Assembly (NCBI RefSeq): GCF_002237645.1 | Contig: NZ_MJUZ01000011.1 | Location: 62,001 to 126,000 of the forward strand | Origin: Desulfovibrio sp. MES5 | GTDB lineage: Bacteria > Desulfobacterota > Desulfovibrionia > Desulfovibrionales > Desulfovibrionaceae | Length of the DNA stretch: 64,000 nt | Direction: 5' to 3' | In this document: one piece after another, positions 1-64,000 of the stretch | Numbering within the stretch: the stretch's first letter is position 1 | Layout of the letters: the number at the start of each line of letters is the position of its first letter | The notes under the pieces: model-generated | What the model was told of the DNA's origin: nothing | Database searches by the model: none | Seen by the model: only the letters and a program-made list of their open reading frames with translations | Position numbers and translations under genes: made by a program

Positions 1-16
1 CCGATAGAGCCCTCAA

Positions 17-51
17 AAAAAACGGCCCGGAACTGTACCGGGCCGTTTTTT
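17..51. terminator. Bidirectional intrinsic terminator
   Basis: A perfect stem (AAAAACGGCCCGG at 18-30 with its complement at 38-50) closes a 7-nt loop and has A/T tracts on both sides, so it can act in both directions. It lies just past the stop of the leftward adhesin gene and probably ends that transcript. Confidence 0.85.
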
Positions 52-208
52 ATCTGGTCTGACGCCCAATGGGATTACCGGTGAGACCATGTATTCTCAA
101 ACTCTACGGCATGCCTGTATGGCGGCGTCAACGAGGGCACATCCGCTTGCGACTTTGCGACGAGGGGCCGCCCCGCAGTTTCCAGAGCAATTGCAGAGTG
201 CAAGGGCT

Positions 209-3200
209 CTACGCGCAGTTTTCGATGGTCATCTGCACATACATTGTTTCGCCGCTTTCATTGTTGTATTGCGTGTAGGTTTCGCCATTCAACACCCTGG
301 TTTCAGTGCTGGCTGCCCATCCCGAATCAACCAGGGAGTCACTGGATTCGGTTCGGACGAAGATGTCAGTATTTTCATGGCTGCTGTTCTTCAGATCGAA
401 CAGACGGTCCAGGCTGCTGCTGTGGGCAAACAGGGACTCATCACCCGACCCCACAAAATCAAGCAGGACGCTTTCATAACCGTCGCCCACATCGCCGATA
501 TTGTGCATGGTCTGGTCAAACCCGTCCTGATCGGGATTTTCCGCGCCGTTGAACCGAACAAAGAGCAGGTCATTGTCCCCTGCATGATTATCGTGGGAAC
601 CGAAATCATGCTCATAGGCGTTGGCCACCAGATCCACGTTGGTTCCCGCATCAATAACGCGCACGAGAATGTCGAGATCGCCGACACTGTTCTGGATCAG
701 ATGGTAGGCATCCGACCCCATATCCACGCCTTGCAGGATGATTTCATTGAAGTTGTGAATATTGTTTTCAATGGCGCCGCTTTCAAACCAGCTCTTGTAG
801 TACTGCATGAAGGTTTCGTGGTCGGGCGCTGAAAGGATCAGCAGATTATAGCCCTCGCCGCCGTCAATGGTAAGACCGTTTGACGAGCCGATGTCCACCG
901 CGCCGTTGAGCTTCACAATGTCATCGCCGCCGCCAGTCTGTATGGTGACGTGCCCGGTGCCGTCGGTGACGATGCCGCCGTTGATTTCAACGTAATCGCC
1001 ACTGTCGCCGCGTGAGACAATCTGTACATGACCGCCGCTGATGGCTTCAATGGCTATGCCGTTGGTCATGCTTTCAAGGTCAGTACCGACCTTGGCGGAG
1101 ATGATAACCTTCAGGCCAGAATCCGAAGTCCCGCCCAGTATGGCATTGGAGATCGACACGTTTCCGCCCCCATCCGCATGAATTCCAACGCTGTGGTGAG
1201 CGTCTGCAGCCTCAATAGTGACGTCATTGGAGACGATATGCACCATGCTGCCCTCAACTGCGGCAATGCCGGTACTGCTGGACGTGCTGCCTGCCTCGGG
1301 ATTGCCTGTGGCCTTGACGGTCAGTGAGTCCGCCCGAATATCCACGGTTGAAGTCGCTTGATATAGGTGGCCGTATGTAGTGAATTCAACGCTGTCGGCC
1401 AGAATTCCCGTATTGTGCCACGCGCCTTCGGCTGAAACGGTCAGTTGATTAACGGCATCAAAATCGTATCCTATTGTATACCCAAGCGCTGTTGTGTTCG
1501 GCGCCTTGTTTCCGTACCCATCATCGCGCCACAGATTATCTTCTGAATCAGAAATGATGGCGAACTTACGGCCGCTGGCTTCGATGCCCACACTGCGGCT
1601 GTCAGCAGAAAGACCGGTTCCGGCTTCCACTTTGGCGGTAATTTCCGCCTCCTTGGCTCCAAGCGCCAGCACATAACTGGGGGCATTGTTGAAAAAGAAC
1701 CCTCCGTCATCGTCCGGATAAAAAGCGTAGCCGGCGTAAATGCCTGTGGCTGAAGTTGCGCCGCCATTGTCTACAGCGGCAACATTCAATGTGAACCGCT
1801 CATCCGCGCTGATGACAAAGGTTTCCTTTTTATGCGTGTGGGTGGCATTGATGCCAATGATGTGATTTATGGCTGAACTGCCGTCCGCCCCCACCGTACC
1901 GCTCAGGTTGATGTTCTTCCCGGTAATGGATGATGATGCCATCACTGCGGCATCCGGAACATATTCGTAGGGACCGCCAGCAGGAAAAGCTGTTGCCCCG
2001 TTGTAGTGCACCACAGCAATATTCTCACCATTGGCGTTTACTGAAAGATTCACATCTCCCAGCTCCGCCTTCAGGTCGGCTGTCCCGTTGCTTATTTCCA
2101 GAGCGGAAACCCATTCCTGACCTGAGCCTGTGGACAAATGCTTGCCCTGCATGGCCACATCCACATTGATGTCGCCATTTTTGGAGGCGATATTCACGTC
2201 GCCCAACTGGGCATTAATGCCTGCGGCCTCAAATCCGCCGTCCCGTGCGCCAAGGTTCAGACTGATATTCACATCTTTTTCAGCCTGAATATCCACAATG
2301 GTCTGCTGACCACGGTTTGAGTCAAAATCCAAGCCCTGGGTGAAATAAGGATTCGAGGATTCGTTAAACTTATCCACAAGATATTGCTGGTAAAGGCCAG
2401 CGGTATACTGATATTGCTGATATCTGTCGGCAAAATCTCCTTCGCCGGGCAGATCGTTACCCCCCAGCCCAACACCGGAAAACACGCCGAAAAAGCTGGA
2501 AGAGTCGTCCAGCGAACCGCTCTCGGTCCTGTTATTCACGGTGATGTCAACATTGCCATCAGCAGCGGCTATGGTTACGTGCCCATTATCCGTGGCGGCA
2601 ACCCCGGCAACCGCAGTATTGAAGCCTGCCGTTCCCGTCATATCCGCGCTGACCTGCACATCGCCCGTGGTGGCAGTGATGCTGACATCGGAACTGTCAA
2701 ACTCCCTGCCTACAAAAAAACCGGTAGTCCCGCCGGTCGATCCAAGGGCGCCGCTATTTGTCAATACGCCGCCATCGGCGCGCACGCCAGTGATCACAGC
2801 GCTCTTGTCGGCAGATCCGGCAGCAACGGAAGCAGCGCCCACAGAAACGCCCTGCGCCTCCAAAGAAACATGGCCTCCGCCTGTGGCGTAAGCGCCGCTG
2901 ACATAGGCTGCGCCGTCCGCAGAAAAACTGGGCTGGTCACTCACGGTCTGGATAATCAGATCGCCGCCAGTCACCCGAATTTCGTTCTGGCCCGTTGTGC
3001 CTTGGGCGGCCACTGTTGCCGTTACGTTCGCCGAATACTCGGTGGCATCTGCACCCGTGTAGCCCAGTCCATAGCCAGTGTCGCCAAATCCAGGCAGCGG
3101 CTCATGATGCTCCACACCCGTCAGTACGGCAGTGTTGTCATTATTGCTGATGCGCAAAGAGCTCGTGCCCGACTTCAGGTCGATCTCAAATCTGCTCTGC

Positions 3201-4300
3201 CCGCCGTCAGCGGTGAGCGACGTTTCAGTGAGCTGATAGTGCATTTCGCGGCCACTGCCCGCATCATACGCGCCTTCGCCCGCCGGAGGATGCGGCAGCT
3301 TGATGGCTGCGGCAATATCAGCCGTGCTGGCGTTGGTAAAATGCGCGCCATGGGCGACCTCACCAGCCCAGGTCTGGTCTGTTACCTGCATGTCGGCACT
3401 TTCCGGCGCCTTCCAGGCAATGGATGTCATGTCATTGTGGTCAGTGGTGGAAGCGACCCGCACGCCATGACTGATCTGCTGGCCATTGGCGTCAGTGAAC
3501 ACCAGGGTGTAGTTTTCAGACCCTGTAGCGCCACTGGCAACGTCGGTAAGCGTAAATACAAGTTCACCCTTCACGGGATCATACACAGCCTGATAGCCAT
3601 CAAGATCAAATGTCCAGGTTCCGTCGGGGTTGGCTGTTCCGGTATAGCTTATGCTGCCGTCAAAATTGGTGATGGCAAGGGTTTTGCCCGCCACGTCGTC
3701 ATCGCCAAGGCGCGCCAGATCAAGGTGAACCTCGGGGTTGTCCTGCCCGTCAGCGCCAAGAAGCGCCACGTTGGAGTATTTGAGGGAGTATTGAACAGGA
3801 GGCTGCGGGTTTTCACCGCCGTTGCCGCCGCCGTCGCCGCCAGGGGCAGGAGCCTGTCCCACCGCTGCCGCGAACAGAGAATTGTGCGTGCCAGGGTCGC
3901 TGAAGGCGCTTCCAGAGCCCGCCTCATAAGCTACCCCATCCAGATGATCCACGCCATCGGCAAGTTCGCTACCGCTGAACTCATTATACCGGGCGGAGCG
4001 TTCAGATGCGGGAGCCCCCTCGGCAGGCGCGAGGTCAGGACCAAAGGCGTTGAAAAAATCCGCGCCTGTGACGAGCTGCCCGTCCACTTCAAAATCCGGG
4101 GTATTGTCCTTGGTGTATTCAGTATAAAAATCAGCAATCCTGATGCTTCCGCCATCGTCAAAGTGGAAGACAAGGGCATCATCAGCTTTTTCCAGAGTAA
4201 TCTGATCGGCAGAGAAATCCACGACAAAGGTGGATTCTTTTGCAGAAGGAACTGTTACCTGCTGTCCAGCAGCAGGACGCATAAGAGAAATCGTATTCAT
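209..4300 (-). CDS. Giant acidic surface/secreted protein (type I-secreted adhesin-like)
   Basis: The protein has 1363 residues. I start it at the ATG at 4300, after a purine-rich GGGGGCGAG, rather than further upstream. Residues 1-90 (MNTISLMRP..., then DFSADQITLEKADDALVFHF and a GxxFFNAFGPDL segment) form a module I recognise from the N-termini of large Desulfovibrio adhesins; in LapA/BapA-type proteins such modules act in outer-membrane retention. A Gly/Asn-rich linker follows near 170. The body is a long series of degenerate strands of the form GDVNIxxxNGDINVxV, which suggests a beta-helix or beta-sandwich stalk. Near residues 1118-1150 there are two degenerate RTX-like strings (GGGDDIVKLNG and DGGEGYNLLIL), consistent with type I secretion. 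There is no Sec signal peptide, and the only cysteine I see is the next-to-last residue. No ABC/MFP secretion genes lie in the window. Adhesion is inferred from architecture. Confidence 0.75.
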   Translation of the reverse strand: MNTISLMRPAAGQQVTVPSAKESTFVVDFSADQITLEKADDALVFHFDDGGSIRIADFYTEYTKDNTPDFEVDGQLVTGADFFNAFGPDLAPAEGAPASERSARYNEFSGSELADGVDHLDGVAYEAGSGSAFSDPGTHNSLFAAAVGQAPAPGGDGGGNGGENPQPPVQYSLKYSNVALLGADGQDNPEVHLDLARLGDDDVAGKTLAITNFDGSISYTGTANPDGTWTFDLDGYQAVYDPVKGELVFTLTDVASGATGSENYTLVFTDANGQQISHGVRVASTTDHNDMTSIAWKAPESADMQVTDQTWAGEVAHGAHFTNASTADIAAAIKLPHPPAGEGAYDAGSGREMHYQLTETSLTADGGQSRFEIDLKSGTSSLRISNNDNTAVLTGVEHHEPLPGFGDTGYGLGYTGADATEYSANVTATVAAQGTTGQNEIRVTGGDLIIQTVSDQPSFSADGAAYVSGAYATGGGHVSLEAQGVSVGAASVAAGSADKSAVITGVRADGGVLTNSGALGSTGGTTGFFVGREFDSSDVSITATTGDVQVSADMTGTAGFNTAVAGVAATDNGHVTIAAADGNVDITVNNRTESGSLDDSSSFFGVFSGVGLGGNDLPGEGDFADRYQQYQYTAGLYQQYLVDKFNESSNPYFTQGLDFDSNRGQQTIVDIQAEKDVNISLNLGARDGGFEAAGINAQLGDVNIASKNGDINVDVAMQGKHLSTGSGQEWVSALEISNGTADLKAELGDVNLSVNANGENIAVVHYNGATAFPAGGPYEYVPDAAVMASSSITGKNINLSGTVGADGSSAINHIIGINATHTHKKETFVISADERFTLNVAAVDNGGATSATGIYAGYAFYPDDDGGFFFNNAPSYVLALGAKEAEITAKVEAGTGLSADSRSVGIEASGRKFAIISDSEDNLWRDDGYGNKAPNTTALGYTIGYDFDAVNQLTVSAEGAWHNTGILADSVEFTTYGHLYQATSTVDIRADSLTVKATGNPEAGSTSSSTGIAAVEGSMVHIVSNDVTIEAADAHHSVGIHADGGGNVSISNAILGGTSDSGLKVIISAKVGTDLESMTNGIAIEAISGGHVQIVSRGDSGDYVEINGGIVTDGTGHVTIQTGGGDDIVKLNGAVDIGSSNGLTIDGGEGYNLLILSAPDHETFMQYYKSWFESGAIENNIHNFNEIILQGVDMGSDAYHLIQNSVGDLDILVRVIDAGTNVDLVANAYEHDFGSHDNHAGDNDLLFVRFNGAENPDQDGFDQTMHNIGDVGDGYESVLLDFVGSGDESLFAHSSSLDRLFDLKNSSHENTDIFVRTESSDSLVDSGWAASTETRVLNGETYTQYNNESGETMYVQMTIENCA

Positions 4301-4776
4301 CTCGCCCCCAAAGTAATTTTGGCGTTTGCGACGAATGACACAAAGCACGACTTTCAGACCACGATCTGAAAATTGCGCGCAACCGTCATAGTAATTGGGA
4401 TTATATAGGGAGGCTCGGAAGAAAATCCGAGAATCCGAGGAGACATCAAGTCTCCCCCAGTCAGCAGATCATGAATTACAAGCAGCCAACTGATTAAGCA
4501 AAGTGAAGAGAATATTTTAAGATTCCACTCTTCAGGCAGTGGTAATCAAATTCCAATTGTATACCTTAGTCGTCAAGATAGACATACAAGTGGACCCTGT
4601 CAACAAATAAAAATGATTCTTAATTACGATAAATACCTCATGCACTCATGGGTAGACAACAAAAAAATATAATAATACATATTTTCTGAGCTTATATGAG
4701 CGACATCACTATAGTAAGTGCTGCTTAGCTTATCATTCTCAATAGAATAACAAATATAAATTTATCACGACCTGCG
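4301..4776. other. AT-rich intergenic region
   Basis: About 475 bases between the ligase stop and the adhesin start. It is clearly more AT-rich than its surroundings and should hold the adhesin promoter. I see no convincing ORF, RNA gene or strong hairpin. The base composition would suit a silenced or regulated promoter region, but no operator can be named. Confidence 0.5.
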
Positions 4777-6072
4777 TCATGTCTGCTTAAACCTGTGGCC
4801 TGTGGGCACAGTGCCGACCCTGATCCGCAAAGGGCGCGCATGAGGTGGCAAAACCTCCCCCAGGCGCCGCCGCAGGGCGTCAATGGACAGATCCACTCCT
4901 TCGCCCGGCTGGCATAACAGCTCTACATGCATGCCTGTCAGAGGGTTGGGTGCCCCGTTTGCCTTGGCCTGCCTCACGCCTGGGAAAGAAAGAGCCGCGC
5001 TTTCTACTTCGGCAGGCAGCACCTTGAGCCCCCCGACGTTGATCACATTGTCAGCCCTGCCCACAATCCGCAGCCATGGCCCGTCAAGCTCCACCAGGTC
5101 TTTGGTGTTGAACCAGCCTTCAGCATCAAAGGGCGAAGGCGCATTGAGGTATCCCAGCATCCTGTTTTCGGCTCTGATATGCAGTTCACTGTCGCGGACG
5201 CGGCTTTCCACACCTTCGCCGCCGATCTGTATCCAGAGTTCGTCGCGTTTCCGTGTGCGCACCCGCAGAATGCCCAATTCGGACATGCCATAGGTCTGCC
5301 GCAAGTCCACCTGCGGCAGAAGGTCCGCAATGGTTGACAGCGTATTCTGATCCATCAGCTCGGTGCCGTACGTGACAAGCCGCAACGTCGGCAGATCGGC
5401 TCCGTCCAGAAGACCGCTGTGAACCAGCATGCGCAAAAAAGTTGGCGTCGTGGGCAGCAGCTGGACGCCATGTGCGCGAATGTCGTCTAGTACGGCGGGA
5501 ACGGTGCGTGCCGTCGGGCGCACCACAAGACCATTATTATACAGCATATGAAACAGCGTGTTCAGGCCGCCGATATGGTCAAAGAGCAAAAATCCCAGAG
5601 TGGTCCATGCCGGACGCGGCGTGGCAAAGCGGGCAAGAAATTTATCAAAGTCGTGCACAATGGCCTTGGGACTGCCGGTGCTGCCAGAAGAAAAAAGAAT
5701 CAGTCCGGCGTGGCCCTGGGCGCGCAGCTGGTCCAGCAAAGGATGGGCGGCCTGCCGCTCTTGCCGCCGCACAAGCTTGCCGTCGGCCATGACAACGTCG
5801 ACATGGCCGGCTGCAAAACAGTATTCGTGCTGCGCGCGGTTTGCCGCCACCAGCGGCATGATGATGGCCTTCTTGTCCACAAGGGTCAGCAGGTTCCGTA
5901 TGCCTGACGCGTCAAAGTCCCCCACAAGGGCCACCACATCACCGGGGGCAACGTCGGCACACTGGTCAGACGCCTGCGCCATATCGGCAAGGCTGAGACT
6001 TTCCCCCGGCCCGAGCAGGAAAGGACGGCGGGGATCAGCGCTGCGCTGACAGAGATCGCGATACAGGCTCAC
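4777..6072 (-). CDS. AMP-dependent acyl ligase (ANL superfamily)
   Basis: The enzyme is predicted to activate a carboxylic acid as an acyl-adenylate and pass it to CoA or an acyl carrier protein. ANL motifs are complete: P-loop SSGSTGSPK near residue 130, YGMSE near 263, TKD near 324, GRADNVINVGG near 340-350, and the C-terminal domain ending in HRFKQT, whose Lys is at the place of the catalytic A10 lysine. At about 431 residues it is shorter than typical acyl-CoA synthetases (500-650), like small stand-alone ligases of specialised pathways. I choose the GTG at 6072, whose GTGA overlaps the TGA of the upstream SDR gene; an ATG at 6093 is the alternative. It is third in the leftward ACP-SDR-ligase operon, so it probably loads the adjacent ACP. 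The acid is unknown. Confidence 0.85.
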   Translation of the reverse strand: MSLYRDLCQRSADPRRPFLLGPGESLSLADMAQASDQCADVAPGDVVALVGDFDASGIRNLLTLVDKKAIIMPLVAANRAQHEYCFAAGHVDVVMADGKLVRRQERQAAHPLLDQLRAQGHAGLILFSSGSTGSPKAIVHDFDKFLARFATPRPAWTTLGFLLFDHIGGLNTLFHMLYNNGLVVRPTARTVPAVLDDIRAHGVQLLPTTPTFLRMLVHSGLLDGADLPTLRLVTYGTELMDQNTLSTIADLLPQVDLRQTYGMSELGILRVRTRKRDELWIQIGGEGVESRVRDSELHIRAENRMLGYLNAPSPFDAEGWFNTKDLVELDGPWLRIVGRADNVINVGGLKVLPAEVESAALSFPGVRQAKANGAPNPLTGMHVELLCQPGEGVDLSIDALRRRLGEVLPPHARPLRIRVGTVPTGHRFKQT

Positions 6073-6755
6073 ACGCCACCCACATGAAGGCATTGGCCGG
6101 AGATCATGCCGCTGGCGTCATCCAGCAGCCAGCGGACTGTCTGCCAGACGTCGTCAAGGGCGCACTGGCGGCGAATAACCTGCCGTTCCACCAGGGCGTC
6201 GAGCTTGCCCTGAGGGACTTTCGCCGTGAGTTGCGTGGGGATGGGGCCGGGAGCCACCGCATTGACCGTGACCTCCCAGGAGGACATTTCACGCGAAAAA
6301 GCCCGCGTGAACCCTTCCACCCCCGCCTTGGCGGCCACATAGGCGCTCTCGCCCTCAAGTCCCAAAGCCACGGCAATGGATGAAAAATTTATTATCCTGC
6401 CGCCCTTGCGGCGCGCCAGCAAACGCCCGGCCTGCGCCGAGCAGTACATGGTTCCGAGCAGATTGACTTCCACAATACGGCGCATGGTCTCTGGCGGCGT
6501 TGTCACGGTAAGGTTCATCGACGCAATGCCCGCGGCATTGATGACGCCCCACAGCGGCACATGCCGCAATCTGGCAAAACAGTCAGCCACCTGATCCGCC
6601 ATGGCCACATCGCAGGCCAGCGTTTCGCACGGCATATCAGCGGGGGGCGTTCGGCAAAGCCCTGTCACGCTATACCCCTCCTCCATGGCGCGCATGGCCA
6701 GATGCCGCCCCACGCCGCCGCTTATGCCTGTTATGACCACATGACGGTCTGCCAT
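6069..6755 (-). CDS. Short-chain dehydrogenase/reductase (FabG-like)
   Basis: A 228-residue classical SDR. The N-terminal cofactor motif is GISGGVG, followed by NAAG near residue 82, a catalytic Ser in NFSSIA and the YxxxK pair in YVAAK. Charge after the second strand (LCRTPP) suggests NADP(H). The start is the ATG at 6755, one base after the ACP stop and behind a strong GGAGGGG; an in-frame ATG 18 bases earlier is less likely. Tight coupling to the ACP and the ligase makes reduction of a 3-oxoacyl-ACP (or oxidation of a hydroxyacyl group) the likely reaction. It might instead act on a sugar or free acid; substrate not visible. Confidence 0.85.
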   Translation of the reverse strand: MADRHVVITGISGGVGRHLAMRAMEEGYSVTGLCRTPPADMPCETLACDVAMADQVADCFARLRHVPLWGVINAAGIASMNLTVTTPPETMRRIVEVNLLGTMYCSAQAGRLLARRKGGRIINFSSIAVALGLEGESAYVAAKAGVEGFTRAFSREMSSWEVTVNAVAPGPIPTQLTAKVPQGKLDALVERQVIRRQCALDDVWQTVRWLLDDASGMISGQCLHVGGV

Positions 6756-6756
6756 G

Positions 6757-7056
6757 TCACCCCTCCTGCCCAAGCGTCGGCAAGGAGCATATGTATTCTG
6801 CCAGACTGCCTATGGTCTGGTACGGGCTGTTTTTTGCCGACATCATACTGTCATGAGTCCATGTAAAGCGCCTATTATTGTCCGTGCAATAGTCTTCCAG
6901 CGCCAGCATGAGTTCCACCAGCATCAACGACGAAAGCACGCCCCCCTTGCCCATAAGGGGGGTTGTTTCGTCAATCTGCGGGGCAGAGCCCATTTCTTCG
7001 GACATGATTCGCAATATGGCAGCATGGATAAAATCTAAAACGTCTTTCTTCATCAT
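6757..7056 (-). CDS. Acyl carrier protein, copy 1
   Basis: A 99-residue acidic helical protein. The segment PLMGKGGVLSSLMLVELM aligns with the phosphopantetheine site of ACPs; the usual Asp before the serine is replaced by Ser (SSL instead of DSL), but the attachment Ser is present. The C-terminal PYQTIGSLAEYI matches PYRTMQSLAEYL in the second ACP of this locus, so the two are paralogues. The start is the ATG at 7056 behind AGAGAG; the upstream TTG at 7062 is unlikely. It heads the leftward operon, directly upstream of the SDR and the ligase. Confidence 0.75.
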   Translation of the reverse strand: MMKKDVLDFIHAAILRIMSEEMGSAPQIDETTPLMGKGGVLSSLMLVELMLALEDYCTDNNRRFTWTHDSMMSAKNSPYQTIGSLAEYICSLPTLGQEG

Positions 7057-7320
7057 TTGCAATAACTCTCTATTTAATCATACTATAAAGAGAGAAATGT
7101 GGCACGGGCAGCAAATACGTTATCCATGCTCTTCCCTTCGTAAAAAAAATATGCTCATCTGACAGAAGCCCTTGTTCATACAGTAAACCACAATAAAAGT
7201 TGTCATTTACAAATACTGACAAACAGAGCCCCACTGAAAATAAATTAAAAAAGACATTCCTTCAAATGGCAAGCGTGGAGCCGCCATACGGCCTGCCCCC
7301 GCAGCCCAGAGGAAAGAAAT
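7057..7320. promoter_or_regulatory. Divergent promoter region of the acyl-transfer cluster
   Basis: The 264-bp gap between the two divergent operons is AT-rich and must hold both promoters. I could not pick a convincing -35/-10 pair or an operator by eye. The rightward gene has a clear AGAGGAAAG ribosome-binding site just before 7321. Confidence 0.4.
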
Positions 7321-8505
7321 ATGACCAATACACGCTTTACGCACGCGGCCCTTGCCGCCATAAGCTCCGTAGTGGCCGGGCATGCGGTGTCCGTTGAAGA
7401 CGAGCTTGAGTATTTTTCAGACAATCCCGCACAGATGAAGCGCTTTACCGATGTCAGCGGACTGCATACACGCCGTAAAGCCGATGATGACGTGACGGCG
7501 TCAGACATGTGCGCTCAGGCAGCGCGCGCCCTTCTGCGCCATACCGACACCCCTTCAAGCGATATCGGCGCTGTCTTTTTTGTCAGCCATAGTGCGGACT
7601 ACCTTTTGCCCGCAAGCGCCGCCATTTTGCAACACAGTCTGGGTCTGCCGCGTAACTGCGTGGCCATGGATATGAATGCCGGATGCGCAGGCTTTATAAA
7701 CGCCCTGTGGATGGCGGCAAGCCTTGTGGAGTCGCGCGCCTGCAAAAACGTGCTTCTTCTGGCTGGCGACACTCCGGGGCGCTTTCAGCCTGCCGCTAAC
7801 AGGGTGGTAGGCCCCATCTTTGGCGATGCGGGAACAGCGGCGCTGGTTTCCTATAGCGAATCCCCCTCGCCCATGAGCTTTGCCTTCGGCACAGACGGCA
7901 GCAAGCATGAGGCCCTGGTTATTCCCGGCGGCGGAAGCCGCATACCCCAATGCGCCTCTGAAGGAGCGGACAGTCCGTTCAATCAGACCGTATCCGACGA
8001 TAAGGGCAATCCCTGGACTCTTGGCGGGCAGTGCTCCATCTGGATGGACCCTATGGGCATATATACCTTCAGCACCTCTGTCGTCCCCCCGCATATAAAG
8101 GAACACCTGCAGCATGAAGGTCTTGAGCCGCAAAACGTGGACAGACTGTTTCTGCATCAGGCAAACAAGATTATTGTCGATTCCATTGCCAAAAAAGTTG
8201 GCATTGGCAAAGAAAATGTCCCCACTGAGTCTCTGAGTCTCTACGGCAACCTGGGGGTCGCGTCCGTACCCGTTCTTATCTGCGCCCACTATGCCAAAAG
8301 CAGCTCCGGCCCTGCGGCCAAAGGACACGCAAATACTGTGCTTTGTTCGTTCGGCGCCGGTCTCTCGTGGGGTTCGGTGATCCTTTCCCTTGATAAAACA
8401 ACGATTTTACCGGTATGCGATTACATAAAAGAAGAAAAAGCAGCCTCGCGAGCCGAGCGCATCGCCTACTGGCACAAAAAATTTTCAGGGCACGCCCCCA
8501 AGTGA
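7321..8505 (+). CDS. 3-oxoacyl-ACP synthase III-type condensing enzyme
   Basis: A 394-residue thiolase-fold KAS III. The triad is visible: Cys122 in MNAGCAGF, His279 in FLHQANK and Asn310 in YGNLGVAS. The C-terminal FGAGLSWGSVIL is typical of FabH. The family condenses an acyl-CoA starter with malonyl-ACP. The protein is about 70 residues longer than housekeeping FabH, with a C-terminal basic tail, which fits a specialised paralogue. It begins the rightward operon and is followed 10 bases later by the aminotransferase-GNAT fusion and then an ACP. With the divergent SDR it could make a short 3-hydroxyacyl-ACP. Similar KAS III/ACP/SDR sets occur in islands that acylate amino sugars on glycosylated flagellin, so that is one plausible role. 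Confidence 0.88.
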   Translation: MTNTRFTHAALAAISSVVAGHAVSVEDELEYFSDNPAQMKRFTDVSGLHTRRKADDDVTASDMCAQAARALLRHTDTPSSDIGAVFFVSHSADYLLPASAAILQHSLGLPRNCVAMDMNAGCAGFINALWMAASLVESRACKNVLLLAGDTPGRFQPAANRVVGPIFGDAGTAALVSYSESPSPMSFAFGTDGSKHEALVIPGGGSRIPQCASEGADSPFNQTVSDDKGNPWTLGGQCSIWMDPMGIYTFSTSVVPPHIKEHLQHEGLEPQNVDRLFLHQANKIIVDSIAKKVGIGKENVPTESLSLYGNLGVASVPVLICAHYAKSSSGPAAKGHANTVLCSFGAGLSWGSVILSLDKTTILPVCDYIKEEKAASRAERIAYWHKKFSGHAPK

Positions 8506-8515
8506 GGGTAAATAT

Positions 8516-10309
8516 ATGATTATCGACCCCATTCTCCCACAGGGCCCTTCCATAACGCATCACGAGATCGAACACGTAACTTCAGCCTGCGCAACCGGCT
8601 GGAATATGAAATCCGGCAGCTATATCAACGCGTTCAGGCAAACAATGGCCCAGATCACGGGGCAAAAATACTCGCTGGCGCTTTCAAGCTGTACAGGGGC
8701 TATGCATATTGCCCTTACCGCCCTTGGCCTCAAGCAGGGCGATGAGGTGCTGGTGCCGGATCTGGCGGATTTCGCCGTAGCGGCCTGCGTGACGTACTGC
8801 GGGGCAAGCCCGGTTTTTTGCGATGTCGACCCCGACACCCTGTGCCTTTCAGCCGAGGACGCCGCCCGCAAGATCACGCCCAACACCAGAGGCCTGATTG
8901 CGGTACATCTTTACGGGCAGCCGTGCCGCATGACGCCATTGATGGAGCTTGCTGCCCAAAACGGCCTGTTTGTCCTTGAAGACGCCACACAGGGCATCGG
9001 AAGCAGCTATAATGGCCGCCCGGCAGGATCATTCGGGCACTTCGCCGCATTCAGCTTCAAGGGCAACAAATCGGTTGTCGCCGGTGAAGGCGGCATGCTG
9101 CTCACGTCAGATGACCTGCTTTTTGACCGCGCGGCACGACTGGCAGCGGGGGGTCGCTCGCCCAACAATCCCTTTGCCTATGATCTTGTAGGGTTCAACT
9201 ACTCCATCTCGGCGCTTCAGGCGGCTTTGGGTTTTGCGCAGACCAGCCGTTTGAACGACCTTATGGCCAAGAAAAAACTGATACATTCGTGGTACAGGGA
9301 ACGCCTGGCCGACACGCCGGGCGTACGGCTGAACCCCGTGCCGCAAAACAGCGAGCCCGGCTTTCTGACCAACCTTCTTTTTATTGAAGACGAGAATATC
9401 CAGCGCAGCAAAATGATCATGCAACTGCACGCAAGCAGCATCCTGGCCGAGCCAGTGTATTTTCCCATCTCCTCGATGCCCATGTTCAAGCAGGCGCAAA
9501 CGCCCGCCGCCTATGCCGCGTCGGTCAAAACCATCTGCCTGCCCAGCGGCCATAACCGTACGGAAGAAGAAGTGGACTACATTTGCGCGGCCATACGGCA
9601 GCTGATTGAGGAGCCCGGGCGCGACAGGGCTGAAGTGCCGCTGTCCGGCTGGCTCAAGTACAAATCAGACACTCTTGAGTTCTTTGCAAAAGCCAAAAAG
9701 CATGGCCTTGCCATTCCCTTTGAGCACGGCGGCCATTCCTACGCGCTTAAAGCCGTAACAGCGGCTGATATTCAAGATGCGGAACTGGTCAAAAAATTCG
9801 CTTGCTGGCGTGAAGCAAGCTCCATTGCCTTTCTTACACGCACTGCCGTGACCGAAGAAAGCATGCGCCATATCTTGAATAATTACGTCACATCCGTGCG
9901 TGATTACATTCTGTTTTTTATCGCTGATGGCGAACATCTCTACGGCCAGGTAGGCCTTAATGATTTTGCCTTTCACAAAAATGAATGCTGCATTGACGGA
10001 CTTTACATTGAAAACCACGCCCCAAAAGGGCTTGCGGCAGCCGCCTGTGAAACCATATTCACATGGGCGGAAAAATCGCTTAATATCATTAATATTTTCA
10101 ATCATGTGGTGGCGAGCAATAAAAAAGTGCGCCTTCTCGCAGCGGCCCAAGGCTTCAGGGAGATAAGCCGCACCGCCCTGTACAGGGAAGAAATCCCCGG
10201 CGGTGAAATGTTTCGCCCTATGTACATGCCTGGGCATGATACTCCTGACGAGTACTTGCTTATTTGCAAAAAAACGCTCGGCGGCATCGAAACGCCTGGC
10301 GCTGAGTAA
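8516..10309 (+). CDS. DegT/DnrJ aminotransferase fused to a C-terminal GNAT-like acyltransferase
   Basis: The 597-residue protein has two parts. Residues 1-372 are a DegT/DnrJ/EryC1/StrS PLP aminotransferase: SSCTGAMHIAL near 57-67 for phosphate binding, Asp156 in LEDATQG and catalytic Lys185 in FSFKGNK before GEGGM. This family usually aminates keto groups of nucleotide-activated sugars. After a linker, residues about 400-597 look like a GNAT N-acyltransferase (YGQVGLNDF..., then RLLAAAQGFREI near the end). Such a fusion would aminate a substrate and then acylate the new amine. Position between KAS III and an ACP gene suggests the acyl donor is an acyl-ACP or acyl-CoA made here. Ribosome-binding site GAGGG precedes the ATG. 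The GNAT assignment is less sure than the aminotransferase. Confidence 0.85.
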   Translation: MIIDPILPQGPSITHHEIEHVTSACATGWNMKSGSYINAFRQTMAQITGQKYSLALSSCTGAMHIALTALGLKQGDEVLVPDLADFAVAACVTYCGASPVFCDVDPDTLCLSAEDAARKITPNTRGLIAVHLYGQPCRMTPLMELAAQNGLFVLEDATQGIGSSYNGRPAGSFGHFAAFSFKGNKSVVAGEGGMLLTSDDLLFDRAARLAAGGRSPNNPFAYDLVGFNYSISALQAALGFAQTSRLNDLMAKKKLIHSWYRERLADTPGVRLNPVPQNSEPGFLTNLLFIEDENIQRSKMIMQLHASSILAEPVYFPISSMPMFKQAQTPAAYAASVKTICLPSGHNRTEEEVDYICAAIRQLIEEPGRDRAEVPLSGWLKYKSDTLEFFAKAKKHGLAIPFEHGGHSYALKAVTAADIQDAELVKKFACWREASSIAFLTRTAVTEESMRHILNNYVTSVRDYILFFIADGEHLYGQVGLNDFAFHKNECCIDGLYIENHAPKGLAAAACETIFTWAEKSLNIINIFNHVVASNKKVRLLAAAQGFREISRTALYREEIPGGEMFRPMYMPGHDTPDEYLLICKKTLGGIETPGAE

Positions 10310-10384
10310 AATTCAGGCTCTTTACGTCTTTTGGTTTCGTTGTTGACGCCCACAGCCAACACACTGAAAAAAGGATGTTTTATT

Positions 10385-10690
10385 ATGATCAGCCAGGATG
10401 AAATCCATAAGATACTTGCAGAAGCCCTTGAAATTACACAGGAAGGAAGCGAGATTACCCATAAATACAGCCCTTCCCTGTCGTTAATGGGCGTTGACGG
10501 CATACTGGATTCACTTGATACGATGCTTTTTTTGGATAATATTGATGATCTCCTTTCGAGAAAAATGGGAAAAAGTGTTGCCGTGGCTATGGATTCAGCC
10601 TTTGAACACGAAGAAAACCCATACCGGACCATGCAGTCGCTGGCCGAATATCTGACGTCGGTCCTGAATGGTGAAGGTGGGCAAGAATAA
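10385..10690 (+). CDS. Acyl carrier protein, copy 2
   Basis: A 101-residue acidic ACP. The canonical pantetheine motif GILDSLDTMLFL has the attachment Ser in DSL. The C-terminal part is closely similar to the divergently transcribed ACP. The ATG at 10385 follows AAAAAAGGATG; an upstream in-frame ATG at 10331 lacks a good site. It is the third gene of the rightward operon and the likely carrier for the KAS III product. Confidence 0.85.
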   Translation: MISQDEIHKILAEALEITQEGSEITHKYSPSLSLMGVDGILDSLDTMLFLDNIDDLLSRKMGKSVAVAMDSAFEHEENPYRTMQSLAEYLTSVLNGEGGQE

Positions 10691-10775
10691 GCTTTCCTGC
10701 GTATCATCCGGTCCTGGCATACCAGCAGCATGCTTGATGCCGCCTTTGCGCTGCTCTACGGAACTCTAAAACGGG

Positions 10776-11696
10776 ATGATGTTAGCCATGCAACCTCAAG
10801 AAGACGCCCGCGCGTGCCTGCAAGAACTTCAGCAAAAGCCGCCGATGCTCCCCTTTGAGCCGGACCTGCTCCCCATGCTGTTTGCAGCGACGAAAAACAG
10901 CTCGGCCACTCCGGCCAAGGGACTGGTGACGCTTATCGAGAGGAGCCAAAAACTGACAACCCGGGTTCTCGCCACTGCCAACTCCGCAGCCTACGGGCAG
11001 GAGTTCAAGGTATCCACCCTCCACCGCGCCATCAATATCTTGGGCTTAAAAACCATAAGAACGCTGGTGGTTATGGTGGGGATGGCAGCCGTGATCAAAG
11101 GGGCAAATCTGCCCAAAAGCTTTGACATCAAAGAGCTGTGGAAGCACGAATTAGCAACCGCCGCCATTGCCAAGATTCTGGCTGCAGAGCTGGGGGGGCT
11201 TGACGGCGTGTGGGGGCCTTCCGCTGATGAAAAAAACCGTCTGCTCATGGACCCGGACGAAGCCTATATCGCCGGTCTGCTCCACGACATAGGCAAGGTT
11301 TTTTTTGCCGCCTGCCGTCCGGAACTCTGGGAAACCATGACAAACACATGCAAGGAATGCTGCCGCCAGTATTTTGAGGTCGAGAACAACTACTGGAGCA
11401 TGGACCACGCGCTTATCGGTGCGGTGGTTCTGTACCAGTGGAAGCTGCCCCTTATACTGACCGAGCCCATCAACTGGCACCACTCCCCCGATATGGCGCC
11501 AACGTGCAAGCTTGAAGCGCAGCTTCTTGCCGCTGCCAACATTATCGCCCGCAACCCGCCTGACGCTGACGGAAGGCTCTGTGAAAAAGCCGCCGCGTTT
11601 TTGCCGGAAAACTGCGACCAAACCGCCATCGCTGCGGCAATAGCGCAATATTTTTCCACCACTGAAACTGAAACTTTCTCTACCTTTGATGCATAG
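10776..11696 (+). CDS. HDOD-domain signalling protein
   Basis: A 306-residue single-domain HDOD protein. The start resembles others of the family (LPMLFAATKN...LVTLIERSQKLTTRVLATANSA), and AINILGLKTIRTLVV is the typical core helix. An HD-like LLHDIGK appears near residue 171. HDOD proteins are non-enzymatic signalling or scaffold proteins, often linked to chemotaxis or c-di-GMP circuits. The start is uncertain: ATGs at 10776, 10779 and 10788 are all close. It lies 85 bases after ACP2 and 43 bases before the GGDEF/EAL gene, so probably co-transcribed. Confidence 0.8.
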   Translation: MMLAMQPQEDARACLQELQQKPPMLPFEPDLLPMLFAATKNSSATPAKGLVTLIERSQKLTTRVLATANSAAYGQEFKVSTLHRAINILGLKTIRTLVVMVGMAAVIKGANLPKSFDIKELWKHELATAAIAKILAAELGGLDGVWGPSADEKNRLLMDPDEAYIAGLLHDIGKVFFAACRPELWETMTNTCKECCRQYFEVENNYWSMDHALIGAVVLYQWKLPLILTEPINWHHSPDMAPTCKLEAQLLAAANIIARNPPDADGRLCEKAAAFLPENCDQTAIAAAIAQYFSTTETETFSTFDA

Positions 11697-11739
11697 CCTG
11701 CGCGCCGCATAATCAGCAAGTACATTTCCTGAGGCAAGG

Positions 11740-13416
11740 ATGCATATAGAGCGTGGACTGGATAAATTACTGCACGGTCAGTATGATGAGGCTCTGGAGG
11801 CATTCTGCCAGTCCAGCACCTCAACTCAAGCTGAAAAGCTTTGCCAGATAACCAAGGCCCTCGCGGAAGCAAAAAGCTACGCGGCGGAGCTTGCAAAGGG
11901 GAATCTTTCTGTCTCCCCGCCTGGGCCTTCAAACCATTTTGCCGCCGAACTCAAGACGCTGCACGTGAACCTCAAGCGTCTGGCACGGCAGATGCTGATG
12001 GCGACTGCGGGCTACCCCGCGTTGCCCGGCGATTATATGGGTGATCTGTCCGAAGGGCTGGAATTTGTCATAAGCCAGGCGGCCACCCTCAAAGAGCAGG
12101 CCGAGTACGACAAAAGCCATGATGTCGAAACCGGTCTTCTCAACCGCAAGTCTTTTGTGCGTTCGGTTCGCGATATTCTACATGAGCAGCCCGACAGCAT
12201 CGGTGTGCTTTTCTGCTGCGAGCTGGACAACATCAAGTATATCAATGACGCTTACGGGTATGACAATGGCGACCTCTACCTGAACAAGGTCGCGGAGGTG
12301 CTGGAGGCATGCACCTTTGGCACAAGTCTGCTTGCGCGACTGGCTGGCAACGAGTTTGCCGTCTACGCGCACGGCTTCAACAACGAATCTGACGCCTTCG
12401 GCTTTGCGCAAGGCTGCCTGAAAACCCTGCTCAACACCCGCGTCATGCTGCGCGACGACGAAGTGTGGATTCGCGCCTCAAGCGGCGCCGCCGTCTATCC
12501 CCACGACGCTCTTGAAAGCGACATCCTCATGAACTGCGCCTACCATGCGCAGCTGGAGGTCAAAAGCCGCAACAGGGGAACCCTCATGCGGTTCTGCCCC
12601 GAAATATACCGCACAAAGGCCAATGTTCTTGGCAGGCAGGAAAAGCTGAATGAACTTCTTGACGGCAAGATGCTTCGCTTTGCCTTTCAGCCCATTGTGA
12701 GCCTGCATGATGCCCGCATCATCGGCTATGAGGCGCTGATGCGCCCGACAATGCCCGATTTTTCCAGCCCGCTGGACATACTCGCGCTGGCCGAAAACCA
12801 GTCCAAGCTCCTCCAGCTTGAAAAAATCACGTTTGAATTGATTTTTGAATGGGTCTACAGCCACCGACGCCTGCTTGCGGAAAGAAAGATTTTTTTCAAC
12901 ACCATCTCCACGCACTTTTTCAATCCGGCGAAACTGCGTGCCATTCACCCGAAATATAAAGCCATATGTAAAAACATGGTCTTTGAAATCCTTGAAACAG
13001 CCACGGTGGAAAGCTCGCTGGCGCAGCAGGTCAAAGACTTTCGTACAGAGATGTCCACCCAGGTGGCCCTGGACGATTTTGGCTGCGGGCATTCAAACAT
13101 TCTCAGGCTTATCAACCTTTCACCCGACATTTTAAAAATCGACCGTTTTTTTATCAAATCCATCCACAACACGTCCGCGTCGCAGAAAGACCTTCTCTCA
13201 GGTCTGCTGAACTACTGCCGCTCAAAAGGAATCCTGAGCCTTGCCGAAGGCGTGGAAACCTCTGATGAGCTTGCCAGCGTCATGCGCATGGGCTTTGACT
13301 ATGTTCAGGGCTACTATCTTGGCCGCCCCGAGATGCACCTCAATGAGATTGACAACAAAATCCAGGACGAAATAATGGATTTTCGCGAAAGGTTTTCGCC
13401 GTTACGCCGTACCTGA
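11740..13416 (+). CDS. GGDEF/EAL protein, probable c-di-GMP phosphodiesterase
   Basis: The 558-residue cytosolic protein has an N-terminal helical region (1-120), a GGDEF domain (about 120-285) and an EAL domain (about 300-545). The GGDEF signature is degenerate: LAGNEF at 201-206, so synthesis of c-di-GMP is unlikely, although GTP sensing is possible. The EAL site looks intact: EAL at 331-333, the Asn in FFNTIS, the Glu in VFEILET, DDFG, LKID, AEGVET and QGYYLGRP. It is therefore predicted to hydrolyse c-di-GMP. No transmembrane or obvious sensor domain is seen. It is last in the operon, followed at once by a strong terminator. Confidence 0.88.
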   Translation: MHIERGLDKLLHGQYDEALEAFCQSSTSTQAEKLCQITKALAEAKSYAAELAKGNLSVSPPGPSNHFAAELKTLHVNLKRLARQMLMATAGYPALPGDYMGDLSEGLEFVISQAATLKEQAEYDKSHDVETGLLNRKSFVRSVRDILHEQPDSIGVLFCCELDNIKYINDAYGYDNGDLYLNKVAEVLEACTFGTSLLARLAGNEFAVYAHGFNNESDAFGFAQGCLKTLLNTRVMLRDDEVWIRASSGAAVYPHDALESDILMNCAYHAQLEVKSRNRGTLMRFCPEIYRTKANVLGRQEKLNELLDGKMLRFAFQPIVSLHDARIIGYEALMRPTMPDFSSPLDILALAENQSKLLQLEKITFELIFEWVYSHRRLLAERKIFFNTISTHFFNPAKLRAIHPKYKAICKNMVFEILETATVESSLAQQVKDFRTEMSTQVALDDFGCGHSNILRLINLSPDILKIDRFFIKSIHNTSASQKDLLSGLLNYCRSKGILSLAEGVETSDELASVMRMGFDYVQGYYLGRPEMHLNEIDNKIQDEIMDFRERFSPLRRT

Positions 13417-13457
13417 TGCGGCATGACGGCGAACCTGCCGCAGAAAACCCCAACTTT

Positions 13458-13491
13458 AAGGCCCGGAACGCCAGCGCGTTCCGGGCCTTTT
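13458..13491 (+). terminator. Intrinsic terminator after the GGDEF/EAL gene
   Basis: A 13-bp stem AAGGCCCGGAACG with its complement closes a 6-nt loop and is followed by TTTT. It lies 42 bases after the stop codon and ends the rightward cluster. Confidence 0.85.
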
Positions 13492-13530
13492 CATTATTAC
13501 GGTTCAGAGGGCTTCACGATACAATGCTTT

Positions 13531-13594
13531 GTGGGGGAGGGACCCTTTTGCAAAAGGGTCTCCTCCCCCACGCCCCCACCCCCTAAAACCTTTG
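13531..13594 (+). repeat. GC-rich palindromic repeat, copy 1
   Basis: The palindrome GTGGGGGAG...CCCTTTTGCAAAAGGG...CTCCCCCAC spans 13531-13571. It is followed by an asymmetric arm of CGCCCCCACCCCCTAAAACC. Five more copies occur in the window. It directly precedes TAGAGCA element 1. Confidence 0.8.
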
Positions 13595-13602
13595 CTGCAT
13601 TT

Positions 13603-13751
13603 TAGAGCATTTTAACTTTAAAAAAGTTTAAGTGCTCTAACGCTGTACAATAATGTAGCGCGCCGCAAAGTAGCGTCGATTCCGCCGGAAATCGCATTGT
13701 TCAGCAGAATGAGAAATTGAAATATAAAGCATTTCAACGAAAACCTTCTCT
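13603..13751 (+). repeat. TAGAGCA-bounded modular repeat 1 (150-bp subtype)
   Basis: Begins with TAGAGCATTTTAACTTT, which folds back on AAAGTTTAAGTGCTCTA within the first 37 bases. The body is shared with the elements at 38139 and 42222 (for example GCGCGCC and AATCGCATT). The right end is a degenerate TTCTCTG. No coding potential. Confidence 0.75.
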
Positions 13752-13776
13752 GGTTATACCTGCCCCACCATTGCTG

Positions 13777-14601
13777 TCAGATGATCCCCAATCGCAAGGC
13801 GGCATCTTCAAGGCATGTTTGCGCATAGGGCATCTTTTCTTTGACGTACGCCGCATACTGCGTCTTAACCGAAGCCGTAATCTCAGGCGACGCCACTGCG
13901 GGCGAACCGCTTGAAAATGGCGGAGCCGGATCGTACTCCAGAACCAGCTGCTTCGCTGCGGCAACCTCCTGCCCGGCAATAAGCGAAAGCAGCGTCAATC
14001 CAAAGTCTATGCCCGACGTGACCCCTGCCCCGGTAACGCGGTTGCGGTCATGAACAACGCGCGCGTTTTCAGGAACAGCCCCAAAGTAAGCCAGCTGATC
14101 CAAAAGCGTCCAATGGGTCGTGGCCCTGTACCCCTTGAGCAGTCCGGCAGCACCGAGCAGAAACGATCCGGTGCAGACGCTTGTCACCCATGTGGCGTTG
14201 CGCCCCACAGCGGCCAGCCAGTCCACCATGTCCTTCTGCATCATCTGTTTGTAAGGGTCGCTTGTGCCAGGCACGCACAGAATGTCTGTTTCGCTGATGT
14301 CGGCAAACGTGGCTGTGGGCACCAGGCGCAGTTCCTTGTCGGCCTGGCTTTCGGCCCGGACCGGGTCTTTGCTTCGCCAGACATAATCAACCCTGAATTG
14401 CGGCCCGGCAAGCACTTCTGCCGGGCCGATCAGATCCAGCGCGGTCATTCCGTCATAAAGCACAAAAGATATGTGCGGGGGCCGCGCCACTGCCTGAGAG
14501 TCAGCGAAAAGCTGGCCCGCTTCACCTTGTGCACCAGAAGCTCCCTGCAGGGACGCTCCTGCATCAGGGGTTGTGGAAAGGGGAACATCGTTTTTTGACA
14601 T
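13777..14601 (-). CDS. DJ-1/PfpI family protein, isonitrile hydratase-like
   Basis: A 274-residue DJ-1/PfpI-fold protein. The nucleophile-elbow cysteine is Cys143 in TSVCTGSFLLGAAGLLKG, followed by RATTHW, and an acidic residue lies in MTALDL near 56. This pattern is that of cyclohexyl-isocyanide hydratases (InhA), which hydrate isonitriles to N-substituted formamides. Residues 1-40 are an Ala/Gly-rich extension without a clear signal peptide. The start is the ATG at 14601 behind AAAGGGAG, not the longer form from 14643. It is divergent from a GlxA-type regulator sharing the same domain, its likely controller. The real substrate is unknown. Confidence 0.8.
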   Translation of the reverse strand: MSKNDVPLSTTPDAGASLQGASGAQGEAGQLFADSQAVARPPHISFVLYDGMTALDLIGPAEVLAGPQFRVDYVWRSKDPVRAESQADKELRLVPTATFADISETDILCVPGTSDPYKQMMQKDMVDWLAAVGRNATWVTSVCTGSFLLGAAGLLKGYRATTHWTLLDQLAYFGAVPENARVVHDRNRVTGAGVTSGIDFGLTLLSLIAGQEVAAAKQLVLEYDPAPPFSSGSPAVASPEITASVKTQYAAYVKEKMPYAQTCLEDAALRLGII

Positions 14602-14782
14602 GGGTACTCCCTTTGATTGAGTAATGATTAAAGAAAATACCACAGATACTGGCGTGAAAAAGCTCCTGTCGTGCCAATCAGCAACGGGATATTGCCATCG
14701 TCCGCCTCGCAGGTTGGCTTATCCCCGCTTCTGGAGTACAGAAACAACGCTTTTACACATTGCGCACCCCAGAGGCATTGCC

Positions 14783-15790
14783 ATGAGACCACATTTCTCA
14801 AAACATCACATAGGTATCCTTGCCCTTGACGGTTTTGTTCCTTTTGATTGCAGCATTCCTTACGAAATGTTTTCACTGGCAACAGCGGCAGACGGAAAAG
14901 AAGCCTACGAGATATCGTTTGTTGGAGACAAGGAAGCCGTTGCCTCCGGACGCTTCAGCATCACAAGAATACTGCCGCTTTCTTCCATGCAGGATATGGA
15001 CACCATTATTATTCCAGGCATTGTTCAGCCTTTTTCCTTCAATAATCCTTCTGTGCTTGAGGCCCTCGGCCATGCGTGCTCGGCAGGCATAAGGCTGGCG
15101 TCCATCTGCACCGGGGCGTGCATTCTGGCGGCGGCGGGCCTGCTGGACGGCATGACCGCGACAACGCATTGGGCGCTTGTGAAAGAGCTTGCCGCCAGGT
15201 ACCCGCAGGTAAACGTTGAACCAGACATCCTGTTTTGCGATAATGGTCAGATACTTACCTCAGCCGGTCTTTCATCCGGCATCGATCTTTGTCTGCATAT
15301 GGTGCGGAAGGATCTGGGCGCCACCGCCGCAGAAAGGCTTGCCACATTGTTTGTTGTGCCCATTGAAAGAGACGGCGGGCACCGGCAATTCATACGGCAT
15401 GCCGCCCCGGATTCCGACGGCAGCCTGTCAGCCCTCTTGTTGTGGCTGCAGGAAAACATGCACCGTAATCTGACCGTGCAGCAGATATGCAAAGAGGCGC
15501 ATATGAGCGCAAGAACCCTGAACCGGAAATTTCAGGAGCAGACAGGCCTGCCGCCCATGGTCTGGCTGACCAGGGCGCGCGTCCGGCGCTCGCAAGTGCT
15601 TCTTGAATCAAGCGCATTGCCTGTGGAGGAGATTGCTTCCATCACGGGATTTGGCTCAGCAACGTCATTTAGAGAGCACTTTCGCCGCATCGTGGGTACA
15701 AGCCCTACAGCCTGGAGAAAAACGCATGCCATTTGCTCCGCAGAGCCCCGCCGCCCCCTTGCGCACAGCGCAACGCTGCCGCCGCTGTAG
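14783..15790 (+). CDS. GlxA-type transcriptional regulator (DJ-1/PfpI domain plus AraC HTH)
   Basis: A 335-residue regulator. Residues 1-190 form a DJ-1/PfpI domain with SICTGACILAAAGLLDG (Cys109) and ATTHW, clearly related to the divergent enzyme. Residues about 220-320 hold an AraC-type double helix-turn-helix (LTVQQICKEAHMSARTLNRKF and VEEIASITGFGSATSFREHF). GlxA proteins use the PfpI domain as a ligand sensor. I choose the ATG at 14783 after AGAGGC; the longer form from 14624 would overlap the promoter region. It likely regulates the divergent gene through the 181-bp gap between them. Confidence 0.85.
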   Translation: MRPHFSKHHIGILALDGFVPFDCSIPYEMFSLATAADGKEAYEISFVGDKEAVASGRFSITRILPLSSMQDMDTIIIPGIVQPFSFNNPSVLEALGHACSAGIRLASICTGACILAAAGLLDGMTATTHWALVKELAARYPQVNVEPDILFCDNGQILTSAGLSSGIDLCLHMVRKDLGATAAERLATLFVVPIERDGGHRQFIRHAAPDSDGSLSALLLWLQENMHRNLTVQQICKEAHMSARTLNRKFQEQTGLPPMVWLTRARVRRSQVLLESSALPVEEIASITGFGSATSFREHFRRIVGTSPTAWRKTHAICSAEPRRPLAHSATLPPL

Positions 15791-15867
15791 CAGGCGCACG
15801 CCCCTGAGGGCTGCCCGCGCCGCCTCGTCTTGGCGCTTGTGCTTCTGCGGCCACTTTTAATTGCCCC

Positions 15868-15930
15868 GTGGGGGAGGAACCCTTTTGCAAAAGGGTCGCT
15901 CCCCCACGCCCCCACCCCCTAAAACCTTTA
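15868..15930 (+). repeat. GC-rich palindromic repeat, copy 2
   Basis: Same palindrome with CCCTTTTGCAAAAGGG core at 15868-15907 and the same asymmetric CGCCCCCACCCCCTAAAACC arm as copy 1. It sits between the ends of two convergent genes. Confidence 0.8.
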
Positions 15931-16057
15931 TTGTAATGCAGTGTGTTACAGTCTTCCTCTTCATCTGACGCGGGGTTCCTGATGCAGCGCCTTCCAGGCA
16001 GCACGCATCAAAAAGTGTACCCGCTGTGCTGTGTGCAGATGCAATCGGCAGACCCAT

Positions 16058-16098
16058 CAATAAAATATGGCCTGCGGTGTTGCTGCACCACAGGCCAT
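16058..16098 (-). terminator. Terminator downstream of relA/spoT homologue
   Basis: An imperfect hairpin (ATGGCCTG...GGTG with CACC...CAGGCCAT, 16067-16098) is followed on the minus strand by ATTTTATT. It lies 26 bases past the stop codon. Confidence 0.65.
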
Positions 16099-16123
16099 GA
16101 AGAACAGTTTGTCCGAAAAATGC

Positions 16124-18283
16124 CTATTTTGTGTCTTCCGTATCACGCACCACTTCCAGGATGGGGGGCAGGGCCCGGATGGCCTCAATGAGCTGATAGA
16201 GCTGCGTGGCGTCAAGCACCTCGACGGTGAACCGCAGCTTGGCGCGGCCATCCACCAGATTGTCCATGCTCAGGCCGGTGATGTTCACATTGTTTTTGGC
16301 AAGTATCTGCGCCACAAGCGCCAGCACGCCGTGTTCATTCTTGGCAATAATGAAGATGCCTGCTTCATAGGGCTTTTCTTCAACACCGTCCCAATGCACG
16401 GAAATGAGCCGCTCCGGCTCCATATTGGCCACATTGGGACAGTCCGCACGGTGCACGCTGATGCCAAGCCCCCGGCTGATATAGCCAATAATGGGGTCGC
16501 CAGGCACAGGGTTGCAGCACTTGGCAAAGCGCATGAGCACGCCGTCCACGCCGGAAATGCCCACCCCCTCGGTCTTGCGGGTGGCGGCATCCTTGCTTTC
16601 CTTGACTGTGGGGGTGGCGGGCGCGGCTGTGACCTCATCAGGATGCAGAACAGCGTACAGCTTGTTGAGCACCTTGCGCGGCGTGGTGTGGGCATAGCCC
16701 ACAGAGGCCACCAGATCGTCCACGCCTTCAAAGTTCATTTCCTGGGCCACCAGGGCCATATGCCCTTCCTTGATGGCCTTGTTCACATTAAGGCTGACCT
16801 TGCGGCCTTCTTTTTCGAGCATGTCACGCCCGAGGCTTACGGCGTGGGCGCGTTCCTCGGTGCGCAGGTAGTGCTGGATGCGGCTGCGCGCCCTGGCGGT
16901 TTTGACTATTTTGAGCCAGTCACGGTTGGGATTACGGCTGGGGTCGGTAACAATTTCAACAATATCGCCGTTTTTCAGCTCCGTACTCAGGGGCATGAGA
17001 CGGCCATTGACCTTTGCGCCCGCACAGTGCTGCCCGACCTTGGTATGGATGATAAAGGCAAAGTCCAGAGGCGTCGCGCCTTCAGGCAGTTCCTTTACAT
17101 CACCCGCCGGGGTGTAGACATATACCTCGTCTTTAAAGAGATCCATTTTGAGCGAATGCATGAACTCGCGCGAGTCGGTTTCTTCGCTCTGCCGTTCAAA
17201 AATTTCTCGCAGCCAGCCAAACTGCTCCAGATCTTTGCTGTTGACGCGGCCCTTTTCCTTGTACAGCCAGTGCGCGGCCACGCCGTGTTCAGCCTGCCGG
17301 TGCATGTCTTCGGTACGAATCTGAATTTCGATGCGTTCGCCCTCGGGACCAATGACGGTTGTGTGCAGGCTCTGGTAGCCGTTGGTTTTGGGCATCGAGA
17401 TATAGTCTTTGAATCGTCCGTGCACTGGCCGCCACTGCGAGTGCACGAGGCCCAGAGCGGCATAGCAGTCCTTTATATCCTTAACCAGCACACGAAACGC
17501 CATAATGTCATGCATTTCGTCCAGGCTGAGCGACTGGGACTGCATTTTTTTGTAGATGCTGTGCTTGTGCTTGATGCGCCCGTACACCTGGCCATCAATG
17601 CCGTTGGAGGCCAACAGATCCTTAATGAGATCCACAACCTTGGCAATGATCTGCTTTTCCACCACCTGATGCTTGTCCAGCCAGTGGTCTATCTGATTGT
17701 AAATGTCTGGCCGCAGATACTTGAAGCTCAAGTCTTCCAGGTCGCGCTTTAGGATATACAGGCCCAGGCGGTTAGCCAGCGGCGCGTATATATCCATGGT
17801 TTCCTGGGCGATACGTTTTTGTTTGTGAGCTTTCTGAAAATCAAGGGTGCGCATGTTGTGCAGACGGTCGGCGAGCTTGACCATGAGAACCCGCATGTCG
17901 TGGCTCATGGCCAGGATCATCTTGCGGATGTTCTCTGCCTGCGCTTCTTCCTTGTTTTCAAAGGGGATCATGCTGATCTTGGTGACGCCGTCAACAATAT
18001 CGGCCACATCCTCGCCAAAATTTTCATCCAGCTCTTCGATGGTGGCCTTGGTGTCCTCCACCGTGTCGTGCAGCAGGCCAGCGGCCACCGTGGCCTCGTC
18101 AAATCCCATTTCAGCCAGGGTATCAGCCACGGCCAGAGGATGGGACAGATAGGGCTCGCCTGAGAGGCGCGTCTGTCCAACATGGGCGGTAGCGGCAAAC
18201 ACGTAGGCCTTCTGGATAAGCTCCAGATCTGCGCTGGGGTTGTGCGCTGCAACCTTGTCGAGAATTTCCTGTATACGAATCAT
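16124..18283 (-). CDS. spoT: Bifunctional (p)ppGpp synthetase/hydrolase (RelA/SpoT family)
   Basis: A 719-residue long RSH protein with the full domain order: HD hydrolase (about 25-150, HDTVED and KLADRLHNMRT), synthetase (about 230-345, IKHKHSIYKKM, then EIQIRTEDMHRQAEHG), TGS (about 385-445), a zinc-finger/helical region and a C-terminal ACT domain (about 640-719). The HD motifs are intact, so both synthesis and hydrolysis of the stringent-response alarmone are expected. Length is normal for Rel/Spo proteins. It is monocistronic. Deltaproteobacteria commonly have one such enzyme, so the name rel would serve equally well. Confidence 0.95.
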   Translation of the reverse strand: MIRIQEILDKVAAHNPSADLELIQKAYVFAATAHVGQTRLSGEPYLSHPLAVADTLAEMGFDEATVAAGLLHDTVEDTKATIEELDENFGEDVADIVDGVTKISMIPFENKEEAQAENIRKMILAMSHDMRVLMVKLADRLHNMRTLDFQKAHKQKRIAQETMDIYAPLANRLGLYILKRDLEDLSFKYLRPDIYNQIDHWLDKHQVVEKQIIAKVVDLIKDLLASNGIDGQVYGRIKHKHSIYKKMQSQSLSLDEMHDIMAFRVLVKDIKDCYAALGLVHSQWRPVHGRFKDYISMPKTNGYQSLHTTVIGPEGERIEIQIRTEDMHRQAEHGVAAHWLYKEKGRVNSKDLEQFGWLREIFERQSEETDSREFMHSLKMDLFKDEVYVYTPAGDVKELPEGATPLDFAFIIHTKVGQHCAGAKVNGRLMPLSTELKNGDIVEIVTDPSRNPNRDWLKIVKTARARSRIQHYLRTEERAHAVSLGRDMLEKEGRKVSLNVNKAIKEGHMALVAQEMNFEGVDDLVASVGYAHTTPRKVLNKLYAVLHPDEVTAAPATPTVKESKDAATRKTEGVGISGVDGVLMRFAKCCNPVPGDPIIGYISRGLGISVHRADCPNVANMEPERLISVHWDGVEEKPYEAGIFIIAKNEHGVLALVAQILAKNNVNITGLSMDNLVDGRAKLRFTVEVLDATQLYQLIEAIRALPPILEVVRDTEDTK

Positions 18284-18401
18284 GCGTAAGTCCCATCCGG
18301 GGCGTAATATCTTTGTAATGTTTTTGACTATGTTCTTAGTTGCTCAGCCTTGTCAACGTCACAAGCGGCGTGAAAAAAACACGCGCCTTCATAAACCCGG
18401 C

Positions 18402-18529
18402 TAGGGCATTTAACACTTGAAACGCTCGTGTACGGCAGGCAAAAGCCTGCCTGCTCGCATTTCGTGGCAAGGATTTTCAAAAAAAATCCTTGCAGAGCAG
18501 TTAACTAACTTCATTCTTAAACTGCTCTA
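18402..18529 (+). repeat. TAGAGCA-bounded modular repeat 2 (128-bp subtype)
   Basis: Starts TAGGGCATTTAACACTTGAAA and ends TGCTCTA. Internal hairpins are GGCAGGC/GCCTGCC and GCAAGGATTTT/AAAATCCTTGC. It has the same length and nearly the same sequence as the element at 52137-52264. Confidence 0.8.
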
Positions 18530-18560
18530 AAAGCCCGGCAAGGTTGAAACCTTGCCGGGC
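18529..18560 (-). terminator. Terminator of the peptide-binding protein gene
   Basis: The 13-bp inverted repeat GCCCGGCAAGGTT/AACCTTGCCGGGC at 18533-18560 is followed on the minus strand by TTTTAG. It lies beyond a MITE-like insert that now separates it from the stop codon at 18754. Confidence 0.75.
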
Positions 18561-18602
18561 CGAAATACAGTTGCGCTGTCGTCGTATTGTCACAAAACAG
18601 GG

Positions 18603-18757
18603 CTAGGGACTGTTTCTAGATAAATAATTTTGCGCCAAAGGCAAGGAAAAAGGCTTTTTTTACGAAGTGAATGTACTCTTACGGTACATGACTGGAGTAA
18701 AAATGGCCTTTTGACGCAGTCAGTTGGACAAAAGAAGTAGTTAGAGACAGCCCCTAG
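18603..18757. mobile_element. MITE-like non-autonomous element (155 bp)
   Basis: Imperfect 16-bp terminal inverted repeats: CTAGGGACTGTTTCTA on the left and the complement of CTAGGGGCTGTCTCTA on the right (14 of 16 match). Both ends carry CTAG. The interior has no ORF of note. The right repeat overlaps the TAG stop of the solute-binding protein gene. The structure fits a small transposon derivative mobilised in trans, possibly of IS5-like type; that family guess is weak. Confidence 0.65.
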
Positions 18758-20436
18758 TCCGGCGTCAGGCTGTACCCTTGCAATTTCTTGGGCACCCACC
18801 ACTTTTCAAAGTTGTACATTATGCCTGCAAGCTCAGGTTTAACGCCCTGAAAACGCTTTTGCACAACGGGCAGGGCATAGGGCACAAAAAGAAAACAGTA
18901 GGGCTGCTCCGCATCCAGTATCTCCTGCATGCGGTAATACAACTGCGCGCGCGTGTTCTGATCCGGGGTTGAGCGCGCCTCTTCCAACAGTCTGTCCACT
19001 TCGGGATTTTTGTAGTGGGTAAAGTTAAGGCCACCCTCAAAAGCCTGCGACGAATGCCAGACCTGGTAGATATCCGGGTCCTGCGGGATGGTCCAGCCGA
19101 GGATTATGGCGTCAAAACGACCTTTATTGACAAATTCCCTGATAAACGCGGCCCATTCAACCGTACGGATGCGCACGTCAATGCCAACGGCCCGCAACTG
19201 CGACTGTATGACCGTGGCGGTAAGGATGCGCTGCTCGTTGCCCTGATTGGTCAGGATGGTGAAAGAAAAAGGCTTGCCGTCCTTGTCCAGCAGACCGTCG
19301 CCGTCACTGTCCGTAAATCCTGCCTCGGCCAGCAGCGCGCGTGCGGCGGCGACGTTTTGCGGCATGGGCTTCAGGGTGGGATGGTAGGCCCATACCCCGG
19401 GTTTGAAGGGGCCGAAGGCAGGTATGCCCTGCCCCATCAGCACGCCCTGAATGATGCTTTCACGGTCGATGGCCTGCGAAATGGCCCGGCGCACCCGCAC
19501 ATCCTTGAAAAAGGGATGCTGCAGGTTGAACCCCAAAAAAACATAAGAAGAATCCAGATAGCGAAACTTGTTGAACTCACGCTCAAAGGCCGGGCCGGAC
19601 GTCTGCCGCAGGTATTGCAACGGCGAGAGCCCCATGACGTCAAGCCGCCCGGCGCGGGTTTCCATAAACATAGTAGCGTTGTCGGGAATGATGCGGTATA
19701 CGACCTCGGCGATATGGGGCTTGCCCGCAAAATAACTTGGCGAAGCTTCAAGAATGATGCGACTGCCCGGTTCCCAGGATTTCAGGCGGTACGGCCCCGC
19801 GCCCACAGGCTTGCGTGAAAAGGGCGTATTGCGAATGTTCTGTCCTTCAAGCAAATGACGTGGTAGTATGGGTTGCATCCAGGTGGAGACGGAGCGTGCA
19901 AAAAAGTGCTCGTACTCAACCTCAAAGGTATAACGGTCAATAATGCGGAAGTTTTTGATGCGTGAAAAATCTTCGGCATACGGGCTGCCGGTGGCCGGAT
20001 CCGCCACAACCTTGCAGGTATAGGCCACATCTGCGGTGGTGAGTTCAACGCCGTCTTCCCACCGAATGCCCTTGCGCAGGGTAAACCGCATGAGCCGCCC
20101 CTCGTCTTCCATGCTCCAGCTCTCGGCGGCCCACGGCTCAACCTGAAGGTCTTTGTTGTAGCGCAGGGGGGACACGTAAATAAGGTCGGCCACCTCGTGC
20201 GAGGCCGAATCCGCGGTAAGATACGGTATCAAATTCGAGGCTTCGCCTATGCTGCCAAAAAGAATCCGTCCCCCGTCAACAGGACTGCCCCATTGGTTTT
20301 CTTTGGATACGATTTCGTCCGCCAAGGGGGCCGAAGCAAAAAAAGATCCCGTGAAAACAGCTAGTAAGAACGTGACCACAAGCCTGGCAATTATACCCAA
20401 CATACTGTTTGCCCACTCAAAATTTATTTTTTCCAT
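18754..20436 (-). CDS. Periplasmic solute-binding protein, family 5 (peptide/nickel type)
   Basis: A 560-residue SBP_bac_5 protein for an ABC importer. It has a hydrophobic N-terminus (LGIIARLVVTFLLAVFTGSFFASAPLADE) with probable signal peptidase I cleavage after ASA or PLA and no lipobox. Family features are seen in WSMEDEGRLMRFTLRKGIRW and the C-terminal domain GWTIPQDPDIYQVWHSSQ. Length matches DppA/OppA-type proteins. The start may be the ATG at 20436 or one at 20403 that gives a more usual signal peptide. No permease or ATPase gene is adjacent, so it is an orphan binding protein. Its stop codon lies within the end of a MITE-like element. Confidence 0.85.
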   Translation of the reverse strand: MEKINFEWANSMLGIIARLVVTFLLAVFTGSFFASAPLADEIVSKENQWGSPVDGGRILFGSIGEASNLIPYLTADSASHEVADLIYVSPLRYNKDLQVEPWAAESWSMEDEGRLMRFTLRKGIRWEDGVELTTADVAYTCKVVADPATGSPYAEDFSRIKNFRIIDRYTFEVEYEHFFARSVSTWMQPILPRHLLEGQNIRNTPFSRKPVGAGPYRLKSWEPGSRIILEASPSYFAGKPHIAEVVYRIIPDNATMFMETRAGRLDVMGLSPLQYLRQTSGPAFEREFNKFRYLDSSYVFLGFNLQHPFFKDVRVRRAISQAIDRESIIQGVLMGQGIPAFGPFKPGVWAYHPTLKPMPQNVAAARALLAEAGFTDSDGDGLLDKDGKPFSFTILTNQGNEQRILTATVIQSQLRAVGIDVRIRTVEWAAFIREFVNKGRFDAIILGWTIPQDPDIYQVWHSSQAFEGGLNFTHYKNPEVDRLLEEARSTPDQNTRAQLYYRMQEILDAEQPYCFLFVPYALPVVQKRFQGVKPELAGIMYNFEKWWVPKKLQGYSLTPD

Positions 20437-20553
20437 AATCTTGAAGCTTCATATTGCTTTCGCCCCCCCACCTGTGCTATTTATCGCAAACATCATAACA
20501 GCGCCCTGTCATTGAAAATTCAAAATGTCTGACAGAGGTTTTTTGGGGAACGC

Positions 20554-23500
20554 ATGAGCCGATCAGAACAAAGCGTTGTTCGCGAAATGTGCCAAGCTTT
20601 TTTGCACGACAGCGTGCCGGAATACATACGCGACGCAGCGTACTATATACTGTCCGAAGGCGAGGTGCAAAAAATAAATATTCAGGAAGGCGAGACCTGG
20701 GACGTGCAAGGCGTTATCCAGGGCGATGACCTGCAGGTCTACACACCCAGCCTGAGTTTGACCATCACCGACCGCAGCACGCGCCACCAGTGCAACTGCT
20801 CTGACGCCTTCACCGGCATATGCCGTCATGTGGCGGCTCTCGGCCTGCGCCTTGTGGAAGAACTGCGCAAAGAACAGGGCGATGCTGAAGAAAGCCCTCC
20901 GCCAAGCACGGACTGGAAGCAAAGCTTCCGGAACTTTTTTTCCACCGATATGGAGGCCGAGCCGGGCCGCCACTATCTCATCTTTCGCTTTGAACCGGAA
21001 CAGGGCCGCCTTCTGGTATCCTTCTTTCGCGGGCGGCAGAACAAATCCGGCTTGTCCAGCGTGCACAACGAGGTGACGCTGGAGCAGATCATCAACAACC
21101 CCGAATGGTGCGAATTTTCCCCGCAATTGCCCCATGTGGCCCGTCAGATCGGCCAGCACCTCGACTATTACGGTCACAGGGTTGAAATTCCGCAGGGCCT
21201 TACCTCATGGTTTTTCTGGTCGGTGCGCAAGGAATACTATCTGCTCTGGAAAGATACGGACATGCCCTGCCGCATCGAAAGCACGCCCTTTGCTCTCAAG
21301 CTCAAGCCCATTCTGGACGATTCGGGCTTCAGCTTTGAGGTGCTGCTCAAGCGCGAAGGCCGCCCCCCACTGCCCATCCGGGCGGGCGCTGCAAGCCGCG
21401 CCGCCGCTGAAAGCCGCAACCCGCAGAACGAAAGCTCCGCCCCGGAAGACGCGCCCATCACGTTTCACGGGCAAATGCCGCTCTGGGTCTGCTACCAGCA
21501 CAATTTCTACCCTGTGCAGACGGGCCTTTACCCCTCGCTTGTGCGCAATCTCATCTATGAGCGCCCCGTTGTGCCGCACGAGGAAATTTCTGAATTTCTT
21601 GACCGCGTGTGGACGCGCCTTCCCGCTTCAGAGCTGTACGAGCCGCAGCAGTTCCTCAAACAGATGGAGCCGGTGTTTCAGCCCGCCACGTATAATCCCA
21701 AGCTCTTTCTGGATGAAGAAGGCAGCCTGCTCACGCTTGAGATCGACAATATCTATGAGACCCGCCACGGCGAATTCACGCTCAACGGGCCCAACCCCGA
21801 CTTCCAGACCGGCAGCTATACCTATGAAGGTCAGACCTTCCTGGTGCGCCGCCATCAGGACGAAGAAGCCCAGCTCATGTCGGATCTTGCGGGCATGGAT
21901 TTTCAGGCCCGCTCCAGCAAGCTGTGGTTCCTCGAGCCGGAAGAAGCCATTGCCTTTCTGCTGGACTACTACCCCAAGCTGGTCGAAAACTACCGCGTTT
22001 ACGGCGAAAAAGCCCTTTCACGCTACAAGGTGCGCACGGCCACATCCAATATTACTGCCGAAGTTGTCAGTAATGAAAAGGAAAAGTGGTTCTCGCTGGA
22101 TATTACCGTTGATTACGAAGGCCAGTCCCTGCCCCTGGAAAAAATCTGGAAGGCGTGGACGCGCGGCAAGCGCTATGTGCAGCTGAAGGACGGCTCCTAC
22201 ACAAGCCTGCCTGAAGCGTGGCTTGAAAAGCTTTCGCACAAGCTGACCGCCCTCGGCCTCGACCCCTCCAAGCCGCCGCAGCACAAATTCAAGCAGTTTG
22301 AAGCCCCGGTGCTGGACAGCCTGCTTGAAGACCTGCCCGGCGCTGCCACCGACTCTTTCTGGAACAACCTTCGCGAGAAGATACGCTCTTTCCGCGAGGT
22401 GCGCCCCATTGAGCCGCCCAAGGGCCTCAACGCTAATCTGCGCGCCTATCAGGTGCAGGGCCTTTCATACCTCAACTTTTTGTCGGAATACGGCTTCGGC
22501 GGCATCCTGGCTGACGAAATGGGCCTGGGCAAAACTGTGCAGACCCTCGCCTTCATCCAGCACATGGTGCAGCACAGCCAAGGCGGCCCCAACCTTATTG
22601 TGGTGCCCACCTCCGTATTGCCCAACTGGGAACGCGAAGCGGAAAAATTCGTGCCCAGCCTCAAGCTGCTGACCATCTACGGCACGCGCCGCGAAGGCAT
22701 GTTCAAGCATATCTCCGCGTCTGACCTCGTCATCACCACCTACGCTCTGCTGCGCCGTGACCTTGAGGAGATGGAGAAGTACGACTTCAACACCGTCATT
22801 CTTGACGAAGCCCAGAATATCAAGAACCCCAATACGATAACCGCAAGAGCCGTGCGACGCATCAACGCACGCATGCGTTTGTGCCTGTCGGGCACGCCCA
22901 TTGAAAACAACCTTTTCGAGCTGTGGTCCCTGTTTGAATTCCTCATGCCGGGCTTCCTCGGCTCGCAGCACGCGTTCCAGCGCGGCATCGTCAAGCCCAT
23001 CAAGGATGGCGACGCGGAAACTCTGGACTACCTGCGCACCCGCGTACGCCCGTTCATTCTGCGCCGCACCAAGGCCGAAGTGGCCAAGGATCTGCCGCCC
23101 AAGGTCGAAAGCGTCACCTGTTGCGCCCTTGAAGACGCCCAGGCAGAACTGTACGCGGCCCTCGCCCGCAAGCTGCGTGCCCAGGTGCTCGCGGATGTGG
23201 ACGAAAAAGGCCTGGCCAAAAGCCAGATGTCCATTCTGGACGCCCTGCTCAAGCTGCGCCAGATCTGCTGCCACCCCCGGCTGCTCAAGCTGGACCTGCC
23301 CGGGTTTTCCAACAACCTGCCTTCCGGCAAATTCGACGCCTTCAAGGACATGGTTATGGAAATTGTGGAAGGCGGGCACAAGGTGCTGGTCTTCTCGCAG
23401 TTTGTCCAGATGCTGCAGATCATCAAGCAGTGGCTTGAATTCTCGCAGGTGCCCTTCTGCTACCTCGACGGCGCGAGCAAGGACCGCTTTGACCAGGTGG

Positions 23501-23829
23501 ACCGCTTCAACAACAGCCCCGACATCCCCATCTTTCTTATATCGCTCAAGGCGGGCGGCACGGGCCTCAACCTTACCTCGGCGGACTACGTTATCCACTA
23601 CGACCCATGGTGGAACCCCGCTGTGGAAAGTCAGGCCACGGACCGTACCCACCGTATCGGCCAGACACGGCAGGTCTTCTCATACAAGCTCATCTGCCAG
23701 AATACGGTGGAAGAAAAGATACTCAAGCTTCAGGAAGCCAAACGCGGCGTGGCCGAAGCCATTATTCCCGGTCAGGACACCTGGAAGTCCCTTACCCGCG
23801 AAGACCTGGAAATGCTGTTTGATGTTTAA
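20554..23829 (+). CDS. SWIM zinc-finger SNF2-family helicase/ATPase
   Basis: A 1091-residue protein. A SWIM finger lies at Cys80-x-Cys82...Cys90-x-His92 (CNCSDAFTGICRH). A long middle region (about 110-620) with DUF-like beta repeats precedes the SNF2 ATPase: Walker A DEMGLGKTVQT near 652, DEAQ near 751, SGTPIENNLFELWS, then the helicase C domain with LKAGGTGLNLTSAD and motif VI QATDRTHRIGQ near 1027. Members are DNA-stimulated ATPases of the Swi2/Snf2 type, thought to remodel protein-DNA or RNA polymerase complexes; the bacterial role is poorly known. It is monocistronic. Nothing nearby suggests a defence island. Confidence 0.9.
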   Translation: MSRSEQSVVREMCQAFLHDSVPEYIRDAAYYILSEGEVQKINIQEGETWDVQGVIQGDDLQVYTPSLSLTITDRSTRHQCNCSDAFTGICRHVAALGLRLVEELRKEQGDAEESPPPSTDWKQSFRNFFSTDMEAEPGRHYLIFRFEPEQGRLLVSFFRGRQNKSGLSSVHNEVTLEQIINNPEWCEFSPQLPHVARQIGQHLDYYGHRVEIPQGLTSWFFWSVRKEYYLLWKDTDMPCRIESTPFALKLKPILDDSGFSFEVLLKREGRPPLPIRAGAASRAAAESRNPQNESSAPEDAPITFHGQMPLWVCYQHNFYPVQTGLYPSLVRNLIYERPVVPHEEISEFLDRVWTRLPASELYEPQQFLKQMEPVFQPATYNPKLFLDEEGSLLTLEIDNIYETRHGEFTLNGPNPDFQTGSYTYEGQTFLVRRHQDEEAQLMSDLAGMDFQARSSKLWFLEPEEAIAFLLDYYPKLVENYRVYGEKALSRYKVRTATSNITAEVVSNEKEKWFSLDITVDYEGQSLPLEKIWKAWTRGKRYVQLKDGSYTSLPEAWLEKLSHKLTALGLDPSKPPQHKFKQFEAPVLDSLLEDLPGAATDSFWNNLREKIRSFREVRPIEPPKGLNANLRAYQVQGLSYLNFLSEYGFGGILADEMGLGKTVQTLAFIQHMVQHSQGGPNLIVVPTSVLPNWEREAEKFVPSLKLLTIYGTRREGMFKHISASDLVITTYALLRRDLEEMEKYDFNTVILDEAQNIKNPNTITARAVRRINARMRLCLSGTPIENNLFELWSLFEFLMPGFLGSQHAFQRGIVKPIKDGDAETLDYLRTRVRPFILRRTKAEVAKDLPPKVESVTCCALEDAQAELYAALARKLRAQVLADVDEKGLAKSQMSILDALLKLRQICCHPRLLKLDLPGFSNNLPSGKFDAFKDMVMEIVEGGHKVLVFSQFVQMLQIIKQWLEFSQVPFCYLDGASKDRFDQVDRFNNSPDIPIFLISLKAGGTGLNLTSADYVIHYDPWWNPAVESQATDRTHRIGQTRQVFSYKLICQNTVEEKILKLQEAKRGVAEAIIPGQDTWKSLTREDLEMLFDV

Positions 23830-23847
23830 TTAACGTGAAAATGCTTT

Positions 23848-23887
23848 GTGGGAGAGGGACCCTTTTGCAAAAAGGTCCCTCCCCCAC
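23848..23887 (+). repeat. GC-rich palindromic repeat, copy 3
   Basis: Same family, with CCCTTTTGCAAAAAGG core and flanked on the left by CTTTG. It directly abuts TAGAGCA element 3 eight bases downstream. It lies 19 bases after the helicase stop and may serve as its terminator. Confidence 0.75.
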
Positions 23888-23894
23888 GCCCCCC

Positions 23895-24211
23895 TAGAGC
23901 ATTTTCGCATTGAGAATATCTATTCTCACGGTAGCCGTTGCCCGCTCCTGCGGGATTGCCTGAACCGTTGGCGGGAACCGCCTTACGGGGCAGGACAGCA
24001 TCGCTACGGATAGCGACAGCGGTTCTTCCACTTAGATGTCGTGTAGCCAATTACTGTCTTCAGGCGTATTTTCCTGCGTCACAACGCCTGAAGCAACGCT
24101 TCCAAGACGCCCGCTCCGACGTTTAACCGCGCAGATAAACAGCGCTTACGCCTCCGCGGCGGGCGTCTGCTCCCGCATCCGCCACAGCAATTTCAAAGAG
24201 AACTTGCTCTA
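23895..24211 (+). repeat. TAGAGCA-bounded modular repeat 3 (317 bp; inverted partner at 33246)
   Basis: Starts TAGAGCATTTTCGCATTGAG and ends TTGCTCTA. Apart from a 160-bp insert in the partner, it is nearly identical to the reverse complement of 33246-33721. An internal 62-codon ORF is conserved in both, but the differences between copies are mostly amino-acid changing, so I treat it as non-coding. Confidence 0.85.
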
Positions 24212-24303
24212 AAACTCTTATTGTTGTCAGGGAGTGAATTTTGATAAAAAGGTGATGGCCCAGCGGCTTTTGCCAACGACCTGACGATACAGCTTCTGTA
24301 ATA

Positions 24304-24331
24304 AAAACCCTCGGGCCACGCCGGGGGTTTT
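24304..24331. terminator. Hairpin terminator upstream of the methionine-importer leader
   Basis: AAAACCCTCGG pairs with CCGGGGGTTTT across a 6-nt loop and is bounded by A and T tracts. It probably insulates the importer operon from upstream read-through. A small RNA ending here cannot be excluded. Confidence 0.6.
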
Positions 24332-24380
24332 CTAGTACCACCTGGGGCACTGTCACGCTTCAAAACTGCACCGCAGACGT

Positions 24381-24460
24381 ACAGCCTGCAATCAGGCTGT
24401 CAGCACAGGAAACCGGGCAACCTCCTTTACTTTTCGAGGTAAATATCGCATGGTACCCGG
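24381..24460 (+). promoter_or_regulatory. Structured leader of the metNIQ operon, candidate riboswitch or attenuator
   Basis: Hairpin 1 is a perfect ACAGCCTG/CAGGCTGT (24381-24400). A second, nested structure pairs CCGGG (24413-24417) with CCCGG (24456-24460) around ACCTC/GAGGT (24420-24440). The string GAAACCGGGCAACC recalls the conserved GAAACCCGGCAACC stretch of SAM-I-type riboswitches, but the rest of that consensus is not obvious. It begins 110 bases before the metN start. Confidence 0.4.
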
Positions 24461-24491
24461 ATTATAACAAACAGACTCAGGTATTCGCCGC

Positions 24492-25481
24492 ATGATTCAG
24501 GTAAGCAATCTTCTCAAGCGCTACGGCAGCAATGTTGTTTTGCAGAACATCAACATGCAGGTACGCCAGGGCGAAATTTTCGGCATTGTCGGCCATTCCG
24601 GCGCTGGCAAATCCACACTGTTGCGCTGTCTCAACGGCCTTGAGGTCTATGATGAGGGCAGCGTCAGGGTTATGGACGTGGAAGTGGCCTCGCTTGAGCC
24701 CCGCGCCCTGCGCCTGCTGCAAAGCAAGATGGGCATGATCTTTCAGAATTTCAATCTGATGGCCCGTAAAAATGTTTTTGACAACGTGGCCTTTCCACTC
24801 CAGCTCTGGCACAAATCCGACCGCGAGAAGCGCGTTATGGAACTGCTGGATCTGGTTGGCCTCACGGACAAGGCGCGCCAAAGGGTGCAAAGCCTGAGCG
24901 GCGGCCAGAAGCAACGTGTGGGCATTGCCCGCGCCCTGGCCCTGAACCCCAGCATTCTGCTTTGCGACGAGGCAACCTCCGCCCTTGACCCCAAGACCAC
25001 CTCATCCATCCTTGACCTGCTGGAAGACATCAACAAGCGGCTCAACCTGACCATCATCATGGTCACGCACCAGATGGAAGTGGTAAAACGCCTCTGTCAC
25101 AGCCTGCTCTTGCTCGACGGCGGCAAAACTGTGGCCATGGGCAAGACCGAGGACCTTTTTCTTTCGCCCACCAAGGACATGAAGGCCATCGTGGAGAATG
25201 AGTACACGCTCATTCCCGGCGGCACCAACATCAGGCTCATGTTCCCGCGCGTCATCTCGCAGCAGAGCGTCATCACGCAGATGGCAAGGACCCTTGGCAT
25301 CGATTTTTCCATTGTGGGCGGCAAGCTTGAGCGGTACCTGGATGATGTTTTCGGCTTTCTTATCATCAATGTGCAGGATCAGGACATCGAAGCCGTACTG
25401 AGCTACCTTGAAGAACAGCACCTGTATTGGGAAATACTGGAATACCCCGTAAAACAAGCCTTGGATGCGAGCCATGAGTGA
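24492..25481 (+). CDS. metN: Methionine-type ABC importer, ATP-binding protein
   Basis: A 329-residue ABC ATPase. Walker A GHSGAGKST is near residue 35, signature LSGGQKQRVGIARAL near 137 and Walker B ILLCDEATSALDP near 158. The C-terminal 80 residues (LMFPRVISQQSVITQMART... to WEIL) form the NIL regulatory domain found in MetN, which binds methionine and mediates transinhibition. It overlaps the permease gene by 8 bases and forms metN-metI-metQ. The structured leader upstream may regulate it. Confidence 0.92.
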   Translation: MIQVSNLLKRYGSNVVLQNINMQVRQGEIFGIVGHSGAGKSTLLRCLNGLEVYDEGSVRVMDVEVASLEPRALRLLQSKMGMIFQNFNLMARKNVFDNVAFPLQLWHKSDREKRVMELLDLVGLTDKARQRVQSLSGGQKQRVGIARALALNPSILLCDEATSALDPKTTSSILDLLEDINKRLNLTIIMVTHQMEVVKRLCHSLLLLDGGKTVAMGKTEDLFLSPTKDMKAIVENEYTLIPGGTNIRLMFPRVISQQSVITQMARTLGIDFSIVGGKLERYLDDVFGFLIINVQDQDIEAVLSYLEEQHLYWEILEYPVKQALDASHE

Positions 25482-26178
25482 TCTGAGTTCCCTCGCGCAA
25501 CTGACGCAGGACTTCGCCCCCCTGTGGGACCGTCTTCAGGACAAAATGCCCGAAATTCTGCTGGCCACCTGGGAAACCCTCCAGATGGTGATGCTCTCCA
25601 CGTTTTTTTCACTGCTCATCGGCTTTGCCCTGGCCATCCTCATGATCGTGACCAACCCCATTGGCCTGAGCCCCTGCCGCTCGATCTACAGGGTGGTGGA
25701 TTTTGTGGTGAACCTGGTGCGCTCCTTTCCCTTTATCATTCTGCTGATCGCCATCATCCCCTTTACCCGCCTTGTGGTGGGCACCTCCATTGGCAGCGCG
25801 GCGGCCATTGTTCCCCTCACCATCGCGGCGGCCCCCTTTGTGGCCCGCCTCATCGAAACCTGCTTTCTTGAGGTGGACAGGGGCGTGATCGAAGCGGCCC
25901 GATCCTTCGGAGCCAGCAACTCTCAGATCATTTTTCGCGTGCTCTTTCCCGAGGCGCTGCCTTCCATAGTGCTCAATATCGCGGTCATTGCCATTACCCT
26001 GCTGGGGTATTCCGCCATGGCCGGCACCGTGGGCGGCGGCGGGCTGGGCGATTTGGCCGTAAAATACGGCTACAACCGCTTTCAGGTTGATATAATGGTC
26101 TATTCCGTTATCATCCTTTGCGTACTGGTGCTGCTTATACAGGGCATCTGCAACGTATTGTACAAGATACTGCGATAA
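25474..26178 (+). CDS. metI: Methionine-type ABC importer, permease
   Basis: A 234-residue inner-membrane permease with five hydrophobic segments. The EAA loop is seen as EAARSFGASNSQIIFRVLFPEALPSI near residues 136-160. It starts at the ATG at 25474, overlapping the end of metN; a slightly earlier start at 25465 is less likely. Length is usual for MetI. It pairs with the upstream ATPase and the downstream binding protein. Confidence 0.92.
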   Translation: MSDLSSLAQLTQDFAPLWDRLQDKMPEILLATWETLQMVMLSTFFSLLIGFALAILMIVTNPIGLSPCRSIYRVVDFVVNLVRSFPFIILLIAIIPFTRLVVGTSIGSAAAIVPLTIAAAPFVARLIETCFLEVDRGVIEAARSFGASNSQIIFRVLFPEALPSIVLNIAVIAITLLGYSAMAGTVGGGGLGDLAVKYGYNRFQVDIMVYSVIILCVLVLLIQGICNVLYKILR

Positions 26179-26247
26179 AGCCCCGCCATTTCCATGTCGG
26201 GCCTTGATTCTTCAACAGGCACAGTCTTACCCAAGCGAGGAGCCATC

Positions 26248-27024
26248 ATGAAACGCCTGCTTCTGTCTCTGGCCATGATTCTGACCCTGGCCGTTCCTTC
26301 CTTCGCCGCCGAAGACATCGTCATCGGCGTCACCCCCTTCCCGCACAAGGACATCATGCTTGTGGTCAAGCCCCTGCTGGCCAAGGACGGCTACAACCTG
26401 GTCATCAAGGAATTCACGGACTACGTGCAGCCCAACATGGCCCTTGCCAACGGTCAGCTTTTCGCCAACTTCTTCCAGCATGCCCCCTACCTCGACAACA
26501 TGAACAAGGAAAAGAACCTTGGTCTTGTGTCCATCGGCAAGGTGCATATCGAACCGCTTGGCGTGTATTCCAAAAAAATCAAGAAGCTGGCCGACCTCAA
26601 GAAGGGTGACGCCATTTCCGTGCCCAACGACCCCACCAACGAAGCACGCGCCCTGCGCCTGCTTGAAGCCAACGGCATCATCAAGATCAAGCCCGGCGCT
26701 CTCGTGACTGTGGCCGACATCACCGAAAATCCCCTTGGCCTCAAGTTTCATGAGCTTGACGCCGCCCAGCTGCCCCGCACCCTGGACGACGTGACCGCCT
26801 CCGTCATCAATACCAACTTCGCTGGCGAAGCCGGTCTTATCCCCGCGCGTGACGCCCTTGTGATTGAAGGCAGCGAATCGCCGTACGCCAACATCATCGT
26901 GGTGCGCGCGGCCGACAAGGACAGCCCCAAGGCCAAGGCCCTCATCAAGGCCGCCCAGTCGCCCGAAGTCAAGGCCTACATTGAAAAAGAACTGGTGGGC
27001 AAAGGCATCATGCCCTCGTTCTAG
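26248..27024 (+). CDS. metQ: Methionine-type ABC importer, substrate-binding protein
   Basis: A 258-residue NlpA/MetQ-family protein. The signal peptide MKRLLLSLAMILTLAVPSFAA ends at an AxA-like site before EDIVIGVTPFPH. There is no lipobox cysteine, so it should be a free periplasmic protein rather than the usual lipoprotein. Family motifs include DYVQPNMALANGQLFANFFQH and VPNDPTNEARALRLLE. The ATG at 26248 is preceded by AGCGAGGAG. It ends the operon, followed by a hairpin terminator. D/L-methionine is the default substrate by family. Confidence 0.9.
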   Translation: MKRLLLSLAMILTLAVPSFAAEDIVIGVTPFPHKDIMLVVKPLLAKDGYNLVIKEFTDYVQPNMALANGQLFANFFQHAPYLDNMNKEKNLGLVSIGKVHIEPLGVYSKKIKKLADLKKGDAISVPNDPTNEARALRLLEANGIIKIKPGALVTVADITENPLGLKFHELDAAQLPRTLDDVTASVINTNFAGEAGLIPARDALVIEGSESPYANIIVVRAADKDSPKAKALIKAAQSPEVKAYIEKELVGKGIMPSF

Positions 27025-27237
27025 CCCAACGCTGTTTTGCGTCTTGGGGGCGGCTGCACGGGCAGCGCCCGCCAGGACCTGGGACGACTTCCGGCACTGA
27101 AAGCATGCATTCTCAATGCCGGAGCGTTCAAAAATCCTGCATGCCGCGGCTGGCTCCTGTCTTGCCCGGCATGGCATAACCCCTGGGAAAGCCACTATAA
27201 AAAAGCTTTCTTAGTGTTCAAAACGCATGACATCATA

Positions 27238-27283
27238 AAGACGGCTCAGACGGGATGTAACTTTTTCCGTCCGGGCCGTCTTT
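27238..27283 (+). terminator. Terminator after metQ
   Basis: AAAGACGGC pairs with GCCGTCTTT, with an inner ACGG/CCGT stem. It lies about 215 bases past the metQ stop; the stretch between holds nothing recognisable. Confidence 0.65.
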
Positions 27284-27352
27284 GCCTCGGGCTGGCAATG
27301 CGCTATCTTGAACGCATATGCCAACACGGTAGAAAGAATGCAGAGGATACCC

Positions 27353-29212
27353 ATGCAGACGATTGATACATGGCGAGGAAAAAAGGCCCCTGAAAATCAG
27401 CGAGCCTTTATGGGGTGGGCCGGCCTGACGGTCAATGACGACACTGTTGATGTTCTTGACATGCTGCGCGCATATTATGCCGTGGCGTCAGGCGAATCCT
27501 GCGGCCAGTGCTTCCCCTGCCGCAGCGGTCTCAAACGCATTGCCGCGCGCCTTGAGGATATGTGCCAGGGGCAGGAACGCGCCGATGATCTGGAATATCT
27601 GCGCGAACTGGCCGCTATGGTCCGTGGCAGCGCCCGCTGCGACATTGGCCAGACCTCGCCTCAGCCCCTGCTGGATGTGCTGGAACAGGCCCCGCAACTG
27701 CTCAAGGCCAGAAAGACCTCTGGCGGCAACTATACGAGCATGGTTACCGCCCCCTGCGTCAATGCCTGCCCAGGGCATGTCAATGTTCCTGATTATATTG
27801 AAGACATCCGTTTTCGCCGGTTTGACAAAGGCCTTGAGCGGGTTATGAACAACTGCCCCATGCCCGGCACCATTGGCCGCGTGTGTGAGCGCCCCTGCGA
27901 AGCCGCCTGCAAGCGTGGCCTCAAGGGCAAGCCTGTGGCCATTCGCAATCTCAAGCGTTTTCTTTTTGACCACAATGCCGCGCTCAACCAGCCCCTTGCG
28001 CCTAAAAATCCGCCTGCCCACGGTAAAAAAGTGGCCATTATCGGCGGCGGCCCTGCCGGGCTGTCCTGTGCCTACTACCTCTCCCATTTGGGAGCCGCGC
28101 CCACCATTTTCGAGCGTCACGACGTCTGCGGCGGCATGGCCAAATTCGGCATTCCCGACTTTCGCCTGCCGCCATCCGTGCTGACGCGGGAAGTAAACGT
28201 GGTGGCTGCTGCTGGCAGTGACATCCGCACCGGCGTTGAAATTGGACGCGATATTTCTGTGGACCAGCTGCACGATGAGGGTTTTGAGGCTGTCTTTATT
28301 GCCGCAGGCGCGCCCCACGCCCCCGGTATGCGTTGCGAAGGCGAAGACAGCTGCCCGCAGGGCTACCTCAGCGGCATACATTACCTGCATGAAGCCACCA
28401 TGGGCAGACAGGCCGTAAGCGGCGCCCGCCTTGTGGTGGTGGGCGGCGGCAACGTGGCCATGGACTGCGCACGCACGGCGCTGCGCCACGGCTTCAAGGA
28501 AGTGCGCGTGGTCTACCGCCGCACCGAGGCAGAAATGCCCGCCGACCCCGTGGAAATTGAAGAGGCCAGGGAAGAAGGCGCTCTTTTCACGTTTCTGGCA
28601 GCCCCGCTGCGTATAGAAAACAGAGACGGTCGCGTTACCGGCCTTGTGTGCCAGAAAATGGAACTCGGCCCTGCGGACGACTCCGGCCGTCGCCGTCCTG
28701 TTCCTGTTGAAGGCGCAGACTTTGAACTGCCTTGTGACGCCATTGTCTACGCCATCGGCCAAAAGGTCGCTCTGGAAGTGATCCTTAAAGGCAAGGACGG
28801 CGCCCTGAACAAGTACCGCACGCTGGACGCCCACGACATCACCGGCGAAGTCAGCGCCCTGCCCCGCTTTTTCGGCGGCGGAGACTGCGTGACTGGCCCA
28901 AGTTCGCTCATAGCCGCCCTTGCCGCTGGCAAACGCGCGGCCGCGCACATAGCCGCCCACCTGAGCGGCACGGATGAAGGCCCAACCCTGCGCGAAAAGC
29001 TGGAACAGGCGCTCATGTCCATCAATATGCTGGATACGGAAGATTCCGTTCCCCTTGAGGACCCGACGCCGCCCATGCCCATTCACGCCATCTCTCTGCA
29101 CGAACGCCTGCAGGGCTTTACAGAGGTGGAAACAGAACCGCTGGAGTGGGAAGCCGTACGCGAGTCGTCGCGCTGCCTGCGCTGCCTGCGCGTCGTCATG
29201 ACTGCACATTGA
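27353..29212 (+). CDS. NAD(P)H oxidoreductase: NuoF-type Fe-S domain fused to GltD-like flavoprotein
   Basis: A 619-residue protein. Residues 1-105 resemble the C-terminal [4Fe-4S] domain of NuoF (ESCGQCFPCRSGLKRI, then a fourth Cys in RCDIGQ). Residues about 125-200 are a Fer4_20/DPYD-type helical domain with two clusters (CVNACPGHVNVPDYI, CPMPGTIGRVCERPCEAACKRG). The rest is a GltD-like reductase: FAD site IIGGGPAGLSCAYYL and NADPH site VVGGGNVAMDCA followed by YRRTEAEMPA. This architecture is that of SfrB and of formate dehydrogenase or hydrogenase partner subunits. The ATG at 27353 follows AGAGGA; longer TTG/ATG forms are less likely. The Sec-formate dehydrogenase 226 bases downstream is the probable partner, giving cytosolic NAD(P)-linked formate oxidation or CO2 reduction. 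Confidence 0.88.
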   Translation: MQTIDTWRGKKAPENQRAFMGWAGLTVNDDTVDVLDMLRAYYAVASGESCGQCFPCRSGLKRIAARLEDMCQGQERADDLEYLRELAAMVRGSARCDIGQTSPQPLLDVLEQAPQLLKARKTSGGNYTSMVTAPCVNACPGHVNVPDYIEDIRFRRFDKGLERVMNNCPMPGTIGRVCERPCEAACKRGLKGKPVAIRNLKRFLFDHNAALNQPLAPKNPPAHGKKVAIIGGGPAGLSCAYYLSHLGAAPTIFERHDVCGGMAKFGIPDFRLPPSVLTREVNVVAAAGSDIRTGVEIGRDISVDQLHDEGFEAVFIAAGAPHAPGMRCEGEDSCPQGYLSGIHYLHEATMGRQAVSGARLVVVGGGNVAMDCARTALRHGFKEVRVVYRRTEAEMPADPVEIEEAREEGALFTFLAAPLRIENRDGRVTGLVCQKMELGPADDSGRRRPVPVEGADFELPCDAIVYAIGQKVALEVILKGKDGALNKYRTLDAHDITGEVSALPRFFGGGDCVTGPSSLIAALAAGKRAAAHIAAHLSGTDEGPTLREKLEQALMSINMLDTEDSVPLEDPTPPMPIHAISLHERLQGFTEVETEPLEWEAVRESSRCLRCLRVVMTAH

Positions 29213-29438
29213 GCATGTGGGCGCATGGTTGATTGATTTTTTTTTAGATGCGCACAAAGCCTGCTGACGTAATTGCCAATAGTTATTCAGGCAAAACCCT
29301 GCGACTACATGCCGGGAGCGGACAGCCTGAGGGTACGCCGAGAGCAGGCCGCAAAAAACTGAATATCGGACGAACGCGCACTGACCGCGTCGTACAAATA
29401 TGAAGGACGGGCCGCATCTGGCCCAAACGGGAGTTTCT
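29213..29438. other. Intergenic leader before formate dehydrogenase
   Basis: A 226-bp gap with a short T8 run at 29238-29245 and GC-rich stretches. I see no clear terminator or promoter. It could carry a second promoter for the dehydrogenase gene. Confidence 0.35.
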
Positions 29439-32192
29439 ATGTTTGTCACCATTAATGGAAAACAGGCTGCCTTTCAGCCTGGGCAGACCATACTGGATGT
29501 CGCCGAGGCCAACGGCGTCTTTATTCCCACGCTGTGCTGGCTGCCCAAAACCGGACACGGCAAGGTATGCCGCATCTGTTCCGTCGAGGTAAAGGGGCGC
29601 GACCGCCTGCTGCCCGCCTGTTCTTCCCCTGCCGAAGACGGCATGATCATCGAGACGGATTCCCCTACAGTGCTCGCCACACGCAAAAACATTCTTTCTC
29701 TGCTGGTGGCCGAGGGCCGCCACGACTGCTTTTTGCGCAAACTGCCTCCCGACCTCTGGCCCGCATATCAAAAGGCCGCAGGGGCCATGCCCCATCGTGA
29801 GCATCCCTGCCCCGCCGAAGGCAAATGCCAGCTCCAGACATTGACCATGAAGTGCAATGTGCCCGTCAAAGACCTTGTGCCGGAACCCGGGCATTTTCCC
29901 CTGGATGACGACCACCCGATGATCACGCGCGACTTCAGCCGTTGCGTGCAGTGCGGGCGTTGCGCCTCGGTCTGCTCGGCCATTCAGGTCAACGACGCCA
30001 TTCCGCCGCAGTTCGGCCGCAGAGCTGAAAAAGAATCCTGGTGGCCCCTGGTGGACTACACACGCTGCACCCACTGCGGCGAGTGCGTTCAGGCATGCCC
30101 CACCGGGGCGCTTACGGCAAAGAAGTCCTATGGCCTTGCCGTACGTGAAGACAAGGTAGACACGGTGCGCACCACCTGCCCCTACTGCGGCGTGGGCTGC
30201 CAACTGAACCTGTCCGTCAAGGATGGGCGCATAATCGAGGTCAACGGCGTTGAAGACGGCAGCCCCAACAAGGGCAGCCTGTGCGTCAAGGGGCGCTTTG
30301 GCTATGACTTCATCTACAGTCAAGAACGGCTTACCGAGCCGCTTATCCGCCGCCAGGACGGCACGTTCCGGACGGCCTCATGGGACGAGGCTCTGGACCT
30401 CATAGCTGCCAAATTTTCTGAGGTGATTGAAAATCACGGCCCGGATGCTGTGGCCGGTGTGGCTTGCGCCCGTAGTATCAACGAAGATAACTACCAGATG
30501 CAAAAACTCTTTCGCGCGGTGTTCAAGACCAATAATATTGATCACTGCGCGCGTACCTGACACGCTCCCACTGTGGCCGGTCTGGCCACATCATTTGGAT
30601 CAGGTGCGATGACCAACAGCTTTGCCCATCTGGGCGAAGCCAAAATGCTTTTACTCATTGGTTCCAATATCACGGAGGCTCACCCCGTGGCCGGAACCCT
30701 TGTCAAACGGGCCGTTCGCAATGGGTGCCGACTGATTGTCGTGGACCCGCGCCGCACCGGCATAGCCAAGGAGGCGGAAACCCACCTGCAACTGCGCGTG
30801 GGTTCGGATATTGCCCTGCTCAACGCCATCATGCACGTGCTCATCAGAGATGACCTGTACGACAAGCACTTTGTGGCGCGGCACACGCTGGGATTTGAGG
30901 AACTGCAAAGCAATGTGGCCGACTGCACGCCTGAGCGTGCCGCGCCCATTTGCGGCATTGCGCCTGAAGTCATTGAGCGTACCGCCCACGATCTGGCCTC
31001 GGTCAAACCCGCCATGCTGGCCTATACCCTTGGCATAACAGAGCATACCTGCGGCGTTAACAACGTGCTGGCCTGCGCGTCGCTGCAAATGCTTCTGGGC
31101 AATGTGGGCAAACCACTGGGCGGCGTGAACCCCCTGCGCGGGCAGAACAACGTGCAGGGTTCCTGTGATATGGGCGCTCTGCCGGATACCTACCCCGGTT
31201 ACGGCAAGGTGGCCGACAAGGCCGCCCGGGAAAGGCTGGAGCAATTCTGGAAAACGTCCCTGCCCACAGGGCCGGGCATGATGATGCCCGACATGCTGGA
31301 TGGCCTCAAGTCAAAGAAAATCAGGGCCATGTATATATTTGGCGAAAATCTTGCCAACACGGAACCCGATATCGGCCATGTGGAAAGCTGCCTGGCGTCC
31401 GCGGAGTTTCTGGTGGTGCAGGATATTTTTCCCAATGAAACAACGCGCTTCGCCCATGTGATTCTGCCTGCCGCAGCCTGGGGCGAGAAGGACGGTACCT
31501 TCAGCAACAGCGAACGCCGCGTCAGCCGTGTACGCGCCGCCAGCGCCGCGCCCGGCCAGGCGAAAATGGACTGGTGGATTTTCAAGCAACTGGCGGCCCG
31601 TTTTGGCCATCACTGGGAATCGGATTCTGCGCAGGACCTGTGGGATCATGAAATATCGGTACTGGCCGAAATATTCCGCGGCATCAAGTATCGGCGCATT
31701 AAGGGCGACGGCCTGCAATGGCCCTGCCCGCATGAAGACCACCCTGGAACCCCGGTGCTGCACAAGGACGGGGCGTTTACTCGCGGCAAGGGCTTGTTTG
31801 TGTCTGTGAACTGGACGCCGGCAGCAGAAGTTGCCGATGCGGAATATCCTTTTGTTCTCAGTTCCGGCAGGCGGCTCTACCACTACCACACCAGAACGCA
31901 AACAGGCCGCAGCAAGGGGCTCAACACGCTCATGGGCCACGACACGGCGGATATATCCACCGCTGATGCCGCCCGGCTGCAGATAGCCGACGGCGAAACC
32001 ATCCGCGTGTCTTCACGCCGTGGATCAGTGACGGTACGGGCAAAGGTCACGGACGACATGCCCGTGGGAATGGTCTGGATGGCCTTTCACTTCCGTGAAA
32101 GCAACGCCAACTGGCTCACCAACCCCGCCATGGACCCGATTACCAAAACTGCGGAATATAAAGCCTGCGCCGTAAAGATCGAAAAAATCTGA
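29439..32192 (+). CDS. fdhA: Formate dehydrogenase catalytic subunit, selenocysteine-containing (UGA read through at 30558-30560)
   Basis: One 917-residue gene is interrupted by an in-frame TGA at codon 374. The context NIDHCART-U-HAPTVAGL matches the Sec site of formate dehydrogenase H. A SECIS hairpin follows 12 bases later. Domains in order: N-terminal [2Fe-2S] (Cys33, 44, 47, 61), His/Cys-ligated [4Fe-4S] (His95 to Cys130), two ferredoxin clusters (CVQCGRCASVC at 169-179 and CTHCGECVQAC at 210-220), the Mo/W-site [4Fe-4S] (CPYCGVGC at 247-254 and Cys282), then the bis-MGD domains with a C-terminal dinucleotide-binding barrel. No Tat signal, so it is cytoplasmic, as in NAD(P)-linked enzymes. 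The ATG at 29439 follows GGGAG. Electrons probably pass to the upstream NuoF/GltD-like protein. The Mo or W preference cannot be read from sequence. Confidence 0.95.
30561..30590 (+). promoter_or_regulatory. Bacterial SECIS element
   Basis: Directly after the UGA, GTGGCC (30573-30578) and GGCCAC (30584-30589) form a perfect 6-bp stem with the loop GGTCT. A GGUCU apical loop at this distance is the SelB-recognition structure known from fdhF of Escherichia coli. It supports recoding rather than termination. Confidence 0.9.
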
Positions 32193-32280
32193 CACGGCCC
32201 CACAGGCTAACGAGACTTGGCCGGTGAGTCCTGACCAGCGAGGTCTGGCCGACCAGACATGGCCCGACAAGTTCAGACCC

Positions 32281-32344
32281 GACGAGACCATGCCGCACGC
32301 TCAGGCAAACCCTGAGTACTGTCGGCATGGTCTCGTCTTTTTTA
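32281..32344 (+). terminator. Long terminator after formate dehydrogenase
   Basis: A perfect 15-bp stem (GACGAGACCATGCCG at 32281-32295 with 32323-32337) encloses an inner CTCAGG/CCTGAG hairpin and is followed by T7. Confidence 0.9.
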
Positions 32345-32369
32345 ACAAAGCTTTGCCGCCGCCCCAGCT

Positions 32370-33221
32370 TCATCTGCAACCAGCAGCGTACTGCCCGGGC
32401 GTAATCCCAAAATGAAGACGAAACAGTCGGTTCAGATGACTTTGATCAAACAGCCCCACACTGGCTGCGGCTTCAACTGCCTGTACGCCTTTGGCCAGTA
32501 GATTTTTCGCGTGCTGAAGGCGGATTTGCGTCAAATAGCTGTGCGTCGACAAGCCAGTCATAGCCTTAAACGTTCGCATGAAGTGGTATACGCTCAACCC
32601 CGCCACTGCAGCGACGTCGTGCAAGGCAACTTGCTCGCCATGGTGCGCCTGCAAAAAGTCAATCGCACGCTTCATACATGACCGGCACACATGAGCATTT
32701 GAACTTGCAGTAGTTCGTGTGCCGCAGCGCTCGATCACTGATGCCAGGGTTGCATAAACCCAGGACTGTCGTTCAAGCACATCCAACGATTGCGCCAGCA
32801 CTGCGTTTGCGTATTGCAGGTGCCGCGCCAACGTTGCGTCCTCGTGCAAAATTTTGCTCCCAAAGTCGAGATCGCCCCGACCTGCCAGAACCTCGTCGGC
32901 AATAGCGTTTAAAAAGCGATTTGAAGGATAAAAGGCGCAATACTCCCATCCCATATTACGCTCTGCGGCTTCGCCCGTGTGAACCTCACCCGGCGGGATT
33001 ATCATTACCGTCCCGGGGGTGGCGATGCCGCGCCATCGCGAAACTTGATGCCTTTGAGCACCACTGCTGAAGGCCGCGATGACGAACTCATCATGAAAGT
33101 GCGCCGGGTAACTATACTCGTGACAAGAGGCGTTGAGCAGTTCAAGCCCGTCCGGCAGGCAGGAGTCGCGCCATAGCACCATCCTGTCGCGCCTTTGCGC
33201 CTTTGTTCGTTGCTCTTTCAT
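32370..33221 (-). CDS. AraC-family transcriptional regulator
   Basis: A 283-residue regulator. The N-terminal cupin-type sensor has HFHDEFVIAAF near 41-51 and PGTVMIIPPGEVHTGE near 69-84, which look like the metal/ligand-binding beta-barrel. The C-terminal double helix-turn-helix covers about 185-280 (VALHDVAAVAGLSVYHFMRTFK and VEAAASVGLFDQSHLNRLFR). This layout fits regulators of amino-acid exporters or sugar genes. No gene lies immediately divergent from it; instead a large repeat occupies its upstream region. Confidence 0.88.
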   Translation of the reverse strand: MKEQRTKAQRRDRMVLWRDSCLPDGLELLNASCHEYSYPAHFHDEFVIAAFSSGAQRHQVSRWRGIATPGTVMIIPPGEVHTGEAAERNMGWEYCAFYPSNRFLNAIADEVLAGRGDLDFGSKILHEDATLARHLQYANAVLAQSLDVLERQSWVYATLASVIERCGTRTTASSNAHVCRSCMKRAIDFLQAHHGEQVALHDVAAVAGLSVYHFMRTFKAMTGLSTHSYLTQIRLQHAKNLLAKGVQAVEAAASVGLFDQSHLNRLFRLHFGITPGQYAAGCR

Positions 33222-33245
33222 TACTCGTTACCTGTCTGCCATATT

Positions 33246-33721
33246 TAGAACAATTTCACTTTGAAATTGCTCTGGCGGATGCGGGAGCAGACGCCCGCCG
33301 CAGAGGCGTAAGCGCAGCTTCAGCCGTTGCCCGCAGGGCTTACGGATGCTTCAAGCGTTGTGACGCAGGAAACTACGCTTGAAGACAGCATGCATAACGG
33401 CACAGCTTGTTTCATACAATCGCTGCCGCATCCGTAAGTCCTTCGGGCAAAGGCTGCCGCGAAGACAGCACCGCTATTTATTTGCGCGGTTAAGCGCCGA
33501 AGCGAGCGTCTCGGAAGCATTGCTTCAGGCGTTGTGACGCAGGAAAATACGCCTGAAGACAGTAATTGGTTACACGACATATAAGTGGAAGAACCGCTGT
33601 CGCTATCCGTAGCGATGCTGTCCTGCCCCGTAAGGCGGTTCCCGCCAACGGTTCAGGCAATCCCGCAGGAGCGGGCAACGGCTACCGCGAGAATGGATAT
33701 TCTCAATGCGAAACTGCTCTA
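33246..33721 (-). repeat. TAGAGCA-bounded modular repeat 4 (476 bp; inverted partner of 23895)
   Basis: Reading on the minus strand it starts TAGAGCAGTTTCGCATTGAG and ends TTGTTCTA. It matches the 23895-24211 repeat along nearly its whole length, plus an extra block of about 160 bases. That block itself contains a second, diverged copy of the segment CTGTCTTCA(A/G)GCGTA...GCGTCACAACGC. It fills the space upstream of both the AraC gene and the racemase gene. Confidence 0.85.
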
Positions 33722-33835
33722 GTATGCCTATGAGCAGGATTATCCAATTAATAAAAACGTAATTGCTGCAATATAAGTGCGTCCACGCAGAAAAACGAGA
33801 AAATGAAGCAACATCCAGATAAAAAAGGAGAAAAA

Positions 33836-34564
33836 ATGAAAAATACCTCTCGGCTTCGCCCTCTGAAGCAGAAAGTGATTGGAATCCTGGGCGGGATGAG
33901 CAATCAGGCCACAAGCGAGTATTACAACATGCTCAACGAACGCTTGAATAGCCGCCTGGGTGGATGGGACAATGGAGAAATCATCGTCGTTTCGGTAAAC
34001 TTCGGTAATATTGCACACTTTGTACATCACAATTTATGGGATGAAGCTCAGGCGTACCTCAATGAGAAAGTTAACCTTTTGGAACTCGCGAACGTCGATG
34101 TCATCGCTTGCGTATCGAATACGATGCACCGGGTAGTAGAACCAATAATGGCCAGCCGCAGCACGCCGTTCATCCATATTGCCGACCCCACTGGCGAGGC
34201 CATCCGGCAAGCAGGCCTTAAGCGTGCGGCCTTGCTGGGAACCATGCCAGTTATGCAGTCTGAAGCGCTCCGCCAGCGTTACTCTGACAAATTCGGCGTT
34301 GAAGTCATGCCACCCAACGATGATGATAAGGGTATCGTCGATCGCATCATTTTTGATGAACTGGTGCGTCGTGATCTGCGTAAGGACTCCAAACAGGAGT
34401 ATCTGCGCATAGTTTCCGCCTTGCGAGCCGAAGGCGCACAGGGAGTCATTCTCGGCTGCACCGAGATTTTCCTGCTCATAGGCCAGGATGATCTGCCCGG
34501 CTTTCCGGTATTTGACACCACAGCTCTTCACACCCAAGCCATAGCCGATTTTGCGCTGTCTTGA
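33836..34564 (+). CDS. Aspartate/glutamate racemase family protein (YgeA-like)
   Basis: A 242-residue Asp/Glu racemase-fold protein. The start GILGGMSNQATSEYYNMLN is typical of the aspartate racemase branch. The second catalytic Cys is in LGCTEIFLL near residue 205. At the first site the expected Cys is replaced by Ser (ACVSNTMH near 97-104); YgeA-type broad-specificity racemases also lack the first Cys. It may therefore be a PLP-independent racemase of altered specificity, or inactive as a racemase. Start ATG at 33836 after AAAAAAGGAG. It is not in an operon. Confidence 0.8.
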   Translation: MKNTSRLRPLKQKVIGILGGMSNQATSEYYNMLNERLNSRLGGWDNGEIIVVSVNFGNIAHFVHHNLWDEAQAYLNEKVNLLELANVDVIACVSNTMHRVVEPIMASRSTPFIHIADPTGEAIRQAGLKRAALLGTMPVMQSEALRQRYSDKFGVEVMPPNDDDKGIVDRIIFDELVRRDLRKDSKQEYLRIVSALRAEGAQGVILGCTEIFLLIGQDDLPGFPVFDTTALHTQAIADFALS

Positions 34565-35181
34565 TTTGCTTCGCCGCCGTATTGATTATGCGGATAGTAT
34601 ATTAAAACCATTTACTGCTTGCAATAGAGCGGTCACCGCCAAGTATCAGTTCTATTCAAGCATCGGATTCATCACTAAAGCAAGATTTCATAGGAGACAC
34701 GCCAAAGTCCCGTTATAAGGAAGATAAATTATGTTTCCTCCCAGTGACATAGGATGAAACAACATAAATCTTCCCAAGATGCTACGCACGACACTTGTAT
34801 TTGTATGCCGCATCATGGCTGTGTTTGATGTCTTCGTGAGTTGAAGTTTTTAAAAACAGGCAGGCTCTTTCTCGCTTGTGGCGCTTCAAAAAACCGCCTT
34901 GTAGCCCTACTGGCGGTTTTTTATATGGGCCAGTTGCGAATTCCGCTTTACCCCTAGGACGAGAGTATCTGCAAACTTGTCCTCAAAAAGCTCAGGGAAA
35001 AACCTTTCATCTGGACATGACCCTAAGTATAATTCATAAAAATCTATGAATATTGTATTTCCTTTTTTATATCCTGTACGTTGTCAAACTTTTTTTACTA
35101 GCGATTTTTATTAACAATAGGTAACTTAGTTACTGCTATCTGCAAATCATCGCAGGTTCGCCCTGCCCTGGAGGACTCCTG
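34565..35181. other. Intergenic region between racemase and D-lactate dehydrogenase
   Basis: About 617 bases, AT-rich at the right end where the dehydrogenase promoter should lie. Apart from a terminator at 34888 I see no gene, RNA or repeat in it. Confidence 0.5.
34888..34922. terminator. Bidirectional-looking hairpin terminator
   Basis: AAAAAACCGCC and GGCGGTTTTTT form an 11-bp stem with a 13-nt loop. It lies 323 bases past the racemase stop, rather far for that gene, so it may end an unrecognised transcript. Confidence 0.75.
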
Positions 35182-37998
35182 ATGCTGACATCACCCCACA
35201 AAGAATTTCATGATGCCATTTTGGCTTTTATCCCTAAAAATCGTATATATACTGATCCCCTGCGCCTGTTTGCCTATGGCACAGACGCCAGCGTCTACCG
35301 CCTCACCCCCAAGCTTGTGGTGGACGTGCTTAATGAAGAAGAAATAGTTGAGCTCATGGGCGTGGCTGACCGCATGCGGGTGCCCGTAACCTTTCGCGCG
35401 GCAGGCACCAGCCTCTCAGGCCAGGCCGTGACGGATTCCGTGCTGGTGCGCATCAGCCAGGGCTGGAGAGACTGGCGCGTGGGTGAGCACGCTGAAAAAA
35501 TCACGCTTCAGCCCGGCATCATCGGTTCCGGGGCCAACAAGATACTGGCGGAATTCGGCAAAAAAATCGGGCCGGACCCGGCCTCCATCGACAGCTGTTT
35601 TATCGGCGGTATTTTTGCCAATAACGCCAGCGGCATGTGCTGCGGCACTTCCGACAACTCATACAAAACAGTCCTGTCCACCCGCATGGTCCTGTCAGAT
35701 GGCACCCTGCTGGACACCGCCGACGCCAAAAGCCGCGCGACCTTTGCCAGGACTCACGGCCACATCCTTGACGGCCTGACCGCTCTCAGAAACAAGATCA
35801 TGAGCGACGCAGCCCTGGCTGACCGCATCCGCCGCAAGTTCAAGATCAAAAATACCACGGGCTACAGCATCAACGCCCTGGTTGATTACGAAGATCCCTT
35901 TGAAATCCTGCAACACCTCATGGTGGGTTCTGAAGGCACCCTGGGCTTCATCGCCGAAGTGACCTACCGCACCGTGGAAGAAGCGCCGTTTAAGGCATCG
36001 GCCCTCATGCTGCTGCCCACGGTCAAGGACGCCTGTGACCTCGCTTCTGCCGTGGCCACTCTGCCAGTCTCCTCCGCCGAGCTTATGGACAGGGCTTCTC
36101 TGCGCTCAGTGGAGGGCACCCCCGGCCTGCCCGACGGCCTCGACACCCTGGACGACAAGGTCTGCTCCCTGCTGGTGGAGACGCGCGCCTCCTCTCAGGA
36201 AGAGCTGGACAAAAACATCGCCACCATCAACGCCGCCTTCAAGGACGTAAAATTCGTGCGGCCGCACGCGTTTACCGACAAGCCCGAAGAATACACCAAG
36301 CTCTGGCTGATCCGTAAGGGCATCTTGGCCTCGGTGGGCGGCATGCGCCCTGTGGGCACCTCCATTGTTATTGAAGACGTGGCCTTTCCCCTTGAGCGCC
36401 TGGGCGAAGCCGCCACAGACCTGCAAGACCTGTTTGCCCGCCACGGATACTCGGTGGCCCCCCTGTTCGGCCATGCCAGGGACGGCAACCTGCACTTCGT
36501 TTTCTGGCAGGACTTCGGCTCGCCCACTGAAGTGGCCCGCTATGCGGCCTTTATGGACGACTTCTGCAAACTTATTACCGAAAAATATGACGGTTCCCTC
36601 AAGGCAGAACACGGCACGGGCCGCAACGTGGCCCCCTTTGTCGAACTGGAATGGGGCGCGGCTGCCTACAGCATCATGAAATCCGTCAAGGATCTGCTGG
36701 ACCCCAAGAGCATTCTCAATCCCGGCGTGCTTATAAATCCCGATCCGCAGGGGCACATCAAGAACCTCAAGCCCCTGCATCCGGCTGACGAGCTTGTGGA
36801 TAAGTGTATGGAGTGCGGTTTCTGCGAGTCGGTCTGCCCGTCCCGCAATCTGACCCTCACCCCGCGCCAGCGCATCACGGCGTACCGCGAAATATGCCGC
36901 CTGCGTGAGGTTGCCCCTGGCAGCAAGGAACTCAAAAACCTTGAAAAACAATACGACTATATGGGCAACGCCACCTGCGCAACCGACAGCCTGTGCCGCC
37001 CCCGCTGCCCCGCTGGAGTGGATACCGGCGTCTTCATCAAGAGCCTGCGCAAGAGGGAAGCTGGCAACCTGAGCAAAAAGGTCGCCAACAGTATTGCTGA
37101 CCACTTTGCCGGAACCTGCCGGGCCATGTCCTTTGCGCTCAACAGTGTGGACAAGCTGCACCGCGCCCTGGGCACCACCTTTATGGAAAATGGCTCCAGA
37201 TTGCTGCGCTGCGTCACCTTCAACAAGGCTCCTCTCTGGAACAGGGATATGCCCAAGGGCGGCAGCAAGATACGGATTCCTGAAACCCACAGCGCCAATC
37301 CCAAAAGAGTGGTGTACTTTCCAAGCTGCATAGCCCGCAACATGGGCCCCGGCGAAGAGCACACCGATCGCCGCACTGAGCCGGAAGCGGTCATCAGCGT
37401 TCTGCTCAAGGGCGGCTACGATGTCATTCTGCCCAAGGATATGGACAAGCTCTGCTGCGGCATGGCCTTTGCCAGCAAGGGCCTTGCCGACGCCGCCCAC
37501 AAAAAGGAAAAGGAACTGGAAGCCGCCCTCAAGGAAGCCAGCAACAACGGGCAGTACCCCGTGCTTTGCGAAACCAGCCCCTGCCTGCTGCACATGAAGC
37601 AAACTCTTGATCCGTCGCTGACCTTGATGGAGCCCATTGAGTTCATTCTTGAAAAGATGGATGGCAGCCTCAAGTTCAACAAACTGCCCAAAACCATTGC
37701 CCTGCATGCCACCTGTTCGGTGCGCAAAATGGGCCTTGAGGGCAAACTTGAAAAGCTCGCCAAAATGTGCGCCGAAAACGTTGTCGTACCGGACGGCATC
37801 AACTGCTGCGGATGGGCGGGCGACCGGGGCTTTACACACCCTGAGCTTAATGAATCCGCGCTCAAGAGCCTGCGCATGCAGGTCAGCACGTGCGAGGTTG
37901 GCTATTCCTCAAGTCGAACATGCCAGATCGGCCTTTCGCTGCACGGCGGCATTCCCTACTACTCCATTGTCTTTCTGGTAGATGAGGCCAGCGTGTAG
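35182..37998 (+). CDS. FAD-linked D-lactate dehydrogenase fused to Fe-S/CCG domain
   Basis: A 938-residue membrane-associated-type oxidase of the GlcD/Dld family. The FAD-binding PCMH domain covers about 35-270 (VTFRAAGTSLSGQ, IGGIFANNASGMCCG, VGSEGTLGFI). The C-terminal FAD-oxidase domain follows to about 530 (HARDGNLHF, KAEHGTGRNVAPFVE). A ferredoxin-like segment with CMECGFCESVCPSR and further Cys (CATDSLCRPRC) lies near 545-620, and CCG-type cysteine domains (LCCGMAF, INCCGWAG) fill the end. Desulfovibrio feed lactate electrons into sulfate reduction with such enzymes. A long alternative such as a glycolate or other 2-hydroxyacid substrate is possible. Start ATG at 35182 after GGAGG. Confidence 0.88.
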   Translation: MLTSPHKEFHDAILAFIPKNRIYTDPLRLFAYGTDASVYRLTPKLVVDVLNEEEIVELMGVADRMRVPVTFRAAGTSLSGQAVTDSVLVRISQGWRDWRVGEHAEKITLQPGIIGSGANKILAEFGKKIGPDPASIDSCFIGGIFANNASGMCCGTSDNSYKTVLSTRMVLSDGTLLDTADAKSRATFARTHGHILDGLTALRNKIMSDAALADRIRRKFKIKNTTGYSINALVDYEDPFEILQHLMVGSEGTLGFIAEVTYRTVEEAPFKASALMLLPTVKDACDLASAVATLPVSSAELMDRASLRSVEGTPGLPDGLDTLDDKVCSLLVETRASSQEELDKNIATINAAFKDVKFVRPHAFTDKPEEYTKLWLIRKGILASVGGMRPVGTSIVIEDVAFPLERLGEAATDLQDLFARHGYSVAPLFGHARDGNLHFVFWQDFGSPTEVARYAAFMDDFCKLITEKYDGSLKAEHGTGRNVAPFVELEWGAAAYSIMKSVKDLLDPKSILNPGVLINPDPQGHIKNLKPLHPADELVDKCMECGFCESVCPSRNLTLTPRQRITAYREICRLREVAPGSKELKNLEKQYDYMGNATCATDSLCRPRCPAGVDTGVFIKSLRKREAGNLSKKVANSIADHFAGTCRAMSFALNSVDKLHRALGTTFMENGSRLLRCVTFNKAPLWNRDMPKGGSKIRIPETHSANPKRVVYFPSCIARNMGPGEEHTDRRTEPEAVISVLLKGGYDVILPKDMDKLCCGMAFASKGLADAAHKKEKELEAALKEASNNGQYPVLCETSPCLLHMKQTLDPSLTLMEPIEFILEKMDGSLKFNKLPKTIALHATCSVRKMGLEGKLEKLAKMCAENVVVPDGINCCGWAGDRGFTHPELNESALKSLRMQVSTCEVGYSSSRTCQIGLSLHGGIPYYSIVFLVDEASV

Positions 37999-38037
37999 AC
38001 GCGACAGGCCGCATAAAACAGACAATATCCCAACGTC

Positions 38038-38070
38038 ACCGGGGCCGCTGCCAAACGCAGCGGCCCCGGT
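38038..38070 (+). terminator. Hairpin after the D-lactate dehydrogenase
   Basis: A 13-bp GC-rich stem (ACCGGGGCCGCTG with its complement) has a 7-nt loop but only a weak T tract. It lies 39 bases past the stop. Confidence 0.7.
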
Positions 38071-38138
38071 ACTGTTTCACGGGCTGATGTATTTTCTGGC
38101 CGATTTACTGTTGAACCCCCTGAGAGCAAATAACCCTT

Positions 38139-38289
38139 TAGAGTATTTTAACTTTGAAAAAGTTTAAATGCGCTAACGCTGCACGAGAGTACAGCGCGCC
38201 ATAATATGGCGTGGATTCTGCCGAAAATCGCATTTTTCGGCAGAACGACAACTTTGAAATGTGAAGCATTTCAAAGCTAACCTGGTCTA
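38139..38289 (+). repeat. TAGAGCA-bounded modular repeat 5 (150-bp subtype)
   Basis: Starts TAGAGTATTTTAACTTT and ends TGGTCTA. It aligns along its length with the elements at 13603 and 42222; an internal GCTGCACGAGAGTACAGC hairpin and CTGCCGAAAA/TTTTTCGGCAG are clear. Confidence 0.75.
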
Positions 38290-38387
38290 GATGGCGTACT
38301 GCCTGCAAGACGCTGTCTCTGCCCTTTTCAGATCATAAAAATCGTTGTGCTGCACTAAAATACAGTAAAAGCTTTAAATGTTGGGGC

Positions 38388-38429
38388 GTGGGTGAGGGCC
38401 TTTATTGCAAAAGGGGCTCCCACTCCCAC
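38388..38429 (-). repeat. GC-rich palindromic repeat, copy 4 (diverged)
   Basis: A diverged copy: GTGGGTGAGGG and CTCCCACTCCCAC arms around CTTTATTGCAAAAGG. The asymmetric arm lies on its left, so its orientation is opposite to copies 1-3. Confidence 0.6.
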
Positions 38430-38909
38430 AAAGAATTTCAAAATAACATTGCTCTCGTCGAGTCGAGGGGCTGACGCAAAGGCCCGCCGCCAGCGGCGGC
38501 GGCCAGCAGATTCCGGCCAGCACCCTCGTGTTGCGCGGGGCTTTACATTGCCGCCCAATAACGTATGGTGCCGAGACGTAACAGCCCGCGAAGATCATTC
38601 GCTGTCCGGCGTCCCGGTTTGCCGGGTTGCCGCAAGGGCCGGATGCCGGAAATAGCGGATGTGCGGATTCTTTTTTTAACTATGTAATTTATTGTTATTT
38701 TACATGGTTAAAAAAAATTTCAAAAAAATTCCACACACCCCCCTTTTCAACCCGCCAGCATGTCTTATTTCTATGCCGGTGCGGGGCCGGATTGGACAGA
38801 CTGTTCAACATGGCCTGTTACGCGCAATATTTCCAGCGTGTACGCTATTTTGCGTCCACAGCTGTGTCCCTGAGGGACGATAATAACATTTCCGGGAGGA
38901 TCTGACGTC
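38430..38909 (+). promoter_or_regulatory. groESL upstream region
   Basis: GC-rich hairpin-forming sequence (38460-38655) gives way to a very AT-rich stretch (38665-38740), the likely promoter area. I find no CIRCE element (TTAGCACTC-N9-GAGTGCTAA) and no convincing sigma-32 promoter, so the heat-shock control is not explained by sequence I can see. Confidence 0.4.
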
Positions 38910-40888
<1,979 letters not shown>

Positions 40889-40921
40889 GCCAGCCCGGCG
40901 CTTCCCGATTTGTAGAATGAC

Positions 40922-40951
40922 AAAGCCCCCGCGCAAGCGGGGGCTTTTTTT
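40922..40951 (+). terminator. groESL terminator
   Basis: AAAGCCCCCGC pairs with GCGGGGGC around a GCAA tetraloop and is followed by T7. It ends 17 bases before the next gene. Confidence 0.92.
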
Positions 40952-40967
40952 CACCGAGGTGTTTTTT

Positions 40968-42224
40968 ATGATCCGCTACGGCTTTGCCTGCAAAACCATT
41001 GGCCTGCCTGGAGCGGCACAAAGCAGTCTTGCCCTGGCGCGTGCAAGCCGCGACAACCTCCTGGCCGTCAGCCGCAACAATCTGGGCGCGCTGGAAGCCA
41101 TGCTGCGCTATTGCCGCAGTCAGTCCCTTGCACTCATGCGCATCAGTTCAGATATTATTCCGCTGGCCTCGCATGAAGCGGTGCACTTCGATTGGCAGGC
41201 CGAATTACGGCTTGAACTTGAAAACCTGGCCGCCCTTGCGCGCCAGAGTGGCGTGCGCCTTTCCATGCACCCAGGCCAGTACACGGTGCTCAACTCTCCA
41301 CGTCAGGATGTAGTGCGCAAAGCCGTGGCCGATCTTGCCTACCACGCGGCCTTTCTCGACGCCCTGCAAGCTGGCCCGGAGTGCCGCATAATCCTGCATC
41401 TTGGCGGGGGCTATGGCGACAAGGCCTCCGCGCTGCAAAGGCTGCGCGCCAATCTTGCTGCCTTGCCCGATGGTATCCTGCAACGTCTGGCCCTGGAAAA
41501 TGACGAGCGCATCTACACCATTGAAGATGTTCTGGCAGTCTGCCATGACTTCGAACTACCTGCCATTTTTGACATTTTCCATCACGAATTGAACCCGCCC
41601 CTGCATGGCGACCTGCGGTACTGGCTTGACCGCGCAGGGGCCACCTGGAACGCCCGCAGCGGACGCCAGAAAATCCATTATTCGCAGCAGCTGACGGACA
41701 GCAAAGCGGGCATGCACTCCCTCACCATCGCCATGCGCCCTTTTATGCAGATGCACAGCCTGCTCGAAGAGCGCGAGCTTGATGTCATGCTGGAGGTTAA
41801 GGACAAAAACCTTTCGGCCATCAAATGCGCAAACCTGACGCAGCCAGACCTGCCACGTAAAAACCTTACGGAAGAATGGGCGCGCTACAAGTATCTTGTG
41901 CTGGAGCGCAGCCCCAGCGCGTATTCCGCCATCCGCCAGTTGCTCAAAAGCGAGCGCCCGGCAGCGGAAGCGTTTTACGCGCTGCTTGAAGAAGCCCTTG
42001 CCTGCGACCTTGAACCAGGCAAGGCCAGAAACGCCGCTGAACACGTCTGGGGCTATGTAAGCAAAAAAGCGACGCCCAGCGAATCAACCCGCATGCTCAA
42101 AGATCTTGAACTTCTTGGCGTCGATCTTGCGCCTTTGCCCCGCATCAAGCGTAAAATCCTGGCCTTGGCGACGAGCAAGGGCGAAGAGTACCTGTTGCAC
42201 AGCCTCTATTTTTATCTGAATTAG
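40968..42224 (+). CDS. uvsE: UV-damage endonuclease (UvsE/UvdE)
   Basis: A 418-residue TIM-barrel UVDE protein. Family motifs: N-terminal RYGFACKTIGL, FRISSD-like LMRISSDIIPLASH near 58-71, SMHPGQYTVLNSP near 99-111, LENDER near 171, FDIFHHELN near 198, and the C-terminal metal ligands DVMLEVKDKNLSAI. The enzyme nicks 5' of cyclobutane dimers and (6-4) photoproducts. It is longer than bacterial UvsE (about 300), because of an extra C-terminal helical region (about 290-418). Start at 40968 after GAGGTG; longer forms reach into groEL. Its TAG stop is also the first three bases of TAGAGCA element 6. Confidence 0.9.
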   Translation: MIRYGFACKTIGLPGAAQSSLALARASRDNLLAVSRNNLGALEAMLRYCRSQSLALMRISSDIIPLASHEAVHFDWQAELRLELENLAALARQSGVRLSMHPGQYTVLNSPRQDVVRKAVADLAYHAAFLDALQAGPECRIILHLGGGYGDKASALQRLRANLAALPDGILQRLALENDERIYTIEDVLAVCHDFELPAIFDIFHHELNPPLHGDLRYWLDRAGATWNARSGRQKIHYSQQLTDSKAGMHSLTIAMRPFMQMHSLLEERELDVMLEVKDKNLSAIKCANLTQPDLPRKNLTEEWARYKYLVLERSPSAYSAIRQLLKSERPAAEAFYALLEEALACDLEPGKARNAAEHVWGYVSKKATPSESTRMLKDLELLGVDLAPLPRIKRKILALATSKGEEYLLHSLYFYLN

Positions 42225-42368
42225 AGCATCTTACCTTTGCAAAACGTAAAATGCTCTGATGCTGCACGAGAGTGCAGCGCGCCGCAACATTGCCTGGATT
42301 CAGCCGAAAATCGCATTTTCTGCTGTCTGACACCGTTGAAAGCCAAGCATGTCAAAGCCGTCTGGCTG
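42222..42368 (+). repeat. TAGAGCA-bounded modular repeat 6 (150-bp subtype)
   Basis: Starts TAGAGCATCTTACCTTTGC, folding back on GTAAAATGCTCT, and continues with GCTGCACGAGAGTGCAGC and CAGCCGAAAATCGCATTTT shared with element 5. Its right end is degenerate. Confidence 0.7.
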
Positions 42369-42640
42369 GAAAAGGCAGCACCTTCCTGGCATCTCACCAT
42401 CTCAAAGTTTATCTGTCCTTCCCTGTGTGAATGCGGGTTCTCAACGTATGTGGCACAACCACCTGGAAGTGCTTGCCACCGCAAAAAAATGCGCGGTAAT
42501 GCGCTCATACGCCTTCATCGCCGCTCAGTGTCATGTCACGCATAGTTCATTCACAGTAAAGTTCTCAATGCCTGCCGTTGCGAAAAAAACAGCCGCACCA
42601 GGTGGCCCGAAGTCCTTTGCCGCATCCGGGCAAAAACCGC
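42369..42640. other. Intergenic region between uvsE and pps
   Basis: About 270 bases between the repeat and the terminator. Small ORFs run through it but none has a ribosome-binding site or recognisable product. I see nothing supported here. Confidence 0.4.
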
Positions 42641-42641
42641 T

Positions 42642-42678
42642 AAAACGGCCCGAAACCAATATGGTTTCGGGCCGTTTT
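42642..42678. terminator. Bidirectional terminator between uvsE and pps
   Basis: A perfect 16-bp stem (AAAACGGCCCGAAACC with its complement) and 5-nt loop, flanked by A and T tracts on both sides. It serves the leftward pps gene and possibly the rightward transcript. Confidence 0.88.
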
Positions 42679-42714
42679 ACTGTCAGGCTCTAGAGCCTGT
42701 AAGGTTCTTTGGTG

Positions 42715-45700
42715 TTATTCCTGTATGGAACGGGCTGCCGCAAGGGCCTGGGCCTGTTCCTCAAAGTTCTGGAAGCCCGCATGGTGCAGGGCGTCCAGCA
42801 CGGTATCATCCCAGTTCCATGTGGCATAGATCACAGGCTTGTGGAAGGTGGAACGGAAGCTTTGCAGCTCCGACCGATAGAAGTCTTCCTTGGGAGTGTC
42901 AAGATGCTCGCGGAACTGCTCGTGACGGCGCTGCAACTCCCCTTCGTACCATTCCTGAATATCCTGCGGATTCTTGTATTTCTTGAGGATATGTCCGTAA
43001 CCGGCCTTTTCCATAAGCCCCGCCAGACGCTGGTGGTGCTGCTGGCAGAGCCACTTGCCGAGATCAGAGGTGGGGATATTCTCCCCTTCCACAGCGGCGA
43101 TGTCGAACACGGTCTGGTAATAGGTGTCGGGCACCACCGAGGCGGACGTAATGCCCGCAATGGCCACCAGACCGCGAAGGATAAGGCTGTTGGACACGCC
43201 CTGACCGCAGAAGCCCACCTTCTTGCCATATTTGAGACCGGTGAAGATGCTCACCAGAATGGCCCAGACAACGGCGGGATCCTCTTCATCATAAATGTGC
43301 GCAAGGCGCGCATTATCGCGGTCAGTAGCCAGCACCATCTGGGTCATGTCATTGGAGCCGATGGAGAACCCGTCAAACTCCGAAATGAACTGCTTGGCCA
43401 GAATGGCGTTGGAGGGCAACTCGGACATGAGGATAATCTTGAGGCCGTCCTGGCCGCTCTTGAGCTTATGCACCTGTTCAAGGTAGCTGCGCATGGAGCG
43501 GGCTTCTTCAAGGGTACGCACAAAGGGCAGCATCATTCGCAGATTGGAGCCGCCGTATACGCCCCGCGCCAGTTTGAAGGCCTCAATTTCCCAGTCATGG
43601 ATGTTACGCGAAACGCCACGATACCCGAGCATGGGGTTGTCTTCAAAATGCTCGAAGAGGTTGCCCCCAAGCAGGTTGCGGTATTCGTTGCTCTTGAAGT
43701 CCGTCGTGCGGTAGGTGATGGGCTTGCCGTAGAAGGCCATGGCAAAGAGCGCCAGGTTCTGGGCAAGGGTTTGCACATAATGCTCCTTGCCGGTACGGAA
43801 GCCACGCGCCTTGATCATGCTGTGGATTTTTTCCGGCAGGTTGCGCACGTCGTCCATTTCTTTCTTGAGGCCGGAGCGCAGGCCCACCTCTTCACGCAGA
43901 TGGGCTATGTTGGCCATAAGGCGCGTCACGCCCGGCAGGTCCTTGATGCGCTTCACATGGGCTTCAACGCTGGCCTCAATTTCGGCAATACGCTTGCCGG
44001 ATTCGGGGTCGTTGCTATTTTGCAGGGCAAGCTCGTCGTCATAGCCCATAATAATGCGCACATGGTCAGCCAGATCGGGCGAAGTCTTGAGCACTTCGAT
44101 ACGGCGTGAGGCCATCTCCATATGCTGGTCAATCTTGTGATCCAGCTCGCGCATTTTACGGTGCTGCAACAGCACATCTTCGGCATTGAGGTTTTTGCTG
44201 GTGTCGGCCAGAGCAGCCAGTTCAGCGGCAAGGCCCGTGATCTCGCCCACGTGTTCGCGCAGGTTGAGATTAAAGACAATGAGCCCGGCGGACATCTGCT
44301 CGCGCAGCACCTTTGAGAGGCGGTCTTCCAGCTCCTTCAGCTTGGCGTGCACCACCCCTTCAAGCTCGCCCTTGTCAAAGGCTTCCAGAGCTTGCGGGTG
44401 AATGCTGATGTTGCCCAGCATGAATTCCGCGCGCAACAGACCCACTTCAAACTGGTCAAAGTTGCGCAGGCGGGAAAGAAAGAGCGCCTGCCCCACGTCG
44501 GCAAGCACAAGGCCTACCTTGGTCTTGGTGGCAGGCAGCTTGGCCACGTCCATTTCGCCGCCAACCTCGTGCAGCGGCAGCAGGCCGCGGTACACGCGCC
44601 CGCGCGTGCCGTCAACAGTAACCTCCGCGCCGTCCAGAGCGCGCAGCACGTCAAGACGCTGAATACCGATAACGGCGGCAATGCCGAGCTCACGCGAAGT
44701 GATGGCGGCATGGCTTGTGTCGCCGCCCACATCGGCCATAATGGCGGAGGCCACGCGCATGCCCGGCACCATGTCCGGGTCGGTGCGCTCGGCGGCAAGC
44801 ACGTCGCCCTTGGATATCTTGTTCAGTTCAAGGGCTGAACGCAAAAAGCGCACCGTGCCCTGACCCGCACCGCGTGAAGCCCCGTTGCCTTCAACCAGCA
44901 CTTCGGCATCAGCGGCGGCCTTGGGATCAACCTCGCGACGACGCATGAAGATGGTCGTGGGGTGCATTTCCAGGTCTTCATTCCAGCGGGTTTCAGGCCG
45001 CGCCTGCACGAACCAGAGCTTGTCGTTGGCGTCAATGCAGAATTCGGTGTCCATAATCATGCCGTCGTAAGCCTTGCTTACGGCGCGCACGCCCTGGGCT
45101 ACACGTTCTGCCTGACTGAGCGAAAGCGCCCAGCGCAACGCCTCAAGCTCGGGGACTTCCACTTCCTTGGTGCCGCCCCTTTCGTCATAAACGATCTTCA
45201 TGTCCTTGCAGCCCATCTGACGGATGACAACCTCGCCGCCGTCGTCGCGCTGGAAGACATAAAGTTTGTCGGGCGTAACCTTGCCGCCCACCACAGCCTC
45301 GCCGAGGCCATAGCTGGCGTCAATGCTCACGAGATCCCTGCGGTTGGTGCCGCGGCAGCCGGTGGCCGTATCAGCGGAAAACGCCGTACCGGAAATGACG
45401 GGGTTGATCATCTGCATCATGCACACAGAAAGTGAGGTATGCTCGATGGCCCATTCTTTCTTGGCGGTTTCGGCAATGGACTCGTCGCCGGTTTCCTCAG
45501 CCTTGGCCAGCGCGTCCAGGATAGCCTCGCGGCGATAGGTCATGGAGCGCAGGTTGTAGGCTGATGCACAGTCCCAGTGGTACGCTTCAACAACCTTGTC
45601 TTCACCCACCATGTTCAGATAGGTGTCCTGAAGGCCGGCAAAAGCTTTTTTGCGCGAATCTTCGCCAGCGGCTGAAGAACGCACGGCCACAGGGGTCATG

Positions 45701-46290
45701 TCGTCGGAGTTGTCCTGGCAGATCTCGCGGTAAGCCCCGCGCACGGCCTCACTGACATCGGCGGGGACCTCCACGGAGAGAATGGCCGCCTGAACGATGA
45801 CCGAACGCTTGCGCAACTGGTCAATGCCCTCGGGAGAGGTGGCAAAGCCTTCAACAATATTATTGATAAAGGTACGCAGTTTGGTGTGCGACTGCTCGCC
45901 TTCGGCCTTGGCGGCCTGATGAATCTGTTTGCCGAGCTGGCGCACAAATTTTTGCAGAAAGTCCGGATCCTGGTTAATTTCGGGATCGTTCCAGTCAATG
46001 CGTCCGTATTCACGGTCCACAACACTGCGTACCACGCGCCCGTTCACCTTGGTTTCATCCAGAAGCTGGTGAAAGGCCAGAGAGGATATGGCGCGGAAAT
46101 AAGGCGCCTGAATGCCCTCAATCTGGCTGATTAACGCCGTGTTATAGTTTTTACCACCAACAAGCAATTCCGCTTCGGGTCCAAGCTGCACAATGTCGGC
46201 GCCCGTAAGCACCAGTTTTTTCTGAACGGCTTCAGGGGTATGCCCCTTGGCCTTGTTCTGCGCAGGTTTGGCGGCGGTACTCTTACCCAT
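42715..46290 (-). CDS. ppsA: Phosphoenolpyruvate synthase, enlarged form
   Basis: A 1191-residue PEP-utilising enzyme, against about 790 for Escherichia coli PpsA. The ATP-grasp pyruvate/phosphate-binding domain is N-terminal (SSAAGEDSRKKAFAGLQDTYLN, DTEFCIDANDKLWFVQARPE). The phosphohistidine domain has GGDTSHAAITSRELGIAAVIG with His527. The PEP-binding barrel has SNDMTQMVLATDRD and catalytic Cys1028 in VGFCGQGVSNS. A helical, charged insert (about 650-830) interrupts the normal order, and about 130 residues follow the barrel. It converts pyruvate and ATP to PEP, AMP and phosphate. Start ATG at 46290 after GGAGGAAGAC. It lies downstream of birA and pyc on the same strand. Confidence 0.88.
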   Translation of the reverse strand: MGKSTAAKPAQNKAKGHTPEAVQKKLVLTGADIVQLGPEAELLVGGKNYNTALISQIEGIQAPYFRAISSLAFHQLLDETKVNGRVVRSVVDREYGRIDWNDPEINQDPDFLQKFVRQLGKQIHQAAKAEGEQSHTKLRTFINNIVEGFATSPEGIDQLRKRSVIVQAAILSVEVPADVSEAVRGAYREICQDNSDDMTPVAVRSSAAGEDSRKKAFAGLQDTYLNMVGEDKVVEAYHWDCASAYNLRSMTYRREAILDALAKAEETGDESIAETAKKEWAIEHTSLSVCMMQMINPVISGTAFSADTATGCRGTNRRDLVSIDASYGLGEAVVGGKVTPDKLYVFQRDDGGEVVIRQMGCKDMKIVYDERGGTKEVEVPELEALRWALSLSQAERVAQGVRAVSKAYDGMIMDTEFCIDANDKLWFVQARPETRWNEDLEMHPTTIFMRRREVDPKAAADAEVLVEGNGASRGAGQGTVRFLRSALELNKISKGDVLAAERTDPDMVPGMRVASAIMADVGGDTSHAAITSRELGIAAVIGIQRLDVLRALDGAEVTVDGTRGRVYRGLLPLHEVGGEMDVAKLPATKTKVGLVLADVGQALFLSRLRNFDQFEVGLLRAEFMLGNISIHPQALEAFDKGELEGVVHAKLKELEDRLSKVLREQMSAGLIVFNLNLREHVGEITGLAAELAALADTSKNLNAEDVLLQHRKMRELDHKIDQHMEMASRRIEVLKTSPDLADHVRIIMGYDDELALQNSNDPESGKRIAEIEASVEAHVKRIKDLPGVTRLMANIAHLREEVGLRSGLKKEMDDVRNLPEKIHSMIKARGFRTGKEHYVQTLAQNLALFAMAFYGKPITYRTTDFKSNEYRNLLGGNLFEHFEDNPMLGYRGVSRNIHDWEIEAFKLARGVYGGSNLRMMLPFVRTLEEARSMRSYLEQVHKLKSGQDGLKIILMSELPSNAILAKQFISEFDGFSIGSNDMTQMVLATDRDNARLAHIYDEEDPAVVWAILVSIFTGLKYGKKVGFCGQGVSNSLILRGLVAIAGITSASVVPDTYYQTVFDIAAVEGENIPTSDLGKWLCQQHHQRLAGLMEKAGYGHILKKYKNPQDIQEWYEGELQRRHEQFREHLDTPKEDFYRSELQSFRSTFHKPVIYATWNWDDTVLDALHHAGFQNFEEQAQALAAARSIQE

Positions 46291-46502
46291 GTCTTCCTCC
46301 GGTTTGGGAAACAGAAGCATTGCAACCTAGGAAATTGTATATCGGCATCAGCAAACTGTCTACAAATTACCGCATGACAGGAGGCCATCGGCTGTTATGG
46401 CAGAATTACTGATGAGCCGGCACATCGGGGTTGCCGGCATTAGCGGATTTGGCTTCCGGAAGACAACCCTCCGGAAGCCAAAAAGCGTCAATGTCGTGTC
46501 AC
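46291..46502 (-). other. pyc-pps intergenic hairpin region
   Basis: The 212-bp gap contains a 13-bp inverted repeat TTTGGCTTCCGGA/TCCGGAAGCCAAA at 46448-46482. On the minus strand it lacks a proper T tract, so it may be a processing or partial-termination signal between pyc and pps. Confidence 0.5.
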
Positions 46503-49500
46503 CTAGCTGACCTTTGAACCACAATAGGGGCAGAAGGTGATGTTTTCCATGGGAATGGGCTGACCGCAGGCTTCATTGGCGCATACGCGCGGCACAGGGC
46601 CAAGCTCCACAATGAGTTCGCCCTCGCGCACAGAAACCATCTGCTTGCTTTCTTTGAAGTCAGCGGTTTTCAGTACACGTTTGACCATGCCGTCCACAGG
46701 GGCGAGCACGGCTTTTTCCTGCTTCATGATGGACACGTTGAACAGTTCCTCGCCAGCCCTGACCACGTCGCCAGGGTGCACATACATGACCCAGAGGTCG
46801 CCGTTGCTAGGCGCGGCCACATGGTACGGGTTGGAAGGATCAGCCATAAGAGCGCCCTTGGCGGCAGTCCCCACGGGCTGGCGCACCTGCACCTCGTTAC
46901 TCATGAATTCAGAATCCAGCACATAACGGCAGATGGATATCCCGGCCTCATTGGGCGAGGATATGCTCAACAACTGCAGATGATGCGGCTTGCCGCTGCT
47001 GTCGTTGAAGTACAGGTCCTGGCCGACCTTCAGCCCTTCGAACCACACATGCAGGGGCAGGTTGTTGGGATCGCCGAACTTGGCCTTGAACTGTATGGTC
47101 TTGAGGGCGTCCGCCGGATGATTGAGGTAGAGCACAAACTCTTCATCATTGGGCTTGCGCTTGAGAATGTCGGCGCAGGCCTTTTCTTCCGCAGACAGAT
47201 TTATATCCGTCAGCGATTCCAGAGGCGAAGTCTCGGTACGGCTGGCAATGGCGTTTTTCCACTCAGCGCCGAAAGCGCTCATGTATACCCAGTCTGCGGG
47301 GAAGCCCAGGGGCAGCTTGCCGAACTTGCCAAGCAGAAGATTGCGGAAGGCGTCGTTGCAGTCACGGTAGATGTGCAGACGGGCCTTGCGCATTTCCTGC
47401 GACAAATCCTCTTCCGGCGTGCGCGTCACTTCGGCAAGCACCTGAAGCAGGTAGCGCACCTCGTCTTCGCCGCCGCGCTTCCAGGCGCCGGTCACGGCCA
47501 GAAATGCCGTGTTCCAGGTGATCTGCGAACCGGGGGTGACGTCATGATACCGCACGATCTGGCGCGTGCTCTCAAGGAACTTGAGCATGTAGGGCAACAG
47601 GTGAATGTAGCCCTGCTTCATGGCCCCTTCCTGCGAGGAAGAGGTGGCCCCGCCGGGCATGCCATGCAGGGTGACGTCATAGTCTATGCCCTGGAAGTAC
47701 GGCGCGCAGTAGCGGTCATAGTAGGGCATGATCTGCTTGCAGACAAAGTTGGCGTCACGGATGGCGCTCTTGTCCAAATGGCACTTGAGGCCAAGTTCAT
47801 CTTCAATGTAGGCCATGGTGGCCAGCACGTCGCCCTGACCGTACGAACGCACGGCTGAACCCAGGCCCACATCGACAATGTGGGCTCCGGCTTTGGCCGC
47901 CGCGCCGCAGGCGGGCACGAAAAGGCCGTCGGTGTAATGGCGGTGATAGTGCAGCACAAGTTCAGGCCAGGCTTTGCGTATGGCCGTGACGAGTTCAGTC
48001 ATGAAGCGCGGGGGGCACACCCCGGCCATGTCCTTGAGGCCCAGAATGATCTGCCGCGAAGCTTCCTTGGGGTCCACGCCCATGACGCTGCCAACCATGC
48101 GCATCATGGCGTCCGTGACGCCAAGATAATGCTGCACGTCAAAACCCTTGGCCCAGGACATGGAGATGGCGGGCTGGAAAATGACGTCCTTGCGGCTGAG
48201 AACCACTTCAGCCATGGGACGCATGTTCTCAACATGGTTCAAAAAGTCAAAACAGCGGATGATCTGGTAGTGATCGCAGATCATTTCGCCGGTCTTGAGC
48301 ATGAGGTTGCGGGGCTGCGGCGTATACCCGAGCACGTTGGTGGAACGCACCAGAAGCTGCTTCATGGTCTTGGGGGCAAAGCGGTTCCACTCCTTCGCCT
48401 CGGTGAAGGGGTACGTCATATTGGCCAGCATGGCCACGTGGAAGTGCGCGCCGCCGCCGTTTTCTATGGAGAAGTACCCCACGTTGTCCAGATACGGGCC
48501 AATAAGCCTGTCTTCGGCAAGACGAAAACGGTTGCCGGAGTTGGACTGGGTGAAGTCGCGCGGCGTGGTGTCGGTAAAGTGCACCTTTCCGGAATCACGG
48601 ATATAATCCAGGGTAGCCAGACGGTCGCCCTGCGGATAGGGCGAAGGCTGCCGCCGCTGCGCCGAAGTGATGGCGGGCATTACCGGTTCAAAGGGTCCAA
48701 GACAGGGCGTGGTGTCCGAGCGGTATTCGCCAAGCTGCACGTAGGGATTGTAGCCCTTGGCGGAGATTTCGGCCACCAGCTTGGACAGGCGCTCGCCCTC
48801 GGGAGCAAGGTCGGTGTAGACCATGAGCTCCGGATGGTCGGCGATAAAGTTGGTGTTGATGTTGCCCTGGCGGAACAGGGGATTCTTTATGACCTGGCGG
48901 TAGAAAGGAATGGTGGTCTTGATGCCGCCGATGACATATTCACTGAGCGCGCGCTCCATGATGCCAAGGGTCTTTTCCCAGTCATGAGCATAGGAAATGA
49001 GCAGAGCGCCCGCCGAGTCGTAGTTGGCTGGGAACTCGTACCCGGCGCTGATGTTGGAGTCCAGCCGGACGCCGGGGCCGCCGGGCGACACATAGCGCGA
49101 AATAAGGCCGGAGTTGGGGGCAAAGTTGTCCTGCGGGTTCTCACAGTTGATGCGCACCTGCATGGCGCAGTACGAGGGACGCAGATTTTCTTCGCGGTAG
49201 CGCAGTTCCGCGCCAAAGGCCACGGCGATCTGCTCTTCAACGAGGTCGATGCCGTAGCGGCACTCAGTGATGCCGTGCTCCACCTGAAGCCGGGTATTGA
49301 CCTCGATAAGGTAGGGCGTGCCTTCGGGCGTGACCAGAAATTCCACAGTTGCCAGGCTGTGATAGCCCACCGCGCGCACCAGACGGCGCGAATAGTCCTT
49401 GAGTCTTTCGCGCAGGTTGCGTGAGAGGCCCGGCCAGGGCGAAGGGGTTATCTCAATGAGTTTCTGGTGATTGCGCTGCACGGTACAGTCGCGTTCATCA

Positions 49501-50204
49501 AAGGCAAAGACATTGCCGTACATGTCGGCAATGACCTGGATTTCAATGTGCCGCACGTCAGCGAGAAATTTTTCCACAAACAGGCGCGGATTGCCAAAAG
49601 AAGCCTGCGCCATGGTGGAAGCCTTGAAAAAGGCGTCCTCTAGCTCGGCTTCATTGTGAATGGCGAAAATACCTCGACCGCCGCCGCCGCCTTCAGCCTT
49701 GAGCATAATGGGCAGCCCCATCTCGCTGATGAGCTTTTTGGCAGTGGGCACATCAACTGCGCCGTCCGAACCGGGAACCACCGGGATGCCTAGCTTTCGA
49801 GCGACTTCCCGCGCCTGAACCTTGTTGCCGAGCAAGTTCATGGCCTCGGCGGTGGCGCCGATAAAGGTAATGCCCGCTTCTTTGCAGCGCGCGGGAAAGC
49901 GCGTGTCTTCAGAGGCGAATCCCCATCCGGGATGGATGCCGACGACGCCGCGTTGCTTGGCTTTGGCGATGACTCCGTCAATGTCCAGATAGGCGCGCGG
50001 CTCCGCTCCTAGTAGGACCAGTTCCTGCGCGGTGGAGGCCGCCGGAGCGGTTTTGTCCACATCAGTGGCGGTCATGGCTGCCACGGCGTCGAACCGTTCC
50101 CGGATGGAGCGGCAAATGCGCCTGCCCGGGATACCCCGGTTGGCGACAAGTATAACCTTACCCTTCAAAAACTCTTGCACTTCCGCGAATGTCTTGTTGC
50201 CCAT
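46503..50204 (-). CDS. pyc: Pyruvate carboxylase with C-terminal zinc ribbon
   Basis: A 1233-residue single-chain carboxylase. The biotin carboxylase domain is N-terminal (VANRGIPGRRICRSIRE, HPGWGFASE, KAEGGGGGRGI, EVNTRLQVEH). The carboxyltransferase barrel begins near 540 (FTDTTPRDFTQSNSGNRF) and has the carbamylated-Lys motif GLKDMAG and metal-type HYHRHYTDG. The biotinyl domain carries the biotin Lys1161 in SIMKQEK, with Gln where most enzymes have Met. After it comes an unusual tail with Cys1208, 1213, 1225 and 1228 (CANEACGQ...CPYCG), a rubredoxin-like zinc ribbon. It makes oxaloacetate from pyruvate. The biotin ligase gene is 5 bases upstream. The carboxyltransferase motifs are diverged, so another 2-oxo acid substrate is conceivable. 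Confidence 0.88.
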   Translation of the reverse strand: MGNKTFAEVQEFLKGKVILVANRGIPGRRICRSIRERFDAVAAMTATDVDKTAPAASTAQELVLLGAEPRAYLDIDGVIAKAKQRGVVGIHPGWGFASEDTRFPARCKEAGITFIGATAEAMNLLGNKVQAREVARKLGIPVVPGSDGAVDVPTAKKLISEMGLPIMLKAEGGGGGRGIFAIHNEAELEDAFFKASTMAQASFGNPRLFVEKFLADVRHIEIQVIADMYGNVFAFDERDCTVQRNHQKLIEITPSPWPGLSRNLRERLKDYSRRLVRAVGYHSLATVEFLVTPEGTPYLIEVNTRLQVEHGITECRYGIDLVEEQIAVAFGAELRYREENLRPSYCAMQVRINCENPQDNFAPNSGLISRYVSPGGPGVRLDSNISAGYEFPANYDSAGALLISYAHDWEKTLGIMERALSEYVIGGIKTTIPFYRQVIKNPLFRQGNINTNFIADHPELMVYTDLAPEGERLSKLVAEISAKGYNPYVQLGEYRSDTTPCLGPFEPVMPAITSAQRRQPSPYPQGDRLATLDYIRDSGKVHFTDTTPRDFTQSNSGNRFRLAEDRLIGPYLDNVGYFSIENGGGAHFHVAMLANMTYPFTEAKEWNRFAPKTMKQLLVRSTNVLGYTPQPRNLMLKTGEMICDHYQIIRCFDFLNHVENMRPMAEVVLSRKDVIFQPAISMSWAKGFDVQHYLGVTDAMMRMVGSVMGVDPKEASRQIILGLKDMAGVCPPRFMTELVTAIRKAWPELVLHYHRHYTDGLFVPACGAAAKAGAHIVDVGLGSAVRSYGQGDVLATMAYIEDELGLKCHLDKSAIRDANFVCKQIMPYYDRYCAPYFQGIDYDVTLHGMPGGATSSSQEGAMKQGYIHLLPYMLKFLESTRQIVRYHDVTPGSQITWNTAFLAVTGAWKRGGEDEVRYLLQVLAEVTRTPEEDLSQEMRKARLHIYRDCNDAFRNLLLGKFGKLPLGFPADWVYMSAFGAEWKNAIASRTETSPLESLTDINLSAEEKACADILKRKPNDEEFVLYLNHPADALKTIQFKAKFGDPNNLPLHVWFEGLKVGQDLYFNDSSGKPHHLQLLSISSPNEAGISICRYVLDSEFMSNEVQVRQPVGTAAKGALMADPSNPYHVAAPSNGDLWVMYVHPGDVVRAGEELFNVSIMKQEKAVLAPVDGMVKRVLKTADFKESKQMVSVREGELIVELGPVPRVCANEACGQPIPMENITFCPYCGSKVS

Positions 50205-50209
50205 GCCTT

Positions 50210-51043
50210 TTAACCCTTTACTGCTGCTCTGCCGGTTAGCAGAAGGCTTCCGCTAAAAAATTCCTCAAGCCGTCCGTTTTGGTTAAGACAAAGGCCGCCT
50301 GCCGGGCCCAAACCCGTCAACCAGCCGCGCACAATGCGCCCATCGTCGCGCAGCTCCACATCTTTTCCACGCCACAGCAAAAGACTGTCGGCGCGCTTTT
50401 TCCACTGCCCGGAAAATGAGTGGGAGTTAATATATGCTGAATGCATGCGCATTACAAGCCGTTGCCATATGACTTCCGCTGTAGAAATATACCCCCCCTC
50501 CATATGCCCCAACACTTCACGAAGACAGGTGGCCTCCATGGCGGCGTCTGCCCGCAACTGCGTAGCTGGCGGGGAAAAATCCACGTTGATGCCCATACCC
50601 GCCAGCAGTATGCCGCCGCGCTCTTCAAGCAGGATGCCCGCCAGTTTTTTGGGCTGCCCGTCAATATCCTCAATAACAATATCATTGGGCCACTTGAGCT
50701 GCACAGGCCAGCCCTCGCTCCGCAAGGCTTTTGCCAGTAAAGACGCTGTGGCCGGGGCCGCTGCGGAACCGTCAAAAGGCGGGGTCACCGGCATCCGCAT
50801 GGCCACATAGATATTGCCCGGCGGCGAATGCCAGAAGCGCCGCAATTGACCACGCCCGGCGCTCTGGGCCGCGCACTGCACGCTGTCCCACGGCGCAAGC
50901 AGGCCACTGGCGGCCATATGCATGGCGGTATCAAGACATGAGGCCAGATGTCCAAAACGCCAGATGGCGGGCGAACGCGAATCCGGCGTTGAAGAGGTCC
51001 CCTCGCTTCCCTCATGTGGATGACTGTGACATACTGCGACCAT
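50210..51043 (-). CDS. birA: Biotin-protein ligase (short form)
   Basis: A 277-residue BPL catalytic domain plus C-terminal SH3-like domain. Motifs: AAQSAGRGQLRRFWHSPPGN near 58-77 (biotinyl-AMP loop), LKWPNDIVI near 117 and KKLAGILLE. There is no N-terminal winged helix, so it is not a repressor. The ATG at 51043 follows GAGGTAAAG. It lies 5 bases upstream of pyc, whose product is its obvious substrate. Its start overlaps the start of the divergent CCA-type gene within the same CATG. Confidence 0.92.
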   Translation of the reverse strand: MVAVCHSHPHEGSEGTSSTPDSRSPAIWRFGHLASCLDTAMHMAASGLLAPWDSVQCAAQSAGRGQLRRFWHSPPGNIYVAMRMPVTPPFDGSAAAPATASLLAKALRSEGWPVQLKWPNDIVIEDIDGQPKKLAGILLEERGGILLAGMGINVDFSPPATQLRADAAMEATCLREVLGHMEGGYISTAEVIWQRLVMRMHSAYINSHSFSGQWKKRADSLLLWRGKDVELRDDGRIVRGWLTGLGPAGGLCLNQNGRLEEFFSGSLLLTGRAAVKG

Positions 51044-52139
51044 GGAACTTTACCTCGTTGGCGGCGCGGTGCGCGACATGCTGGTGGGCCGGACGCCCAC
51101 GGAACTGGATTTCGCCTTTAGCGGCACTGTGGCAGATTTTCTGGATCTCCATCCTGATGCCCGGCGTGTTGGCAAAAGCGTACACGTTTGTCTGTGGCGC
51201 GGACGGGAATGTATGCCCCTGCGCGGCAACAGCCCAGAAAACGATTTCATGGCGCGCGACCTCACGGTCAATGCCCTGGCGCTGGACAGCGCAGGAAGAC
51301 TGTATTCGCACCCGCAGGCTCTTCACGACCTGCAGCGGCGGATTCTGCGTCCTGCCTCCCCCACTTCTTTTGCCAATGACCCCACACGAATCTTCCGCCT
51401 GGCGCGCTTTGCAGCCGCCTGGCCTGACTGGAGCATCGACAGAAGCGCCTTTGAGCAGATGCGCGCCCTTTCGGCAGCGGAACTCGCCGCTTTGCCCGCC
51501 GAACGTGTGGGCCGCGAAATTGTCAAGGCTCTGGGAGCCCCGGCTCCCGCCCGCTTTTTTCGCGTGCTGGCCCAGGGGCACGCCCTGCGGCCATGGCTCA
51601 CGGAACTGGACGAAGCAAGCCGGATTCCCGCAGGCCCCAGGCAGTGGCACAACAATTCGGTTCTCGGCCACAGCCTGCGCATTATGGACACGGTTGCTGG
51701 CGACGCATTGACGGCCTGGATGGCCCTTTGCCATGATTTGGGAAAAATCCAGACCGACCCTGCCCTGCTGCCGCATCACTATGGCCATGAAAAACGCGGC
51801 ATTGCCCTGAGTGCCGACATGGCGCATCGCCTGCGCCTGCCAGCCCGCTTTGCCAAGGCCGGTATGCTTGCGGCGGCGGAGCACATGAAAGGCGGCATGT
51901 ATTCAATGCTTCGGCCCGGAACCCGCCGCGACCTGCTCTGGCGGGTGCATGCGTCAGGCCTTGACCAACAGTTCTGGCGGCTGGTGGATGCGGACAGCGG
52001 CAGCCCTGTCAGCGCTGTGGCTCTTGCGCATCTGGCTGTGCTTCTTGATTTGCGTCTGCCCGATGCGTGGCGCGACAAAGGGGAAATTTCTGCCCGAAAG
52101 CTGCGGGACCTGCATTGCCAGGCACTGGCAAAACTTTAG
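51042..52139 (+). CDS. tRNA nucleotidyltransferase/poly(A) polymerase family protein with HD domain
   Basis: A 365-residue class II nucleotidyltransferase. The head has LYLVGGAVRDMLVGRTPTEL and LDFAF, where the usual D-x-D metal pair reads E-x-D. Next come ARDLTVNALALD and NDPTRIFRLARFA, the neck. An HD-like CHDLGK lies near 230, as in CCA enzymes with a C-terminal HD domain. It probably adds or repairs the tRNA CCA end; a poly(A) polymerase or an A- or CC-adding role is also possible, since some bacteria split the work. It diverges from birA with overlapping start codons. Its TAG stop is the first part of TAGAGCA element 7. Confidence 0.85.
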   Translation: MELYLVGGAVRDMLVGRTPTELDFAFSGTVADFLDLHPDARRVGKSVHVCLWRGRECMPLRGNSPENDFMARDLTVNALALDSAGRLYSHPQALHDLQRRILRPASPTSFANDPTRIFRLARFAAAWPDWSIDRSAFEQMRALSAAELAALPAERVGREIVKALGAPAPARFFRVLAQGHALRPWLTELDEASRIPAGPRQWHNNSVLGHSLRIMDTVAGDALTAWMALCHDLGKIQTDPALLPHHYGHEKRGIALSADMAHRLRLPARFAKAGMLAAAEHMKGGMYSMLRPGTRRDLLWRVHASGLDQQFWRLVDADSGSPVSAVALAHLAVLLDLRLPDAWRDKGEISARKLRDLHCQALAKL

Positions 52140-52264
52140 AGCATTTAACACTTGAAATGCTTGCGTGCGGCAGGCAAAAGCCTGCCTGCTTGCATTTCGT
52201 GGCAAGGATTTTCCTGAAAATCCTTGCAGAGCAGTGAACTCATTTCATTCGTAAACTGCTCGAG
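52137..52264 (+). repeat. TAGAGCA-bounded modular repeat 7 (128-bp subtype)
   Basis: Begins at the stop codon of the CCA-type gene with TAGAGCATTTAACACTTGAAA and ends TGCTCGA. Internal hairpins GGCAGGC/GCCTGCC and GCAAGGATTTT/AAAATCCTTGC match element 2. Confidence 0.8.
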
Positions 52265-52382
52265 CGCGATCAGTGGTGGGGGTATCCCCTCGCCAAGGTC
52301 ACAACACAGCCGCAAGGACGTTCCCCTGGCAAACAACTGAGCTTGCGTCTTCACCGGCAAGCGCCGCCCGTCGCCGCTCACA

Positions 52383-52910
52383 TCACAAAGACGCGGCGCA
52401 AGCAGGCTCCGCTCCACGTTCACCGCACAAAGCAGCGCAGCCCGCGTCCATGTAGCGTTCACAAAGAGCGTCCATGTCCGGGCCATGGTCCAATCCGCAC
52501 AAATGCCCCATGCCGTGGGCCAGAAGCCGCACGGCATGCTCAGCCGGGTCCTGCCCGTACAGCAGGCACTCCCTGCGCAGTGTGTCCAGTGAAAGAAGTA
52601 GAACTCCGGGAGCGTCCGCCCCGCCGGGAAAGGAAAGAATATTGGTGGGGCCCGAGCAGCCGAGATGTCTGGCGTTGGCATCCGCAATGGCGGCATCGTC
52701 CAGCAAAAAAAGCTCAACTTCCGCCGGAACCTGAAATTCTTCGGAGGCAGGCGGGGCCGCATCCGGAAGCACTTCAAGCATGGCCTCAAGAGCTGTTTTC
52801 ATCTGACGCCAGTGGAGCGGCGTGAAGGCAGCACCCTGAGGGTAATGACAAAAGATGCGAACCCGTCCGTCCCCTTTTGCGCGCGCCAGGGATGAGGAAA
52901 ACGACGTCAC
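52383..52910 (-). CDS. ybeY: Endoribonuclease YbeY (rRNA maturation factor)
   Basis: A 175-residue UPF0054 protein. The zinc motif H-x3-H-x5-H is seen in LLAHGMGHLCGLDHGPDM near 130-147. Upstream, ANARHLGCSGPTNILSFP is the conserved family segment. YbeY acts in 16S rRNA 3' maturation and ribosome quality control. Its ATG overlaps the stop of the upstream HD gene in an ATGA. A 30-residue C-terminal extension with four Cys (CERYMDAGCAALCGERGAEPAC) is not usual. Confidence 0.9.
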   Translation of the reverse strand: MTSFSSSLARAKGDGRVRIFCHYPQGAAFTPLHWRQMKTALEAMLEVLPDAAPPASEEFQVPAEVELFLLDDAAIADANARHLGCSGPTNILSFPGGADAPGVLLLSLDTLRRECLLYGQDPAEHAVRLLAHGMGHLCGLDHGPDMDALCERYMDAGCAALCGERGAEPACAASL

Positions 52911-55573
52911 CGCGCGCCATTGCCCGAAGGCTTTTGCGGCGCACCCTGCCCTTGCTGGCCTGACTGCCCTGGCTGACTGGTCCGATCCGACTGGCTGACC
53001 TGGCTCGGCTGCCCTGTCTGGCCCGGCTGTTCTGTCTGATCTGACGGCCTACGCTGGCCCGCTTGAGCGCCAGCGGCGGAAAGGCCCGAACCGTTGCCAT
53101 TGGTGGGCGCAGTGGGCGTCTTTTCAGATTTCACACTTTCCGTGCCGCCATTCTTCGCTCCGCCCTGCGACGCGGGATAGGGCGTGACAACAGGAACATA
53201 AGGAAGAACCGGCATAGTCGCAGTGGGGGAAGCAGCCCCTCCGGCTTCGCCCTTGGGCTCCTGCCGGGCCTCGCCCTTGCCTTCCGGCCGGGCTTCAGGC
53301 TTGCCATTGGGCTTGCCATCAGATTTTCCATCAGGCTTGCCATCGACCTTGCCCCCAACCTTGTTGGCAACGTCACGTATTTTGGCGTCGGGATAGGCAA
53401 TGCGCTGGTGAAAAATACCCGTGAGGATGCGCTGGAAGTTCTCGCTGAGATAATGCAGATCCTTGAACGTCAGCTCGGACTCGTCCAACTGCCCTTCGGA
53501 GAAAATCCCCTTGATGATGGCGTCAATATGGCTCTTGATGCGCGCCGGGGTGGGGTCGGTAAGCGTGCGGCTTGAAGCCTCCACCGAGTCGGCCAGCATG
53601 AGAATGGCGGCTTCCTTTGTCTGCGGCCTCGGTCCCAGGTAGCTGTAATCGGACTCTCTGGGCTTTTCGCCCATATTGAGGGCTTTCTGGTAGAAATAGC
53701 GGATGATGCGCGTGCCGTGGTGCTGGCTGATGATATCTACAATGTCTTGACCAAGTTTGTAGCGTTCGGCCAGTTCCGTGCCTTTTTTGACATGGGACAG
53801 CAGAATAAGCGCGCTCATGGACGGCGCGAGCTTGTCGTGCTTGTTGGGGCCGCCAAACTGGTTTTCGATGAAATACTCGGGATAGGACAGCTTGCCCACG
53901 TCATGATAGAGCGCGGCCACCTTGCACAGCAGGCTGTTGGCGCCGATGGCCTTGGCCCCGGCTTCCACCATGTTGGATACCACCAGCGAATGGTGATAGG
54001 TGCCGGGCACCGTCACCATAAGTTCCTGCATGAGCGGCTGTTCGAGGCTCATGAGCTCCATCAGGCGGAAGCGCGTACTGTAGCCGAAGCTCAGTTCCAG
54101 CACCGGGCTGACGGCAAAAAGCAGAATGAGCGACAGCAGGCTGTTGATGGCCACTGCGGCAAGCTGCACAGGCAGTTCGGCCGGGGCCGTCTGCGACAGC
54201 AGGGCCGTGCCGAACCAGATGAGCGACTGGCCAATGGTCAGGGGCACAATGCTCCACACCACATCCTGACGGCTCTGGGCGTTGGTCACAAGCCATGTGG
54301 CCAGCATGCCCCCAAGAAACTGGAACAGAAAGAAGTAAAAATCTTCCTGAAACATGAGCATGGTGAAGAACGACAGCAAAAGCCCCATGGTGCAGTAGCG
54401 CCGGGCCGCAAAAACCATGGCCACAAGCCCCACGGCGCCCGCCACGGGAAAGCCCAGACCAAGGGTATTGAGAAAAGTCACGCTGTCCATGCGCAGGCCC
54501 AGCACATAGACAATCTTCGCCCCTGCGCCAAAAAGCAGAAGCAGCAGCGAAATCAGCAGCATATCCTTACAGCGCAGCGGTGTTCCGGGCTTGCCGCTTG
54601 GCGCGACAAAAAAACCGACGCTCAGGACCAGGGAACACAAAAAGGCTCCCATTGCCGTGCCCCAATGCATGGGGTCAGACGCGGATTTATACAGGGTTTG
54701 CAGTTTTATCTGCTGTTCGCGACTGACACGCTCACCCTTGCGTATTAAGATTTCGCCCTTGAGAATCTGATAGTATACCGGCTCCACCATGCTCATGACG
54801 GCGTTGCCGCGCTTTTGCGTGGCTTCGCGGTTAAGCGTGAGCGAGGCGGGCACGGTGGCGGAAAGCAGAATATTGATGGCCCGGCGTGACTGCGCGTTTA
54901 GGGAGGGAACCTGCCGGACAATGGAAGAAACCTCGGCCAAAAACGATTGCACGTCGGGCAGGCTGGTCACTTCGGGGCGCAGGATTTCCGTATTATTATC
55001 AAGATTGCGGATGATGACGCCGCTGCGCCCGACCCTGGCAGAGCGTATGTCGCCCACAAGCCCTTCGGCCATGTGTTCGCGGATGCTGGGCAGCAGTGTT
55101 TTCAGCAGATAGGACTGAACCTCTGGATGCGACAGTTCAGGCAGCACTTCATCGGCCACGGGCGGGGTCAGTTCATCGGCAAGGCGCTGCAGAGGGCCTT
55201 CATGGGCTTTATAGTCCACCCCGTTATTCAGGCTGCGCAAAATCTCCACAATGCGGTTTTGAAAAGCCACATAGGGTTCCAGGCTCAGGTCATACACAGG
55301 GGGCTGCAAAAACAGCACCTGCTTACGGCGCGCCTTGGTGGCCTGCGTATCTTCCACCAGAATGTCGCGGTCGGCGATAACATCCGAGTCCGCCACCTGC
55401 CCGGCCACATAGATTCTGGGCACCACTTCAAAATTGGCCCCGACCAGAAGCGACAGGGCAAAAAAAGTAATGATGAGGGCCGCCAGCCCCCAACCGCAGT
55501 GATGCCGCGCCCTCAACGCATGGATGAGCGCCAGGAAGCTAGCTGGCCGTGCCGTCTTTTTCTGCGTTATCAT
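52907..55573 (-). CDS. pgpH: 7TM-HD membrane phosphodiesterase (PgpH family)
   Basis: An 888-residue 7TMR-HDED protein. After a first membrane helix (about 28-48) comes a large extracytoplasmic domain to about 300, then a cluster of hydrophobic helices (about 305-500) and the cytosolic HD domain (TYHHSLVVSNMVEAGA, LYHDVGK, QHHGT). In Gram-positive bacteria PgpH hydrolyses c-di-AMP. The last 152 residues are a low-complexity tail: KxDGK repeats, Pro/Ala-rich, then Gln/Gly/Ser-rich. It lies between phoH and ybeY, an order kept widely in bacteria; the gene overlaps both neighbours. Confidence 0.9.
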   Translation of the reverse strand: MITQKKTARPASFLALIHALRARHHCGWGLAALIITFFALSLLVGANFEVVPRIYVAGQVADSDVIADRDILVEDTQATKARRKQVLFLQPPVYDLSLEPYVAFQNRIVEILRSLNNGVDYKAHEGPLQRLADELTPPVADEVLPELSHPEVQSYLLKTLLPSIREHMAEGLVGDIRSARVGRSGVIIRNLDNNTEILRPEVTSLPDVQSFLAEVSSIVRQVPSLNAQSRRAINILLSATVPASLTLNREATQKRGNAVMSMVEPVYYQILKGEILIRKGERVSREQQIKLQTLYKSASDPMHWGTAMGAFLCSLVLSVGFFVAPSGKPGTPLRCKDMLLISLLLLLFGAGAKIVYVLGLRMDSVTFLNTLGLGFPVAGAVGLVAMVFAARRYCTMGLLLSFFTMLMFQEDFYFFLFQFLGGMLATWLVTNAQSRQDVVWSIVPLTIGQSLIWFGTALLSQTAPAELPVQLAAVAINSLLSLILLFAVSPVLELSFGYSTRFRLMELMSLEQPLMQELMVTVPGTYHHSLVVSNMVEAGAKAIGANSLLCKVAALYHDVGKLSYPEYFIENQFGGPNKHDKLAPSMSALILLSHVKKGTELAERYKLGQDIVDIISQHHGTRIIRYFYQKALNMGEKPRESDYSYLGPRPQTKEAAILMLADSVEASSRTLTDPTPARIKSHIDAIIKGIFSEGQLDESELTFKDLHYLSENFQRILTGIFHQRIAYPDAKIRDVANKVGGKVDGKPDGKSDGKPNGKPEARPEGKGEARQEPKGEAGGAASPTATMPVLPYVPVVTPYPASQGGAKNGGTESVKSEKTPTAPTNGNGSGLSAAGAQAGQRRPSDQTEQPGQTGQPSQVSQSDRTSQPGQSGQQGQGAPQKPSGNGAR

Positions 55574-56537
55574 AAGCGTTTACAATGGCTCCCACCAAAG
55601 GATGGCGCACAACGTCGGCTTTGCTGAAGCGGTGTACGGCCAAGCCAGGCACATCAGGAAGAATATTCAGCGCATGAATGAGCCCTGAACGCGGACGCTG
55701 GCCCCCAGGCTGCATAGGCAGATCAATCTGCGTAATATCGCCGGTGACGACCATCCGCGAGCCAAAACCCATGCGCGTGAGAAACATTTTCATCTGTTCC
55801 CGAGTGGTGTTCTGGGCTTCGTCCAAAATTATGAAGGCGTCATTGAGCGTACGCCCCCGCATAAAGGCGAGGGGGGCCACTTCAATGGAGCCAACCTCCA
55901 TCATGGAAGCTACCTTGGGCTGGGGCATCATATCGTGCAGAGCGTCATAGAGAGGCCGCAGGTAGGGATTGACTTTTTCCGCCAGATCTCCGGGCAGAAA
56001 ACCCAGACGTTCCCCCGCTTCCACCGCCGGACGGGTAAGCACAATACGTTTGACCTTGTGCTGCTGAAACATGGACAGGGCCATGGCCACAGCCAGATAG
56101 GTTTTGCCCGTGCCAGCCGGGCCAACGGCAAAAACCAGCTCATGACGCCGTAAGAGATCAAGGTAGGTGCGCTGGGCCACATTGCGGGCTGTGACCGTTT
56201 TGCGGGGCGTATTCACAAAAACCGCATCGCGGAAAATCTGCGAAAGGTTCAGCCCAGGGTCTGCGCTGAGCATCTCATACGCGCGCGTATAGTCCTGCTG
56301 GCTCAGAACAAGCCCACCCCGCAGCAATTCATACAGCTGCACAAAAACATTGCACAAAACCTGACGAACATCCGCGTCTGTCGATTCGATCAGAATACGG
56401 GCCCCACGACTTGTGATGCGCGCCCCGCTGGCGACCGCCAGCAGATCGAGATGCGCATTGTGGGGCCCAAATAGCTGATTTGCCAGGGCTGAATCGTCAA
56501 ATTCAACGGTTTCATTCATGGAAGATCGTACTGCCAT
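55539..56537 (-). CDS. phoH: PhoH-like ATPase
   Basis: A 332-residue PhoH/YbeZ-type protein. An N-terminal KH-like region (about 20-110) precedes the ATPase with Walker A GPAGTGKTYLAVAMAL near 139-154, AGERLGFLPGDL and Walker B FIILDEAQNTT near 239. It ends with the usual RHPLVGAIVNAYDNAE. YbeZ partners YbeY in ribosome and RNA metabolism, which fits its place as first gene of phoH-pgpH-ybeY. The gene ends 35 bases inside pgpH. Confidence 0.93.
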   Translation of the reverse strand: MAVRSSMNETVEFDDSALANQLFGPHNAHLDLLAVASGARITSRGARILIESTDADVRQVLCNVFVQLYELLRGGLVLSQQDYTRAYEMLSADPGLNLSQIFRDAVFVNTPRKTVTARNVAQRTYLDLLRRHELVFAVGPAGTGKTYLAVAMALSMFQQHKVKRIVLTRPAVEAGERLGFLPGDLAEKVNPYLRPLYDALHDMMPQPKVASMMEVGSIEVAPLAFMRGRTLNDAFIILDEAQNTTREQMKMFLTRMGFGSRMVVTGDITQIDLPMQPGGQRPRSGLIHALNILPDVPGLAVHRFSKADVVRHPLVGAIVNAYDNAEKDGTAS

Positions 56538-56732
56538 GCTCGCTCTCTAGCCTATTTTATGTGGGCTGTCCATCATTGCAAGGGATACGCTCCATCATCC
56601 TTTACGGCAAGTTCTTCCCGCAGTTGCCCGCACCGCTTTGTTGGAGGGCCGGGCGTTATGGATGCTCAGCATGGTTCATATTTTGCATAAATGTGGACAG
56701 ATATTTTTAGGCAATTATTGCCGGGAGGAACC

Positions 56733-57962
56733 ATGAGCATATCCAGCATCAACAGCTATACTACGGCCACGCTGCAATGGCAGGGGCAGCAGTTGAAAAG
56801 CACGGGAACCAGCAGCACCTCCAGCAGTTCTTCCAATAGCCTCAGCACCCTCTTAAGCTCCAGCAATTCCATGACAAGCCAGCTTTCCAGCATGGTTGAG
56901 CTGACCAAGTACGCCATGGAAGCCATGGGACTTTCCGACAACAGCCGCGTGACGTTCAGCCAGATCACCAAATATCGCGAGCAGCTGCTTTCAAGCTTTA
57001 ACGACAGCGTCAAGAGCGGTCTTTCCAATATCGGGATCAGCAATCTTCAAGACATCACCTTCTCGCTGGATGCTGACGGCAAAATGACCGCCTCAAGCTC
57101 CAACGCCGCCGACCAGAAAGCAGCCCAGGCATGGCTTGACGCCAATCCCAGCCTCGGCAAGGACCTGCGCGCCGCACTCACCACCGCCGGTCTTGACGCC
57201 AGCACCTCTGTGAGCATGAAGGTAAGCAGCACGGGCAAGCTCAGCGTGGTCAACACCGCGCAGAACGCCATACAGACCGCCCTTGATTCAAGCAGCGACC
57301 TGAGCACGAAACTGCGTGCCGCCTTGAACGAAATGGGCGTCGACCTGTCCACGCCCATGAATTTTACGCTTAATGCCGACGGACATCTTGAGGTCAGCGG
57401 TGAAAGCGAGCAGGCCGACGCAATCAATGAATGGCTTGAAAAAAATCCAGCTCTGGCTCAAAAACTTACGGCCCAACTGAAAACACAGAATGTGGATTCT
57501 TCTGCCGTGAGCCTCAGGCTTGGCACAACGGGCAACGTTCAGGTCACGGTCAATAACAGCGATCTCACAGACGCCCAGGAAGTGCTCAACAAAAGCAGCC
57601 TGGGGCAGACCCTGTACAGCGGCCTGAGCAGTCTTGGCGTGGACGCCAACGTAAAATTCACCCTTCAGGTCAATACCGACGGCAGCGTCACCGTCGTCAG
57701 CGACAGCGCAGACAAGGCAAAGATACAGCAGTTTTTTGACGACAACCCTACCCTGGTCAAACAATATCAGCAGATCGAGGCACTTTCCGGCCTTGATGAC
57801 GCGCGTAAGGCCATGCAGATAGCGCCGTCAGAAATGCGCAAACGCATAGAGGTGGAGTCCATGGCCGCCTGGTGGTCAGGGTCGGATAGCTCAAGCTCAT
57901 ATTTCGGCAGCTATTCAAACGGCAGTATGAGCGTTCTTGCAGGTCTCAATCTCAGCGTGTGA
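56733..57962 (+). CDS. Uncharacterised five-repeat protein
   Basis: A 409-residue protein I do not recognise. Residues 21-55 are Ser/Thr/Gln-rich. From about 108 to 355 there are five degenerate units of 48-50 residues beginning near 109, 160, 209, 259 and 307. Each has a strand F-x-L-x-x-D-G-x-x-x-V, a helix ending in L-x-x-N-P-x-L, then L-x-x-x-L-x-x-x-G-V-D-x-S-x-x-V. The C-terminus (380-409) is Ser/Gly-rich and ends VLAGLNLSV. No Cys, no signal peptide and no membrane helix are visible. The ATG at 56733 follows GGGAGG. The N-terminus MSISSINSYTTATLQWQ resembles flagellar-type secretion substrates, but no flagellar genes are near. It is monocistronic with its own terminator. Confidence 0.7.
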   Translation: MSISSINSYTTATLQWQGQQLKSTGTSSTSSSSSNSLSTLLSSSNSMTSQLSSMVELTKYAMEAMGLSDNSRVTFSQITKYREQLLSSFNDSVKSGLSNIGISNLQDITFSLDADGKMTASSSNAADQKAAQAWLDANPSLGKDLRAALTTAGLDASTSVSMKVSSTGKLSVVNTAQNAIQTALDSSSDLSTKLRAALNEMGVDLSTPMNFTLNADGHLEVSGESEQADAINEWLEKNPALAQKLTAQLKTQNVDSSAVSLRLGTTGNVQVTVNNSDLTDAQEVLNKSSLGQTLYSGLSSLGVDANVKFTLQVNTDGSVTVVSDSADKAKIQQFFDDNPTLVKQYQQIEALSGLDDARKAMQIAPSEMRKRIEVESMAAWWSGSDSSSSYFGSYSNGSMSVLAGLNLSV

Positions 57963-57995
57963 CCAAAAAGCGCCCCTGCCAGTCTTTCAGGCAGC

Positions 57996-58025
57996 AGCGC
58001 CAGGCAAAAAACCTGGCGCTTTTTT
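57996..58025 (+). terminator. Terminator after the five-repeat protein
   Basis: GCGCCAGG pairs with CCTGGCGC around an A-rich loop and is followed by T6. It lies 35 bases past the stop. Confidence 0.88.
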
Positions 58026-58123
58026 ATGGCATGATGCACGCTGTCGCACCTCATGAGCATTCTGGTTTTCTTGCGCTTTACTGGATAATTACGGCCCGTT
58101 TTGCCTCTCAATTCCATAACTTG

Positions 58124-58156
58124 TTGACAAGAAGTTCATTATTTATAAAACTAACT
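58124..58156 (+). promoter_or_regulatory. Possible sigma-70-type promoter of the glt operon
   Basis: A perfect TTGACA at 58124-58129 is followed by an AT-rich stretch TTATTTATAAAACT at a workable but not ideal distance. If used it gives a leader of about 350 bases before gltI. Confidence 0.35.
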
Positions 58157-58335
58157 AGGTTATAAGGGGCGATAACACCGATTTCATGTTAAATAACCGA
58201 TGATCTTCATGGGCGGCAGCCTGCGACCCCCCAAACAAGCCGTCAAGCAATGAGGCCATGCCGACAGTGCCTGCCATAGGCGCGCTGCCGTCAGCGGACG
58301 TCTTTCCTTTTTTGGAAAACCCTCAACGCTCGGCC

Positions 58336-58409
58336 ATGTAAACCGGCAGCCCTATCTATTGGTAATTTCCGCCAGTTTTCGGCCACGCGCCGATGCTGAC
58401 GGTTTACAT
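58336..58409 (+). promoter_or_regulatory. Inverted repeat in the gltI leader
   Basis: ATGTAAACCGGCAGC (58336-58350) faces GCTGACGGTTTACAT (58395-58409), 14 of 15 positions complementary, spaced by 44 bases. It could be a pair of operator half-sites or a long-range RNA stem. Confidence 0.45.
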
Positions 58410-58508
58410 TGGTTAAGGACCACAACTTTTCCCGCAAGGGATTTTGGGGACGTTTATCGAACAAATCCAAAGTTTGCTCCCTGCAATGCACCTTTTTAGG
58501 AGGAAACC

Positions 58509-59417
58509 ATGACCCTGAAAAAAATCCTTTTGTCCGCGCTGGCAAGCCTGATGCTGCTTACCGCCGCCCATTCAGTTGCCCAGGCGGAAGAACTGACCGG
58601 CACCCTGAAAAAAATCAAGGAAACCGGCGTAATCGTTGTAGGGCATCGCGAATCCTCCGTACCTTTTTCGTACTATGACTTGCAGCAGAACGTCATCGGC
58701 TATGCGCAAGACTACTCCAACAAGATTGTTGACGCTGTGAAAAAGCAGCTCAACATGCCCGACCTGAAAGTGCGTTTTGTGCCCATTACCTCGCAAAACC
58801 GCATTCCCCTGCTTCAAAACGGCACCTACGACTTTGAGTGTGGTTCAACCACCAACAATCTTGATCGTCAGCAGCAGGTGGATTTTTCCAACACGTTTTT
58901 TATCGTCGGCACCCGTCTGCTTACGCATAAAAACTCCGGCATCAAAGATTTTGACGACCTCAAGGGCAAAAATGTGGCCGTCACCGCCGGGACCACTTCA
59001 GAAATGCTGCTGAACAAGATGAACGACGAAAAGAAGCTCGGCGTCAACGTCATCAGCGTTAAAGACCATGGCGATGCCTTCCGCACTGTGGAATCCGGCC
59101 GCGCCGTAGCCTTCTTTATTGACGACGCCCTGCTGGCTGGCGAACGCGCCAAGGCCAAAAAGCCTGCCGACTGGGTCATCGTGGGCACCCCCCAGAGCTT
59201 TGAAGCCTACGGCTGCATGGTTCGCAAGGGCGACGCCCCCTTCAAGAAGCTGGTGGACGGCACCATTGCCGAACTGCAGCTGAGCGGCGAGGCTGAAAAG
59301 TCTTACGAACGCTGGTTCAAACAGCCCATCCCCCCCAAGGGCATGAACATGAACTTTGACATGTCCGACGAAATGAAGAACCTGTTCAAGGCCCCCAACG
59401 ACAAAGCCCTGAATTAA
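58509..59417 (+). CDS. gltI: Glutamate/aspartate-type ABC binding protein
   Basis: A 302-residue SBP family 3 protein. The signal peptide MTLKKILLSALASLMLLTAA continues to an AxA site (VAQA before EELTG). Family motifs: VIVVGHRESSVPFSYYD near 40-56, ECGSTTNN near 110 and DFSNTFFIVGTRLL. These match the Glu/Asp-binding GltI branch, which runs to about 300 residues. The strong AGGAGG precedes the ATG. It is first of gltI-gltJ-gltK-gltL; a hairpin separates it from the permeases. Confidence 0.9.
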   Translation: MTLKKILLSALASLMLLTAAHSVAQAEELTGTLKKIKETGVIVVGHRESSVPFSYYDLQQNVIGYAQDYSNKIVDAVKKQLNMPDLKVRFVPITSQNRIPLLQNGTYDFECGSTTNNLDRQQQVDFSNTFFIVGTRLLTHKNSGIKDFDDLKGKNVAVTAGTTSEMLLNKMNDEKKLGVNVISVKDHGDAFRTVESGRAVAFFIDDALLAGERAKAKKPADWVIVGTPQSFEAYGCMVRKGDAPFKKLVDGTIAELQLSGEAEKSYERWFKQPIPPKGMNMNFDMSDEMKNLFKAPNDKALN

Positions 59418-59443
59418 TCTTTGTTTGAATCTTGGTTTGCAAT

Positions 59444-59479
59444 GCGGAGCGCCAGCCGTACATCTCGCTGGCGCTCCGC
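59444..59479 (+). promoter_or_regulatory. Intercistronic stem-loop between gltI and gltJ
   Basis: A perfect 13-bp stem, GCGGAGCGCCAGC with its complement, without a T tract. Such hairpins after binding-protein genes usually protect the upstream mRNA and raise its level relative to the permease genes. Confidence 0.7.
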
Positions 59480-59546
59480 TATCAGACTTGCCTTACGCCA
59501 CAAGGCATAATGAATCACGCTTTATCTTTATGGATGGAACTTTCTG

Positions 59547-60296
59547 ATGCAGGCTAACTGGAACTGGGGCATTTTCTTTGAACAAGCGCCGTTCGGAAAC
59601 GTCACCTACCTTAACTGGTTGATTGACGGTTTTCTCACTACCGCGGCTCTTTTTATCTGTGCCTGGATTGTAGCCTTCATTACAGGCTCTTTTTTTGGTA
59701 TATTACGTACATTGCCCAGCAAGGTTCTTCGGAGCGTGGGCGCCACGTACGTTGCCATTTTTCGCAACATCCCCCTGATCGTTCAGTTTTTCATCTGGTA
59801 TCTGGCGGCGCCCGACCTTCTGCCGCGCGACCTCAGCGTCTGGTTTAAATCCGAACTGAACCCCAACGCGCAGTTTTTCATTCTTTCCACCTGTGCGCTC
59901 GGGCTGTTTACAGGCGCCCGCGTCTGTGAACAGGTACGGTCGGGCATTCTGGCTCTTTCGCGCGGGCAGCGCTACGCGGCCCTGGCCCTGGGCCTTACCC
60001 TGCCCCAGACCTACTTTCACGTGCTGCTTCCCAATGCCTACCGCATTATCATACCCCCATTGACCTCAGAAATGCTCAATATGGTCAAGAACACGGCTGT
60101 GGCCTCCACAATCGGACTGGTGGAGCTCACGTCGCAGGCAAACCGCCTGCTGGAATTTTCGGGCTTTGCCTATGAATCCTTTATTGCCGTCACCCTGGCC
60201 TATGTATTTCTGAACTTTATCGTCATGCGTCTCATGAGGATGCTTGAAAAGAAAATGCGGCTGCCCTCCACAGGCATGGGAGGCAAAAATGTTTGA
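59547..60296 (+). CDS. gltJ: Glutamate/aspartate-type ABC permease 1
   Basis: A 249-residue His/Glu/Gln/Arg/opine-type permease (HisM family) with about five membrane helices. The family features [14 protein letters not shown] near 72-85 and the EAA-like [23 protein letters not shown] near 146-168 are clear. It overlaps gltK by 8 bases. Confidence 0.9.
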
Positions 60297-60966
60297 TTTT
60301 GACTGGAGCATCATTGAGCAGAGCCTGCCCCTGCTGGGTCAGGGCGCTATGGTCACGCTCAAGATAACGCTGACGTCCATTGTGCTTGGCATGGTGATTG
60401 GCACCCTTCTGGCGGTGGCGCGCATATCTATTTATGCCCCCCTGCGCTGGCTTTCGGCGGCGTATGTCAACTGCTTCCGCTCGGTACCGCTGGTTATGGT
60501 TCTGTTGTGGTTCTACCTTATTGTGCCACAATTTCTGACCAAATTTCTCCATCTTTCGCCCTTGACGGACATACGCCTTGTTTCGGCCATGGTTGCCTTT
60601 ACCGCGTTTGAGGCCGCCTATTACGCTGAAATCATTCGCGCGGGCATGAACAGCGTGTCCAGAGGGCAAAACTATGCGGCTCTTGCCCTTGGCATGACCA
60701 AGTCGCAGACTCTCATCTATGTCATCCTGCCGCAGGCTTTTCGCGTTATGACGCCCCTGCTGCTGACCCAGGGCGTGATTCTGTTTCAGGATACGGCCCT
60801 CGTATACATCATAGGCCTTGCAGATTTTTTCCGCACCGCCACCAACATTGGCAAGACCACCGGCTATGAAATAGAAATGGTGCTCTTTGCGGGCGCTGGC
60901 TACTTCGTGGTCTGCTTCTGCGTTTCCCTGGCCGTAACCGTGGTAAAAAAGAGACTCAAGCTATGA
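60289..60966 (+). CDS. gltK: Glutamate/aspartate-type ABC permease 2
   Basis: A 225-residue permease of the same family. [14 protein letters not shown] is near 61-74 and the EAA-like [22 protein letters not shown] near 127-148. The ATG at 60289 is within the end of gltJ; the longer form from 60244 is unlikely. It is coupled to gltL by an ATGA overlap. Confidence 0.9.
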
Positions 60967-61715
60967 ACACCCCTACCGAAGAAGCAATGATTGTTCTGAA
61001 CAACGTATCCAAGTGGTACGGTGATTTTAATGTGCTGCGCGAATGCACCACCAGCATCCACAAGGGCGAGGTGGTGGTGGTATGCGGGCCTTCCGGGTCG
61101 GGCAAATCAACGCTTATCAAGACTGTCAACGGCCTTGAACGCGTGCAGAACGGCCAGATATTCGTCAACGGCATTGAAGTAACCAACAAACGCACCAACC
61201 TTGCGGAGCTTCGCAGCCGCGTGGGCATGGTCTTTCAGCACTTTGAGCTTTTTCCCCATCTGAACATCATTCACAATCTTGTCCTCGCGCAGGAAAAAGT
61301 GCTCAAAAGAAATCATGAAGAAGCCAGAGAAAAGGCGCTTGCCCTGCTGAGCCGGGTGGGACTTGACCAGCATACGGAAAAGTACCCCTCGCAGCTTTCA
61401 GGCGGCCAGCAGCAGCGTGTGGCCATTGCCCGCGCCCTGTGCATGGACCCCGTGGCCATGCTTTTTGACGAACCCACCTCCGCCCTTGACCCGGAAATGA
61501 TCAATGAAGTTCTGGATGTTATGGTGGAGCTTGCCTATGAAGGCATGACCATGATGGTGGTCACGCACGAAATGGGCTTTGCCCGCAAGGTTGCGCACAG
61601 GGTGCTCTTTATGGAAGAAGGACTTATTCTTGAGGACACGCCCAAGGAGCAGTTCTTTGACAGCCCGCAGACCCAGCGCGCCAAAGAATTTCTGGCCAGC
61701 ATCATCTCGCACTGA
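60963..61715 (+). CDS. gltL: Glutamate/aspartate-type ABC ATP-binding protein
   Basis: A 250-residue polar amino acid ABC ATPase. Walker [11 protein letters not shown] lies near 39-48, signature [15 protein letters not shown] near 145-159 and Walker [15 protein letters not shown] near 166-179. The D-loop and H-loop (VVTHEMGFA) are intact. It ends the operon before a strong terminator. Confidence 0.93.
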
Positions 61716-61775
61716 TTTTCGCACCGGCGCAGCCCGTTCATGACGGAATGCGTCATGAGTTCAAGCATTACTGTC

Positions 61776-61819
61776 AATTACAAGAAGGCCGCCCCTCACG
61801 GGGCGGCCTTCTTGTAATT
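61776..61819. terminator. Bidirectional terminator after gltL
   Basis: A perfect stem of at least 20 bp (AATTACAAGAAGGCCGCCCC with its complement) around a TCAC loop, followed by ATTTGG on the plus strand. It lies 60 bases past gltL. Confidence 0.85.
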
Positions 61820-61824
61820 TGGTT

Positions 61825-61852
61825 GCGGCGCGCTGCACTCTCGAGCAGCGCA
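61825..61852 (-). repeat. Fragment of a TAGAGCA-type repeat
   Basis: GCGGCGCGCTGCACTCTCGAGCAGC is the reverse complement, with one change, of the GCTGCACGAGAGTGCAGCGC segment of element 6. No boundaries are seen, so this is a remnant. Confidence 0.5.
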
Positions 61853-61870
61853 AAAACACCGTAATTTTTT

Positions 61871-61916
61871 TTGGGGGGCGTAGGGGAGGAAACCCTTTTA
61901 TAAAAGGCCCCCCCAC
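61871..61916 (-). repeat. GC-rich palindromic repeat, copy 5
   Basis: GTAGGGGAGG and CCCCCCCAC arms around CCCTTTTATAAAAGG, with the G-rich asymmetric arm on the left and CAAAG on the right. Orientation is as in copies 4 and 6. Confidence 0.7.
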
Positions 61917-61945
61917 AAAGCCTGGTCTTTCAATGTATAGCTGCG

Positions 61946-62926
61946 CTAAACCACGCTGGACTTGCGCGCCTGTGGATTCAGGCAGTCTTGAGGCATCCTG
62001 CCGTCCAGAGCGTCAAATATTTTTCGCGCCGAGGACTCGCCCATATCCACATGTGAGTCGATGGTGGCAACCCCCCGGTGCGGCGTCATGAGCACGTTGT
62101 TCATGGTCCGCAACTCCGGGTGCGCATGCGGTTCATGCTCAATAACATCCAGCCCGGCTCCGGCAATGCGGCCCTCTTTCAGGGCGACCACCAGCGCTTC
62201 TTCGTCCACTACCGGACCGCGCGCGGTATTGATCAAGATGGCGTTGGGGCGCATGAGCGACAGCTCCGGCGCACTGATGTAGTGCCGCGTTGCGTCGGTC
62301 AGGGGAATGTGCAGGCTTACAAAATCAGAAGAAGCCAGCAATTCTTCCTTGCTCAGGTACTGCGCGCCAGTAGCTGCTTCAAATACTTCATTTCTGTGGC
62401 GGGCCGTATAGCTGAGGCGCATGTTGAAACCCTGCGCGCGCTTTGCCACAGCAAGGGCAATGCGCCCGCTGCCCACAATGCCCAGGTTCTTGCCGCTCAC
62501 CCGCAGGCCCATGTGAATCGTGACGCCCCAAGGCGCCACGTCATTACGTACAGTCATATCCCCATCACGCAGCCTGCGGGCCACGCCAAGCATCAACGCC
62601 CAGGCGAGATCAGCCGTATCGGTTGTGACGGAGTCAGGATTGTGCGTCACCCATATGCCAAGGCGCGTGGCTTCTGCCACCGGGATATGGTCATAGCCGA
62701 CGCCATAGCTGGAAATGATTTTACATGTGGGGGCAAGGGCTTCCATAACGTCAGAGTCAAGATGCTGCAATGTGGCGATAACAGCGTCTACCCCTCGCAC
62801 GGCATCAATCAGGGCTTCTTTGGACAATCCCCCAGTTGGTCCCACATCCACCTGACAACGTGAACGCAGAAGATTCAGGGCTTCAGGCAATACACTACGG
62901 GTTACAAATACGCGAGGTTGAGTCAT
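61946..62926 (-). CDS. D-isomer 2-hydroxyacid dehydrogenase
   Basis: A 326-residue NAD(P)-dependent enzyme. The cofactor motif is GIVGSGRIALAVA near 149-161. Catalytic residues are the Arg in INTARGPVVDE near 233-243, the Glu in GLDVIEHEPH and the His in MTPHRGVAT. Glyoxylate/hydroxypyruvate reductase or a related 2-ketoacid reductase is likely; phosphoglycerate dehydrogenase is less so because there is no ACT domain. The ATG at 62926 follows GGAG; the form from 62941 is less likely. It is monocistronic. Confidence 0.85.
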   Translation of the reverse strand: MTQPRVFVTRSVLPEALNLLRSRCQVDVGPTGGLSKEALIDAVRGVDAVIATLQHLDSDVMEALAPTCKIISSYGVGYDHIPVAEATRLGIWVTHNPDSVTTDTADLAWALMLGVARRLRDGDMTVRNDVAPWGVTIHMGLRVSGKNLGIVGSGRIALAVAKRAQGFNMRLSYTARHRNEVFEAATGAQYLSKEELLASSDFVSLHIPLTDATRHYISAPELSLMRPNAILINTARGPVVDEEALVVALKEGRIAGAGLDVIEHEPHAHPELRTMNNVLMTPHRGVATIDSHVDMGESSARKIFDALDGRMPQDCLNPQARKSSVV

Positions 62927-63327
62927 AATTTCTCCATTCATGGCAAAAGAGCATGGATTACCGTATTAGGCGGCTTTCAGAGTAAATGCAAGATTTTGGA
63001 GGTCGGCGTTCACCCAACGCTGTACGCGGCAATAGGGCTGGATATGTGGGGGAGGCAAGAAAATCACGGCTTTTTACGAGGCATGCCCGTGTAATGAGCG
63101 GCCCGGCGATTCCTGAAACGGCATTCGCTTTGCCAAGAAGCGGGGCGAGCCTTAAAGACGCGACTTATTGAGCCCGCGTTTCAGTTTGCACTACAGCAAA
63201 AAGCAATAAAGATTTTAGGGGGTGGGGGCGTGGGGGAGGGACCCTTTTGCAAAAGGTCCCTCCCCCACAAAAGGGTAGTTTATCCATGCGGCCAGGGCCG
63301 AAGCGAGCGATTCAACGTCACCTTGCC
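62927..63327. other. Intergenic region with a GC-rich repeat
   Basis: About 400 bases upstream of the dehydrogenase and downstream of the leftward edge gene. It includes repeat copy 6; the rest shows no supported gene. Confidence 0.45.
63210..63268 (-). repeat. GC-rich palindromic repeat, copy 6
   Basis: GTGGGGGAGGG and CCCTCCCCCAC arms around ACCCTTTTGCAAAAGG at 63230-63268, preceded by the asymmetric arm AAAGATTTTAGGGGGTGG. It is the near-perfect inverse of copy 1 and lies 60 bases past the next gene's stop. Confidence 0.8.
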
Positions 63328-64000
63328 CTAAAGAGCGCAACCCATAAGCGGCCTGGTGCTTAACGCTTCCATATCCGCCAGCATTTTATTTTTCAGCGCC
63401 GTGGCTCTTTCTTTCTCCAGCATGACCATATCCACCTGACGGGTGTGGATGAGCAGATAGCCCAAGAGGCGCGTTTTCAGCAGTGTTTCTGCGGCGTTGT
63501 AGCCTTCGGCCACGGCAAAGACAGAGTCGTCCTTCACATCCGCGCGGAAGCCGTGCTGCTCCAGCAGATCGGCCACCATGCGGGCGCGCAACCGACGGCG
63601 CTCGCTGTCGGCGGCTCCGCCCTTGAACTGGAAGTTCACGAAGTTTTCGTGGCTTTTCTCTGCTGCGAGGCTTTCCACGGTACAGAAGTGGTAGCCATAG
63701 CGAGCCTGCAATATCATGTAGTTATCAGAAATGATAAAAAAGTTTTTGTTGGCCATGCTATTGGGCGCGGTGCTTTCAAGCTCGGGTTTCATCGTGCTCT
63801 CAAGCATAATGGTCATGAATCCCGAAGCGCTGGCCGCAGGCGGCCCGGCCCAGGGCACTGCGACCATACCATCCCACAGGGCAAGCATGGGCGCACTGGC
63901 GATCACATCCAGGTCCACTATGGGGCCTGTCACACGATGCCGGAATCCGCCGCCCATATCCACAACCCAGTACTGCAGCTTGGCTCCGGCCCTCAGCTGC
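63328..64000 (-). CDS. C-terminal part of a PEP/pyruvate-binding-type protein (cut by the window edge)
   Basis: An open frame of 223 codons continues to the edge, so the start lies outside. The segment QYWVVDMGGGFRHRV, then MVAVPWAGPPAASASGFM and NKNFFIISDNYMILQARYGYHF resembles the C-terminal region of large Desulfovibrio proteins annotated as PEP-synthase-like or pyruvate-phosphate-dikinase PEP/pyruvate-binding. The final 90 residues are helical and charged (RRRLRARMVADLLEQHG). The catalytic domains are not in the window, so function is uncertain. Confidence 0.6.
   Translation of the reverse strand, partial: QLRAGAKLQYWVVDMGGGFRHRVTGPIVDLDVIASAPMLALWDGMVAVPWAGPPAASASGFMTIMLESTMKPELESTAPNSMANKNFFIISDNYMILQARYGYHFCTVESLAAEKSHENFVNFQFKGGAADSERRRLRARMVADLLEQHGFRADVKDDSVFAVAEGYNAAETLLKTRLLGYLLIHTRQVDMVMLEKERATALKNKMLADMEALSTRPLMGCAL

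Follow-up and report, generated by a model that had tools for sequence, protein, structure and literature searches.

We found that a cluster of acyl-ACP and aminotransferase genes in Desulfovibrio sp. MES5 adjoins the gene for a giant surface-type protein (SP), an association kept in other Desulfovibrionaceae. The travel of the acyl genes with SP in differing surroundings suggests that they provide a custom chemical tag for SP or for the surrounding surface. It is quite possible, if short of probable, that the cluster is a dedicated acyl-building and transfer module serving the adjoining adhesin-like SP. The features concerned, in the window (the whole stretch of 64,000 nucleotides analysed) and just beside it, are as follows.

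L113 8679-9848, minus strand: second KASIII, outside the window, just to its left and after SP
209-4348, minus strand: SP, surface-type protein, 1379 aa (ORF; no Pfam match)
4777-6093, minus strand: ANL, acyl-adenylating ligase, 438 aa (PF00501, 6.8e-22; motifs kept)
6069-6773, minus strand: SDR, FabG-like 3-oxoacyl-ACP reductase, 234 aa (PF13561, 8.5e-39)
6757-7062, minus strand: ACP1, stand-alone acyl carrier protein, 101 aa (PF00550, 0.0034, below cut-off)
7321-8505, plus strand: KASIII (FabH-like), 394 aa (PF08541/PF08545)
8516-10309, plus strand: DegT-GNAT fusion, whole gene
8516-9619, plus strand: DegT/DnrJ domain of the fusion (PF01041, 3.9e-93)
9620-10309, plus strand: GNAT N-acyltransferase domain of the fusion (weak PF13420/PF13302, below cut-off)
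10385-10690, plus strand: ACP2, second acyl carrier protein (no Pfam match; aligns with homologues)
10776-11696, plus strand: HDOD protein (PF08668, 4.4e-46)
11740-13416, plus strand: GGDEF-EAL protein (PF00563, 1e-41; PF00990, 1.2e-20)
13458-13489, plus strand: terminator-like hairpin of 14 pairs, 3' of the EAL gene

The ATG at 10385 is a likelier start for ACP2 than the TTG at 10331 of the ORF list, and the likely start of SP is the ATG at 4300. ANL, SDR, ACP1, KASIII, the DegT-GNAT fusion, ACP2, HDOD and GGDEF-EAL were all present where the original prediction had placed them, with the domains it had assigned. SP and the second KASIII had been overlooked. The c-di-GMP genes had been described as adjoining the cluster; the neighbours held in common with distant relatives are instead SP and the second KASIII.

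Among 288 Desulfovibrionaceae genomes, the GNAT domain was detected in 12 and SP in 11, and 10 genomes had both, a co-occurrence with a Fisher value of 7.8e-16, uncorrected for relatedness. Acyl genes adjoin SP in 11/11 SP genomes and at 12 of the 13 SP copies found; no acyl gene was seen in the 14 kb read at the SP copy on contig C34 of genome G088. Gene content at loci L104, L105 and L107 rests on tblastn. The flanking gene sets differ, with at least six kinds among the SP genomes: a SpoT-like gene (assigned by eye) with HDOD-EAL, DksA/RecN-like genes, an integrase with HemC, TGT, MurJ, and MsrAB. The linkage between SP and the acyl genes thus outlives its surroundings. The SP-only genome, G119 (82% complete), has the order SP-ACP-ACP-SDR-ANL, with no DegT-GNAT on the SP contig and no GNAT match genome-wide. 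As for the GNAT-only genomes, the locus of G081 is decaying and has lost almost the whole of ANL together with SP and DegT, and the fusion of G124 sits at the edge of its contig.

A contig scan with the fusion as query, which may leave out near relatives of the window, returned 71 loci; the match covered the DegT part at all but L034 (31-552). Another query of the set was found at 5 of the 71 (E 1e-6), being SpoT-like only at three and ANL and/or SDR relatives at two. GNAT, KASIII and SP were found at 0/71 loci, on which ground the idea of a known family outside the Desulfovibrionaceae was rejected. The genomes of L034 and L098 gave no GNAT match, a weak negative from a search run without a positive control, and two further weak matches, in G056 and G168, came from a search with the GNAT profile across 348 genomes of the class. 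No description of such a gene set was found among the titles and abstract openings of the open literature listed, a body of work that mostly excludes subscription papers.

SP appears to consist of a BapA/Dvh-like N-terminal module followed by a beta-repeat body, with one RTX-like motif and a type I-secretion-like C-terminus recognised by eye. The BapA prefix match of the window SP was weak and below cut-off (0.058, NCBIfam); BapA_N was above cut-off in a G125 SP (2.7e-08) and below it in G118 (0.034). AlphaFold models of two pieces of the window SP, computed without an alignment, were too poor for use (mean pLDDT 52 and 43). The N-termini align among the copies and contain an ADFFxAF segment, and a [P/T]AAG-type site is intact in 4/10 copies, both as in the Dvh/Lap retained adhesins of sulfate reducers (PMC13090378, in the part of the paper available). 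Also in line with Dvh/Lap, a LapG-type protease (Peptidase_C93) was found in 19/19 genomes tested and an LssB-type T1SS ATPase scored over cut-off in 18/19; both occur in G000, the genome of the window, and both are equally common in the SP-less genomes that these counts include. Unlike the Dvh/Lap systems as that part describes them, the locus showed no Dvh-like genes that we noticed and adjoins an acyl gene set, and the LapG-site position of the window SP reads PAEG, which departs from the [T/A/P]AAG cleavage site.

The catalytic residues of the acyl-ACP enzymes are conserved in all copies aligned. ACP1 scored 18 bits vs the Pfam PP-binding cut-off of 20.8. It aligns, together with ACP2, with 16 other ACPs from such loci, and the carrier serine is kept in 18/18 (GVLSSL in ACP1, GILDSL in ACP2). 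The Cys-His-Asn triad of KASIII is kept in the window copy, as are the catalytic residues in all 16 aligned copies; the G081 KASIII is broken by a stop. The SDR catalytic residues (Ser, YxxxK) are kept in 10/10, including the window SDR, which matches FabG-type NCBIfam models below their cut-offs, and the ANL P-loop is kept in the nine readable copies. These domains and kept residues bear out the earlier assignment of the gene set to an acyl-ACP/aminotransferase/N-acyltransferase pathway. The set itself varies between loci: the 19.9 kb examined of G118 showed neither ANL nor SDR, and the short contigs of G130 showed no KASIII; an FkbH-type protein is present in one genome where ANL was not found; and in G125 KASIII precedes the first SP, with none between or after its SPs. 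One single product for all loci is therefore unlikely.

The DegT half of the fusion tells two stories. In the window copy the PLP residues Lys185 and Asp156 are both present, and the best structure match is perosamine synthetase (5.7e-71, PDB). Lys and Asp are also both kept in three close copies, and G118 has kept Lys with Asp changed to Asn. Overall, the PLP lysine is kept in 5/15 copies and lost in 10/15, copies in G088 and G085 among them, compared with 6/6 outgroup DegTs that retain it, and the lysine-less DegT is still an open frame in 10 copies. The aminotransferase half thus looks dead in several lineages. The simplest reading of the tree is that the lysine was lost independently at least twice, and it stays a simplest reading because tree support is weak (0.61-0.63). 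The amination step of the original prediction is accordingly supported for the window, with its kept PLP residues and perosamine synthetase as nearest solved structure, and is not supported as a general rule, given the lysine losses and the lack of a fusion in G119. The GNAT core is conserved among copies, and the profile of this family hits N-acetyltransferases of the diamine/spermidine kind, with a best match of 7.7e-08.

Similar gene sets are known from glycan decoration. In Pseudomonas syringae, the N-acylated viosamine on flagellin is the product of VioA, VioS, VioR, VioB and an ACP, and this viosamine island, which has a relative in P. aeruginosa PAK, groups a DegT-type VioA, a KASIII, a 3-oxoacyl-ACP reductase, an ACP and an acyltransferase (PMC3927599, available part). 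Its glycosyltransferase VioT and methyltransferase were not seen here, and its target is flagellin; unlike that island, our cluster has the aminotransferase and acyltransferase fused, at least two ACPs, ANL and a giant adhesin-like neighbour. Enterobacterial flagellin glycosylation islands with fatty-acid genes are likewise of a type that brings together genes for ACP, FabG, acyl ligase and DegT, but they are flagellin islands that carry glycosyltransferases (PMC4875605, available part). The perosamine-tetronate of Vibrio cholerae O1 is comparable in that a short hydroxy acid is attached to the nitrogen of a 4-amino sugar, whereas its genes lie within an O-antigen locus with transport genes (PMC3441752, available part).

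The resemblance to the viosamine and flagellin islands with fatty-acid genes raises the possibility of ordinary glycan decoration, in which the cluster would make an N-acylated 4-amino sugar for LPS, capsule or flagellin, glycosyltransferases would be encoded elsewhere and SP would be merely co-inherited. The likeness of the window DegT to perosamine synthetase fits this, as does the detection, at E 1e-60, of a dTDP-glucose 4,6-dehydratase in 12 of the 13 genomes, with 11 of the matches over cut-off. A nucleotidyltransferase lies about 9 kb from the G125 KASIII gene, and the contig of the G124 fusion carries Gmd and FlgK/FlgL-like ORFs (by eye), the one exception to the finding that no flagellar genes were seen beside the loci. 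To our knowledge, the V. cholerae O1 perosamine-tetronate locus has neither a KASIII nor an adhesin. Gmd was found in 8/13 genomes and was rejected as the sugar source for all of them because in G045 (99% complete), where the DegT lysine is present, Gmd gave no match at E 1e-60. Against glycan decoration, no glycosyltransferase was detected among the neighbouring genes scanned (part of the ORFs) in the window and its relatives' loci, the constant neighbour across surroundings is SP and not glycan genes, and two-thirds of the DegT copies have lost the lysine. We consider this alternative unlikely, if far from negligible. For the genes scanned (part of the ORFs), the earlier statement that glycosyltransferase and nucleotide-sugar genes are missing nearby holds, and no homologous cluster was observed within a glycan locus, so that the view of the cluster as something other than an ordinary glycan locus stands.

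A second alternative dispenses with the sugar. CdiC gives the giant surface protein CdiA 3-hydroxydecanoate and is an RTX-type acyltransferase (PMC8510554, available part); in a similar manner, GNAT might acylate SP lysines or the SP N-terminus directly from ACP, with DegT as a protein-binding scaffold. The conserved GNAT core and the lysine-less DegT frames kept open would suit this scheme, which shares with CdiC/CdiA and the RTX acyltransferases an acyl group on a giant exported protein, here only proposed. It differs in an acyltransferase family unrelated by Pfam and in a private acyl-ACP set. The fusion gave no HlyC-family match (Pfam, E 0.01), on which HlyC-type acylation by homology was rejected, and the GNAT profile comes closest to acetyltransferases of small amines. 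In addition, the window DegT keeps its PLP Lys and Asp, and SP is lysine-poor (1.6-2.9%). Direct acylation seems quite improbable.

The original prediction also allowed for a diffusible product. This would be a small N-acyl compound or signal, with the neighbouring EAL gene as its link to c-di-GMP. The EAL motif is intact, with GGDEF degenerate (AGNEF) in the same protein, no glycan genes were seen nearby, and no terminator-like site was found between ACP2 and HDOD, the sites detected being a weak 5-pair one at the HDOD end and the strong one after EAL. Relatives of the HDOD-EAL pair (52-58%) lie beside PKS/NRPS-like genes (by eye) in three other genomes; six EAL relatives at 44-48% have mixed neighbours. 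However, HDOD-EAL adjoin the cluster only in the window genome and three close relatives (G092, G093 and G045), and the EAL gene of G081 sits on a different contig. The c-di-GMP link is thus neighbourhood in one lineage, and c-di-GMP was rejected as a general organising theme. Among the shared neighbours we noticed neither a transporter nor a receptor, and a diffusible signal would leave the SP linkage unexplained. With the giant surface protein as constant partner and no positive support for a diffusible product, we hold this explanation very unlikely.

Our best reading is that a viosamine-island-like acyl-ACP module has been taken over for the decoration of a type I-secreted adhesin, with GNAT as the acyltransferase and perhaps by way of a 4-amino sugar. 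For the order of reactions, the acyl group, its acceptor, the product and SP as target, we infer the following. ANL would load a carboxylic acid onto ACP, KASIII would extend the acyl chain, SDR would then reduce it, and the acyl group, once complete, would be moved by the GNAT domain from its ACP onto an amine. In the window lineage this amine would come from the DegT half, probably a working aminotransferase still; the likeliest candidate is a 4-amino-4,6-dideoxy sugar linked to dTDP or GDP, which would end on SP, a reading that the dTDP-glucose 4,6-dehydratase and Gmd counts given above also support. Where the PLP residues are gone, as in other lineages, DegT probably does no more than bind or present the acceptor. 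Points against this model are that the loci showed no gene for linking a sugar to a protein, that the acyl gene set varies, that the SP copy on G088 contig C34 lacks acyl neighbours in the sequence read, and that T1SS and LapG-type genes are no rarer in genomes without SP. A broader version, which we find rather doubtful, is a surface-protein tagging family in which each bacterium would build an acyl group of its own on private ACPs and fix it by GNAT on a giant type I-secreted adhesin, the fused DegT half having become a non-catalytic acceptor platform, perhaps more than once.

If this is true, the decoration with acyl groups or acyl-amino sugars that flagellin and O-antigen are known to receive would extend to large type I-secreted adhesins, and tag-making gene sets would be recognisable by their linkage to an adhesin gene. 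The fused-enzyme copies with and without the PLP lysine would then form a natural enzyme-to-pseudoenzyme series, testable in vitro.

The genes and domains on which the original prediction had built an acyl-ACP/aminotransferase cluster making an N-acylated amino compound were correctly listed, all of these ORFs and domains being found in the window (G000:C11:62001-126000; genome size, 3.47 Mb). Its chemistry is plausible for the window copy, but the unit had been drawn too small, since the giant adhesin-like protein SP belongs to it. Two genes thereby join the cluster:

209-4348, (-) strand: SP, a surface-type repeat protein of 1379 aa, left of the cluster
L113 (locus stretch) 8679-9848, (-) strand: KASIII-B, a second KASIII after SP, just beyond the window edge

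The (-) strand order in this genome is ACP1, SDR (a FabG-like reductase), ANL (an acyl-adenylating ligase), SP and KASIII-B, and the (+) strand of the window carries KASIII, DegT-GNAT, ACP2, HDOD and GGDEF-EAL.

Searches of the 288 family genomes located the GNAT domain in 12 (as fragments in G081) and SP in 11; 10 genomes carry the two together. Acyl genes adjoined SP in all 11 SP genomes and, counted by copies, 12 of 13 SPs, the exception being the second SP of G088, with none within the 14 kb read. G119, which has SP without GNAT, shows a row of SP, ACP, ACP, SDR and ANL, then MurJ. G081, with GNAT and no SP, retains KASIII-B, SDR, ACP1 and KASIII and lacks SP and DegT; with ANL reduced to about 21 codons, GNAT in fragments and KASIII split into two ORFs, this locus (L115, G081:C226) is a decaying copy. 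The fusion of G124 lies near a contig end. Flanking genes vary from lineage to lineage, and SP and the acyl genes remain linked although their surroundings change. The unit is an acyl-ACP module bound to SP, larger than the cluster first described; that the module makes a diffusible product seems very improbable.

Layouts differ among relatives. G088, G085 and G086 carry, on a single strand, SP, ACP, ACP, SDR, ANL, KASIII, KASIII, DegT-GNAT and ACP. G125 has two tandem SPs; KASIII precedes the first, and the second is followed by DegT-GNAT, ANL, ACP, ACP, SDR, DegT-GNAT and DegT-GNAT. After SP in G118 come genes for a glyoxalase-like protein, KASIII and an FkbH-type protein (TIGR01686, 6.7e-80), and KASIII, DegT-GNAT and ACP approach from the other side. 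Because two of the three SP-to-ACP gaps read appear terminator-like by eye (G088 and G119), a single SP-acyl transcript is not claimed.

The GGDEF-EAL protein is likely a phosphodiesterase, as its EAL motif is intact and its GGDEF motif degenerate. On the (+) strand, the scan gave nothing terminator-like in the interval from ACP2 to HDOD, a weak site at the HDOD end and a 14-pair site after EAL. The suggested functional tie to c-di-GMP is not implied, because HDOD-EAL was seen adjoining the cluster in four close genomes only (the EAL gene of G081 lies on another contig). HDOD-EAL relatives, 52-58% identical, stand beside large PKS/NRPS-like genes (by eye) in G077, G038 and G058:

L170 8594-11210
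L171 8953-11569
L172 8330-10946
L181, with a PKS/NRPS-like ORF of 5190 aa reaching the end of the stretch

There is thus a hint that the pair recurs beside acyl-building loci. Between EAL and a SpoT-like gene, the window holds a divergent DJ-1/PfpI-like and AraC-type regulator-like pair (13777-15790, by eye), also present in G045 and absent from that interval in G093. Farther along, a molybdopterin/Fe-S oxidoreductase gene (29400-32189, (+) strand) is split by an in-frame TGA (30558-30560), followed by HAPTVAGLA with hairpin-like GTGGCCGGTCTGGCCAC just downstream; we take it to be probably a selenocysteine formate dehydrogenase.

The SP N-terminus may be of the Lap/Dvh type. Pfam BapA_N scored above cut-off against one G125 SP (2.7e-08); its matches to other SPs fell short of the cut-off or were absent. 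The RTX-like motif GGxGx[DN] is present in 12 of 13 SP sequences, with a single occurrence in the window SP. Ten N-termini could be aligned, sharing a segment resembling ADFFxAFxPDL. The site after this segment is PAAG or TAAG in four of them; two have TASG, one has PAAA, and the remaining three, which include the window SP, have PAEG. In Dvh/Lap adhesins, cleavage is reported to separate the alanines of a [T/A/P]AAG site, which follows a targeting helix whose hydrophobic residues are conserved (PMC13090378). Since PAEG departs from this rule, the window SP may resist LapG-type cleavage. A LapG-type protease was found in 19/19 genomes tested, and in 18/19 an LssB-type T1SS ATPase scored over cut-off (two in the window genome, on G000:C16 and G000:C9, as candidates for SP export); as SP-less genomes have both, they indicate capability only.

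Active-site residues are kept in KASIII (Cys-His-Asn, 16/16; the G081 copy is stop-interrupted), SDR (Ser and YxxxK, 10/10) and ACP (carrier serine, 18/18) by alignment, and the ANL P-loop in 9/9 readable copies, a further copy being truncated at the end of its contig. The PLP lysine of DegT is present in 5/15 copies (window, G093, G092, G045 and G118), in six outgroup DegT domains and in two further DegT proteins of the window genome. The other ten have C, S, G, A or Y, and five of the 15 carry N or E in place of the aspartate. None of the six fusions in L105 7579-16376, L108 and L114, three from G125 and three from G130 (on two contigs), has the lysine. Lysine-less copies form two well-supported clades, {G125, G130, G124} and {G085, G086, G088}; with weak support for the deeper order (0.61-0.63), two losses are merely the simplest reading. 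The GNAT half is conserved, and the aminotransferase half seems, from these residues, to have been left to die in many relatives. Direct acylation of SP is an unlikely reading.

The nearest solved structures are perosamine synthetase for the window DegT (5.7e-71), diamine and spermidine N-acetyltransferases for the GNAT profile (7.7e-08), FabH-type synthases for KASIII and chlorobenzoate CoA ligase for ANL (1.4e-16). The P. syringae viosamine island comprises vioA, vioS, vioB, vioR and acp, whose functions also occur in the window cluster, plus vioT and vioM; the window cluster differs in adding ANL and in fusing aminotransferase and acyltransferase, and, unlike that island, no glycosyltransferase was seen among the locus genes scanned (PMC3927599). 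Among substrate-forming enzymes elsewhere in the genomes, dTDP-glucose 4,6-dehydratase is present in 12/13 (11 over cut-off) and Gmd in 8/13. Decoration of another glycan is a less probable reading. Our leading, still tentative reading is that the cluster decorates SP by way of an acylated amine, an amino sugar being the likeliest.
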